From Macrotis lagotis (Eukaryota > Chordata > Mammalia > Peramelemorphia > Peramelidae), in NCBI RefSeq assembly GCF_037893015.1, contig NC_133666.1, positions 162,799,051-162,863,050 of the forward strand: DNA of 64,000 nucleotides, read 5' to 3'. The notes under the pieces are model-generated. The model was given only the letters and a program-made list of their open reading frames with translations. It ran no database searches and was not told the DNA's origin. The position numbers and the translations under genes are program-made. Below, one piece after another: positions 1 to 64,000 of the stretch. How positions within the stretch are numbered: position 1 is the first letter of the stretch; each line of letters starts with the position of its first letter.

Positions 1-348
1 TTCCTTGATTTCCAATTCTTTGCCACCACAAACAGTGCTGCTATGAATATTTTTTGTACAAGTGATGTTTTTATCATTTCTCATCAAAAAATAACAGATT
101 TCATTAAAAATGTAGAAGCAGCTGAGTTTATCACCTAGTTATCAAATATAATTTAGAAAATTAGGAAATGGTATACTTCCTCTTATTAACTATACCACAG
201 GTACCTCCAAGAACCTGCTCTGCTCTGTTTTCCCTTCTTTCCCAAGAGTATGAAGGTTCCCGTTCTTCAGTAGATGATATTATTAGGGTTGATATTCAAG
301 TCTCCTTCAAGTTAATATGTTTTAAAAATTCATAAGATCAGTATAATA

Positions 349-383
349 AATATATATATACATATATATATACATATACACAA
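349..383. repeat. (TA)n microsatellite, interrupted
   Basis: Alternating TA dinucleotides with ATAC interruptions. Similar TA/TACA tracts recur through the window. Confidence 0.85.
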
Positions 384-1180
384 TGATTATATTATTAAAT
401 AAATGGTGGAAAGCATTATTGAAAGAGAATAGTTTCTTAATTATTTTGGCAATTTTTATGATTATGTCTTCTTTATCATAAAAACAGAAGATCCACATTT
501 TCAAATACTCTTTAACAGCCCCCAATGACATAACAAAAATTTATCTGGCTGCTTCATGTAAATGAAAAGATTACAGAAAAGAAGTAAGATTTTAAGTTAT
601 TGAAAAGTTAATGAAGATCTTTGAAAAACATATAATGAAACATACCTTCTCCCTCAATAGCAGTGAGCTAAGGAAGATAATATTTTAATCATTGATACAT
701 GAAATCTATACTGAAATTCTTTGAATAATTATTTTTCTTCGTCAATCTTTCCTTAATGCTAATGTATTTGAAATAACTATTATGTAAAAACAAAAAGCAT
801 TATGAAAATTATTTTCAAAAAAATTTATGTGATGGGGACATTTGGTATTATCTCTCCTACACACATTTTGCTAAACTTACCCTTTTGCCCAGTTTGCTAC
901 TTAAACTCAGATTTATTGCTCATTGCATGCTGTAGGCCAGAAATTCACTAAAAGCAGCTAGCAGTGACAATGTTTATTTGATACAAGGTGCAACTCTGAA
1001 GTTCATCTTCTCTTTTTTTTTCTTTTGTAAGGGGAGTTATTTATTAGGCATTTTTGTTGAAGGAAGAAATGTCTGGAAAATGTATTAGTCTTTATTAAAG
1101 AATGATAATTCAATTATTTTATTAATAAAGGAGAAGCTTTGCTCTATGAAAAATACATCTTTAAATGTATCTATCCTTAA

Positions 1181-1182
1181 TA

Positions 1183-1222
<40 letters not shown>

Positions 1223-1232
1223 CATATATATG
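1181..1232. repeat. (TA)n microsatellite
   Basis: About 50 bases of TA repeat with two ATAC interruptions. Confidence 0.9.
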
Positions 1233-1924
1233 GTTATTTCTTATCCCTTATCTGTGGGGTACAATTTTTTACTTCTTGCTTAAGGTGTTCATTTTGTATT
1301 AGGATAAATAAAATGGATTTATACAATTGTAAAGTAATAATCCAATATCCTTTTTATAGTCATGGCAATTTCAGCTATGACTAAAGTTGAGTAAAGTTGA
1401 GTGGTTGCTTTAAAAAAGAGGCTTTCGGGGGCAAGGGAAAAAATGAAATAAAATTATCAAATAATCTCCATCATTGTCAAATAAAACAAAACAAAACTAA
1501 GCATACATCATTTTTAATTTCTGAATGATTTTACTCCTAAAAATAATACCTTCATAAAACTGAATGAACTCCCTTAGAAATGGAATTTTGTAAGAGACTG
1601 GTCTACACTTGTAGTTTTCCTTGACTTCAAGGGATAATGCCTTCTATGCATTAGCCTTGATGGCTATTTAACATCAAGGAAAAGGATGAATGATATTGAT
1701 TTCACTTTATATTTTCCATGCATTTGCCTTATGCTTACAATAATCTCATATTATAACATACTTTCTCAATTTCTTCATCAAAGGAATGTTTTATTGTTTT
1801 ATTTCTTAATGTAGCTTCCATTTTAATTCTAACTTGTTGCCCAAATGACTGTGGTCCTTTGTATGCTATACTTTAAATTAATAAGCAGATTCTGACTATT
1901 CGCTTTTGAAAAAGAAAATATTTC

Positions 1925-2065
1925 ATTTATTTAGAGTTGAAAAAGTCCTTGAGATGATCTGGCTCAATCCTTTCATTTTTGTAGCAGAGGAAACTGAGGC
2001 CAAGAAAGTGAAGGGATTTGCCTAAGGTTCTACAAGGAGTGTGGAGCTAAGTTGAGATTTGATCC
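1925..2065 (-). mobile_element. Old MIR-type SINE fragment
   Basis: The plus strand reads GAGGAAACTGAGGCC followed by a 'gggatttgcc...aaggt' core and 'gatttgatcccagg'. This is the reverse complement of the mammalian MIR core and of its tRNA-derived B box. It is strongly diverged and has no visible target-site duplication. Confidence 0.7.
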
Positions 2066-2469
2066 CAGGTAATTCTGTGTGAGATAAAATGTAAAACAAT
2101 GTTTATACTCTCTAGAGACAAAGAAGCTGCTCTAGATCATTTTTCTGCATTTCCTCTTATTGCCAGGCCTCAGGAGGCTGAAGGACCAAGGTTAGTGAAG
2201 GTAGTTTGGAAACTGAGACTGCACTGAGAGAATATCTTATCCTTATGGCAGATGATTATCAAAATGGTCATAGTTATTTCATCTCTATGAAAGCTGTGAG
2301 TGAGGACAGGGAAAAGGAGGTAGAGACTGTATCACTTTTTGGCATGAGTAATTCCTTGCAATCAAATAAATTTATAATTAATAAACACATTAAACCTATT
2401 TAAAGTGTAAAGAAGCATGCTCAATCCCTAGATTGACTCACCAGTGATCAGTTTAATGCCAAATTTGAT

Positions 2470-2960
2470 GATTATTTTTAGTTGTTTTCCTTCTTGGCCT
2501 ACTTGGCTAATTTTATACTGTTGACCATTCTCTTCGTAGATTCTATCTCTTCTTTGTATTATTTTGTCTTATATTACTCTCCCCCAATCTTTGATTTGTT
2601 TGATTATTTTATCTCATCTTTTTTAGGAGAGATTCATCATTCATATCATATTCACCAATTGGGGAAATTACCCAAAGCTCTGTCCTAGATCCCTTGCTCT
2701 CCTCTCTTTGTACTTTCACTCTCTCAGGGATCTTATCAGTTCCCGTTGACTTAACATTTTTATAGATCTAAATGCCCATTTCCAGTGCCTTGCCAGAGGA
2801 TCAGTTGTTCATCAGTTGTCTATTGTACATTTCAAACTAGAATTCCTGGAGATATCCCATACTAAACTTGTCTAAAAAATACATTTCCCTATTTATATCA
2901 AATATACTACATTGTTCTGTCTCCCAAGTTTATACCCTTGTCTTGAATCTTTATAGATCT
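2470..2960 (+). mobile_element. L2-like LINE fragment
   Basis: The order of phrases follows the reverse-transcriptase part of mammalian LINE-2 copies: 'aagctctgtcctagatccc', 'ctctcagggatcttatcag', 'tgtctattgtacatttcaaactagaa', then 'actaaacttgtctaaaa'. This is recognised from general familiarity with L2, not from a search. The reading frame is destroyed. It is an old copy with no ends visible. Confidence 0.6.
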
Positions 2961-3240
2961 GACCAAAGTCTTTGAAACTGTCAGTTATGAGGACTTATGG
3001 AAAATTATGTCAGAATTTGGTTCCCTAGAGAAGTTCACTTGAGTTATATGATGACATCCAAATTCTGAATAATTGATAATGCTCTTGTACTTTCCCAGTC
3101 ATCAATGAAGCTACTCTCATGCTTTAAGCATTAATTATGTTTTCAGTCATGTTGTCAAACATCTCCAATGAGAACAATATGACATCAAGACCAGCTAAAA
3201 GAAGGATCACAAATTCTTCCACTTAAAAAGGCTACAACTA
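2945..3240 (+). mobile_element. Reverse-transcriptase fragment of a non-LTR retrotransposon
   Basis: One frame gives a DLTKVFETV motif followed by DLWKIMSEFG, the conserved DLxKAFDxV segment of non-LTR reverse transcriptases with its usual downstream GLWKIL-type block. A further diverged stretch includes FSVMLS. Frameshifts and stops interrupt it. It probably belongs to the same family as the copies near 8.75-9.9 kb and 48.5-49.3 kb, which carry the C-terminal part. The clade is not assigned. Confidence 0.6.
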
Positions 3241-3304
3241 CACTCAATGAAGCCTCTGAAGCTGAGATTAAATAAAGAATGGAGTGATACTCTGTTGTTT
3301 GTGC

Positions 3305-3440
3305 TATTTTTTAAAAATTTCATTTATTTTAGACAATGTGGTTAAGTGACTTTCCCAAGTTCACACAGCTAGGCAATTATTAAGTGTCTAAGGCTATATT
3401 GGAACTCAGTTCCTCCTGACTCCAGTGCCAGTGCTCTATT
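3305..3440 (-). mobile_element. Older copy of the marsupial tRNA-derived SINE
   Basis: It reads as the reverse complement of the SINE seen throughout the window ('ggttaagtgacttt..ccaagttcacacagctaggcaattattaagtgtct', then 'ctcctgactccag'). It is more diverged than the other copies and lacks a clear target-site duplication. Confidence 0.75.
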
Positions 3441-4844
3441 CTAATGTACCCAAGATGGGCTCTATAAGTTAGATGTTTCTTAAATTAATGATTTCCATTT
3501 GATAAACTGGAAGAATTCCAAGAAATTTCATGACCCAAAATTTGAGCAAAGTGATTTATATTATGAATCTCATGTCCAATAATTGCTGAAGCAATTTCTG
3601 TTTAATAAAAATTTGAAGATTTTTGTAAAAAGCACAATATTTACTCCATAGACTAGTCTAACTAGGAAATGTGTACTTAAGATGGTGTGGGCAACCTACA
3701 TGCAAAATAAATATTCTTATGAAAAGTTTACAGGAGGAAATAAAGAATACTGTATAATCTGCAGTTAAATTTGCCAATATACAAAATGACATCAAAATAA
3801 TTAAATAAACTACACAAAGACATTTCATTTAATAAAGAAAACAGCATTTGGAAGTTTTAAACATATGTATGAAAATATTAAGCAAGTATACACACATAAG
3901 CACATACACAGGTTAATATATTATATTTTAATTCCCCTGCAAATTCTAAAACTGATTTGTTTCATGTCCCTTGTTCAGCTTTGCTGCTTGTATAGAGCTT
4001 GAAAACAAATTCTTATAATATTTCCCTTATTTTCCCCATATTCTCCAACCATACTGACTTAAGTAACTTCAATGATATTCCTGGATCCACCTAAACCAAA
4101 AGATTTCTTGATCCTATGGGCAGAGTTCATAAGTCAACCAAAATTTTTCCTTTTCTGGAAGATATATGCTCTGATTCACTGTGAATTTCATCCTACTGGG
4201 CTGACTTATTTCTATTGTGAGGCTAAATTGTAACTGGGAAACTTCACAATACTGTTTGCTGATTGTCTAAACCTTTCCTGCCTGACACAGCCCTGGACAA
4301 AAAGAGTAATCAACTTTGGAATGGGCTTAATGCCATTTAGACAGATGGCCATTGAGGCTTAGGGATATGTGACTAGGGATGTGTTCTAGCTGAGTATTTA
4401 ACAGTAGTGAGGTCTTTATGCTTACATTAAAAGAGTACATCCCCACAGATGGGCATCATTAGTCTTTATGGGAACTGGGACTAACTAAAATGGAGGCAAC
4501 AATATGTCCTGAGAGCTGACAAGGGCTTTTTGTGTAGGAAAAGAAGTCATAGGATCTTCTAATTTATTTAATAGCTTTCCTGTAGATTTATGAGAAGCTT
4601 TATAACTGTTTTTTGCTATTGTATTTTTTGTTATTATTTTTTAATAGACACTACTTCATTCACTCTAGAAATAATAGCATTGGGAAGTGAGATCAGAGGA
4701 GTTTAAAATGCCAAAAATAAGTGCTAGATTCCATATTAATATTGGTTATTCATAGTTCTCATCTGTGTTTCCACATTTCTTTCACTATGGGTTTTTTTTC
4801 TTATAGCATACTCTTCAATTTTCACTTTGATTCAATATATAGAA
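3441..4844. other. Unique AT-rich stretch, nothing recognised
   Basis: No coding frame with family character and no RNA gene. I could not assign a repeat. The 63-codon frame at 4721-4912 is not protein-like. Confidence 0.5.
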
Positions 4845-5035
4845 ACATAGAATTGGAAGAGATTTTGAGAAAGCAGTTAGTTCATCATTTCCAAAAGGTG
4901 CTGAGGTCGTAAATTTTGAGTTGAATACAGCCATAAAGATTAAGAAGTCCATCCTTGCATTTTAAAGGTGACAAAATCAAGACAGAGAGATGTGAAGAGA
5001 TTTGTTCAAGGTCACAGGATTCCTGTTCAAAGAAG
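4845..5035 (-). mobile_element. MIR-like fragment
   Basis: The blocks 'agaattggaagagattttgag', 'tttaaaggtgacaaaat' and 'gagatttgttcaaggtcacagg' run in the order of a reverse-complemented MIR-type element (AGGTCACACAGC core). It is highly diverged, so the subfamily is uncertain. Confidence 0.5.
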
Positions 5036-5464
5036 AAGCAGAAAAACACTCCGTTTTTCAATTTTAAAAATAGTTGTTACATTTTCTGTTAAACTTTATT
5101 TTAGCCTTCTTTTCCCCCTCAGATTAAACAAGTTATTTTCTAATTTCACTATCACATTTAATTTTACACATATCACTTTTCATTTGAGATGTACCAGAAT
5201 AAATGAACACATTAGTGAATGTTTGAGTATCATTGAATACAGCAAGGAAAATTCCTCCATGTTAAAATATTTTTAATACCTGTGTTCCCTATTAAAATAC
5301 ACATCTTTGTTTCGTAACAACTTTCAGATCCTCTTATCTCAACAAAAAAAGTTGTTCTAACCTATTCCATTTACATAAATAATCTTTTTAGAACTTATCT
5401 CTTTATCTTCTAATTCTAGTAGTTGAACTTTGACTTTCTGGAATACTCTAATAATGGCATCATT

Positions 5465-5600
5465 GATTTAAAGTTAGAAGTGACCTAGACATCCTCAAAT
5501 TCTACTCCCTCATATTACAGATGAGGAAACTGAGAACCAAAGAGTTTAATGCTTTACCCAGGGTCATAGAACCTAGTAAGCATATAAGACAACAATGAAA
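5465..5600 (-). mobile_element. MIR-like SINE fragment
   Basis: 'acagatgaggaaactgagaa' followed by 'cccagggtcatagaacctagtaag' is the reverse complement of the MIR core region. The copy is diverged. Confidence 0.65.
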
Positions 5601-7857
5601 CTAACATTTTGCTGACTTCAAGTCTAGAGATTTATCTTCATCACATTAAGCTTCTCTGTAAGGCAAGATGATAACTGCTTTTTCTTTGTCCATATAATCT
5701 AAGAATTTATTATATGTCCAAAGAACTGATACAATTTATTCCCAGATGGCATGGTGGGGTCATCATATTTTGTCTCAAAAAAATTCCTCTGAATCCATGC
5801 CATTTTCTCTGTACTACATCCTTGGCATCACACTAATACATGTGTAGGTTTAATCCTAAACTGAGAAATAACCCATATAACCAGGTTGGAGTTTATTTAA
5901 AAAAAGTAGCTTCAAATTCTTTACTTCCTCCAGCCCATCCATTTCAGCAAAGCAGGATTACTCAGGCAATACCATCCCTTCCAAGTTTCTTGTGTTGTTT
6001 GGTCCACAAATTAGCCCAATTCATACTATGACTTCAGCAACAGTTGTTGGATAGTTTGGATCAGAAGACCTTTCTTAATTTTAAAATATTGTAGGATTAC
6101 AGTGTTGATCCAGTTTGACAATTACCATTTAAAAATCATTCACTCACATTAAACTTGGTGTAGGTGTAAATGTAAAGTAAGCACTAATTCAGTGAGCATT
6201 TAACAATACAAAATATCAGCTGCATGAGAGTAAGGAACTTTAGAGTAACACAAAAGTCGACAATATGAATTCCTGAAGAAGATGTCAAAACATCCTCCAC
6301 CTTCAGCTGATTTGGGAGCTGAATGATCCCTTGTTCAGAGGTCAGGTAAAGAGCCAGACTTTCAAAAGAATGCTATCCTGAATAAGGTCTTTCATGGTTG
6401 AAAATTTTACTTATATACTTCTCTCTGGACTCCCAGGGTGAGGCAATGCCTAGAGCACAGGTAAGCTGTGTGAAGGTCAGATGGAAGTTTATCTCTGGTT
6501 TTTATTACATTTGACTTCTCAGCAGGTGATTTCAGCCAAAAGAAATAAAATTGTTGCCTTAAGATAAAATTCCGGAGAAGACATATGGGATATTTTGAAG
6601 TACCATTCAAAATCAGTTTCTCAATTACTCTATACTTTGGCTGTGACTATAGCAAACTAACATACATAATAAATTCACATTTAAAAATTAGTAAGACAAA
6701 AAGAATCTAAAAATTTTTGATCCTTAAACAAAAGTCCTACTTTTCTATTTTGCAAATAATTGTTTTGATATAATTTAGAAGCAGAAATATGATTATCTTT
6801 AATGAAGAATAGCTTTAATAGGTAATCCAGAATTCATATTTATTGTCTATTGTATTACTCTGTAGAAGGAAGGAAGGAAGGAAGGAAGGAAGGAGGGAAG
6901 GACAGACTTTTATTAAATTCTTTCATTAAATTCATTAAATGCTTACATCTGTGAAGCACTGTTCTAAGTGTCGGAAATACAAACAGAAAAGTCAAACAAT
7001 CCTTGCCCACAAATAATTCACAATCTATTTGGAAGGAGAACCCATATGGAAGATTTAATTTCAAATCTAAAGAAAAATTCCATGGTCCCTAGAGATCAGC
7101 AGCAAAGTAAATGTTAAAGCTTCTTTAAAATTATCTACACTTGAAAAATCTTAACAATTTCTGAGGTTGAGTCATTTGACAGCAGTAAGCCATTTGGTAG
7201 TAAAAGCTTTATTTTTTCCCAAGTCATCAGTAGCTGTGACTATTTCACCTATAGGAAAATTTGCAAAGCTGCACCAAGTATTTTTTCTAAGGTGATGGTA
7301 GGAGTTCATTAGACAGGATGGATCATACCTAGAAACTTGAGTTCATGATTTTAAGCTTCCTCCATTAGAATTTGAGGGGAATTAAGGTGGTAGTGGTAAT
7401 TTGGTTTGCTTGGAACATGTGACTTTTTGTCTCTCCTTCTTAGAACTTCACTATTTCCACTCGGATAATTTGCATATTCTTCTAGGAGTTACTTCCCTGG
7501 ATGATGACAGTAAGGATTGGGATGGAAGTAGGATCTAATCTGATTCTTCATCAGGGTGAGGAGATGATACTGGGTTTTCAAAGATTATATCAGTGCAATT
7601 CAAGTTTTGCCAAGGGTTGAAAATACATCAAGTAGTCCTCCAATGGCAGTCACTAGCTCCTTATGACCAGTAGTTTGGTCATTAGATGATGAGTTCTGAG
7701 GCCAACAAAGAAAAATACATAATGATCCTTAGTCTCATGTGCTCTGTTTTGCTTTTCTTTTTTTTTTTGTTTTTTGTTTTTTACTTTTTTTTGGTTTTGG
7801 TTTTGTTTTTGATGAGATAGTAGTAGAAGAGAAAAGAGGTTTCCAGGAATCTGTTTT
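5601..7857. other. Unique AT-rich stretch
   Basis: No gene, RNA or datable transposon recognised. It contains the purine microsatellite listed next and several poly(T) runs near 7754-7810. Small frames at 5840-6031, 6407-6610 and 7739-7966 are chance frames, the last running into the following SINE. Confidence 0.5.
6867..6900. repeat. (GGAA)n microsatellite
   Basis: Seven to eight tandem GAAG units followed by GAGGGAAGG. The strand is purine-only over this tract. Confidence 0.95.
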
Positions 7858-7872
7858 AGAATTCAATAATCA

Positions 7873-8039
7873 GGGGCAGCTAGGTAGCATGGTGGATAGA
7901 GCACAGGCCCTGGAGTCAGGAGGACCTGAGTTCAAATTTGACCTCAGACACTTAATAATTGCCTAACTGTGAACTTGTCAAGTCACTTAACTCCATTGCC
8001 TTGCAAAAACCAAAAAAAAACCAGACCCAAAACAAAATG
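7873..8039 (+). mobile_element. Marsupial tRNA-derived SINE
   Basis: A complete copy: GGGGCAGCTAGG head, A-box-like TGGATAGAGCA, GTTCAAATT B box, and TTGCCTTGCAAAAA tail running into an A-rich end. It is flanked by a 15-base direct repeat, AGAATTCAATAATCA at 7858-7872 and the same with one mismatch at 8040-8054, as expected of LINE-1 machinery. Confidence 0.95.
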
Positions 8040-8439
8040 AGAATTCAATAGTCATTAATTAAATTAAATAACACAGTTTGTAATTGTGAATCTTATACTG
8101 AGATCAAGAAAAGGCTCTAACTTTGGAGGAACTAAGTGAGATCAATAAAAATTTTCCCTGTTAAGCAACACAAAAATGTAGAATAAGAAAGTTGTACAAA
8201 AATGTAAAACTGAGTTATGACTTTTATTTTATAGAGAAATGGACAGGGCTCATTTCATCTACTGTAATTCAGATCTATATAGGAATTCTCTTCATATCTT
8301 ATTCAACAAATAATCTACTAACCATTGATTGGAGATTTCTAATAAAAAGAATATAATAATTCTAATAAAAAGAAATCTTGAAATAGCCTTTTCCAGTCAT
8401 GGATAGTTCTAATTATTGAAAATGTTTCTAATTTAATGC

Positions 8440-8735
8440 TTAGAAATGTCTACCAAGATCCCTTATTCTACTTCTGAAACCAATCAGAAAAAGACTGATA
8501 TCTCTTCCCTAGAATAGCCCTTGTAGCTTCCCTAGGTCTTTTCTCCAAGTTAAATATCACTTACTTCCTTGCACCAACATTAAGATGACATGAACTTAAA
8601 GCATTTTAGCCTTTGTCTTTCACTGGATGTTTTCTAGTCCCTTCTAACAAAGTGACAGACAAAATCAATGCTTTACCACAGATGAGACTTGACAAGGGGA
8701 GAATATTATGACATCATCACTTACCTAGTTCTGGA
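8440..8735 (+). mobile_element. Old L3/CR1-type LINE fragment
   Basis: A run of phrases such as 'ttctccaagttaaatatc', 'ctggatgttttctagtcc' and 'ccacagatgagacttgacaaggg' follows the order of the 3' region of mammalian L3/CR1 copies. The match is from memory and is diverged, so family-level confidence is limited. Confidence 0.45.
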
Positions 8736-8749
8736 GACTTCCTTTGTAA

Positions 8750-9900
8750 ATTTTGTCTAAAGTTGTGTTAATATTCAGACTGTTAACTTATGCTGATGTG
8801 CTGATGTTGCAGGTCATGAAAAGGCTTAACTGTTTAGTTTGTTTATCAGATGAACTCTCTAGTCATATATCAATTATTTTTCAGTTGGAACCAACAATTA
8901 TAGCAAATGGAGAAGATTTGAATATGGTGGATAAGTTCACTTACCTTGAAAGTATACTTTCCAGGGATGTACAATTGATAATTAGGTTGACACATATTTT
9001 GCCAGAGTTAGTTCAGTGTTTGGGAAGCTTTGAAATAAAGTGTGGGAGAGAAGAGGTATTAGACTGACTTTGGTAACTGAATGTCCACATATCTGTTGTG
9101 CTGATCTCATTGTTATATGCCTGTAAAACCTGGACAGAATAACAACACTATTCCAAAAGTGAATCACTTCCATTTAAATTGTTTTAGGAAGATTCTGAAG
9201 ATCACTTGTCAGGATAAGAGACACTGATGTATTTTCTCAAGTTAAAATGCCATACATTCAAATTCTTTTAAGAGAGTACAACTTTGATTGGCTGACCATG
9301 ATGTTCAGATTCTAAATGTACATTTGCCAAAAAAAAAAGAAAATAATTCATGCAGATATCACATGAGTAAGCATTCCCAGGGGAGTAAGAAAAAGTGATA
9401 CAAGGACACTCTCGAGGTTGTTGTTAAGAAATTTGGAATTGGGGGCAGCTAGGTGGCATAGTGGATAGAGCACCAGCCCTGGAGTCAGGAGTAGCTGAGT
9501 TCAAATCTGGCCTCAGACACTTAATAATTACCTAGCTGTGTGGCCTTGGCCATGCCACTTAACCCCATCTGCCTTGCAAAAATCTAAAATAAAAGAAAAA
9601 TAAAGAAAGAAATTTGGAATTGATTGTGTAGCATGGGAGACAATGGCACAGGACTGCTCAATGTGACATGCCCTCAAGAAAAGGTACTGTACTTCATGGC
9701 TGATGCAAAACGTGACTTGTGCAAGAGAGAATCCACCCCAAGTGTTCTCATGGACTATCTGTACCAGACTGTGATAGAGGAATTTGAGTTTGTATTGGTC
9801 TGATCACTCACAGTCAGACACACTGCAATTTGTCTCTTACAAAATAATGCCATTTTAGTCCTTTTTGAAGGACAAGAACTAACCAATTTGGAAGCTGATT
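8750..9900 (+). mobile_element. Decayed non-LTR retrotransposon, C-terminal part of the ORF
   Basis: The frame at 8753-9067 contains the FTYLESILSRDVQ block, matching the TYLGSxLSxD block that follows the reverse transcriptase in several vertebrate non-LTR families. Downstream, in shifting frames, are remnants of the 'HL..CLRKIL' region, the 'WxGHV.RM' region, and the WETMAQDC-like segment after 9620. The copy near 48.5-49.3 kb matches it block by block. A young SINE sits inside it at 9442-9606. Clade not assigned; there is no intact frame. Confidence 0.7.
9442..9606 (+). mobile_element. Young marsupial SINE with perfect target-site duplication
   Basis: A complete copy of the SINE. AAGAAATTTGGAATTG occurs at 9426-9441 and again, identically, at 9607-9622. 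It interrupts the non-LTR retrotransposon remnant above, so it is the later insertion. Confidence 0.97.
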
Positions 9901-10094
9901 TTTAGAATCTATATATGAGACTTTACATTTACTCATATTGCATTTCATCTTAGATTCAATGAAATTTCCATCCTTATCAAGATGATCTTTTTGAATTTCA
10001 ACTTTTATCTAGTAGTTTAATTATCCCTTTGACACATAGACATCATTGACTAGCCATTTATTCAGTTGAAATTTAAACTCTTATACTGGGATTT

Positions 10095-10271
10095 TCTCTC
10101 TTTTTTTAAATACTTTTTTTCCACTTACTGGTAAAGGAATTTTTAGGATTCATCTTTACAAAATTCTTTCATCTTTACAAAATTCCAAATTCTTTTTCCT
10201 CTACTCACCTCCCCTCTTCCTAAAATGGCAGGCAATTTGATATAGCTTATCTATGTGCTATCATGCAAAAT
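10095..10271 (-). mobile_element. LINE-1 copy A, 3' end (left part, split by the provirus)
   Basis: T-rich start (the poly(A) end of a minus-strand element), then a 3' UTR-like stretch with a pyrimidine block ('cctctactcacctcccctcttcc') and 'ggcaatttgatatagcttat'. The same element resumes at 19147 after the provirus, where 'aaacatttccatgttag' continues the 3' UTR. The two halves together run from the poly(A) at 10.1 kb to a 5' UTR end near 22.98 kb. Confidence 0.75.
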
Positions 10272-10707
10272 TGTAAGAGACTTTGAGGATCACAGGAAGG
10301 TCATTGTGTGATTGGTAATGACTTAAAGGTCCTCTTGCCCAAAGTGCATCAATGGTCTACTCACCTGACTAAGCTCTCCAGATCTTCTCATCTGTTCCTT
10401 ATGTTTTGGCACTTCCTGGAGCATTGTGTGTAAACACTAAACAGGTGACAGCAACATGGTGTGAGAAGTACTAGCCTGATTAAGAAAACTTGTCACCTGC
10501 TGTCCACTAGCACTTAAGTATTGTTTGACTGTTAATTAGAGAATGACATTTGAATTGTGAGTAAACCAGGGACTGAGAAGATATCTAAGCTCCTTCATTC
10601 TGTAAAATAAATGGAGAACTTGTCATCTTTGTCTCCTACCCATTCAACATTTGTCTAAGACAATTCTTAGGTTATGACTAATGGATAAATTAGCCAGCAG
10701 GCACACA
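10272..10707 (+). repeat. 5' LTR of the provirus
   Basis: 436 bases, starting TGTAAGAGAC and ending GGCACACA. It aligns along its whole length with 18732-19146. The alignment includes GCACTTCCTGGAGCATTGTG and an AATAAA polyadenylation signal at 10606-10611. Hand alignment gives roughly 12% difference between the two LTRs, counting gaps approximately, so the insertion is old. Confidence 0.95.
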
Positions 10708-10712
10708 AATTA

Positions 10713-10731
10713 TGATGCTCAAGCATGGAGC
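10713..10731 (+). promoter_or_regulatory. Retroviral primer-binding site, tRNA-Lys type, decayed
   Basis: TGATGCTCAAGCATGGAGC lies 5 bases after the 5' LTR. It matches the Lys-1,2 primer-binding site at most positions, and the main differences are CG to CA/TG changes, as expected from CpG decay. A lysine primer is usual for betaretroviruses and agrees with the gag and protease evidence. Confidence 0.7.
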
Positions 10732-10924
10732 ACAAAGGCATGTTAAGCACTATTTGATTGGAGTCCAGGGGAAGAACCAAGCAAAACCACACATCAAAGG
10801 ACTGAGACTTTTGGCTGTCAGAAAAAGCTTCAAGAGACCAAGACTTTGAGCTGTCATACAAGTGAGGAAAAAGCTTCCAGGTGACAACCCAGAGCAGAAG
10901 ACTTTGGAGAGGTAGCAAGTTACC

Positions 10925-11830
10925 ATGGGGCAGATATTAGGGATATTTGAAAGGAAGTTGTAACATAATAATGGTGTGGAGGTGTGGAGGAAATCCAAGG
11001 TAAAGGGAGGGGATATTCTCCACAGTGGATAGAAAAGGAAGAAATAAATGAGTATTATCAAGAGGGGCCTAAGAGTGGTCCTACAGCACCATTTCATCAA
11101 AAGCCTTTAGCATTGCAGGAGGCCATCAAGAAAGCCAGGAATCTGGGAGAAAGTTTGGAGGATTTAGGAGCTAAGTTTTAGTCATATCCTGTTACTGAGG
11201 AGCCAGAACCTTTTAATATAGGAAACCTTAGGTGAAGACATGAACCAGGAAATATAAAAGCAGGCAGAAATTTAAAGAAGGCGGTGGGGGAGTACAGTGC
11301 AAGATCACCTTTTGTCCAGTTACAATTGGATACTCTTGCATACTCCATATTAACACCTAATGATTGGAAGCAGATAAGTCATGTTTGTCACCTGGACAAT
11401 CTGTTTTTGGATGACAGAGTTTGCAGAACAATGTAGACAGATGACTTTGAGGCATGCACAAGGTCCCAATGCCACCATATTATGAAAAATTCAGTGGCAC
11501 AAGTCAATTTCACAACAATGCAAACCAAATAAATTGTGAGTTAGAAACATATGAAAGAATTGCTACCTGCACAAAGAATATTTAGGGACATATTGCAATA
11601 CAAAATGAAAAGAAAGAACCATTTGCACTTATCAGACAAAGAAATGATTAGGCTTTGGTAGATTTCTTGGCTTGATTGCAGGAGGCAGTAGGAAGAACCT
11701 TAGGAGATGTAGCAGTGAATAAAAGTATTAATAAGATATTTACCATGGGCTAATTAATGCAATTGCTGATTGTCAGAAAGCAATGATTGACTTAAGAAAG
11801 AATGTCACATTACAAGTTATCACTAGGATA
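10925..11830 (+). pseudogene. gag remnant, matrix to capsid part
   Basis: Gag is the retroviral structural polyprotein that assembles at the membrane. The ATG at 10925 sits in a good initiation context (ACCATGG) and gives MGQILGIFER, with the N-terminal glycine needed for myristoylation. A stop follows within about a dozen codons and the frame shifts. A 65-codon open stretch continues at 10984-11181. Near 11620-11730 is a segment resembling the capsid C-terminal major-homology region (VDFLA, LQEAVGRTLGD). The gene breaks off where LINE-1 copy B was inserted and resumes after 14344. No working gag protein can be read from it. Confidence 0.8.
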
Positions 11831-11948
11831 ATACACTATTACAAAGTAGGATTTATCCCAGGGATGCAGGGTTGGTTCAATATTAGGAAAATATATATTA
11901 TATTGGCATATAATTAATTATATCAGGAACAAATGTATCAGAAATGAT

Positions 11949-12320
11949 ATGATTATATCAATAGATGCTGAAAAAGTTTTTAGCAAAATACAGCACACAT
12001 TCCTACTAAAAACACTAGCAAGTCTAGGAATAAATGGTTTGTTGCTTAGAATAATAAGCAGTATCTATCTGAAACCATCACCAAGCATTTTATGCAATGA
12101 GCATAGTCTAGAGACATTCCCAATAAGATCAGGCGTGAAAAAAGGATGCCCATTATCACCACTGCTATTCAATATTGTATTAGAAATGTTAGCCTCAGCA
12201 ATAAGAGAAGAAAAAGAAATTGAAGGAATTAGAATTGGTAAGGAAGAGACAAAACTCTCACTCTTTGCAGATGAAGATGACATCATGGTATACCTAGAGA
12301 ATCTCAAAAAAATCATCTAA
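11949..12320 (+). pseudogene. LINE-1 ORF2 reverse-transcriptase fragment
   Basis: A 123-codon open frame covering the central palm region of LINE-1 reverse transcriptase. About 15 residues in is the first aspartate motif ([12 protein letters not shown], usually DAxKAFD). About 60 residues in is [15 protein letters not shown], and near the end is [10 protein letters not shown] in place of FADDMIVY. The extra acidic residue in the catalytic motif and the truncation make it non-functional. It is part of the insertion that breaks the proviral gag. Confidence 0.9.
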
Positions 12321-13459
12321 AAAACTTCTAGAAATAATTAGCAACTTTAGAATAGTTGAAGGATATAAAATAAATCATCATAAATCCTCAACATTGCTAT
12401 ATATGACTAGCAAAATACAGCAGAAATATCTAGAAAGAGAAATCCCAAAGTAACCTCAGACTATATAAAATATGCAGGAGTCCACTATCAGGGCAGACTC
12501 AAAACCTTTTTGAAAACAATTACAAAACATTTCTCACACAAATTACATCAGGTTTAAATAACTTGGAAAACATCAACTGCTCATGGATAGGTTGAACTAA
12601 TATAATAAAAATGACAATTCTACTAAAACTGAATTATCTATTTAGTGTCCTACCAATCAAAATTCCAAAAAAATTAATGAATTAGAAAAAGTTGTAAGTA
12701 AATTCATATGGAAAAATAAAAAGATGATAATTTCCAGGGATTCAATGAAAAAAATACAAAAGTAGGTGGTTGAGCCCTACCAGATCAATTGTACTATAAA
12801 GCATCAGTCATCAGAACTGTCTAGTATTGGCTAAGACATAGAGTGGTGGATCAGTGGAATAGAGTCAGTGCAATAGCAGGAAATTATTATAGCAATATGC
12901 TGTTTCATAAACCCAAAGAGTCTAGCTAATGAGATAAAACTCTCTCTTTGATAAACATTGGGAAAATTGGAAATTATTATGGAAGAAATTTAGATTAGTC
13001 CTACACCTTATAACCTATACCAAGATAAGATAAAAATGGATATAGGATTTAGACATAAAAAAACATTATTATAAGCAAACTTGAAGATCAAGGACTAGTT
13101 TACCTATTAGATCTATGGAAAGAGAAGCAGTTTATGACCAAGGAAGAGATGGAGAACATCATTAAAAACAAAGTAAATAATTTTGATTACATTAAATTAA
13201 AAATGTTTTGCACAGATAAAACCATTGTAACTAAGATTAAAAGAAATGTAGTAAATTGGGAAGCAATTTTTAAAACTAACATTTCTGACAAAAGACTCAT
13301 TTTTGAAATTTACAGAGAACTGAGTTAAATTTTCAAAAAAAAAAACCATTCCCCAATTGACAAATGGTCAAAGGATAGGCAAAGGCAATTTACAGATGAG
13401 GAAATTGAAGTGATACATAATCATATGAAAATTGCTCTAAATCCTTACTTATTAGAGAA

Positions 13460-13792
13460 ATGCAAATTAAAGGATCTCTGGGATACCACCTCACACCTCT
13501 CATACTGGCTAATATGACCAGACAGGACAATGATCAGTGTTGGAAGGGGTGTGATAAATCTGGGACATTAATACATTGTTGGTGGAGCTGTGGACTCATC
13601 CAACCTTTCTGGAGAGAAATTTGGAAATATGCCCAAAGGGCAGCAAAAATGTGCTTACCTTTTGATCCTGCAATACCACTCCTGGGTCTATACCCTGAAG
13701 AGATTATGAAAAAGGGCAAAAACATCACCTGGACAAAAATATTCATAGTGGCCCTGTATGTGGTAGCAAAGAATTGGAAACTGCGGAAATGA
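13460..13792 (+). pseudogene. LINE-1 ORF2 C-terminal fragment
   Basis: A 110-codon open frame. It begins with QIKGSLGYHLTPL, then has a short internal loss, CWKGCDKSGTLIHCWWSCGLIQPFWREIW and PFDPAIPLLGLYPEE. These are standard landmarks of the LINE-1 ORF2 C-terminal Cys-rich region. The conserved 'tsvGEDveK' stretch usually found before it is missing, so an internal deletion is likely near 13510-13530. Confidence 0.9.
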
Positions 13793-14343
13793 TCTTCAAT
13801 TGGGGTATGGTTTAACAAACTGTGGTATATCTATGCCATGGAACACTATTGTTCTATTAGAAACAAGGAGGTATGGGAATTCAGGGAAGCCTGGAAGAAT
13901 TTGCATGAACTGATCCTGAGCAAGATGAGCAGAACCAGGAAAACACTGTAAACCCTAACAACAACATGGGAGTGATGATCACTCCATCAGTGCAACAATC
14001 AGGGACCAATTTTTCGCATCTGCAATGGAGAATTCCATCTGTATTCAGAGAAAGAATTGTGGAGTTTGAACAAAGACCAAAGATTACTACCTTTAATTTA
14101 GAAAAAAACCCATTATCTTATTATATAATTCTGCTATCTCTTATAATTTATTTTTCTTCCTTAAGGGTATTATTTCTCTCTCATCACATTCAACTTAGAT
14201 GAATGTATGCCATGGAAACAATGTAAAGACTAACAGACTGCCTTCTGTGGGTGGTGGGAGGAGGAGAGAAGGAAGATGGTGGGGGGGAAATTCTAAAACG
14301 AAATAAATAAAATCTTAAAGAAGCAAAAAAAAAAAAAAAGAAA

Positions 14344-14755
14344 GGATGCCATCATTGAAGAATGATTCAGAGATGTGACAGAATAGGGTCTCAGGTGTAT
14401 CATTCAGAATTAATGGCAGAAGTGTTTGATAATATGCACATGGGAAATAAAGAGAAACAGACTTGTTTTGTTTGTGGAAATCCTGGACATTTAAAAAAAT
14501 TATTAGAGTGCTCAAGGAATTAAACCCAGAAAGGTCAAGCCATATCATCCTAAAACTACATGACCAAAGTATAAAAAGGTAGGGCACTGGGCATCAAAAT
14601 GTAAACAAGGAAATTTAAACAGGAAAAGAGACCCTCCCCCAGGGGCCTCTCAAAAGCATTCATGGGGTATGACAGTTCAGGACCAGCATTGAATGGAATG
14701 GAAAAACCAGTGTGCAACTTTGAACAAGCTGACCCATACAAAAATATTGATAGTT
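14344..14755 (+). pseudogene. gag remnant, nucleocapsid part
   Basis: This continues gag after the LINE-1. Around 14460 the frame reads KQTCFVCGNPGHLKK, a retroviral CCHC zinc knuckle, although the final cysteine region is frameshifted. A second, partly decayed knuckle (GHWASKCKQG, near 14583-14612) follows with a basic, proline-rich tail. Two knuckles are typical of betaretroviral and lentiviral nucleocapsids. A SINE inserted at 14770 separates this part from protease. Confidence 0.85.
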
Positions 14756-14769
14756 AAAAGTGCTGGGAA

Positions 14770-14924
14770 GGGGCCACTGGGTGGTGCAGTGGATAGAGCA
14801 CTGGCCCTGGAGTCAGGAGTACCTGAGTTCAATTCCGGCCTCAGACAATAACTCTCTAGCTGTGTGGCCTTGAACAAGCCACTTAACCCCATTTGCCTTG
14901 CAAAAAAAGGAAAAAACTAAATAA
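14770..14924 (+). mobile_element. Marsupial SINE inside the provirus
   Basis: A complete copy with an A-rich tail. The duplication AAAAGTGCTGGGAA is perfect at 14756-14769 and 14925-14938. It inserted after the provirus. Confidence 0.96.
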
Positions 14925-14938
14925 AAAAGTGCTGGGAA

Positions 14939-15290
14939 ATTTTGGATACCTCCACATGCTTGTACTGAAGTGCCTATTCACCCTTTATGATTAACTGATA
15001 ATGAGTTTGAAATTATTTTGGCTCCACCAAATCCAGAATATATTTACATTATACCTTTAGTAAAGCACGTGAGCTGGAAAATTTTCTCTATTGCAATAGT
15101 GGATGTTAATGATGATAGTTACATAACAGAGAACCAATGTATAGCTCAGTTTCGTGTTTTCTCAGGATCTTATATAAATTGAAAGGAAAAGGAGCACATC
15201 AAGGGGCCAAAACTGAGAAACAATAATGAAGCTATGTTTACTAATATGTTTTTTATTCAGAAAAACCCTCTTTGTGTTTTCCAAGTAGAA
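14939..15290 (+). pseudogene. gag-pro spacer / possible dUTPase remnant
   Basis: Retroviral sequence between the nucleocapsid and protease. One frame reads APPNPEYIYIIPLVK and later ENQCIAQFRVF. Betaretroviruses usually encode a dUTPase domain here, and the length and position fit. I cannot point to a complete set of dUTPase motifs, so this is inferred from position. Confidence 0.4.
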
Positions 15291-15560
15291 GGATTTGCTT
15301 TCTTAGGCTTAATTGACACTGGGGCAGATTGGATTGTGCTCCCAGATACAGAACTGGCCACAAGCTTGGTCTAAACAAGCTGCCTATACTAACATAGTAG
15401 GCATTGGAGGTCAACAGTAAACAGAAATTTCTTGTCAACCCTTGAAATGGAGAACAGAAGATAAAGCAAGGACTGTCACTCCTTTCATAGTTGAAGGACT
15501 TCTACAATATTATGGAGAAAGGATATATTGTGTCAATTAGGGGCAAAAATTAGAATAGAT
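15290..15560 (+). pseudogene. Retroviral protease (pro) remnant
   Basis: Retroviral aspartic protease cleaves the Gag and Pol polyproteins. The active-site block FLGLIDTGADWIVLPD is read at 15300-15347, with the catalytic D-T-G at 15315-15323. After a frameshift there is a flap-like VGIGGQQ, then a stop, then PFIVEGLL. The C-terminal landmark, here decayed to WRKDILCQLGAK, is at 15513-15548. It is frameshifted at least once and interrupted by stops. Confidence 0.88.
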
Positions 15561-15639
15561 TTTTTGATTGGGGCTACTGTTGAGTTGCGAAGGCTCCAAC
15601 CTATATGGGTGGAAAAGTGGCCCCTTACTGGAGAAAAGA
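15549..15639 (+). pseudogene. Start of reverse transcriptase, then junction to zinc-finger sequence
   Basis: The same frame as the protease end continues into the pol N-terminus: ATVELRRLQPIWVEKWPLTGEK. The QPIW..KWPLT block is the characteristic start of retroviral reverse transcriptase. Reverse-transcriptase homology stops after WPLTGEK (about 15637). None of the later RT landmarks (fingers, YxDD-type catalytic motif), RNase H or the integrase core is found. The frame runs on without a stop to 15821, into zinc-finger sequence. See the findings for the junction. Confidence 0.85.
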
Positions 15640-17735
<2,096 letters not shown>

Positions 17736-17741
17736 AAAAAG

Positions 17742-18060
17742 GGAGTATATATGATATATTTGCCAATAGATTGAATTATGTTATTTCAAGAAAAAAGTAA
17801 TGTGAAAAGATAGGGAAGGAAAGTGGATAGGACCTAAGTAATAATTCAAGAGCCAGGGTATATTTGTATTTCCACAGGAAATGAAAAAATATGGGTCCCT
17901 GAAAGGAATGTCTGCATTATCACTGAAAGAGAGAACCAACATGTGGAGGAAGAAGTGCAGGTCATAGAAATGCAAGAGAAGGAGACAAAGGAACAGACCC
18001 TTGGAAGTAATCAAACTAATGCTTCAAATACAAAAGATGAACTTTCACAACATCGATGTC
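17742..18060 (+). pseudogene. Integrase C-terminus remnant
   Basis: Viral homology resumes. MLFQEKSN is followed, after two stops, by GYICISTGNEKIWVPERNV at about 17857-17913. This is the conserved C-terminal (SH3-like) end of retroviral integrase, where a WVPxRxV block is typical. A charged tail then runs open from 17943 to about 18050. The catalytic core (DDE) and zinc-binding N-terminal domain are absent. Confidence 0.82.
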
Positions 18061-18109
18061 AGGGATATTGTGATCTTTATGTAACGATACAAGAAATATT
18101 TGGAGTAGT

Positions 18110-18540
18110 GGGCAAAAACCTTGTCAATATCCTGTTACTTGGGGCATTGGAAAAGAACATGTTTTTCCACCCTTTTAGTATTATACTAATGTAAAACTTT
18201 GCTATAAGATTGCTGATAATTTTGTGATTCAGCCATGGCATAATGATGGTTATAATGTATCATTTATATGGTGGGATGGAAAGCTGTTGCTGCAATGAAT
18301 AATGTACATAACCTGTTGTAATTGCACAGTGTTGGGGAAAATAGCAAATGACATTGTTATGTTAAATGTTACTCTTTTTGGTTTTGGTTTTGAATTAAAT
18401 TGATTTGGGGATTAATAGCAAGTGATGATTTGGACCCTCCCCGTGCATAGGGTATCCATGATGGTAGTGTTTATGTGTCCTAGTACTTTTCATACAGTAT
18501 TGTCTAAAAATAAACCACCCTCTTGCAGATGGCTTAAAGG
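18110..18540 (+). pseudogene. Short env-like remnant
   Basis: After the integrase tail, in the place of env, the frames give TWGIGKEHVFPPFS and then WHNDGYNVSFIWWDGK, suggestive of a retroviral surface glycoprotein. No transmembrane subunit, fusion peptide or membrane anchor is found, so most of env has been lost. The assignment rests mainly on position. Confidence 0.45.
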
Positions 18541-18568
18541 AAATTCACCCCAAAAAATAAAAAGGGAG

Positions 18569-18712
18569 GGGGCAGCTAGGTGACACAGTGGATAGAGCAC
18601 TGGCCCTGGAGTCAAGGGAACCTGAGTTCAAATCTGATCTCAGACACAAATGATTACCTAACTGTGTGACCTTGGACAAGTTACTTAACCCCACTGCCTT
18701 GTAAAAAACTAA
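18569..18712 (+). mobile_element. Marsupial SINE in the proviral polypurine region
   Basis: A complete copy between two purine-rich stretches (AAAAAGGGAGG before, AAAGAAAGGAGGGG after). These look like a duplicated polypurine-tract target, although the repeat is imperfect. Confidence 0.9.
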
Positions 18713-18731
18713 AAGAAAGGAGGGGAGGATT
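18713..18731 (+). promoter_or_regulatory. Proviral polypurine tract
   Basis: AAAGGAGGGGAGGATT directly precedes the 3' LTR. This is where plus-strand DNA synthesis is primed in retroviruses. Confidence 0.75.
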
Positions 18732-19146
18732 TGTAAGAGACTGTTGAGGCTGACAGGGTCATTGAGTGACTGGCAATGACTTGAAGGTTCTCTTGCCCAA
18801 AGTGCATCAATGGCTTACTCACCTGGGTTTACTCTCCAGATCTTCTCATCTGCTCCTTATGTTTTGGCACTTCCTGGAGCATTGTGTGTAAGCTAGTGAT
18901 AGCAACTTTGTGTGAGAAGTATTAGCCTGAGGAAGTAAACTTATCAGCTGCTGTCCACTAGTACTTAAGCATTGTTTGACTGTTAATTAGAGAATGTCAT
19001 GTGAATTGGGAGTAAACCAGGGACTAAGAGCTTGCATTCTGTAAAATAAATGGAGAACTTGTCATTTTTGTCTACTGCCTCTTCAAGGTTCATCTTAGAC
19101 AAGGATTAGTTTATGAGTAATGGATAAGTTAGCTGGCAGGCACACA
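18732..19146 (+). repeat. 3' LTR of the provirus
   Basis: 415 bases, same start and end as the 5' LTR. The polyadenylation signal AATAAA is conserved. The 21-base size difference comes from small deletions (for example relative to 10436-10450 and 10574-10588). Confidence 0.95.
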
Positions 19147-20346
19147 ACATAAAACATTTCCATGTTAGTCACAGTTGATAAAAAGAAAATTATTAAAATG
19201 GAAAAAAACATGAAAAAGAATCAAAGTTGAACAAAATTATGCTTCAATCTTCATTCAGAATCGATCAATTCTTTATCTGCACATGGATAGCATTTTCCTG
19301 CAGAAGTTTGCTTCCTGCATGAGACATTGATAGTTGATCATCATACAATGTTGCTAATTCTGTGTACCATGTTCTCCTGTTTCACATCAGTTCATAAAGG
19401 ACTTTCCAAGTTTTTTTGAAATATGCCTATTCATCAATTTTTAGTTAATTAATAGTATACTTCAGTTTGTTTAACTGTTCCCCAACTAATGGACATCCCC
19501 TTAATTTTCTATGTTTTGTAATCACATAAAGGACTTCTATAAATATTTTGTATATAAAGCTCCTTTTCCATTTTTTTTTTGTGATCTCTGGAAAATAGAC
19601 CTAGTGGAAGTATTTCTGGAACAAGAGGTATGCGTAAGTTGCTTGGCCTTTGTGTATAGTTACAAATTCCTCTCCAGAATGGTTGGAACACTTCACAACT
19701 CCAACAATAATTCATTAATGTCCTAATTTTCCTACATCCATTCCAACATTTAATCATTCTTTTTTAGTTATATTATTAGATAATCTGATAGATGTGAGGT
19801 AGTACCTGAGTTATTTTCATTTTTATTTCTCTGATCAAAAGTGATTTAAAGCACTTATTTATATGCCTATAAATAGCTTTTATTTCTTCATCTGAAAACT
19901 TCCTGTTCTTGTCCCTTATCAAATGTGGAAAAATTTGTATTCTTATATATTTGACTCAGGTCTCTATATAGTTGAGAAATGAGAACTTTATAAGAGTCAC
20001 TTTCGGGAAAGATAGTTTCTGAGTTTTCTGCTTTCTTTCTAAACTTTGTTGCATTGGGTTTTGTTTGTACAAAAGCTTATTAATTCAATAAAATTAGAAA
20101 GATCTATTTTACCTTTCATAATTCTATCTCTTATTTAGTTATAAACCTGTAGTTCTCTAATTTCTTTAAGAATTTTGATACAATACTGCTTGGTGCATTT
20201 TTGTGCAGTATTGATATTACTTTATTGCTTATGATACCTTTTAGCAAGATTTAGTTTCCTCGATTATCTCTTTTATTTAAATCTATTTTTGTTTTTGTCA
20301 TATCTGAGATCAGGACTGCTATCACAGCTTTTTAAAAATATATACC

Positions 20347-20511
20347 GGGGGGGGGGGGGCGGCTAGGTGGTGGCTAGGTGGCGCAGTGGATAAAGCACCG
20401 GCCCTGGAGTCAGGAGTACCTGGGTTCAAATCTGGTCTCCGACACTTAATAATTACCTAGCTGTGTGGCCTTGGGCAAGCCACTTAACCCCATTTGCCTT
20501 GCAAAAACCTA
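20347..20511 (+). mobile_element. Marsupial SINE with G-run head
   Basis: A complete copy preceded by a run of about 13 G. Its head carries a small tandem duplication (GGCTAGGTGGT then GGCTAGGTGGC). Little diverged otherwise. It is followed directly by a long TA repeat. Confidence 0.93.
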
Positions 20512-20529
20512 AAAATACATATATACATA

Positions 20530-20586
<57 letters not shown>
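20512..20586. repeat. TACA/TG/(TA)n microsatellite at the SINE tail
   Basis: Begins TACATATATACATATGTGTG, then about 28 TA units. It has probably grown from the A-rich SINE tail. Confidence 0.92.
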
Positions 20587-20587
<1 letters not shown>

Positions 20588-22989
20588 AGCAGAAGCATTA
20601 TAAATTCTGCTCCAGTCCTAACCTTTTTTCTGTATGTGTTTGACTGCTGCATGTGTATCTTGTAAACAAAATATTGTAAGAATCCTATTTTTTATTCACT
20701 CTATTATCTTTTTCTGTTTTATGGGAACATTCATCCCACTCACATTCACAGTTATTATTACTTACTCTGCCTTTTCCCTATATTCAATTTTTTCCCTTTT
20801 GTTTGTCCTCTTTCTCTCTCCATTCACCTTCTCCCTCCTTATGAGTGTTTTGCTTCTAGTTACCACCTACCCCAGTAAGTCCCCTCCTCTTCATTTAATC
20901 TCTTTCCATCTTAACTTTCTGTCAGGTAAGGAATTTCTATATTCAACTGATTATGTATATCATTCACTCTTCAAACAAAAAACTTATTAAAAAGAATAAG
21001 TTCAAGCAATGCCCATCTTTCCTTCCATTTCAATAGGTTTTTTGGTGCATTTTCATGTGGAATAATTTGCCCCCCCTTCTTTCTGTACCCAGTGTACTTC
21101 TCTTTCTCATCCTTAAATTATTTTGTCATTCCCTCAAATTCACCTTATACCTGTGCTCTCTGTGTATGCATATTCCTTCTAACTGTACTATTAGGGATAT
21201 GTTTTTTAAGAATTACAGGTATCATCTTCCCATGCAAACATATAAACAATTTAGCTTCATTGAATCTCTTATATGTTATTTTACTTTTTCAAGTTTCACT
21301 TGGGTCTTGATGTTGAAGATCAAATCTTTTTGTTCAATTATTTTCTTCTCCTTATTAAAGCTTGAAACTGTCCTTTTTCATTGAATGATCATTTTCCCCC
21401 TAGAATTATTATGCTTAATTTCAACAGATAAGATATTCTTAATTTTATTCCTATGTCCTTTGCCTTCTGGAATATCATATTTCACAATCACCAGTCCTTT
21501 AAGATTGCAGCTGCCAAATTCTGAACAATTCTAGTTGTGACTCCCAGGTATTTGAATATTTTCTAATTATTGTATTATTTTTCCCTTGACCTAAACAGTT
21601 CTGAAATTTGTCTATAATGTTCCTTGTAGGTTTTTAAAAAATTTTTTTTTGCTTTTGGATCCCTTTCATGAGGCAATCAAGGGATTCTTTCAATGCCTAT
21701 TTTGCCCTCTAGTTCCAGGATGCCAGGACAATTTTTCTTAATAATTTTTAGGAAGATGCTGTCCAAGTTCATCTGTTAATTATGGCTTTTAGATGCTTCA
21801 ATGATACCAACATTCTTTCTCCTAGATGTGTTTTCCAGGTCATTTGTTTTTCCAATGAGGTATTTTATATTTTCTTCTATTTTTCTTATACTTTTGAATT
21901 TGTTTGATTAATTCTTGATATCCTATAGAGTCATTAACTTCTACTTACCCAATTCTAACTTTTAAGGAGTTGTTTTATTCAGTTAGTTTTTGTACTTTCT
22001 TTTCCACCTGGCCAATTGTGCTTTAGTGTATTTTTGCATCTTCTTTCCCATTTAGCCAATTTTACTTATTAAGCAGTTGTTTTCTTCTTCTAGTATGTTT
22101 ACTTTTTTCTTAATTCTCACATTCTTTTTCCTTTTCTCAATTTTTTCCTTATATCTTTCTTATTTTAATTTAACCATTTGTTGAGTTCTATGAATTATTT
22201 TTGGACATAAGAACACTCCGTATTTCTGTTTGGGGTTTTGTCCATAGGTGCTTTGACATTGTGCTTCTCTTCTGAGTTTGAGTCTTATTCTTCCCTGTAA
22301 CCATAACAACTTTATTTGGTCAGGATGTTTTTGTTATTTTTTCCCATCTTTTTTTGTCCCTTTTCTGGTCCTTTTCCTGGAGTTTCTGCTCCCATGGTGG
22401 AAGGACACTGCTTTGATCTTTTTGTGCCAGGCTGCAGATTCTGGCTGTTTTTCTGGTACTGTACTGATGTTGCCCTGAGGTCTGTGGGGAAAACCTCATG
22501 TCTGATACTATACTGAGGAAATTCAGCATGGGGTGAGTGGTGCTGCTATAGGTTTAAAGGGTCTAATAGTCTACTTGAAGCTGAGCCAGATTATGGTGTT
22601 TCTGAGTTTCCCTGGGCATTACAGAGAAGCTCATGACAGTTTGGTCACTGGAGGCTCTCAGTTTGCCCTGGGTCAATATCAAGGTATGTGCTGGATTCTG
22701 GTGTAAGTGTTTGACTGGTTCACCACACTGGGGCTCAGGATCTGACACTAGTTTGTTGAACTAGAGTTTGTTGCTGGTTTAGGGGGATGCTTCTTGTCCT
22801 AGACTGAATTACTTACTAAAGTGAGACAGACCTTTCTTGCCCATCTTCTAGGTTTCTTGGACTAAAAGATTATTTCACTCCATCTTTTTGTCAGTACTAT
22901 TTTTAAATGATTCTTTGGAGGTCAGTGTGGAAGAGTAAAGATGATTTACCGCTTAATTTGCTATGTTGGCTCCTGGAAGAGGTACTCTC

Positions 22990-23240
22990 TCTTAAGAAAA
23001 ATAAAAGCAAGAACATAATGGACTATATTAAATACTTTGCAAAAATCTAGATAAATTATATGTAAAGCATTCCTGTAACCTAGTGGGAAATTCTGGCACC
23101 TACCCTTTTTAACATAAGGAAAGAATAATTGACATGACCTGCACTTGTGATTGCATCTTTCTTATTGTGGGTATTGACCTTCTGATAATTTTGTTTTGCT
23201 TTGTCCTTTCTATTCCAGAGAATAGTACCTGTAGCAGAGA
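22990..23240 (+). mobile_element. Possible L3/CR1-type fragment
   Basis: 'aaatactttgcaaaaatctagataaattatat' and 'aattgacatgacctgcacttgtgattgcat' follow the order of an L3/CR1 internal region. Recognised from memory and highly diverged. Confidence 0.35.
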
Positions 23241-24200
23241 AAATAGAAAGAAAAAAAATTGAGCTACATACAGCTATACATACCTATATATACCAATATA
23301 CATATACATTACTTTAGGTATTAATTAAACCACCAAGTGGTATTGACACCCGGTCATTCCATACTGTTCAGTAAAATATCTGGTCTAGATTGACCATAGG
23401 AGAATAACTTGAAGTAAATACCTACTACAATATTGGGAGGGACAGTTTTGAGATTCAGGCTTTGAAGTTATAGACATCTTATTGTTAACTTCCCAAGTAA
23501 ATAGTGTCTCCATCAAGTGATACTAGTCTATAGGTATGGGAAGCCTTAGGGCCTGGATACAGGAAGGACACAGGACACAGCCTTTCCTAGGCAAAATAGT
23601 GCTGAATTTTCACCTCATTCAAGTCTGAGGCTACTGGATTAGGCAGGTGGAGAAGGGACCTTTCGAATTCTGTACTAGAGTCAGCTTAAAAAACTTCCAA
23701 AAAGGTATTGTTAAATATACAGGATGATCATTTATACTTCAAAAATAAACAAATTCTACAAATGAAGACTTGATTAATTTTTTATTGATTGTCTAAACTA
23801 AAGAACAAAATGGAGCAAGAATAATTCAGAATAAATTTAAAAGTGCATTTTATGTGCTTTTTGAAAAACAATTTATTGTGAAAAAAAAGAGAGAGGAGAA
23901 AAGAGTCAATGTTAAACATTTATCAATATACACATAAGCCCAGCACAAATAAAGCATCATCAACTCAAGGGCTATAGAAAGAGAGAAAACTTAGAGTTAA
24001 CCACTCCATTCATTAACACAAGAAAGAACAGATGCTAGCCTTAGCATAAAGTATTATTCCAAAAACTAAATCTATAAACAGGTGAGAACAGACAATTCCT
24101 ACCACAATGAAGAAAAATCATGAATTAAAAAAGTCCAACATATAACCCTGTAGGAAATAACTTATATGTGACATATTCACAGCTGAAATCTCAGGAAAAA
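23241..24200. other. Unique stretch, nothing recognised
   Basis: No gene or RNA. A short TATA/TACA-rich tract lies at 23272-23310. The part after 23830 is A-rich and may be the upstream end of the LINE piece that follows. Confidence 0.45.
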
Positions 24201-24204
24201 AAAG

Positions 24205-24640
24205 GATAACTAAAATTAATCCAAAAATGGATGGATGATATGAAGAATGACCTGAAAGAAAAGATATTTAACAATGGAATTAGATCACTTGGAAAAGGAA
24301 TAAACAGTTTAGAGAAAAAACTAAATAATTTTATCTGTGTAATTGTCACCTATAAAAATGGTAAAGAACAATGAGAATCTGATTCCTCTTCAGGGCAAAA
24401 AAAAGTATTAGAACAAAATAGAAAGATTGAAAAAATCAGAAAACATTAGATATCTAATCATAAACAATTGGCCTAGAAAATAAGACGAGGAGAGATAATA
24501 AAAGAATTGTAGGAATCTTTGGCAATCATGACCAAACAAACAAAAACTATAGACCACATTTTATGAAGCAATAAAATAAAATCACCTAGATCTATTGGAA
24601 CCAGAGAGAACAGTTAAAATAGGGGGAAAAAAGACATTGT
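24205..24640 (+). mobile_element. Decayed L1/HAL1 ORF1 coiled-coil region
   Basis: One frame reads MDDMKNDLKEKIFNNGIRS then LGKGINSLEKKLNNF, a heptad-rich, lysine/glutamate-rich coiled coil as in LINE-1 ORF1. It is followed by more lysine-rich sequence with stops. No ends are visible. Confidence 0.5.
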
Positions 24641-25234
24641 TTTCCTCCTCCTAAATTGCACATTACTAGGTCTCTGAAAATTCATGACACACATTTAAAT
24701 TTAGTCTGCAGTACTAACTTTTTCTAAGTCTGAACAATCAATAAAGTAAGATATCTAGTGCCGATTTTTCAAGGTATAAATGTTCACACTATAATTTTAA
24801 CATTTCTTGTTTAAGCTGACTCCATTACACCCTTGATTCTATTGACAAAGTAGTGATGGAAGTACAAAATGAAGTCTGTATACACACACATGACCAGAGT
24901 ATATTTGACTACACATATTTGTTAAAATGATAGACTTCTATTTAGAGAATGGACTGAGGGAGAGTAAGTGAGTTGTTGAGAAGTGACAGACATGAAAAAT
25001 TGTGTCAACAATTTTTAGGATACAGGAAAAAAGAAAAAAAAGTGTAAAATTATTTTCTCCTTTCTTATTATGTTTTAAACATTGTATATATAAATTTCCT
25101 AAATTCAAACCATGTGACAGAAGTTGATAATTTCTTATTGAATTTGTCCCGAACTACTTTGGAGGTATTTTTGTTGAAAATGAATTTCAGAATTATTTTT
25201 TATTATTGTGGCATTTCAGTAATATCAGACTTTT
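24641..25234. other. Unique stretch, nothing recognised
   Basis: No gene, RNA or repeat assigned. Confidence 0.45.
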
Positions 25235-25390
25235 TGTAAATCTATTTGGGGTTTTCTTGACAAAGATACTAAAGTGGTTTGCTAATTACTTCTCCAAGTT
25301 TATTTTACAGATGAGGAAATGAGGCAAACAGGATTAAGTGACTTGCCCAGGTTCACATAGCTAGTGTCTGAGAGATGATTGTCCTGAAAT
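25235..25390 (-). mobile_element. tRNA-derived SINE with RTE-type tail
   Basis: On the plus strand: 'ttttcttgacaaagatactaaagtggtttgc', 'ccaagtttattttacagatgaggaaatgaggcaaac', 'agtgacttgcccaggttcacatagctag'. This is the reverse complement of the older marsupial SINE class whose 3' end resembles an RTE/BovB-like LINE. Another tail of this class is at 41530-41650. Confidence 0.7.
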
Positions 25391-26269
25391 ATTCTGTTCA
25401 TTTTAAACCACATATGGCCATATCTCAGCAAGGACATTAATAATCTGGAAGAATCAATAGGAAAGTAGTAAGTTTGATGAAGTGCTACAAGTCTATACCA
25501 TTGATTAAGTGTGGTAACTAAAGATATTTAACTTGCAGAAGAGAGGAGAAAAAGAAAAGTGCTGATAGCTGTCTTCTAGTATTTTAAGCCCTGTTATGTG
25601 GATGATATTCCTGTTTGCCCAGAAACAGAACCAACAATTATGGGTGGAAACAGCACAGAGAATATTTTAAGCTTGGTGTATAAAGTTAGAGATGTAGGAG
25701 ATTAAATGTCATTAATGGTAAATAGTGAAGCAGTCTCCTTTAACTGGAACTTGAAGGAGTTTAAATGGGAAATAGAAGACTGTGTAGTTTGTCTTAGAGA
25801 TTAGAAAGAAATCTATTGATGTTTTTCTAATTTGCATGAGTTGCTTTGGGTGATAGTGGGCATAAAGACAACACTTTTTGACTTTGCTATGGTGTGAATC
25901 TTGTTTAAGTCTGAGTTGAAGTATCTCTGAGATATCTCCTAACTCTGAAATTTAATAAAATGGAGACAAAGAAAAGTATTAATGCTTGCCCAAAATTACA
26001 TAGCTTATTAATATCAGAGAAGATTAGAATCCAGATCCTCTTGTTTACATTTCAACACGAGATTCATAATGTTTGTCTTCCTTCCTCTGATTTTGATTTA
26101 GTTGAACACTCACAGATATGCAGGGATAACATTAAAAAATGAGAAGGTAGCTAATAAGAGACTTTCATTTTTGGCAAAATGAACTTTCATTGTGCCTTAA
26201 TTTTTATTAATGCAATGCCAATACATTAACAATACAATACCAAAGATAACTGGCATCCAAGTGGATATA

Positions 26270-26480
26270 ATGAAGACCCTGTGGACAGAAAGGTATGAAT
26301 ACAAATGTGATCTCATACACTTTATGAACCTAGGTAAATTACTTAACCTCAGTTTCCTTGGCTAAAAATGAAGATAATAGGAACACCTACTATTCAGAGT
26401 GTTTTAGGGATTTAGTGATCAAGAGAGATAAAATTTGTTTTTTTTTTTTAAAGTGTTTAGCACAGTCCCTGACCCATAGT
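26270..26480 (+). mobile_element. MIR-type SINE fragment
   Basis: 'cctaggtaaattacttaacctcagtttccttggctaaaaatgaagataatag' and 'gtgtttagcacagtccctgacccatagtag' are the forward MIR core and its L2-like 3' end. Confidence 0.75.
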
Positions 26481-26994
26481 AGTAGATATATAAATGTTTA
26501 TTCTCCTTTTCTTCATATAATACATTAAGAAATAATTATCTATGATTTTATATTCTTTGAATTGCATCTCAAAGGACATTTTCATTTAAACATTTTCTTG
26601 TGTAATACATGTGATAATTCATCTTCTTCTGACCTTCATGCAGCTTTATGCCACAGATTAAAATAGTTAAAAATAATGAAACAATTACCTTTATGAATCA
26701 AGACAAGACCTCAGTATATTTTCTTAAAATTGATTAAGATGCCACCTAGAAGTCTTATAGCACAGTGTTGTACTGACTCCATCATTTATTGTAGAGGATG
26801 AATTGTAGTAAAGTAAATAGCACCTCCCTCACTTTGATTAATTTCCACATTGCTTTTCCTTTGGTGAGAAGTCTGTCACAAATTTCAGTGGCTATGTGTG
26901 ATTGCAACTATCTTGGAGTCTGTAGAAAATGAATACAGATTCCCAACCAGAGGAAGAAAAACAAAACACAACAAAACAGATAGAAAAACAACCC

Positions 26995-27240
26995 TTCTGA
27001 ATCTGATGAACACTTTATAAAAATGATCACTTATGTATCTCTTTCCCTTAATCCTAATTGCTCATGCCAAAAATTACTAATTTGTAAATATGTTTAAAAA
27101 TAAATATATAAAATGCTAATCCATTGGTTCTCTGTTGATGGGAGGGAGTAGGTGGGAATGGAGGGTGGAGGGAAATTTTGTAACTTGGAAATATGCAGGT
27201 ACAAATGGATGAAAATAAACAAAGTTTAAAATAAAAAAAG
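26995..27240 (+). mobile_element. LINE-1 3' end (short copy)
   Basis: 'gatgaacactttataaaaatg', 'tctctttcccttaatcctaattgctcatg', 'gggagggagtaggtgggaatgg', then AAATTTTGTAAC and an A-rich end. The same sequence occurs in both arms of the inverted pair at 56290-57050. Only the last 250 bases are present. Confidence 0.75.
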
Positions 27241-27456
27241 AAAATGAATACAGTACATTTTCAAAAGGTTCTTTTCAAGAACTTTGTACCTTTAATTGTT
27301 CATGCACTAATATTAATATTTAGCATTTGGTATAATTGCTGCAGGTTAGATAAATAAGGCTCCATAATCAATGATCATATTGGATGTTGACTGTCTTGGA
27401 GCCATGTCCCTACAGCCTTTATAGCTGAACCTAATATAACAGAAATATGTCAGAAT

Positions 27457-28185
27457 ATTGGACTAGAATCAAATTCATTCTATTTTCAAAATGAGCTCTA
27501 AAATGGAAGAAAGGAACAAGAACAAGGAAAGGAAGAAAGAAAGGGAAAGGGATAAGAGAGCTAAAACAAGCCAAATAAGCATTATCTATACATTCATCGT
27601 TTTGCATAAAATAAAACTACAAATTCTGGCAAGTTGGGTGGAAGGAGTAGAGGGGTTATTTTTGACTCTTTCCCTGGCCTTTAATGCAAGGATCATCAAA
27701 ATTCTCCTCTAGGGTCTGTATCAATATATCTTTAATGCTCTATATCTGCCTGTGATTATATTTGAGTTTTATCAATGATACTTTCTTATATTAAACCATA
27801 GGGAAAAATTACTTCAAAAATTGTGTAATGATCCTTTGTGTCTGGGTGTATTTTGTATGAGTTCAGATTCTTTGGAATGATGAAGAGCAGTATTTCACAT
27901 TATAGAACATAGCTGGATGAGAAAGGTGATCAAGAGAGAGAATGGTTAGAGAACTAGACTTGTGATTTTGTTGATTAAAGTAACTCTTCTAAAAGGAAGT
28001 TCCATCAACCAATAAAGTGTTATAAAATTGCCCAAGATCAGACAGCTATTAGATAGGGCTAGAATACAATTCATTCTAATTTCAAAATAAGCTCTATATT
28101 GGAAGTGAGGGAGAGGAACAAGGACAGGAGGAAATAAAGGGAAAGCAAGAAAATAACTATAAAAACAGAGCAAGTCTTATTTGAT
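27457..28185 (+). repeat. Local direct duplication of about 100 bases
   Basis: 27470-27570 and about 28062-28165 share 'attcattctatttcaaaatgagctctaaaatggaag..gaggaacaaggac..aaagggaaag' in the same orientation, about 590 bases apart and moderately diverged. The intervening DNA is unassigned. Confidence 0.6.
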
Positions 28186-29029
28186 GGGGAATGGTAGAGT
28201 ACCAACTTTTTCTCAAGTTCATGAAGTTCACCGAGTCCTATCTAGATAGATATTTTCCATTAAGCTTTCTTTTTAGAGAACTGAACACCTATAAAGCACA
28301 GCCTCATGAACTACAAATTCATGGGTTTTTTTTTTTTTCTGTAAGTAGCTTTTGGGTAAGCAAATTTGCTATAGGAGAAAATAGATTTATAGACCTATAA
28401 ATTTATAGACCTATAGATTTATAGACCTAAACTCATAGATCTCTTGAACACTAATATCTCCTTTTTAAAAAGATGCACATGGATAAAGTTAGAATTCACT
28501 AAGAGCAAATAATTTTAAATTTCAATGCTAATGTGCTCAAACTATTCAGAAACTCTAACCTAGCTTCGCAGCTTTCATTGAGGACTGACCTCAATTAACT
28601 AAATTTAATTATCTGAATTCATATTTTAATTTATTCATCTATGCCAATTATTTGAACCTCCAAGTACAATTATAAATTCTCAAAAAGCTAGGGTAATAAA
28701 AACCACATTTAGGAGATTAAATATATACTCAGATTAGACTCAAGAAGATTTCTCTTTTCCTACCAAAAAGTGTCAATAAATCACTGGGACTTTCTTACCA
28801 TAGGCCCCAAAAATCAACACACTAGGACAACTCAGTGTTTGCCAAGTTATAAGATTAAGATACTTTGTTATTTATATTTTAGCCTATAAGAGTCTTACCT
28901 GTTAGGAGTGTACACAGAGAGATAGTTATTTTGTCTTTAGGACTGCAAAGGATTTTATTATATTTTGTCATAAATTTGTTTTTCAATCTATGTGTAAAAA
29001 TAATTTTCAACAATCATTTATTTTTGCTT
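28186..29029. other. Unique AT-rich stretch
   Basis: No gene or transposon recognised apart from the short tandem repeat listed next. Confidence 0.5.
28378..28441. repeat. Short tandem repeat, about 17-base unit
   Basis: About four imperfect units built on ATTTATAGACCTATA, the last diverging to AAACTCATAGATCT. Confidence 0.85.
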
Positions 29030-30436
29030 AGGTATTGTGATTCACATTTTTTTCCTTCCCTCCCCTACTCCCCTTCACAGAGAATAAACTAACATGGGCT
29101 AAATATGTATAACTGTTAACCATATTTCCATATTAATGAGATTATGAAAGAAGAATCAAATCAAAAAAGAAAAAAAACACTTGAGAAATAAAAAAAAGTG
29201 AAATTTATAAAAAAACATGAAAATAGTATAGTTTGTACTTCATTCAAACTTCTTTGTTCCTTCCCTGGATTTGGATGGTATTTTCAATTAGAAGTCCTTT
29301 AGAATTGTCTTTGATTATTGTTCTACTGAGAAGAGCAAGTCCATCATGGCTAATCATCTGTGTTACTTTTAATGTATATATGTTTTTCTGGTTCTATTCC
29401 CTTCACTCAAACCAGTTCATGCAACTTTCCAAGTTTTTCTGAGTCTGACCACTCATGATTTTGTTCAACCATTTCCCAATTTATGGGCATTCCCTTAGTT
29501 TTTCAATTATTTGCAATGAATAGAATTGCTATAAATATTTTTGCATATGTGAACTTATCACTCTTTCTTATGACCTCATTTAAATACAGACTTAGGAGTA
29601 GCTCAATTAAAGGGTTAACTCTCCAGAAAGGTTATTCTGAAGATCAGTTCACAACTCTACCAACAATACATTAGTGTCCCACTTCTCTCACATCCCCTCC
29701 AACATTTATCATTTATCTTTTTTGTCATATTGTTGAAACCTCAGAGTGGTTTTAATTTACACTTCTCTAATCATAATGATTTAGAGCATCCTTCCATATG
29801 TTTATAAATTGTTTTAATATCTTTACCTGAGAACTTCTTGCTCATATCCTTTGAACATATATCAATTAGGGAATGAATTGCATTTCTTAAAAATTTAATT
29901 CAGTTCTCTACATATTTTAGAATTGAGTTCTTTATCAGAAACACTGCTTGTGAAAAGTGTTTCCCAGATTACTGTCTTCCTTTTAATCTTGACTGCATTG
30001 GTTTTATTCGTGCAAAACCTTTTTAAATTTAATGTGATCAAATTTAATGTGATGCATTTTGCATTGTCTTAGGTTCTCAAACTTTTCTTTGGGTATAAAT
30101 TCCTCCCTAATCCATAGATCTGTCAGATAAACAAGTCCATGTTCTCCAAATGGACTTATTGTAGCAAATTTTATGTTAAATCCTGTACTCATTTCAACCT
30201 TATCTTGGTATAGGGTATGAAAGTTGGTCTATGCCTAGTTTCTGCCATACTATTTTCCAGTTTTCCCAGTAGCTTTTGTTAGTGTGAGTTCTTTATCAGA
30301 AGTCAGAATGGTTGAGTTAATCAAGCAGTAGATTACTGTGGTCATTTACTATGTTTCTTTTGAACCTAATCCATTCCACTGATCCACCACTCTATTTCTT
30401 AATCAATAAAAAAGCAATTTTGAGGACTGCTGCTTT

Positions 30437-30587
30437 TCTTTTTAGGTTTTTGCAAGGAAAATGGAGTTAAGTGGTTTGTCCAAGGCCACACAGCTAGGAA
30501 ATTATTAATTGTCTGAGACCGGATTTGAACCCAGGTACTCCTGACTCCAGGGCTGGTGCTTTATGCACTACGCCACCTAGCTGCCCC
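30437..30587 (-). mobile_element. Marsupial SINE inside LINE-1 copy C
   Basis: A complete copy in reverse (tail on the left, 'CCACCTAGCTGCCCC' head on the right). It is flanked by ACTGCTGCTTT at 30426-30436 and 30589-30599. Confidence 0.95.
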
Positions 30588-33500
30588 AACTGCTGCTTTC
30601 TTAATATAATTTTAAAACTAGTTTGGCTAGAACAGCTTCTTTTACCTATTTTTAAATAATTTTCTTGACATTCTTGATCTTTTGTTCCTCTATTTGAGTT
30701 TTGATATTATTGTTTCTAGCTCAAATTAATTTTTTGGTAGTGTGATTGATTTGGTACTGAATAAGTAATTTAATTTAGGTGGAATTGTCATTTTTATTTT
30801 ATTAGCTTGGCTTAATCATGAGCAATTGAAATTTGTCCAATATTTTAAATCTGATTTTATTTGTGTGAAAAAGGTTTTCTAATTGGTTTCATAAAGTTTC
30901 CAGATTGGTCTTGACAGGTAGACTCCCAAGTATTCTATGTTGTCTGTACTTTAAATGAAATTTTTCTATTTATCTCTTTCTACTCTGCTTGGTTGATTAT
31001 GTATAGAAATACTGAAGATTTATGTGAGTTTATTTTATATCCTGTAACTGTGCTCAAATTGCTAATGGCTTCTAGTAGTTTTTAAGATGATTTCTAGGAT
31101 TCTCTAAACAAATTATCATATTATCTTCAAAGTTTTATTTTCTGAATGCCTATTCATTTTCTGTTTCTCTTCATTTGATAAAGTTAACTGTTTTAATGCA
31201 ATATTGAATAATATTGGAGGTAAATGTTAGCCCTGCTCTGTCCTGATCTAATTGAGAATGCATCTAGCTTATTCACATTATATAATTTGCTAATTATTTT
31301 AAAGAGGTACTATTTATGATTTTTATGGAAAATAACATTTATTCCTATGTTCTCTAAGTTGATTAATAGAAATGAGTGCTGTATCTTGTCTAAAGTTATT
31401 TTCAGCATCTATTGAAATAATCATATGATAACTGTTAGTTTTTTAATTGATATAGTCTAATATGCTTTCATAGCTAAGTTAATAGCTTACCTAATATTGA
31501 ACAAGCATACAATCTTGGTATAACTCCTACTTGATCATAGTGTATTATTTTAATTATAACTTACTGAAATCACTTTGCTTATATTGTATTTAAATATTAA
31601 GCACCAATAGTCATTAAAGAAGTTGATCTATAATTTTCTTTCTCTATTTTGATACTGGCTTAGGTTTCAACTCTATATTGTCTCATAGAAGAAATTTGGT
31701 AGAATTTCTCCATATTAGTTTTTTTTTTTTCCAAATGATTTCTAAAAAATAGAATTAATTGTTCTTTAAATGTTTGGTAGGATTCATGTGTAAATTCATC
31801 TGACCCTAGAAATTTCTTCTTAGGGTGTTCATTGATGAGTTATTCAATTTCTTTTTCTGAAATGAGATTATAAAAGTGTTTAATTTCCCTTCTGTTAATC
31901 TGGGCAATTTAATTTTTTGTAAATGTTAATCCATTTCACTTAGATTGTAAATGTGTTGGCATATTATTGGGCAGAATAGCTCTAATTATCTCTTTAATTT
32001 ACTCCTCATTGTTAATGAATTCTCACTTTTCATTTTTCATTACTGGTAATTTGGTCTTCTTTTATTTCTTAAATCAAATTAACTAAAAATCTCATCTTTT
32101 TATTAGTTTTTCATAAAATAACTTCTTAGTTTTATTTGTTCCATAAAGTTCTTACTTTCAGTTTTATTACTATGTCCTTTTATTTTCAGAATTTCTGATT
32201 TTCTTATTTAATTAGGGAATTTTTATTTGTTCTTTTTCTAGCTTTTTAGTTGCATTCCCAATTCTTTGATCTCCTCTTTATTTTATTCATATTAGCAAAT
32301 TTAAAAATAAAAAAAAATTTCCCCTAATAACTGCTTTGACTGCATCACAGAAGGTTTGGTATACTGTCCCACTAGTGACATTATTTTAGATGAAGTTATT
32401 AATTATTACCATTATTTGTTGCTTGATTCACTCATTTTTTAAAATTATAGTATTTAATTTGTAATTGGTTTTAGTCTGCCTTTCTATCGTGCTTTATTGC
32501 ACATAATTTTTATTTCATCAAGATCTGAAAATAATGTATTTGATATTTCTGCCTTTCTACATTTTATTGTGAGGTTTTAATGCCCTAATAAATGATCAAT
32601 TTTTGTTTACGTGCCATATACTGCTAAGAGAAATGTATATTGCTTTCTATAAGCCATTCAGTTTTTCTTCAGAGGTATATCAAATCTACCTTTTCTATAA
32701 CGTTATTCATCTCCTTAACTTCCTTCCTGTTTATTGTCTGGTCAAATTTATCTAATTTTGAGAGAGGGAGGTTGTGGTTCCCCCCATCAGTACAGTTTTG
32801 ATGTCTATATCTTCAAGTAACACATTTAACTTCTTCTTTAAGAATTCAGATGTTATACAACTTGTTGTATATGTATTTTGTATTGATATTACTTCATTAC
32901 CTATGATAACTTTAGGAAGATGAAGTCTTTTTCTTCATCCCTTTTAATGATATCCATTGGTGCTTTTTATTTGTCTGAGATAAAGATTGCTACCACTGCT
33001 TTTTCACTTCATATGAAGCATATAATATTCTGCTCAACCTTTTAAATTTATTCTTTGTATATCTCTCCACTGCAAATGTGTTTCTTGCAAAAATCATATT
33101 AGAGGAATCTGGTTTTCAAATCACTCTACCCTCTTCCATTTTATGGGAAAGTTTATCACACTCACATTCACAGTAATCATTATTAACTTTATTAACTTCC
33201 ATCCTAGTTTTCCTCAATTTGTACTCTTCTTTCTTCTTTCATCTTATCCCTCCTCACTAATGTTTAACCACTGAATACTGCTTTCCTCAATATGAAATCC
33301 TTCTATCTGCCCCTCCCTTTTCTTTTCCCTTTCTCTTTTTACTTCCCCCTTTTTCCTTTGTCTAGTCCCTTCCTTTCATCCCTCCCTTCTATCAATTCCT
33401 CTTTCTCCCCCCCCCCCCAATTCCCTATAGGGCATGATAAATTCCCACTCATGTATGTGTATACGCTATTCCTTATTTGAATATGCTATTCCCTCTGAGT

Positions 33501-34898
33501 CAAATCCATTGAAAATAAGATTCAAGTAATTCTCACTCCTTTCCTTCTCACTCCCTCTAGTGTAATAGGAGTTTTGAACTTCTTCATGTGATATAATTTA
33601 CCCCATTCTGCCCCCCCACCATGCCATTACAATTTCTTTTTTAAAACAGATTAAAAAATCATCCTAACAGATCAACTTCTGTTCATCCCTTTGTTCTAAT
33701 TTGTTCCCTCTAATAGAGACATAGGTTTCACGAGTTATGAGTATCATCCTACCATGAAGGGATGTAACCAATTGAATATTATTGGACAACATTCATTTTC
33801 TTTTCCCTTGTTTAACTTTTTATATATCTCTTGAATTTCATGTGTGAAGATCAAATTTTCTGTTCAGTTCTGGTTTTTTCATTAGGAAAATTTTAAAGTC
33901 CCCTATTTTAATGAATATTATTTTTTAATTTTTTTTAATTACGACTGTACAACAGATCATTTTACTCTTTCATTTTTTCAATGTTTTCTTCTTAATATTT
34001 GCCCTTCTCCTTGACTTTGTGCTTAAGAATATTTTTTTGATGTTTGTCCGGTTTTAGTATGGTGATAACTAACTTACTAGGGTGAATGTCTACATGGATG
34101 GATGTGCCATTAGCTTTTTTACACCGTACATGCTCAATGTAAATCACATATTTCTTTCTGTAAACCTGGACTACCTTGCCAATTTTGTGACTTTTTTAGT
34201 GTCCACAAACCCAGCTGGACTTTGTTTTCTTCATGGATGGGCATGGAGTGGACTTTATATTTCTACCCTAGCTCCTTGGAGACTGGTGATGATGTGATCT
34301 CATGCCATATATATGAAGTTACATTGAAGTGTCTCTTGTGGTTCTTCCTTTGGTCCAAAGTCACAAATGGATTGAACTGCATGGATTTTTTTCCCCCTTA
34401 AAGAGTATGTTCAATTTTACTGGTAGAAGATTCTTGGTTGTAATTCAAGTTCCTTTCCCCTCTGGAATATCATACTCTTGAACCTTCAAAATTTTAATGA
34501 AGACATTGCCAGTTCCTGCATAGTCCTGACTGTTATTTGAATCACTTCTTTCTTACTGTCTGGAGGATTTTCTTGAGAAGTTGATAATTCTGGAATTTGA
34601 CTAAAATATTCTTTAACATTTTTATCATGAAATCCTTTTCAGGAGGTAATTGATGGATTCTTTCAATGACTATTTCATCCTCTGGTTCTAGGATATTAAG
34701 GTAGTATGCCTTGATGGTTTTTTGAAAAATGTCATCCAGGTTCCTTTTTTTCCATGGCTTTCAGGTAGACCAATAATTCTTAATTTATTTTTTCTGGATC
34801 TATTTTACAGGTCAGTGGTTTTTCCTTTGAGGTATTTTCATTTTCTTCTATTGTTTTTCATGTTTTGATTTTTCTTGACTGATTCTTGATGTCCTTTT

Positions 34899-35123
34899 TC
34901 ATTTGGTCAATTCTATTTTAAAACAACTATTATCATTTTCCATTTTCTTAATTGTATTTTTAAATAATTTTTTTTTTTTTTGCATTTGCCCAATTGTATT
35001 TTTAAATGAGCTGTTTTCTTCAGTCAATTTTGGTACTTCCCTTTGGAAGATGTTGAATTCCTCTTCCATTTCCTTTCCCAATTTTTTAATTTGATTTTTA
35101 CAATCATTTTTGAACTCTTCCAA
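34899..35123 (-). pseudogene. LINE-1 ORF1 coiled-coil fragment
   Basis: A 74-codon frame, MEEFKNDCKNQIKKLGKEM onward, with heptads rich in Lys, Glu and Asn and repeated FKNTI units. This is the N-terminal trimerising coiled coil of the LINE-1 ORF1 RNA-binding protein. The RNA-recognition and C-terminal domains lie to the left, but their frames are broken. The ORF1 protein normally coats LINE-1 RNA in the cytoplasm; this copy is non-functional. Confidence 0.8.
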
Positions 35124-35493
35124 GAAGTCTATTTTTTTGACAAGAGATCAATTCATATTCTTCTCTGTGATTTTTCATGTATTACTTTTTATGTCATCCT
35201 CTTCTGATTTAGTCTTGTGCTTTTGTTTATCTTCAATATATCTTTCTATAGACCCAGTTTTTTTCTAACTTTTCTCACTCATTTTGATCTTTGTTCCTGG
35301 ATTGTTTCCCAGACTTCTTGTGTTGGAGGAGAGGCCCACATTGAGAATGCCAGTGGCTTGCTCATTGGATTGTATCATCCATCCTAGTAATACTAGCTGA
35401 ACAAGGTGTCTGGGATATCTGTGTTGAAGCCCTCCCTGTTATTCAGGTATACCATTGATCTGCTGAGCCATTAATTTGGCCTCACAATGTGAT

Positions 35494-35494
35494 G

Positions 35495-35525
<31 letters not shown>

Positions 35526-35606
35526 CATATATATATATGTGTGTGTATGTATGTGTGTGTATATACATATACATGCATATATACACATATATACATATAT
35601 ATATAA
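35494..35606. repeat. Compound TA/TG/TACA microsatellite
   Basis: TA repeats, then TGTGTATG, TACATATACATGCATA and TA again. Confidence 0.92.
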
Positions 35607-35696
35607 TACATATGAGTTAAGCTGAGAATTAGTAATATCTAATAATATGAAAAGAAACAAATATCCTCAGCTTTTTACTTAGACAAAGAACTTTAG

Positions 35697-35815
35697 GGAC
35701 AGCTAGGTGGTGCAGTGGATAGAGCATCTGCCCTTAATAATTGCCTAGCTGTATGGCCTTGGGCAAGCCACTTAACCCCATTTGTCTTGCAAATAAAAAA
35801 CCCTAAAAAAAAGGA
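35697..35815 (+). mobile_element. Marsupial SINE with internal deletion
   Basis: The head and tail are normal, but about 45 bases spanning the B box are absent: the sequence jumps from 'atagagcatctgccc' to 'ttaataattgcctagc'. The target duplication AAAGAACTTTAG is perfect (35685-35696 and 35816-35827). Confidence 0.93.
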
Positions 35816-36104
35816 AAAGAACTTTAGATAACTTTTAATTATGTTAATTATGTTTAGTTTTGCATTTTACTTTTTGAAATGATAAACATGGTTGCCCAAT
35901 AAACTAGCATCAAATTCATATTGAAAGGAAATAATGGATTAATCAATGGAAATTCGAAAATGGGAGCTTTTAAATTATTCTTATCAATTTGATTGCCCCT
36001 GCCCCCCACAGATTATGGATTCCAGATTGGGTTTTGGTGAATGTTTACCTAGGATATCTATGATTGTTCTCATGGTGTTATGACTAGAATCAGAGAGGGA
36101 TTCT

Positions 36105-36590
36105 TTTCTTTTTTTTAAGCAAAGTTTTATTTATTTTGAGTTTTACAATTTTTCCCCTATTCTTGCTTCCCTCCCCCCACCGCCCACGGAAGGCAGTCTG
36201 TTAGTCTTTTCATTGTTTCCATAGTATACATTGATTTAAGTTGAATGTGATGAGAGAGAAATCAAATCCTTAAAGAAGAAAAGTAAAGTATAAGATATAG
36301 CAAAATTACATAATGAGATAATGGCTTTTTTAATCTAAATTGAAGGTAATAATCTTTGGTATTTGTTCAAACTCCACAATTTGTTCTCTGGATATAGATG
36401 GTATTCTCCATCACATATAACCCAAAATTGTCCCTAGTTGTTGCACTGATGGAATGATCACCACTCCCATGTTGCTGTTAGGGTGTACAATGTTTTTCTG
36501 GTTCTGCTCATCTTGCTTAACATCAGTTCATGCAAATCCTTCCAGGCTTCCCTGAATTCTCATGAGGGATTCATTTCTCTAAAGTTCTTT
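36105..36590 (-). mobile_element. LINE-1 3' end, minus strand
   Basis: Reverse complement of the 3' UTR of LINE-1 copy B: 'ccctccccccaccgcccacggaaggcagtctgttag' and 'ttgttacatgttgctg'-type blocks, then the last ORF2 codons ('cttgcttaacatcagttcatgcaaatcc'). 5'-truncated. Confidence 0.85.
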
Positions 36591-36594
36591 GGAT

Positions 36595-37090
36595 TGGGAG
36601 TGAAGACAAGATGGAGGAGAGAAGTCAAGAATTTTCTTAAGTTCTCCCTGGCTTCCCTCAAAAACAGTGTTAATTAAGTCTCTAAACTAATTCTGGAGAG
36701 ACAGAATCTAAAAAAAGAACAGAGTGTAGAATTTCTGGCAAGGTCTATCTCAGGTGGAGAGGTTCACGTCAAGGAGCAGGTTCCATACCCCAGGGTAACA
36801 AAGTGAAACCAGTTTAGGTGGGCTGTGGAAAGGGTCAACTTGAAGTTTTCAGTCACAGAGGAGGTCTCTGGTGTCAGTGTTTGTTTGCATCATTAGCCAA
36901 AGATATTTGGATGTACAACAGAAATGGTTGGCTTCCATGACTGCTTTCAAATCTAATATCCATTTCATACTTCCAGTGGCCAAGTTGGGTGGTCACCTCA
37001 ATTTCTCTCTTTCTTATTCTGCCTGCACAATTCCCAATCCCCAATCAGGTTTTTGGGTTCACAGACTGAAAGCTCACAGCTCACAGGCTG
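36595..37090 (+). mobile_element. L1/HAL1-type 5' UTR fragment
   Basis: Starts GGGAGTGAAGACAAGATGG, then 'ctaaactaattctggagagacagaat', 'ggcaaggtctatctcaggtgg' and 'ggtaacaaagtgaaacc'. This is the same layout as the starts of the elements at 42655 and 59874. It is cut off before ORF1. Confidence 0.65.
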
Positions 37091-37556
37091 AAAGATACAG
37101 AAAGCCTATAGTGAACCAGACACAGAGTCAGAAAAATCTGAGTAATGGTATCTGAAATATTTATTAATTGTATGATCTTGGACAAGTCATTTAACTTCCA
37201 GCCTTAATTTTATTTAAATTTAAAGGCACATATTTATACTCAGTGACCTCTGAGGTCTCCTTCAGCTTTAAAATTATGAATTAGTTGTCTGAAAAGTTCC
37301 ATGCTAGTTCCTGTTTCCCAGAATAGTAACCTATGGGATCTTTCTTTCTTTCCTGTTTACTTTTGTTCTGAGAGCCCTTGGTCCAAATTCCCTCATCTTT
37401 AGTCTTTATTTAGATATTTTTGATTGTATCCTTGGTACAAGAAACCTCCCAAGTCCCAAAGGTATACAGTTTTGATGTTGGTTTCGATTGGATAAAGGTC
37501 CTTACTTTAGTTTCTCTTTGTCTTAATTTTTTTTTTCTCTGTTGCTCCTTTGGAAT

Positions 37557-37612
37557 AAGCACACATGCACACACACACACATATGTGCATACATACATAT
37601 ACAAAAATATCT
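37557..37612. repeat. (CA)n / TACA microsatellite
   Basis: ACACATGCACACACACACAC followed by ATACATACATATAC. Confidence 0.9.
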
Positions 37613-37719
37613 GTTTATATGCATGCATGGAAGAATATAAGTTTATCCTGGAAAGTTACATTTCTTTTCAAGTTTTCATATACCTTTCTTAATCCATTCA
37701 GTCTCAGTGATACAATTAC

Positions 37720-38120
37720 TAGTCAAAAATTCAAAGATTTCAAACAGTGGGAGAAAAAATTGCAACACCTAAAATATTTTCATGGGATTCCTTTTTTTAG
37801 TAACAAAAAATTAGAAATAAGAGTATCAACAATTTAGTAGATGGTTGCGTGAATTGTAGTACATGGATATTATGTAATATGAACTATAAGCAACAAATAT
37901 GACAAATTTTGAGAAATCTTGAGACATTCAAGGGGCAGCTAGGTGGCATAGTGGATAAAGCACCGGCCTTGGAGTCAGGAGTACCTGGGTTCAAATCCAG
38001 TCTCAGACACTTAATAATTACGTAGCTGTGTGGCCCTGGGCAAGCCACTTAACCCCGTTTGCGTTGCAAAAATGTTAAAAAAAAATCCTGAGACAATCAG
38101 AACTGATGCAGCATTAAGTG
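37720..38120 (+). mobile_element. Old LINE-1 3' region, interrupted by a SINE
   Basis: 'agtaacaaaaaattagaaataag', 'gtagtacatggatattatgtaatatgaac', then after the SINE 'cagaactgatgcagca'. These match the ORF2 end and 3' UTR layout ('gcaaagaattggaaactgcgg', 'tgtggtatatctatgccatgg') seen in LINE-1 copy B. Diverged. Confidence 0.6.
37932..38084 (+). mobile_element. Marsupial SINE
   Basis: Complete, little diverged. Flanked by AATCTTGAGACATTCAA and AATCCTGAGACAATCAG, a duplicated target with a few changes. Confidence 0.95.
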
Positions 38121-41020
38121 GTCATAGTTGAAAGAAGGAAAACAAGTTTAAAAGACCAGAAGAATTTGAATCCAATAAAATACCAAGCAAAAATTCAGAA
38201 AACTGGTGAAATGTGCCATCCAATGTCTGATAAAAGGATGGTAAGTTATGGTGTAGAATGAGATGGCTATTTTCAGACACTGTCAACTCCTTGATTCGTT
38301 TTTCTTGACAAATTTCATTTATTACAAAGGAGCACTTCTTTGGACCAAGCAAGGTAAGTTATAATGATATAGATACAAAAAAGAAAGAAAATAATAATGA
38401 ATTATCAATAAAAATATTCTAAATACATAGAAGAAAACAAAAGATGACAAATAGAACAATTTAGATAATACTCTGAAATATCTTCTATGCACCAAGAAAA
38501 GCAAACTACATAGCAATTATATTTTCATATCCAATCTTTTCCTTCACATATTAAATATTTTGCTAATTTAATAACAAAATATTTTTAAAAATAAATGGAC
38601 AGATTCCAAAGAGGTAGGAACTCTGCTCCTACTATGATGTAGGATCTTGGTTATTTTTAACTGTAAACTATCTGTCTAGTAATTTTACAAAGTATTGCTT
38701 CAGTCATGCTGTGGAGAACTGGTTATTTCTACATAGTTACCCTTTCATTTATGTGATAAGGCCTTTCTGAACTCTGCCTTTAAGATTTTACTTTTATGTA
38801 AACATCATCTACACTTATCAGGAAAATGAATGTTTTTTTCTTCCAAAAACTTGTGGGAAATAACAATGAAAATATAAAGAAGAGTATTACCTTAAAAAAC
38901 ACTACTCAATATCAATGACAAACTTCTTCCTATTATTTGTATCTAGGTATTCACCTTGATTCATATATTCTTTCTCTGTTTCATGGAAGCTAAAAAAACA
39001 ATAATCAATATATAGGATAATAACAACATTCCATTTTCAAATCATTAGTAGACAGTCATGTTTATTACTGCAATTATTGTCATTCAATATATATATATAT
39101 GTATAGTCTATATATAAATTTAATATAGGTATGTATACTAATAGTGTAAAGTATTGCTTAAGAGAAACAGGAAGAATAAAAAGGAAGGAGAACGTTTTAA
39201 ACAGGATTCTAATTCTTAAGAAGCAGAGAAAAAGGAAAATTCAAAAAAATTTCAGGAAATTTAAAATTCCTAAACAACCTCCTATTTTTAGCAGCTAGAT
39301 GGGGATGTAGTAGCATATATTGATTTAATGAAATAAGTCAATTACCACTTCTTAAATGGCATCCTTCATAGATTTTACCTTTCTTACCCAGCTCATCTTT
39401 TTAGGTAATCCACTACATCTTTCAGGGGAATGATTTTTCCTTTCAAAACTGCAGAAAGATGAACAGAAAAGAGAACCGCCTTAGGCAAGTGTCTTAGAAA
39501 GACCATTTCCAACTCACTTGTAAGCCTCCTCCTTTCTGGAGTGCTGACTCATTGGATTTAGGCATAGTTTCAGATTTACTTGTTATTCTCTGCTCTAAGT
39601 AAGCTGTAATAATATGAATCAAAAACTTTTGTTTTGTGAATTCCCAGTTTAGTTGCAAATTATTACAAAAGTAAAACTAATAATGACAACAATAACAATA
39701 ACTAAAAAAATAATTTGATAAGTATCCTTCACTCTCCTTAAGTACACTTCACCAATAAAATTTCTTTATGGGGTGAAAATCTTTGCAAGGACACATAGAA
39801 ATCATTAAAGTGATAAAATATAATGCTATAGAATTCACTTCCAAAAACTACAAAATCATAAACAAAGCAAATTCTTAAAGAACAAGAGTAATTTTTATAA
39901 TCCCTTCTGTCAGAGAATAAGAGTGAGAGATTGGGAGAATTAGAATCACCAGTTCTTTCTTAGTAGTTCATTGCTCTGCATCTGCTTTGTCTGACTTCTT
40001 TTCAGTCCCCAATTTTGTATGTCTTTGTATCCATTCTTAAATTCTCTTCTCTTCATTGGATTGGTGTTTTAATTGACATTTTTATGCTCCTAGCAATTGT
40101 GCCTGCTTATCTTCCTGGCAGTGGTTCTACTTCCATTCATGCTGTCAATGAACTGCTTTGACCATTTTCCTTCCTGTTATTTTACTCATGGTGCTGGTTT
40201 TAACTTGTGTCTAGTTTGGATGACTTCCTCTGATGTCACCTCTCAAATTGTGCTCCCCCCTCTCCTTAGGATAGGAAAGGGAATAGCTTTTCTAAGACAA
40301 TCTCAACTCTTTCAGTCAGTAACTAAAGGTATACTGGATGATTTAGTCCAGAATAGGGACACATTTTCAACCTCTACTCCAATTCCTTGACAATCCACAG
40401 AGAATTCTTCACATCTCAGACTCTGTGAATAAACATAACTTGCAAATTCATGGCAGATTATGATTTAAACAGGGGCAGTTATTGAGATAATGAGGAAAAT
40501 AACCCTATGTTATATGTTTGGAGAGCAATTTGAGACTTCTACAATTAAATCATTGTTATCTTTCAGATTTCAATCTTTTAAGTTTTATCTTTATCTTTGT
40601 ATATATATATATATTAAAAGCATATATTTATATATAAAATGTATATATATCCATACATATGCATATTTGTATATATGCATGTGTGTGGCTCTAAGGTATA
40701 GTCTCTCATGTTAGATTGTCAACTGCTTTAGGCAACTCTGTATTTTGTTTTTATTCTATTTCTTTTCATTAGACTTAATATGCTTTCTGACTTATTAGAA
40801 TGTAACTTCCTTGAGGAAAAAGACTTTTTTCTTAAGAAATATTATTCCAACCTTATTTGCTGGTTCCTCAGAGGAAAAGTGAATGCTTGTCCTTTTCAGG
40901 TTCTAAAGATTTCCCTCTTGGATTGAGGGTTTTCTTTCTATTTCTACATATAGGTTATCAGGCTTCTTTCTCTCCTCCCCTCAATAACTGATATCAATGG
41001 GAAGAACTAGGATTTATTAG
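38121..41020. other. 2.9 kb without recognised repeats or genes
   Basis: The longest stretch in the window where I can assign nothing except small TA tracts (39088-39104, 40600-40690). Frames at 38122-38352, 40097-40390 and 40490-40714 show no family features or start context. It may be unique sequence. Confidence 0.5.
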
Positions 41021-41027
41021 ATTTTGT

Positions 41028-41530
41028 TGTTCAGTCATTTAGTCTTATCCTATTCTTCATGACTTGATTGACCAGAACATTTCAGAGAAGAACTTCTATT
41101 CTGAACTGTATCTCAAAATCTGTCCAAGTTCTTGTTCTTTGGTTCAGTGATGTTATCTATCCATGTCATCCTCTGCTATCTCCTTTTCCTTTTGCCTTGC
41201 ATCTTTTCCTATATCATGATCTTTCCCAATGAGTTCTGTTTTCTCATTATGTGGTCAAAGTATTTAAGCTTAACTTCAGTATTTTACTTTTCAGTGAATA
41301 GGCTGAATTGATGTATCTATGTATTGTCTTATTTGATCTTGTCATTCAAGGAAATCTCAAATGTCTTCTCCAGCAACACAATTCAAAAGTATCAATTCTG
41401 TGATTTTCAATTTCCTTTTAAAACAACTCTCACAACCATACATAGTTGCTGAAATACCATAGCTTTGTATACTTAAACATTTGTTGACAAAGTGATGTCT
41501 TTGCTTTTAAGTATACTGAAGATTTGTCCA
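41028..41530 (-). mobile_element. RTE/BovB-like LINE 3' region
   Basis: The plus strand reads 'gttgttcagtcatttagtc', then 'ggttcagtgatgttatctatccatgtcatcctctgc', 'ctttcccaatgagttctg', 'gtggtcaaagtatt', 'cttctccagcaacacaattcaaaagtatcaattct', 'caaccatacatag' and 'gttgacaaagtgatgtctttgcttt'. This is block by block the reverse complement of a BovB/RTE 3' region. Diverged, no open frame. Confidence 0.85.
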
Positions 41531-41650
41531 GGTTCCTCATCTGCAAAATGAACTCGAGAAGGAAATGATAAACCACTCCACTGTCATTGCCAAGAAAACC
41601 CTAAATGGGGTCATAAAGAATCAGACTCAACTGAAAATAACTGAGAAGCA
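41530..41650 (+). mobile_element. SINE tail of RTE type
   Basis: 'ggttcctcatctgcaaaatgaactcgagaaggaaatgataaaccactcca' and 'gccaagaaaaccctaaatggggtcataaagaatcagactcaactgaaa', ending in ACAAACAAAAAAC. It is the 3' half of the older marsupial SINE class. Its tail resembles the reverse complement of the start of the RTE copy at 41028. Confidence 0.8.
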
Positions 41651-42650
41651 ACAAACAAAAAACAGATTCAGCATAGTTTTTCTTTCAAGAAGAAAGAATT
41701 ATTTTATTCCATGGTTACAATCACTTTCTGAAGTAGTCTTTGAGTCCAAGAATATAAAATCTGACACTGCTACCCATACTTTGCTCTCTACTTACCAAAA
41801 AGTGATGGGACCAGTTGCCAAGATCTTAGTTTGTTTGATGCTTAGAAAAGCTATAAATGGGATATTTATTAAAGTGTTATACTAAGTTATATTAAGTGTT
41901 ATTCTAATAAAATGTTGACACAAAACATCCTTCATCCAAATCTGTGACACAATCCCCCACAAACACATATAGAGTTTAGGGAGCACATTTCAGCTTAGAG
42001 GGTACATCTGGGAAAAGGGTTAACTCAAAGATTCTAGTTGCAAGAATTTTTTTTCTCTCCCTCATGGGAGACTCATACAGTTCTCCTTAGGCATAGTGCA
42101 GCTTTCTTCTAGGTTTCTTAATGTCTTGAATCTTGTTTCATTCAATGTGTCTAATTTGTCCTTGACTGTGCTACAGACACTATTAACAATTATTACTGAC
42201 CTTGGGATGATACTAGGAATTGTATGAGTCCAAATTTTCTATCAAAAGTTTGCAAAGTCATCCTATAGTCAAAGGAGGTAAGGAATTAATACCCTATCTT
42301 TCTTCCTAACACAAAAATTTCCCTCAGTAAATATCTGGAAGTTTTCTTTGACTACTAGAGTCTCTGGTATGCAAAGTATTCTACTATTTTATATAAGACC
42401 CAGAATGTGCCTGTGTTTCTTCAGTCAGTTGTATACTACATGTGGAGATATATTGCATTTTATTCACTGAATTCTTCTTCCTCACATAGATTTTGATTGC
42501 TTGCTTGAATCAGTAGAGAGGTCTAGGCCTTAGTATATACCTTTGATTCAATTAAGAATTTCCCTGACACTTAGCAATTACTGAGGTAAAGATAGAACAT
42601 GTTTGTCTCTTACACTCAAATATCCCTAGTGCCATGCTCACAGAAATAAT
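41651..42650. other. Unique stretch, nothing recognised
   Basis: The frame at 41565-41885 starts in the SINE tail and is not protein-like. No gene or RNA seen. Confidence 0.5.
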
Positions 42651-42654
42651 ACAA

Positions 42655-45465
42655 ACAGGTGGGCCAAGATGGTGACATGAGAACAACCTTTCCTAGGAGC
42701 TCTATCCAAAATTTTTCAAAAACCTTAAAATTATGTCTCTAACTAAATTTTAGAGAGAAAGAACACACAGAAAGGTCCAGTGAGTCAATTCTCCAGCCCA
42801 AGGTAACCTGGAAAACCATGAGAAGACTGTGTTCCACAGAGTTGGAGGGGGTGGCAGTACCTCCAGAATCACTGTGCCTGAGTGAAGGAACTCCAGCCTT
42901 CCAGGAACAGTCTGTGGGGTGCCTGAGTTCCTGGGAGCTCTGCCTCCTGGCAGCAGAAGCAGTTTTCTGACCTGCCAACCCAGGGAACAGTAAGCACAAC
43001 TTGGAAGATCAGTGGGAAAACTTCTGCCAGAGTGAGTGGGAGCCCTCATTGCAGCCATGGTCATCAGCACAGCCCAGATCCCAGGAAACAGAAGCAGGCC
43101 TGTGGAGCCACCCAGCAGGGAGCTGCCTGGCATCTGTTTCTAGAGTGCTCAGCCCACAGAAGGTAAGGGGGTGGGGAGAGACTGTTGGTCTTTCCTCTGT
43201 CTCTGGGACAGGTCTGCTGCTTTGTCCATATTCAGACATTGCTTGCAGTCTGAGGACCCCATTGTTATAGAGTAGGGACCCTCCTCTCAGCTACAAGGAA
43301 GAGGGTTATGTTTGTGGTCATCCACAGACCAAAGTGCAGGTGAGGAGAGCCTCTCGTAAGAACTTGAAGGAACTGAGGGCCTAGCAGGGGAAGCTTGGGA
43401 AAGCCCCCAAACCCAGGGCCCAGGCTGGGGAAATGAGTAAACAGAAAAAAAGGGAAGCTAACCATTGACAATTACTTTGGCCCCATAGAAGATCAAAACA
43501 TACATTCAGAAGATGACAAAGTTCAAGTTTCTGAATCCAAATCCTCCAGGAAATATAGGAGTTGGGCTCAGTCTATGACAGAGGTCAAAAAAAGGTTTTC
43601 AAAGTCAAGTAAGGGAGATAGAAGAAAAAATGGGAAAAGAAATGAGAGAGATGCAGGAAAAACATGAAAACCAAGTCAGCAGCTTGGTGCAGGAGATCCA
43701 AAAACTTCTGAAGAAAATAACATGCTAAAATCCTGTTCAGGTCAAATGGAAAAAGCAGTCCAAATAGTTAATGAGGAGAAGAATGCCTTAAAAAACAGAA
43801 TTGACCAGATGGAAAAGGTGACAAGAAAGCTCTCCAAGGAAAAAAAAAAACCAGCTCCTTCAAATGCAGAATGAATCTAAAGGAAGCTGATGACTTTGCA
43901 AGAAATCAAGAAACAATAAAAAATATCAAAAGAATGAAAAACTAGAAGAATAATGTGAAAAGAACTGACCTGGAGAAGAGATCTAGAAGAGAGAATTTTA
44001 AAATTATTGGGCTACCAGAAAGTCATACTCAGGAAAAGAGCCTTGACTTCATTTTTAAAGAATTCTATAGGAAAATTATTCTGATGTCCTAGAAGCAGAG
44101 GGTAAAGTATAAATTGAGAGAATCCACAAATCTCCTCCTGAGAAGTCCCCCCAAAAATAACCCCCAGGAATATTATAGCCAAATTCCAGAACTCCCATAT
44201 CAAAGAGAAAATATTTCAATCAACCAAATTAAACAATTCAAATATAAGATTTAGCAGCTTCTATATTAAGGATTCATAGAGCTTGGAATATGATATTTCT
44301 GCAGGCAAAAGATTTTGAATTACAACCAAGAATTAACTGCTCAGCAAAACTGAACACCCTCTTCTAGGGGAAAAGATGAACTTTCAGTGAAACAGGGGAA
44401 TTTCAACATTTCCTGGTAAAAGTGCCAGAGCTGAACAAAAATTTTGATCTTCAAATACAGGACTCAGGTGATGTACAGAGAGCGTGGATGAGACGGGCTA
44501 ATTATGAGGGATTTAAGTATGATGAACTGTATGTATTTCTGCATTTGAAGATGTCACTGATAATGCTCATATGGACCTTTTCATTTATTAGAGCAGTTAG
44601 AAAGAGTTTTTTTATAGATGAGGTACAGGAGAGAGTCGAATCAAAAGGTATAATATATTTTTTAGAATGGAGTCAGTGGGTGAAAAGGGGATATACTGGG
44701 AGAAAAGGAAACGAGGGATAGAATAGATTAAGATATTTCATGTAAAAGAGTCAAGAAATAGCCTTTGCAATGGTATGCAGGAGGGGAAGGTGAAAGGGAA
44801 TGAGAGAGCCTTCATTCTCATTGGAAATAGCTCATAAAGGAAACAACATACATATACTTAATAGGGTATAGAAGTTTATAAGAAAAAAGAATAGAAAAGG
44901 GATGGGATAAAGGGGACAGGGAGGGGGGTTATAGTTGATACAGGAGAGGGTAGATCATGGGAGAGGATAGTCAGATATAACACATTTTCTTTTTTTTTTA
45001 CTTTTTGCTAGGTGTGGGATTGGGTGGCCTGTCTGGGAACCCCAGGACTAGGTGTTTGTGGGGTCTTCAGGTGGGATGCAGGTTTGGGACATCCTGGTAC
45101 CAGGGCTGGTGCTCTGTTTGCTGATCCACAGCACACTTATGAATAGGGATAGAGTGAAAGGACAGAGAAAAGATAATAAATGGTAGTGGGGCTGAATGGA
45201 TGGAGGGAATTATAATCAGCAACACCAACTGTGGAAAAATATGGAAATAACTTCTCTAATGTACATATGACAAACAGTGCTATCCACCCCAGAGACAGAA
45301 CTGATGGTATTGGAAAACTGACCAAAGCACATTTTTTTCCTCTTTCTTTCACTTTATTCCTCATGAGGTTTTTTATTTTTGTGGTGGTGGGGGGATATGT
45401 TTATTCTTACAAGATCATTTTAGTAATCTTTAAATAACTAAAAATGTAAATTAAAAAAAGAAATA
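42655..45465 (+). mobile_element. HAL1-type (ORF1-only LINE-1-derived) element
   Basis: Starts GGGCCAAGATGGTGAC, with a GC-rich 5' UTR to 43430, then an ORF1 start codon at 43433 and ORF1 remnants to about 44200. A long non-coding 3' part follows (44.2-45.46 kb), ending in an A-rich tail after 'taaataactaaaaatgtaaatt'. No endonuclease or reverse-transcriptase landmark is present in 2.8 kb, which matches half-LINE-1 (HAL1) elements described in mammals, including opossum. These depend on LINE-1 proteins in trans. The copy has frameshifts. Confidence 0.75.
43433..44200 (+). pseudogene. HAL1/LINE-1 ORF1 remnant
   Basis: The ATG at 43433 gives MSKQKKREANH, then a stop. In shifted frames follow IHSEDDKVQVSESKSSRKYRS and a coiled-coil-rich stretch (QMEKAVQIVNEEKNALKNR and similar, about 43745-43805). 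Next is the basic NVKRTDLEKRSRRENFKIIG start of the RNA-recognition-motif region (about 43957-44010), with IGLPE as in LINE-1 ORF1. The order of coiled coil then RRM is standard for ORF1p. At least three frameshifts or stops inactivate it. Confidence 0.75.
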
Positions 45466-46204
45466 GTACCAAGGAAATATCTCTCAATAAGTGACTTTGT
45501 GTCTGATTGATGAAAATCAATTGATTGATGGAAGAATCTAGGACTGTCATCTTTTGCATAATTGCTTACATAGATGGAGGACACTGAAATGCAGACACTT
45601 GTAAATGTATAGAAATAGAATGAGTCATCCCAGTATTAAAACTATATGTATTTAAATAAGTGGGGCAAAATGTATGAGCAATTCTATTTAGAATCCTTGG
45701 GAGATGTATCTATTTAGTATACCTATTTGATTTGGAATAGCTCATATGGCAACATGATTTCTTTTTTTAAGACAAGATTCCTTACTTGGCTTAAGAAATT
45801 CCTGATTAGGAGACTGCTCCCACAAACACAGATTGGCCATTGCCTTCAATTTATAGTCTTGGAGCAGGGGTATTTAATTTTTTTAATTTGGAGAGAGTAG
45901 GAGGAAAGATGCTTTTGGCAGTCTGGTGAATATTGACCTTTTCTCAAAAATAATGTTTTAAAATTCAAAAAATAAAGCTCAGAGAATTACAAAGTAAAGT
46001 AATTATATGGAAATGAAACTATAATTTTTTTCCCATTGAGGTTCATGGCATCATTCCAAGTACCCAAGTGAGAACCTTTATCTTATAGGTTGTCTTATCC
46101 AAATTACAAATCCAGGATGCATGAGAATTAGAAAATAAACATGGCTTCCCAAAAGCACAAATAACTGTCTCCAGTAGACTCAAGTTGTGTCAGATCCAAC
46201 CACA
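45466..46204. other. Unique stretch, nothing recognised
   Basis: No gene, RNA or repeat assigned. Confidence 0.5.
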
Positions 46205-46290
46205 GCCACAAATACACACACACACACACACACAAACACACACAGACACACACACCCCTATACCTACCCCTACCCCTACACCCACAACCA
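46205..46290. repeat. (CA)n then CCTAC-rich microsatellite
   Basis: About 16 CA units with AACA/GACA interruptions, then TACCTACCCCTACCCCTACA. Confidence 0.93.
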
Positions 46291-46299
46291 CATACAAAT

Positions 46300-46845
46300 G
46301 ATGCACAGAAAAGATGTAGAGAATTATGAATGTAGTAGAAAGAAAATCTGTCTTAAATCTATTAAATGGGTGGAAATTTCCGGCTCTTGAGATGTAAATT
46401 GACTAGCTATAGAGAATTTTGAATGTAGCAGAAACTAAATTTATAATATTAAATGATGGTAAACCTTGTTAAATAGGTGGAGGTTCCTCACTCCTGAAAA
46501 GTAAATTGACTGCCATTGTTTCATTATTTGATGTAAAATTTGTATCTTGATCTCCACAGTCTTCAACCCCAGCCCCCCCCCCCCCCCGCCCCCACCTATT
46601 TCCTGTCCTGTAAGGGAGAAGGGAATTCACCTTTTGCCCTCTGGATAAGGGGCAAGACCATAAAAATCTGGGTTAGACCTCCACTCAGGGCCAGTCATCA
46701 CTCACTCTCTGGCCCAGTCAACTCTGCTTGACTGTTCTTTTATTTTTGTCTCTCTCTTCACCTATCACTTTCACCTATCACAATAAATCTCTATTGTCTT
46801 CCACACCTGCATTCCTGGTCTGAATCATGATTCATCACAATGGAA
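46300..46845 (+). repeat. Probable solo LTR
   Basis: Three retroviral-LTR features in order: a U3-like part with an imperfect tandem duplication (units at about 46319-46408 and 46409-46512, both 'agagaat.atgaatgtag.agaaa...gtaaattgact'); a TATA-like CATAAAAATC near 46661; and AATAAATCTCTATTGT near 46782 followed by a U5-like pyrimidine-rich stretch ending GATTCATCA. No internal retroviral gene or second LTR is seen, so it is likely solo. A C-run sits at 46574-46590. Boundaries are approximate. Confidence 0.5.
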
Positions 46846-47869
46846 CGCAAGCTGGGGCTACACAAATACATACAAATACCTATGCAAAACCCCATACCTG
46901 TATAGCTGAACTTCCCCACCCAAAAACACTCTGCCCCCCCCCATAACTTTTGGTATTCAATGGAATGAATGGATGTGTGTTATACAAGCTGGATCTGTAT
47001 TCTCTAGCTAGCTAACTATTCTACTGTCCTTCTACTAGTTCAGGTAAGATTGAAGTTCAAATTTCACTTTGTCTTTTTATGCTTTCCTATTTGATTGCAT
47101 TGACTACTCCTTGTGCTCCCCTACTACGGATTTAATTTACCAAACCTTTTCTACTCCCACACTTTAGTGTATTCCTCTTCTTCCTTTTCATTTGTCTTTT
47201 ACAATTATCAAAATCTAATAGAACCATTTCTAAGCTTTTCATTTAATTGGGCTACCTATATAAGTTATAAAGATAATAGCATTCCAATGGTGATGATTTA
47301 TCATTTTCCCATATTAGGAAGTAAATTATTTTTCCTTGCTTAGAACCTCAGTCTCCCTTATGTTTATTCTTTTATTTCCATTAACTGCTATGTTTGCACT
47401 TTACAGTTTTGATTTAGTTCTGCTCTTTTCTTCAAGAATAGTTGGAAGTCAACTATTTATTAAAAGGCTGATTTTTTTTTTCAACTATAGGGTTATATTT
47501 AGTTTTGTTGTTCTTGTTAAGTTCTTGTTTGAAAGGCTATATTCCTTATCTTTTGGAACATTATATTCCAGTGTATCTCTTTCTTTATTTTGGTGGCTCC
47601 TAAATTTTATGTGATACTTACTTTGATTCTTTTTACCTGTTTTTTTTTTCCTTTCTAGCTGCTTCCAAAGTGATTTGCTACAAGACAAAACCTGATTTTA
47701 TCTTTGACCTGGAAACTTTGGATTTTGACTAAAATGTAGCTAGAGTTTTCATTTTGGGGATTCTTTCAGAAGATAACCAGTAGCTTAATTTTTTTTCCTT
47801 TTTATACTTCGTTCTTTGATTCAAATAGTTCTTGGAAGAGGTTTTGTTTGCTTGCTTGGTTTTGGGTTT

Positions 47870-48014
47870 TTTTTTCAAGACAATGGGGTTAAGTGACTTG
47901 CCCAGGGTCATACAGCTAGGTCATTATTAAATTTCTGAGGGCAGAGTTGAAATCAGGTCTTTCTGACTCCAGGCTCAGTAGGTATTCTATCCACTGCACC
48001 ATCTAGCTGCCCCT
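47870..48014 (-). mobile_element. Older marsupial SINE copy
   Basis: 'caatggggttaagtgacttgcccagggtcatacagctagg' through 'ccactgcaccatctagctgcccc', reverse orientation. More diverged than the flanked copies elsewhere. Confidence 0.9.
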
Positions 48015-48544
48015 AAAGTCTTTTTTAATTTTTAGTAACTATTTGGTTTATAATATCTAGACATTCTTTTGGTCATGGCTTTTAGGTAGTCCAGTGATTC
48101 CTAAATAAACTCTCTTTGATCTATCAGTCTGTTATTGTTGCTATAAGGCAATTTACATTGATACTTTTTATTTATTTATTTTTTTGCTGTTGTTTTTCTT
48201 CAAGTATTCATTAACTTCTTCTTGATCCATTCTTATTTTCAGGCAATTTATAGCTGTGTAAGATTTTATATTTTTTCCTATCAAATTATTTATTTTCTTT
48301 CCAATTCTTTCTTGCATATCTCTTTTTTTCATGTTTGCCCCTCTAGTATTCTCACTTCATTTTCAAAAATGCAATTTAACTCATTTTAATTATTCCAGAA
48401 ATTCTAGTTGAATTAGTACTGGAGATATTATTTTTGAATTTTCTTTGAGTCATGCAACCTTTTTCCTCTCCTGATTTTATGTCTAGAATGCCTATGTCAA
48501 CAAAACTATTTTCATGATAAGATTCTTGTTTGTTTGTTTAGTCA

Positions 48545-49290
48545 TTCTTACCTCCCCAGTGTCCTTTCCAAGGAGGTACACTTTGATACTGAGATTGATG
48601 CACACATTGCCAGAACTAGCTCAATATTTCTGAAAGAAAGGGTGAGAGAGAAGAGGTATTTGCATTGCTATATTTCTGTGAAACCTGGATAGTCGACCAG
48701 CACCATGTCAGGAAATTGAATTGCTTTCATTTAAATTGTCTTAGGAAGATTCTGAAGATCACCTGGCAGGAGAAGACATCAGACACTGATCCCTTTCTTG
48801 ACTATCAAGCATTTCAACATTACTATAGAGTGCAACAGTGATGGACTGGTCATGTTGTTAGAATGCCATATGTACAATTGCCAAAAAGACTATTCTTTGA
48901 AAAATTCACACATGGCAAGCACTCACCAGGGTGTCAGAAGAAGCAATAACAGGATGTGCTGAAGTTCTCTCTTAAGAAATTTAGAATTGATTATACAGCA
49001 TGGGAGACACTGGCACAGGACTGCCCAGCATGGCATGCTCTCATCAGTGAAGGTGCCACACTCTACGAGGAAGGCAGAATTGAAGCAGCTCAAAGGAAAC
49101 GTGACATCTGTAAGTTTAGAGTACCCACCCCAGGTGTTCACATGGACTATTTGTGCCCCACCTGTGCTAGAGCATTTCAAAATTATATTGATCTGATCAG
49201 CCACAGTCAGACAGACTGAAATATAGTCTCAAAATAGTGATGTCATTTTTGTCTTCTTTGATAAAAAGGACAACAATCCACTAACTTTCT
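48545..49290 (+). mobile_element. Non-LTR retrotransposon C-terminal part
   Basis: The same family as 8750-9900: 'gatactgagattgatgcacacattgccagaactagc' (DTEIDAHIARTS), 'gaagattctgaagatcacctgg', 'ggactggtcatgttgttagaatgcc' (W.GHVVRMP in shifted frames), then an open C-terminal domain. It ends near 49280 in 'gacaacaatcc'. Confidence 0.75.
48956..49219 (+). pseudogene. C-terminal domain of a non-LTR retrotransposon protein, with zinc-finger-like end
   Basis: An 87-codon open frame. It has YTAWETLAQDCPAWHALISEGA, then the basic RIEAAQRKRDICKFR and finally CPTCARAFQNYIDLISHSQTD. The W/A/R-D-R-P-A-W block, basic helix and terminal C-x2-C...H finger are typical of the protein ends of several vertebrate non-LTR families. 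The last histidine has become aspartate. The frame upstream is broken, so no complete protein is encoded. The finger probably helped bind template RNA or target DNA. Confidence 0.75.
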
Positions 49291-50450
49291 GCCTAGTTTT
49301 TGAGTTGAGACTTTTTAATTAGGGATATTACTTGGAGGAATACCTAGCCTAGTCCTGCTTTCTTATTATTTCAGAATGGTGGCGAGGAATGTGCAGGTTT
49401 TTTCATTGTTCCCAAAGTCATTTGATCCTGAGCAAAGTGTTATTGCTCCTTCCCTTTGGTCTGGGTTTCTTTGCTTGGTCCTCAGTCTTTAGACTGAGAT
49501 AGAAGCAACAACTGGAACCCAGCTATAATCCTGATGTCCCAACTGCATAGTTATTTTCTTGTTTCTGAACTTTATACTTGCTTGCTATACAGGTTAAGAT
49601 CCAGTACTACTTCTCACTCTGATTCTTCACCATGAGTGAGAGGTCTTTTCCTTAATGTACCTTGGATTCAGGACCACAAAATGGGCACTGAGTAATATAA
49701 CTTCCAGTAAGCATCTGTTAATGATCGCTACATATGTTTTGGATATTGGATATTAAATGATGGATCTGAGATGGTAAATGCTGGCATGCTTCATAATATT
49801 CATTCCTGGAGAGATCTTATCCCCTGTGTCTATAGACTTTTCTCTTTATTTCCCTATCCTGACTTGGGCTAGGAAAAAAAAATTCACTTTGATCATTTCA
49901 TTAATATATCAATCAAAAGGTTGTGTCTGGTACAATTTCTAGATCTTTTTTGGAGAAATTACAGTAGTTAGAGTTCTATTTAATTCCTACTACTTTGCTA
50001 TCTGGTTCCTTTCTATTGATTGTATTTTAAATTTAAACACCTAGCACCAACTATATCATATCTATTATTTATTATAACTGTTTATTTATTACAATTATGC
50101 AATTTTTACACCTGGGTCCAACTATACCCCTTTAGTAGCACTCCACTGGAAGGCATAGTAGAAGGAAATTTCCTATAATAAACCACCAAGGTTGCCCATA
50201 ACACCAAGTAGAACAGCAAAGAAGGTTGAAGGGCAATCCAGGCATTCCACAAATATAAATTTTTGAAGAATTTAAGTGATAATTATAATTGTAGTTTCTC
50301 TCCAACAAAATGCATATAATCAGAATACTCAGCTGCTTTTAAAATTGTCACTTTCAATTTAATTAGCATAGGCTCATTAGAAGTTGATGGTTTCTTGAAC
50401 ATTTTGAAATTATTTTTTTAATTGAGAATCTCTGTAAAATAAAATATCTT

Positions 50451-50606
50451 TTTCTTTTCCTTTTTTTAATTTTAAGGTAATGGGGTTAAGTGACTTGCCC
50501 AAGGTCACACAGCTAGGCAATTATTAAGTGACTCAGGTCTGATTTGAACTCAGGAACTCCTGACTACAGGACCAGTGCTCTATCAATTGTGCTACCTAGC
50601 CACCCC
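50451..50606 (-). mobile_element. Marsupial SINE
   Basis: Complete, reversed. Perfect 15-base target duplication AAAATAAAATATCTT at 50436-50450 and 50607-50621. Confidence 0.97.
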
Positions 50607-50621
50607 AAAATAAAATATCTT

Positions 50622-52258
50622 AATAGAGACAAATAAATGCTTTTAAGTGCCTTATAAACAAAGTAAATGTGAGTATAGATTCAAAGCCTTTACACTGATA
50701 GATAAATAGATGCATATAAAGTATATGCTAAAATAATATTAATTTTCACTAAAATTAATGGGTTAAAACAATTGTCCATCTTAAGAAAAATATATTAGGA
50801 AAACTTTTTCAGAGATCATATGAACCCCACCCTTCATTAAAATATGGAGTATTTCCTCTTCACTCAATAAGTGCATTCAATTGTGAGGAAACTTAAATCC
50901 ATGTGGAAAAAAGTTTTCCCTTTTAAATGTGACTGAATGAGAATGAAAGAGCTGATTGTATTTACTTCAAGGGAGATTTTCTGTCCTACCTAGTTTGTGC
51001 CTTCTTTAAACAAAAACTTGAGATTTAGCATATACATGATTTGTGGTCAGATCTTTGACTGTTTCAGAATTAAGATGATGTATCTATGCATTTCATTTTT
51101 ACTACCCACATCACTGTCAATTATAGTCTCTAATTTTCTTACTGCATCTCTTGAAAATATTGTATTCTTTTACTAAAGAATTTTTTGCCTCTCTCAATTT
51201 AGAAACTTCTAGGTCTATAGAGAAGTGTACTCACAAGTCCTTTCTTTTGCCACCATATGCTTTTGCTAGACAGGATATTGAATGCATTATGGCAAGAAAT
51301 TATGAACAATTACACATTTTCCTGGTCTTCTCCTAAGCAAAAAGGTGGAAATTATTTCATATGTAAGCAATGGCATTAATAAATAATGTTTCATTTGAAA
51401 AAATTTATATTCTACAGATTATATATATATATAATTATATTGATAAAATTATTTTAATGACAGGGAATAAGAATAACATTTTTCTGTCAGGAATTTTATT
51501 TGATTGTCCTTGTTGTAGGAGGAATACTTATTTGGACTGGTCATCTTATAAAAAGATGTGAAAGTCATTTAATTTCCTTGTTTCCTATGGATTAGGATAT
51601 TCAATATGAGCATTTCATTAAGTTTCTACATTTTGGAAATATGAATGAATGCCTTGGTAAATATAGGAGCAAAAGAAGTGTATGAGAAAGAAGGAAAATT
51701 TTCATTCTGCCAATTTCCTAGAATATCTATATTTTTTCATTATTTCTTTGCTAAGGTTTCTCATATAGATCCTAGAGTGTAGGGGGCATAGCATAATTAA
51801 TAGTGAAGTCCTTTATTATTTGTTTCTTCTCCCATATCCATTGGAGAATAACTTAAAAAATATTTTTTACTCATTTAATTGCTTAATTGTGTTTCATTTG
51901 GTAGTTTTCTCATCTTTAAGTATTTGGGCTTTGAGAATTAGATAGAAACTTTCATTCTGTCATTCTTGTATTTCATTCTAAGTCCTTATTGTGAGGTACT
52001 TCTGCATTTAAATTCTGCTTATCTATTTCCCACTGGTTTTTGTTCTAATTATCATTTCAGATTTTTATTTGGACCTTAACTCATTACAACGGTTTTAGGA
52101 GCGAGGTCCAACACATCCAGGGTACAAAATGTTGCATGGCAAAGAGTGGTGGCATCTGCCTCAAAGAATACAATATATTTCTACCCAAATTCCTTTTTCC
52201 GGAATTCATTGACTCTGATCACCCATACTGAAAGAGTTAACTTTCAGTCCATCCCTGT
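50622..52258. other. Unique AT-rich stretch
   Basis: No gene, RNA or transposon assigned. A short TA tract lies at 51420-51435. Frames at 51151-51336 and 51370-51561 have no family features. Confidence 0.5.
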
Positions 52259-52259
52259 G

Positions 52260-52295
<36 letters not shown>

Positions 52296-52321
52296 ATGCG
52301 TGCATGCGTGCGTGAGAGAGA

Positions 52322-52376
<55 letters not shown>

Positions 52377-52435
52377 TATGTGTGAGTATATTTGGTATGT
52401 GTGAGAGAGACAAAGAGAGGGAGACAGAGAGACAG
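52259..52435. repeat. Compound microsatellite (TG)n-(TGCG/TGCA)n-(GA)n
   Basis: About 17 TG units (52259-52293), then GCATGCGTGCATGCGTGCG, then about 29 GA units (52313-52372) with one GG interruption, and a looser GA-rich tail. Confidence 0.95.
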
Positions 52436-52449
52436 ACTTGCTAGCCTAT

Positions 52450-52897
52450 ATCAAAGCTGTTTTTCTGAATGGTTAGGCTAAATCATAACTCCACCAAGAT
52501 AAGATCAATATGAATATCTTCTTGTGATCCCTCTAACATTTACCATTTTCATTTTTTCCATCTTTGCCAATCTAATTAATCTGAAGTGAAACCTAGGAGG
52601 GATCTTACATGTGAATCTCTTTTTAACAAATAACAAATTCAAACATTCAAACATTCTTTCCTATGACTATTGAAAGCAAAGAAACAATAGAAAAAGTTTA
52701 GTTTCGTATATGTAAAGCACTGGGGATAAAAATAGAAAATAAAGAAATTCCTGATAGTAAGGAGAGACAAAAATTAAAGGAGGTGTCAACTACAAGTCAT
52801 TTTGAAATGTGACAAAGGTTTTTTTTTCTTCTTTTGAAATAAACTGTTAATATTTTTGGAAGATTTGTTTGGAAAAGACCCTTTTTCATATTATACA

Positions 52898-52930
<33 letters not shown>

Positions 52931-53115
52931 CAATTCTACCATATATTTTATACATTAGACCTTTACAGATCTGCTATTTGCAAAAATATGTGAAAAATAT
53001 TTGTAAATATTTCCCAACTAAAAGAGAAACATTTTTAATTCTTGGACTATTGAGTTCACTCATGCAAAAGCATTTAACTATCATTTAATCAGAATTGCTG
53101 ATTTTTTCCTCCTAT
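52450..53115 (-). mobile_element. Old LINE-1 ORF2 C-terminal fragment
   Basis: 'ccatctttgccaatctaattaatctgaagtgaaacctagg' and 'ctattgagttcactcatgcaaaagcatttaac' match, in order, blocks of the minus-strand copies A and C (for example 'gcattgggttttgtttgtacaaaagcttattaattc' at 20050). It includes a TA tract at 52895-52931. Confidence 0.6.
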
Positions 53116-54550
53116 TACCATCTGTTTCATTTGTCTAATTAATTATTAACTAAATAAAATACAAGAACAATAAGCTCAGCTAACTATGCCATCTCTATTA
53201 TTTAGTCATGATCTAGAATTAAATACTTATGAAGACGCAGAGGGGGCAAAATGCAATATTAGGTTATCCCTGTTAAGCTTGGAATACTCAGTACTAAAGT
53301 AGCAAGGATACATTTTCAGAATGAATTATGATGAGGACTTCTTTTTTGGGGGGAAATGACTTCAGAATGCATTTTTAAAGTTCTCCACATATGCTTAAAA
53401 GACCCTTGAAACTTGACTTTTGATAGGACTATTAAGCGCTTAATACTTTGCCTTAACATCTCTTTCATTTTTTCTTTTATATTTAGTGTCATCAACCATG
53501 GAAAACTGGCAACTTGAAATTTCTTGAATCATTCAAGTTTCATGACTGTGTTAAAAGCTATAAAAATGACCAAGAAAAATCTAAAATGAATTACTTATCA
53601 GGCTCCATGTGCTCCTAATGGGCTATATTTTCTAATAATCAACACTGATGTAAGGAATATTTATTAATGCCACTGCACTTACATTGCCAATATTTATAAC
53701 AGGGAGCATATGAGGGCATGTAATTTATTACTACATCATAAGTGAAAGACTGGGAATAAATTGGCTGGTTCATGCAATGGCATGAAAGTGCTTATTTGCT
53801 ATCCTTTTAATTTAGTATCTAATCCCAGCAACAATATTTGCATATGAAAATAACTTAAATTTATTAAAAAGTACTCTATTTGTTATGTTTCATTTTATAC
53901 TAGGTACAAATAAATTCATGAATTATAGATCATTTCTGGAAAAGTATTGATTAGACTTCAGTTAGATTTCCAAAGTTCTAGCTAGCTATAATGAGATTTG
54001 GAAACATTAAACTAGAGATTTGAAGTTGGAGAAGCACATTCTCATAGGGATGCCTGGGCTACATTATATCTGGCAGGCTCAGATATGGGGATTATAACCA
54101 TTTATATTTTGCTTGCTTTGGAAGAATTTGAAGGATTGCAACAAAGAAATTCAAATGAAAGCCACAGGTCATAAAGTAGAAAAGTTAACTTCAATGTAAA
54201 GAAAATGTTTTAAAGTAAGCTAAATGGAAAGATTAATTCAAAAATTTGAGAAAGAATTAAGCCTTAGAATCATCAAAGATAAGGGATAAAAGTAGATGGT
54301 CCAAAACTCAAGAATTCTTGAAATCTTTCTCATCCAGTAAAATGTGTGCTTTCTCCTAAGGCCAAAAAGCAGGGAATTATTTCAGTTGGAGTATAGCATG
54401 TGGTTGAGAGTCATCAAATCACCAAAATTTTACTAAGTACCTATTATTTGTCAGACTTTGTTCTAAGTGATGAGCATATAAAGACTGCTTTGAAAAATAT
54501 TCCTAATATAATGGAAAATGTGACATGTAAGAAAACATGTACAAATAAAA
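53116..54550. other. 1.4 kb of non-repetitive sequence
   Basis: No transposon or gene recognised. The part at 53580-53900 is less TA-biased and contains an octamer-like ATTTGCATA near 53837. It is a candidate for conserved non-coding DNA (see findings). Confidence 0.45.
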
Positions 54551-54567
54551 TTTATATATATATATAC

Positions 54568-54615
<48 letters not shown>
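54551..54615. repeat. (TA)n(TG)n microsatellite
   Basis: About 12 TA units then about 20 TG units. Confidence 0.95.
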
Positions 54616-54618
<3 letters not shown>

Positions 54619-54978
54619 AGATAATCTCAGGAGAAAGGTCTAACAAGAAGAAAATTGTGAGTCAAGAGGGACTTAAAAAGCTAGATCTAGACTATGGGGG
54701 ATTATTATTTGGAGTGACTAAGATTTTCACCAATTTTGACAAATTGAATATAGGAGGAAATGACTGAAAATTAAGATAGTGTCTAATATAAGGTATGAGG
54801 CAATTGACTCTGTGGAAAAGGCAAAGATTAAACAATATGGTAGATGTCCACAACCTATAGCATTACAGGTTTTATGAATGTCAAATCCTACATTTGGAAG
54901 GAATCTAAGAATTCATCCACCACCACAAATAGGTATTAATCGTTATAATATGCCTGGCAAAAGATGTTAGTCATTTTT

Positions 54979-55145
54979 TTTTTCTTTTTTAAGGTTTTTT
55001 TTTTCTTTTGCAAGGCAAATGGGGTTAAGTGGCTTGCCCAAGGCCACACAGCTAGGTCATTATTAAGTGTCTGAGACCACATTTGAACGCAGATACTCCT
55101 GACTCCAGGGCCCTGGCTTTATCCACTGCGCCACCTAGCCGCCCA
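54979..55145 (-). mobile_element. Marsupial SINE
   Basis: Complete, reversed, with a long T-rich tail side. Target duplication ATGTTAGTCATTTTT at 54964-54978 and 55146-55160. Confidence 0.97.
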
Positions 55146-55160
55146 ATGTTAGTCATTTTT

Positions 55161-55975
55161 AAAGTGCATTTAGTTTGGGAAAATTATTGCCTCATGTGGC
55201 AGCTAATTCTTTTCTTTTAAACCCTACCTATTTATTTTGCATTTCATCCTTATAATGAGATGAAATATGAAATTTTTATAGGATGGCATAACTCATTATT
55301 TGAAGACTTCTCATATAGAAACTTTGATCCAATTGCCTCATTTGATTAGAGAAAGAGACTTCAAAACAAAAACTTATTCTTTCAGAATTTTTATGCTCAA
55401 TAATAAGAGACTCAGCAACTCCTTGGTACAGATTTTTACCTTTAATCTTCATTTTAAAAAAAATCCTACTCTTGGTGATAAGAAGACTGGGTTGAATCAC
55501 TCATATAAAATTAATTACTATCAATGGTGAAAAGAAAGTCTTTAGATTTACAACATTTATATAGAAACATTAAAATACTATTTTAACTTTTTCACGAACA
55601 AATGTCTTATTTTCAAAACATGGTAGAGAGTGTAGTTGGTAAAGTGTGTGTCAGTATGAGTGACTTAGAATCTCAGGGAGGCATTATTTGCTACTAAACT
55701 TGTTTTTAACATCTAGTAAAGGATACATTGGCCTTAAAGAGTCAACATATATTCATCAAGAAAAGGTTTTGTCAAAAAACTTCATTTCCTTTTAAGACAT
55801 CTAAATAATTTTGTTGGTGCAAATAACCTAGATTTAATACCGCTTTCGGACAATTTCTCATGATATCCTTGTGGATGAGAGAGAGAAGTGGTTATCCAGG
55901 TTATGAAAATTTCATGTTAAGGGAAACCACTACCCTCTTTGGAAGTCCATTCCACTTTTGTATTCTGACACATGG
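55161..55975. other. Unique stretch, nothing recognised
   Basis: Frames on both strands at 55276-55530 overlap one another and show no family character. Confidence 0.5.
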
Positions 55976-55979
55976 ACTT

Positions 55980-56140
55980 AAATTCACCATTCTGGAATTT
56001 TTAACTATTTTATCTAGTTCTTCCTCAAATCCTGTTTCTTTACACCAGGCCCATTAAGTACTTTAAAACACCTATTTTATTCTTACTCTGTTATCTCTTG
56101 TCTTCTTCATATTGGTCCTTTAAAATACTCTCTCTAACCA
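55980..56140 (+). mobile_element. Possible L3/CR1-type fragment
   Basis: 'ctagttcttcctcaaatcctgtttc' and 'gtactttaaaacacctattttattcttactctgttatctcttgtcttcttc' recall the L3/CR1 3' region. Short and diverged. Confidence 0.35.
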
Positions 56141-56154
56141 TCAACAAATATTAT

Positions 56155-56278
56155 ATATAATAGGGTAAACCTGGAGAAATTCCAGTAAGAACAATGGTTA
56201 AACAAGGATGCTCATTATCACCATTACTATTCAATATAGTATTAGAAATGCTGGCTTTAGCAATAAGAGAAGAAATTA
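56155..56278 (+). mobile_element. LINE-1 reverse-transcriptase fragment
   Basis: 'ccagtaagaacaatggttaaacaaggatgctcattatcaccattactattcaatatagtattagaaatgctggc' encodes [20 protein letters not shown]. It matches 12115-12200 of LINE-1 copy B, including the downstream AIREE. Cut off abruptly at a T-run. Confidence 0.9.
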
Positions 56279-56289
56279 TTTAATTTTTT

Positions 56290-56790
56290 TTCATCTATGT
56301 GTACATATATATTTTTGTAACAAAATTTCCTTCCACCCTCCCTTCCCACCCCTCTCCTCTCGGCTACGAACACTGAGGTTAGTATTGTATATACATATTT
56401 TTGATAAACATGTTTATAGATTAATCATTTTTGGTATGAGGAATTAAGATTAAGGGAAAGAGATACATAAGATATATAATTTTTATAAAGTGTTCATCAG
56501 ATTGTAAAGGGTTGTTTTTGTTTTTGTTTTGTTTTTATTCCTCTGGATGAGGGTAACATTGTTCTTAGCTGATCTAATAGGGTTGTCCTAGCTCTCTGAA
56601 ATGCTGAGAGGAGCTGTTTCCATCATGGCTGATCATCTCACAATGTTGTTGTCAATGTGTACATTGTTCCCTTGGTTCTGATCCCTTCACTCAGCATCAG
56701 ATTCCATAAGTCATTAATATTCCATAGTATTCATGTACCATAACTTATTTAGTCCTTCCCAAATTGATGGGCATATATTCACTTTTTTAA
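56290..56790 (-). mobile_element. LINE-1 3' end, left arm of an inverted pair
   Basis: The pyrimidine-rich 3' UTR ('aatttccttccaccctcccttcccacccctctcc'), 'tttggtatgaggaattaagattaagggaaagagatac', and ORF2-end blocks ('ggttctgatcccttcactcagcatcag'). It shares its first 190 bases with the copies at 26995-27240 and 56800-57050. Confidence 0.75.
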
Positions 56791-56799
56791 AGAACTCTC

Positions 56800-57050
56800 A
56801 TGTATTTCTTTTCTTTTATCCTAATTCCTCATACCAAAAATGACTAATCTATAAGCATACTTAAAACAAATGTGTATGCAAAATATTAACCTGACTGTCC
56901 TCGCTTGATGGGAGGGGGGTGGGAAAGGAGGATGGAAGGATGGAAGGAAATTTTGTAACTGAAAAGATGTATATAAGCATATGGATGAATGCTGAAAATC
57001 TTTTATAACATGTATTTAGAAAAAGAAAACATCAATAAAATAAATTTCAA
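56800..57050 (+). mobile_element. LINE-1 3' end, right arm of an inverted pair
   Basis: 'ttttatcctaattcctcataccaaaaatgactaatctataagc', 'ggaggggggtgggaaaggagg', AAATTTTGTAAC and an A-rich end with AATAAA. Inverted copy of the outer part of the left arm. Confidence 0.75.
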
Positions 57051-57880
57051 AAAGGGAAAACAAATCTCTCTAGCACCTTTTATGGCAGACATTTCATTAT
57101 AATGGAGTTAATTTTTCTACCTCAGAACCCTAGACTTTTATTTTACTTGTCTTTTTGCTGAAGACTCTGAAATTTCCCAAGACTATTTTGAGTCTAAATG
57201 ACTTTTATCTCCATTCCTGAAATTGGAATATTGGAAAAGTCTGAGACTATCCAGCACAGGATCTTCTCTCAAACTATACTTCTTTTCTTATTTGAAATCT
57301 CGATTCCATGGTATCCCTCCCATCAATGTAAAGTTTCCATATCTAACTATGGTAATTTGGTAGGTCTATGAAAACAGAGCTACCTGAGCACAATCAATAA
57401 ACAACCAAAATAATATCTATGCCTTTTTAAGTTTTTTTATTGCTAAAAAAAGTCAACATAATCATTTTGCTTTTAATTTATCTCTGCATTTTTTCTAAAT
57501 TCATATTTGACTTCTGGATTGAAATCTATCTTGTGATATCCCTCTAATTCATTTTTTATTTTCAGATGTTAAAAAATGTACCTGGAACACTTAATAGTAT
57601 CTTTCCTAAGGTCAGAAGTGGCTAGATTGTACTATTCCAATATTATTTCATAAAATTAGAATTTTTTGAATGACTGTACGCAAAGAAATATTTTAATAGA
57701 GGCATGTCAACTTGAAGGATGTTCTTTAATGATGAACTGGATTAAGACATATGGAGATATGATTATCCAATTTGTAGATGATACAAAGGAAGAAAAGTTT
57801 CAGATTGGAAAACAGTCAAGATCCAAAAAAGATGATAATCTAAGAAAATTGGGCCAATTTGAAGTCAACAAAAATATCTT
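57051..57880. other. Unique stretch, nothing recognised
   Basis: The 85-codon frame at 57666-57923 includes IQFVDDTKEEKF, which weakly recalls an RT FxDD motif. The context does not support a gene, and it may be part of an old LINE. Confidence 0.4.
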
Positions 57881-58262
57881 GTCAAATCTAACAGTCTTTT
57901 TTTTCAATGTTCATCATTCTTGATCTTTCTATTGCATTTGTCACTTTCTTTTCACCCATCTTCATTGTACTCTCTCTACTCTTGGGTTTTCATGACATTG
58001 ATCTCTCCTTCAATTGTATAAACCAGTTCTTTCTTAATCAATCACTTGTCTTGGCTTATCTTTCTTATGACTCACATTAACTATTTTTGTACTGTATGGT
58101 TTTTTCAATGGCTTTCTTTTGTCTCTGTACTCTGTTTCTTGGTAACATCATTAGCTTCCATGTGTCCAGGTACCAATCCTATGCCCAATTCTGTAACTCG
58201 CCCACCAAACAAAAAAGAAAAAAAAGTTAGTACAGTTTTAAGCTGTAGAAGACTTTTGGGAT

Positions 58263-58284
58263 TCTCTCTCTCTCTCTCTCTCTC

Positions 58285-58346
<62 letters not shown>
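58263..58346. repeat. (TC)n(TA)n microsatellite
   Basis: About 11 TC units then about 28 TA units. Confidence 0.95.
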
Positions 58347-58351
<5 letters not shown>

Positions 58352-58595
58352 GCTGTCTTACTCTCTCTTCTGATATACAGTGCCTATCCTTAACTGTCAG
58401 TTAAACATTTAAATGAGAAGAATCTGCTTTTTAGACATCTTAAATTGTATGTTCCATAAGCTTCTCAAGCTCAATAGGTACATAACAGAACTCAGTATAT
58501 TTCACTCTAAATCCTCCCTTCTTCTCATATTGCCTGTCATATTTGAGGAAACCACCATCCACCCAGTCACCTATTTATAGCTTTGGTCTTATTCT

Positions 58596-58747
58596 TTTTT
58601 TTTAGGATTTTGCAAGGCAAATGGGGTTTAGTGGGTTATCCAAGGCCACACAGCTAGGTAATTATTAAGTGTCTGAGGCAGGATTTGAACCCAGGTACTC
58701 CTGACTCCAGGGCCAGTGCTTTATCCACTGTGCCACCTAGCTGCCCC
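58596..58747 (-). mobile_element. Marsupial SINE, complete unit of a dimer
   Basis: Complete and reversed, tail at the left. The left flank TGGTCTTATTCTT ends at 58595. Confidence 0.93.
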
Positions 58748-58757
58748 AAACTATTCA

Positions 58758-58845
58758 TTGTATTAAGTGTCTGAGACCGGATTTGAACCCAGGTACTCCT
58801 GATTCCAGGGCCAGTGCTCTATCCACTGTGCCATCTAGCCTCCCC
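58758..58845 (-). mobile_element. Marsupial SINE, partial second unit
   Basis: Only the head half of the SINE ('tattaagtgtctgagaccggatttgaaccc' to 'ccatctagcctcccc'), with no tail of its own. It is joined to the first unit by about 10 bases (AAACTATTCA). The target repeat TGGTCTTATTCTT recurs at its right end (58845-58857), so one duplication flanks the whole pair. Confidence 0.9.
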
Positions 58846-59480
58846 TGGTCTTATTCTTAATGTCTAATTCGACCCACATATTCAATCTACTGAATAATCT
58901 TGTCATTTCTACTACCACAATATGTCTCGTATGAGTCCATTTCTTTCTACTTATACAAATATCACCTAGTACAGGCCATCATTATTCTGTGTGTTGCAAT
59001 AGCCCTTTAATCAGTCTTACCATCTCAAGTAAACCCCCATTTCATTCCATCCTCCACTCATCTAACAAAGTGCATTTTCTAATGTTTATTTCTGCCCAAG
59101 TCACCCTCTTATTCAACAAACTGCAGTAGCTCCATGTTATTTCCTGTATTAAATATAAATCACTCTCTGCTTGCCATTTAAAACTCTTTGCAGCCTTAGG
59201 CCTTGCTCCCTTTTAAATCTCAGGCCTTATTCCTCTCATGTATCTTTTTACCTAGATACATTAGCCTACTTCATTTTCTTCATATGCAATGGTCTATCTC
59301 TTATCTCACCTTTGTACTGATTGTCCCCCATCTTAAGGATTCTTTTTCTTTCAGCTCTTCCATATCTTATTTTCCTTGGTTTCCTTAAGGACTCAATTCA
59401 AACTATCTTCTAGGGAGGCCTTTCCCCCACCACCCAGATGCTTAGATTCTTCCTTTATGAAATCATCTTTTCTATTCTAT

Positions 59481-59873
59481 TTTTATACAGTTCCATTGAG
59501 GGGCAAAAACAAATTACGACTCAAATTTGATTGAGAAAGTCCTTAGTAAAGCAAATAGGGCAAGAAAAAAACAAGTGATTCCTGATCATGCAATTGAACA
59601 ATGATTTATTAAGTGCTCCCTATTTGCAAGAAACTGTGCCAGGTACTATTTGTTCATTGGAGACCAGAATAGGCAAAGATGTTTGTACATAGTAGTTACT
59701 CATTTTTCTGGCTTAGCTATATGGAATTTATTTTGAGAGGTAGCTAAAGGAGACTTCCAAGGACTTATATTACCTGGAGACATTGTTCAAATGGTGGGCC
59801 CCACTTTCATGGCAATTATAAAATCTTTTCCAGCTAATTAGGCTTATACATTTGAATAAAAGAATGGGAAGGG
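59481..59873. other. Unique stretch, nothing recognised
   Basis: No gene or repeat assigned. Confidence 0.45.
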
Positions 59874-62154
59874 CTGAACTAAGATGGCAGAGTAAAGTTG
59901 GGTATTCACCAGAGTGCTCCCCCAAATCACTCCAAATACTTTTAAATGACTCAAAACAAATTCTAGAGTGGTAGTACATAAAAAGACCTAGTGAAACAAT
60001 TTTCCATCCCAAGACAACCTGGAGAATTTTGGAGAAGTTTCATTTGTCCTGGGTGAGAGAGGAGTGTAGAGCAGTTCAGGTTGTGCCAAAGGAAAATGGC
60101 CCCTTCAATGCAGGAAGAGGCAATGGGACATTGGGTGAATGGAAGTAGAAGCAGCTTCCAGATCCCTCAGTCTAAAGACTGCCGAAGACAACTTGAAAAG
60201 AGAGTAGGAAAAGTTTGCTTCACCAGGTTGAGAGTAGATCACAGACAACTTAGGCCTCAACAGAGCAGACCAGAGTTCAACAGACCAAAAGCGGATCTAA
60301 GGAACCACTAATCCACAGAGGCAGTCATTTCCAGAGCTCTTTTAAGGAAAGCAGAAGGAGATTAAAGGGACCTCTTTGCTATCACTGAGGTAGGACTCTG
60401 TTACTTTGCCCATATTCAGATCAGATCTGGGGCCCCAGTCCCAGGAAAAAGGAACAGAATCACAACAGAACTTACTGCCATAGTGGAGCAGGGAAAGTCA
60501 GAGTTCCAAGATACTGTAGTCACCCCCAGACAAGAACACAGGCTCATTAGACTTTGGAAGAACTGAAAAATTGCGGTTCCCTAGAAGAATCTCTGTAAAC
60601 AGCTGCAAAAATCCCCAAAAGTTTGAGATAGTGTGTCTTTCACCTTAATAAAGAGTTAAAATTATGTCATAAGAGAGGGAAATGAGTAAACAGCAACAAA
60701 AAATCTGATCATGGACAATTACAATTATAGGACTTGGAATATGATTTTTCTGGGAGGCAAAAGAGCATGCATGACAACCAAGAATGAATTACCCAACAAA
60801 ACTGAACATGGTCTTTCAGGGAAAAAGACAGACATTTATGAACTAGGGGATTTTCAAACTTTCCTGTTTTTAAATGACCAGAATTGAGCAGAAAATTTGA
60901 TGTTCGAATACAAGACTCAAGTAGAGTAAAAAAGAAAGGGCAAATCATTAGGGATTTAATGATGTTAAATTGCTTATTTCAGCATGGGAAGATGATGCTG
61001 ATAACTCATATATAAACTTTCTCATTTATTAAGGCAGTTAGAAGGAACATATATAGACAAGGAATAGGTGGGAGCTGATTTTGAAGGAATGATGTATTAA
61101 AAAGATAGAGTTAATTGGTGAGAGGAATATACTGGGAGAAAGAGAAGGAGAAAGGTAGAGTGCAGTAAGTTATTTCACATAAAAGTGACAAGAAAACGTT
61201 TTTGTAGTGGAGTGGAAGAGGAGGGAGGTAAGGGGAAGCAAATGAGCCTTACTTTCATTGCAATTGACTCAGAGAGGGAATAACATACACACACGTTTGA
61301 ATATAGAAATCTGTCTTATGCTAGAGGAAAGTAGGAGGGGAAAGGGCTGGTGGGAGAGTGAGGTGATAGAAGGAAAGGAAAATTGGGGGAGGGAGTAGTC
61401 AGATACAAAACAGTTTTTGAAGAGAGACAGCAAAAGAACAGAGAGAATAAATGTCTGAGGAGGGAATAGGATGGAGGGAAATAGAGTTTTCAATGGGAAA
61501 TAATATTGAAGCAAATTTCTCTGATAAATACTTCATTTCTCAAACATAAAGAACTGAGTCAAATTTATATAAAAAATAAAGACCATTCCCCAAATGAAAA
61601 ATGAACAAAATGTATGAAAAGTTTTCAAATGAAGTTATCAATGCTATATATTTAAATGATTAAAAAAATTCCCTATGTCAGTATTCCTTGGAGAAGTATG
61701 GACTGAAACAGTTCTGAGATACTACCTTATATCTAATCGATTCACTAATAGGATAGAAAGAGAAAATGAAATAAATGCTTTGTTGGAAGAGGTGTGAAAT
61801 GGATACCACAATTCTGAAGAACAATTTGAAACTGCTTCAAGGGCTATAAAATCATGCCTGTCCTTTGACTTAGCATGACTTATCAGTGCCACTATTAGTT
61901 CTATATACTAGAAGAGATGGGATGAAATGTTATTCTGCTATAAAACATGAAACTTAGATGAGCAGATGTAATGTGAAATGTACTATATACAAAGTAACAG
62001 CAGTATTGTAGAATGATCCCCTGTGAATGAGTTATCTTTTCTCAGTAATGCTGCAACCCAAGGCAACTTGAAAGACTTATGGTAAAGAATACTATCCATT
62101 GCAAAGGCAGAGATGATGGTGTCTAAATACATATTGATGCATGCAATTTATACA

Positions 62155-62221
<67 letters not shown>

Positions 62222-62480
62222 TTATATATTTCTTGGTTTCTTTTTTCTTGGGGTGAGTTATGCTTATTCTTATGACATGATTATTTTATCCATGTTTTGT
62301 GGCTACATATTTCTAAAGTATTTCAAATAATTTGCTTTCTCAATAAGGAGGATTGAGGTGGGAGAAAGGGGGAGAATTTGGGACTCAAGATTTTTAAAAT
62401 AAATGAAACTTGTTGCATATAACTGGGGAAAATAAAATAAAATTATATTAAAATAAATTTTAAAAAATAATAAAAGAATG
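59874..62480 (+). mobile_element. Internally deleted LINE-1/HAL1 relative
   Basis: Starts GGGCTGAACTAAGATGGCAG, the same start as the element at 42655. A 5' UTR is followed by the ORF1 start codon at 60682 (MSKQQQKI), then a jump at about 60720 to sequence that in the 42655 element lies some 800 bases further on ('aggacttggaatatgatttttctgggaggcaaaag'). It shares the non-coding middle with that element, and at 61550-61930 adds ORF2 C-terminal-like blocks ('agaccattccccaaatg', 'ggaagaggtgtgaaatgg', 'tgcctgtcctttgacttagcatg'). A microsatellite and an A-rich 3' end at 62440-62480 follow. Confidence 0.7.
62152..62222. repeat. (CA)n(TA)n microsatellite
   Basis: About 24 CA units then about 9 TA units. 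Confidence 0.95.
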
Positions 62481-62684
62481 TTTTTTAAATGACAGAAAGT
62501 TTCTGAGCAACTCCTATTCCAAAAAGGCAAATTAGAAGCAGAAACTATCACCTTAATCTATTTCATATTCCTAAATAACCATTGATCTTTTTTTTTTATC
62601 TGAATCAGAAATTTAGTTTCTGCTTAAGTACATAATGATTTAAAAATGGATACATCTTCTACATTTGCTCAACTATAAGTTATA

Positions 62685-63480
62685 ATAGAATAATAGACTT
62701 TTGGAGTTGGAAAGGAACCAAAAGAGACCTAATAACCACCACTTGTTGCACGCATACAAAAAATTTGAAAAATAACAATAACATTAATCCTAAACATTCC
62801 TTATAAGTAGTCAACTTCCCTTTGTTTAAATATTTCTTTTTTTTTAGGTTTGTTTTTTTTTTTTTGCAAGGCAAATGGGGTTAAGTGGCTTGCCCAAGCC
62901 CACACAGCTAGGTAATTATTAAATGTCTGAGACTGGATTTGAACCCAGGTAGTCCTGACTCCAAGGCCAGTGCTTTATCCACTATGCCACCTAGCCACCC
63001 CTGTTTAAATATTTCTAATGAAGAGGAAGACTCTACCTAGCAAAGCAGTACTACAGGAATAAGCAGAACTCTTCTAATTCTTCAGCAACAGAATAGTCCT
63101 TCAGATACTCAAAATAAACTTTGATATCCTTCCTATCCTACATTTCTGTCAAATGATACTTGTTTGAGCAGGAGAGACCCTTGTGGTTATTTTCTTAACA
63201 CATAAGACAGTTTAACAAAGTCGTTCCTTTGTGGTGATCAACCCTAAACACATCTCTTGAGATGTGATCTGATCATGGCAAGGTACATTAGCACTATCAC
63301 CTTTGTTTTTTAATTGGAAGTTACACCTTAATGCTTTTCAAGATAGCATGAGATTTTTCAGATGCTGTCACACTGCTGATTCTTATTAAACTTGCAGTTC
63401 ACAAATGCTTCCAGTTTTTTTTTTAATTCTCATCTAATCATGGCTTCCCCACAATTAAATATCATAAGATGACACTTTAT
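62685..63480 (+). mobile_element. L3/CR1-type LINE fragment with SINE inserted
   Basis: 'gatgtgatctgatcatggcaaggtacattagcactatcacc', 'aagatagcatgagatttttcagatgctgtcacactgctgattcttattaaacttgcagttcac' follow the 3' region of L3/CR1 copies. The left end may instead be a MIR-type piece ('ttttggagttggaaaggaacc'). Confidence 0.5.
62838..63001 (-). mobile_element. Marsupial SINE
   Basis: Complete and reversed. Perfect target duplication TGTTTAAATATTTCT at 62823-62837 and 63002-63016. Confidence 0.97.
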
Positions 63481-64000
63481 AATACTAGTTGAATAAAACA
63501 ATCCAATCTTAGAGAGTAATTTCAATCCTAGGACTATGTAATCTGGAAAACAGGTTTTGAATCAGATTCATGGGAAATTGAATACTAATCCAAATTCATT
63601 ATTTAATTCATCCATGACAAACTTTGCAAACACCATCTACTATTCAAACAAATAATCCAAGCAATCACTTGAATAACACTCTTCCTTAAACTCAGTGTCA
63701 TTTTATCTTGCTAAAAGCAATCCAAATTCTTGCATGTGACTGAAAAATGTCACTATGTGAAGAATCCTACTCATGCCCTAGTCTGAATGCTACCTACAAT
63801 GGACAGTTATTTGAGAGGCCGCAAGGCAATTTCATGAAAATCTTCCCAGGAAGCATAGTCTGCTATTTTATATACCTTTAAAGAATAAAGTTCTTCAGCC
63901 ATGAAAAAAATGTGTGTATATGTCATTACCAGTAGTACCTTAGCATTCTGAAAGTCATTCCCTAAATGCAATGAGGTCTGCTTTAAAACATAACAAAACA
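63481..64000. other. Unique stretch, nothing recognised
   Basis: No gene, RNA or repeat assigned up to the end of the window. Confidence 0.45.

Follow-up and report, generated by a model that had tools for sequence, protein, structure and literature searches.

A degraded C2H2 zinc-finger array inside a betaretrovirus-like provirus of a marsupial: anatomy of the locus and a candidate origin by mRNA capture

Introduction

KRAB zinc-finger proteins have been described as major sequence-specific repressors of endogenous retroviruses (ERVs) in tetrapods. Capture of host genes by ERVs is already known from KIT-ligand, nectin3 and SUSD6, and FAM8A1 in a HERV is reportedly a further precedent. Among the titles and starts of abstracts listed by a literature search, with subscription journals thinly covered, there was no report of a C2H2 array within a provirus. 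Here, a locus of Macrotis lagotis places such an array between the two halves of a provirus, which raises the question of how it came to lie there: by capture into a viral genome, by insertion into an integrated provirus, by fusion of neighboring elements, or by artefact. "The window" refers to the whole 64-kb stretch of DNA that was analysed.

Results

Anatomy of the locus

The anatomy, strand, order and decay of the parts, together with the later L1 and SINE insertions, can be read directly from the locus. The features, with their basis, are:

10272-~10710, + strand: 5' LTR (pairwise alignment to 3' LTR; AATAAA at 10606)
10713-10731, + strand: tRNA-Lys-like primer binding site (locally complementary to a tRNA-Lys 3' end)
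11236-11433 and 11451-11582, + strand: gag capsid remnants (Gag_p24, Pfam; PDB capsid chains for 11236-11433)
11808-14337, approximate edges, + strand: L1 3' fragment inside gag (ORF2 RT piece 11850-12317)
14359-14689, + strand: nucleocapsid remnants with zinc knuckle (zf-CCHC match in 14359-14520)
14765-14925, + strand: first SINE, a later insertion (repeat families)
15183-15371, likely also 15421-15537, + strand: protease remnants (RVP; second piece by position alone)
15582-15641, + strand: protease/RT boundary up to the joint (motif only)
15642-16493, + strand: degraded C2H2 zinc-finger array, ~9 fingers (Pfam; 60-nt finger string; terminal stop near 16493)
16494-17740, right edge 17650-17810, + strand: T-rich segment, ~1.25 kb (composition)
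17790-17963, + strand: integrase C-terminal remnant (IN_DBD_C over ~17850-17912; ends extended by eye)
18074-18550, + strand: possible env remnant (position only)
18552-18731, + strand: polypurine stretch, interrupted by the second SINE (sequence)
~18564-18712: second SINE, splitting the polypurine stretch (repeat families)
18732-19149, + strand: 3' LTR (pairwise alignment to 5' LTR; AATAAA at 19045)

The provirus frame

The LTR pair, a capsid match and a tRNA-Lys-like primer site identify 10272-19149 as a decayed betaretrovirus-like (class II) provirus. The LTRs are 83.3% identical over 438 columns (10272-~10710 versus 18732-19147), a divergence (K2P) of ~0.15 that is slightly overestimated because the alignment takes in a few badly aligned bases beyond the LTR end. 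The score of the primer site against tRNA-Lys is equalled by 15 of 4000 random 40-mers; the corresponding counts are 60/4000 for Lys-TTT, 751/4000 for Trp and 2210/4000 for Pro. Rfam and tRNA scans gave no matches.

The best duplication flanking the provirus is 8/12, which 133 of 196 random pairs equal; being non-significant, it leaves a single-integration origin of the two LTRs unproven. This is one of three observations compatible with a zinc-finger gene having lain between two proviruses of the same family, with deletions fusing the 5' half, the gene and the 3' half. The others are the ~15% difference between the LTRs and the description of young mouse zinc-finger clusters, in the part of that source consulted, as rich in ERV-driven change (PMC12575710). 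Against such a fusion, the order and strand of both LTRs are consistent with one element, and no further finger, third copy of the provirus LTR or convincing KRAB-like match was found in the window. Fusion of two proviruses is accordingly judged improbable.

The viral genes

The capsid remnant at 11236-11433 matches Gag_p24 (Pfam) at E 5.6e-9, and that at 11451-11582 at E 0.063, below the cut-off. The former has nine PDB matches, led by capsid 2v4x (E 1.5e-4) and followed by HERV-K chains (E 0.006-0.012); the top matches, all short and weak, are capsid p27 and HERV-K Gag chains at E 1.5e-4 to 0.024. The chains named capsid p27 are presumably those of JSRV or M-PMV. Downstream, zf-CCHC matches within 14359-14520 (E 0.0017, below cut-off), while 14564-14689 matches 0 Pfam families. 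For protease, RVP reaches E 2.9e-4 over 15240-15371, just above the cut-off, and E 7.1e-4 over the longer 15183-15371, just below it; 15421-15537 gave no PDB match.

No retroviral pol core, RT core included, was recognised at the locus. The reverse transcriptase at 11850-12317 (RVT_1, Pfam; E 1.7e-16) was considered as a retroviral remnant and rejected, as it sits within an insert that we take to be L1-type, in part from the inverted relative of 13873-14279 found at 36155-36563.

An earlier note had described the locus as a chimeric provirus. The LTRs, gag, protease and finger array that it named are recovered here, and its integrase C-terminus is weakly indicated by IN_DBD_C (Pfam; E 0.0046, below cut-off). 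Its env-like piece is not, since 18179-18295 matches 0 Pfam families, and neither are its first RT codons, which reduce to a motif: 15534-15818 matches 0 Pfam families and has no PDB match. As env is also mostly unrecognisable, deletions unconnected with capture probably took place in this provirus.

The zinc-finger array

Between the protease and integrase remnants, + strand Pfam C2H2 matches bear out the earlier description of about nine fingers in the orientation of the provirus. Matches above the Pfam cut-offs cover 16012-16272 (zf-H2C2_2, E 1.4e-18; zf-C2H2, E 9.6e-11) and 16335-16490 (zf-C2H2, E 1.1e-6); the short pieces 15820-15945, 15949-16008 and 16276-16371 have finger matches below the cut-offs. 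Across six frames of the window, three strict matches with full C2H2 spacing occur, all inside the array. With the 60-nt finger string, eight array sites score 39-54/60, and the best + strand site outside the array scores 35.

Roughly 25 of the 28 zinc ligands are kept in the seven downstream fingers (counted by eye, with frameshifts allowed for), which fits neutral decay over the time that separates the two LTRs. Stops and frameshifts occur in viral and insert parts alike. This shared decay, and a sequence that gives no hint of a break, make a joining of unrelated sequences by assembly or cloning very improbable.

The array had also been called KRAB-ZNF-type, which is unproven: a simple scan of the window found no KRAB box, the best KRAB-like match being 11/19 positions of a KRAB core, outside the array. 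With strict fingers confined to the array and so partial a KRAB-like match, the window gives no pointer to a zinc-finger gene cluster. When the array was used to search for a donor protein, 4410 of 4542 candidates matched, and the best 120 of these 4410 are 39-51% identical; this is generic finger similarity only, and no donor was found. A joint query matched 0 of 17 donor candidates at E up to 1, and the first fingers 0 of 4. Viral contigs, queried with five of the protein segments and a single word from the LTR, yielded none with fingers. That search gave two weak matches, one of 40% over 39 residues in a 60-kb contig (L001) and one of 14 residues surrounding the active site of protease in a 28-kb contig (L002); both are likely due to chance.

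The T-rich segment

From 16494 to ~17740, neither fingers nor recognised virus were found, and within the window the segment matches nothing except through its (AT)n run (16539-16614). Fingers of C2H2 zinc-finger genes usually lie within one exon. The segment is probably the 3' UTR of the captured gene. The finger part holds one AATAAA, at 16000; if it was already present, a genomic RNA would have had to read through it, a point against capture. From 16481 to 18393 there is neither AATAAA nor ATTAAA. Such absence was rejected as proof of selection: although only 9 of 500 shuffles of 16620-17790 lack a signal, so do 11 of 106 other windows.

Later insertions as controls

Three insertions postdate the provirus and show how well target-site duplications have survived at this locus. 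The SINE at 14765 retains a duplication of 14/14, a score that none of 1000 random pairs attains. The L1 duplication (12/14, at 11794 and 14338) is equalled by 27/1000, or by 152/1000 when scored at 12-mer length (10/12). That of the second SINE is marginal, equalled by 25-54/1000. The L1 in gag and both SINEs had been overlooked in the earlier note.

The joints

An open frame of 108 codons (15495-15818) carries the protease/RT boundary in frame into the first finger. The left joint is among the most finger-like viral places: counting the joint, its score is attained at 9 of 2129 places with 12-mers, at 18/2123 with 14-mers and at 19/2117 with 16-mers. The nucleocapsid knuckle outscores it for 12- and 16-mers. 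Because letters at the joint may be host-derived, its similarity to fingers is partly circular, and it was rejected as proof of template switching. The right joint is placed to ~150 bases at best, and composition change points locate neither joint sharply.

A retrocopy signature, sought at the insert, was not recovered: duplications at its edges do not exceed chance, and its right edge lacks a nearby poly(A) signal. In wide windows at the insert edges, the best 12-mer pair (10/12) is matched by 626/1000 random pairs and the best 14-mer pair (11/14) by 637/1000; directly past the A-rich stretch (near 17728-17741), a duplication of 8/12 is equalled by 962/1000.

These data bear on the possibility that a zinc-finger retrocopy or DNA segment inserted into an ordinary provirus after integration, the remaining pol being deleted. 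Such an origin would require two events plus the right strand, and the sole A-rich stretch has no poly(A) signal upstream. The edges lack a duplication beyond chance, but deletion could have erased such marks, and with two of the three control insertions (the L1 and the second SINE) retaining marginal duplications only, loss at the insert would be unsurprising for an event this old. Later insertions are frequent here (the L1 and two SINEs), env is decayed as well as pol, and a single copy is known. Post-integration insertion is thus a serious alternative, though on the unlikely side.

Discussion

A model for capture

Taken together, the data lean, by somewhat more than an even chance, towards transduction of a host mRNA by template switching as the source of the zinc fingers in this provirus, of which a single copy is known. 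Several features favor capture. The cis-elements are retained at both ends (LTRs, primer site, polypurine stretch), while what has been lost is coding sequence. Array and provirus share one strand, and the first finger is in frame with the protease/RT boundary, at a joint that resembles finger-linker DNA. The insert lacks a duplication beyond chance, whereas the SINE at 14765 retains 14/14; poly(A) signals are absent from 16481 to 18393; the zinc ligands have decayed as neutral sequence would; and no fingers were found elsewhere in the 64 kb. Capture is weakened by the single copy, by protein searches that found no donor, by the non-significant duplication at the provirus flanks, by an env that is mostly unrecognisable too and by control insertions of which two keep marginal duplications only. 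The earlier reading of transduction thus stands insofar as the anatomy favors capture over a later retrocopy, and its KRAB-ZNF-type donor is unproven.

If capture occurred at the RNA level, it would have involved: packaging, or co-transcription, of a C2H2 zinc-finger mRNA by a class II retrovirus of a marsupial lineage; a first switch between viral and host RNA during reverse transcription, near the RT start, where the viral sequence is finger-linker-like; and a second template switch near the end of integrase. The product would be a defective genome of the form LTR-gag-pro-[zinc fingers + part of 3' UTR]-int C-terminus-env remnant-LTR. We infer that this genome depended on a helper, whose Pol would have served for integration here.

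If this account is true, a retrovirus that had taken up fingers of the repressor type would be a rare fossil of exchange in the reverse direction, and the short list of genes captured by ERVs would gain a new class of donor. A stronger version is improbable: that a whole family of mobile, helper-dependent retroviruses bore this chimera, with the array fused in frame behind Gag-Pro and made up of host fingers of a kind that recognises retroelements. Were it true, virus-borne fingers might have rivalled the host's repressors or directed where the virus integrated.

Comparison with known systems

Acute transforming retroviruses likewise carry a captured host gene, often having lost viral genes in exchange; unlike the provirus here, they are exogenous and carry growth-promoting genes. 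Koala retrovirus belongs to another retrovirus genus than the present provirus. Template switching was reportedly described by Tan et al. in 2016 as the source of LTR-mediated retrocopies. In these retrocopies, according to the parts of the sources consulted, host mRNA and LTR-element sequence meet at short stretches of similarity, often as a limited mRNA part beside element fragments (PMC5408686, PMC9674220). Here, the insert lies between both halves of a provirus.

The following comparisons draw on portions of two further reports. RecKoRV, a form of koala retrovirus, resembles this locus as a defective provirus form in a marsupial (PMC11905727). ERV-Hako, a primate group II ERV with SUSD6 or SPHKAP 3'-UTR inserts, shares with it the class II assignment and an internal piece of host mRNA from a 3' UTR. 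It differs in that the SUSD6 insert is common to several Hako copies and the primer tRNA is Trp, and the portion consulted names no coding or zinc-finger part in the Hako inserts (PMC11905727). CrocERV31 and CrocERV29 also carry host mRNA within an ERV, nectin3 and KIT-ligand, respectively; unlike here, they are present in six and nine copies, their donors are known, and their ORFs show signs of purifying selection (PMC4299795). In CrocERV31, nectin3 replaces a viral gene, env; in CrocERV29, KIT-ligand replaces nothing (PMC4299795). In the provirus described here, the part missing is most of pol.

Provirus anatomy and later insertions

The provirus is old: across 438 aligned columns its LTRs share 83.3% identity (K2P ~0.15), a divergence that at mammalian rates corresponds to tens of millions of years.

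10272-19149: provirus, with paired LTRs and viral remnants
10713-10731: tRNA-Lys-like primer site, 3' of the 5' LTR (equal match in 15/4000 random 40-mers)

The capsid piece matches Gag_p24 in Pfam (E 5.6e-9) and, in the PDB, both HERV-K Gag and capsids named p27, so its sequence points to a betaretrovirus-like element. Downstream lie a zinc knuckle (E 0.0017, below the cut-off) and a protease remnant that matches RVP (E 2.9e-4). The two LTRs, gag and protease described in the earlier note are confirmed. Its integrase C-terminus does have a match, at ~17850-17912, but a weak one (E 0.0046, below the cut-off).

Three insertions overlooked in that note served as controls for the survival of insertion marks in the provirus: an L1 3' fragment inside gag (11808-14337; RVT_1 E 1.7e-16), one SINE separating the nucleocapsid part from the protease, and another that interrupts the polypurine stretch. 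The first SINE has a 14/14 duplication, reached by 0/1000 random pairs. The duplications are marginal for the L1 (12/14, 27/1000 pairs; 10/12, 152/1000) and the second SINE (25-54/1000). The SINE type suggests that the host is a marsupial.

The end of the L1 fragment has an inverted relative at 36155-36563, and one SINE family has many copies in both orientations (9442-9594, 20367-20519, 30419-30604, 37932-38084, 54977-55162, 58579-58764, 62833-63018). The window also holds its highest G+C 2 kb at 42001-44000 (0.417), a minus-strand open frame at 42753-43139 without a Pfam match, and an inverted repeat at 56328-56940 (145-nt arms, 78% complementary, spacing 323 nt).

The zinc-finger array

Directly 3' of the protease/RT boundary is a C2H2 array, as previously proposed. 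The left joint, at ~15627-15641, is crossed by an open frame (15495-15818), placing the first finger in frame with this boundary. Pfam finger matches fall at 15820-15945, 15949-16008, 16012-16272, 16276-16371 and 16335-16490, the third and fifth alone exceeding a Pfam cut-off. In a finger-string scan, eight array sites score 39-54/60, against a maximum of 35 elsewhere on the plus strand. Full C2H2 spacing is kept in three fingers, the others being disrupted by three in-frame stops and frameshifts. About 25/28 zinc ligands, counted by eye, survive in the seven downstream fingers, suggesting that the array was probably intact while the provirus was young and then decayed without protection.

The array terminates at a stop near 16493, and the T-rich DNA that follows, to ~17740, is best read as a 3' UTR. 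Compared with the rest of the window, this segment gives AT-run matches and nothing else. The 1171 AT-rich bases at 16620-17790 lack AATAAA and ATTAAA, as do 9/500 shuffles and 11/106 other segments; a single AATAAA lies within the fingers, at 16000.

Origin of the finger segment

We lean towards gain of the finger segment by transduction of host sequence into the virus. The left-joint letters are closer to the array than ~99% of viral places (score reached by 9/2129 12-mers, 18/2123 14-mers and 19/2117 16-mers). This fits a template switch there at a short stretch of similarity, as described for LTR elements (excerpts of PMC5408686 and PMC9674220). The argument is partly circular, as these letters may be of host origin, and the joint is outscored by the nucleocapsid knuckle for 12- and 16-mers. 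Knuckle DNA at 14464-14484 is the viral place most like the array (12/12 and 14/16 bases), probably a coincidence between two zinc-binding motifs. The right joint is placed no closer than 17650-17810.

If the insert were instead a later L1-made retrocopy, poly(A) and a duplication would be expected. This signature, named in the earlier note, was sought at the insert edges. Duplications are at chance level both in wide windows (10/12, 626/1000 random pairs; 11/14, 637/1000) and after the A-rich stretch near 17728-17741 (8/12, 962/1000), and 16481-18393 contains no AATAAA or ATTAAA. Derivation from a local zinc-finger gene is unlikely, as the window yielded no further strict finger and no convincing KRAB match; the latter also leaves the KRAB-ZNF-type label unsupported.

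Several observations weaken the transduction reading: the single copy, the donor not found, the lack of a significant duplication flanking the provirus (133/196 random pairs do as well), the near loss of duplications at 2/3 control insertions, and env, too, being mostly unrecognisable, with no family match for the env-like piece previously reported. Against a protein database that includes marsupial zinc-finger proteins, the array gave 4410 matches; the 120 listed, at 39-51% identity, reflect generic finger similarity and identify no donor. Protein searches at E up to 1 gave 0/17 candidates for the joint query and 0/4 for the first-finger query.

Comparison with known captures

Host-gene capture by ERVs is established. 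The portions of the reports consulted describe crocodilian ERVs with captured KIT-ligand and nectin3 (PMC4299795) and primate group II ERV-Hako with SUSD6 or SPHKAP 3'-UTR pieces (PMC11905727). As the literature searched yielded no report of a C2H2 array inside a provirus, the finger-bearing provirus would add a new case to these precedents.
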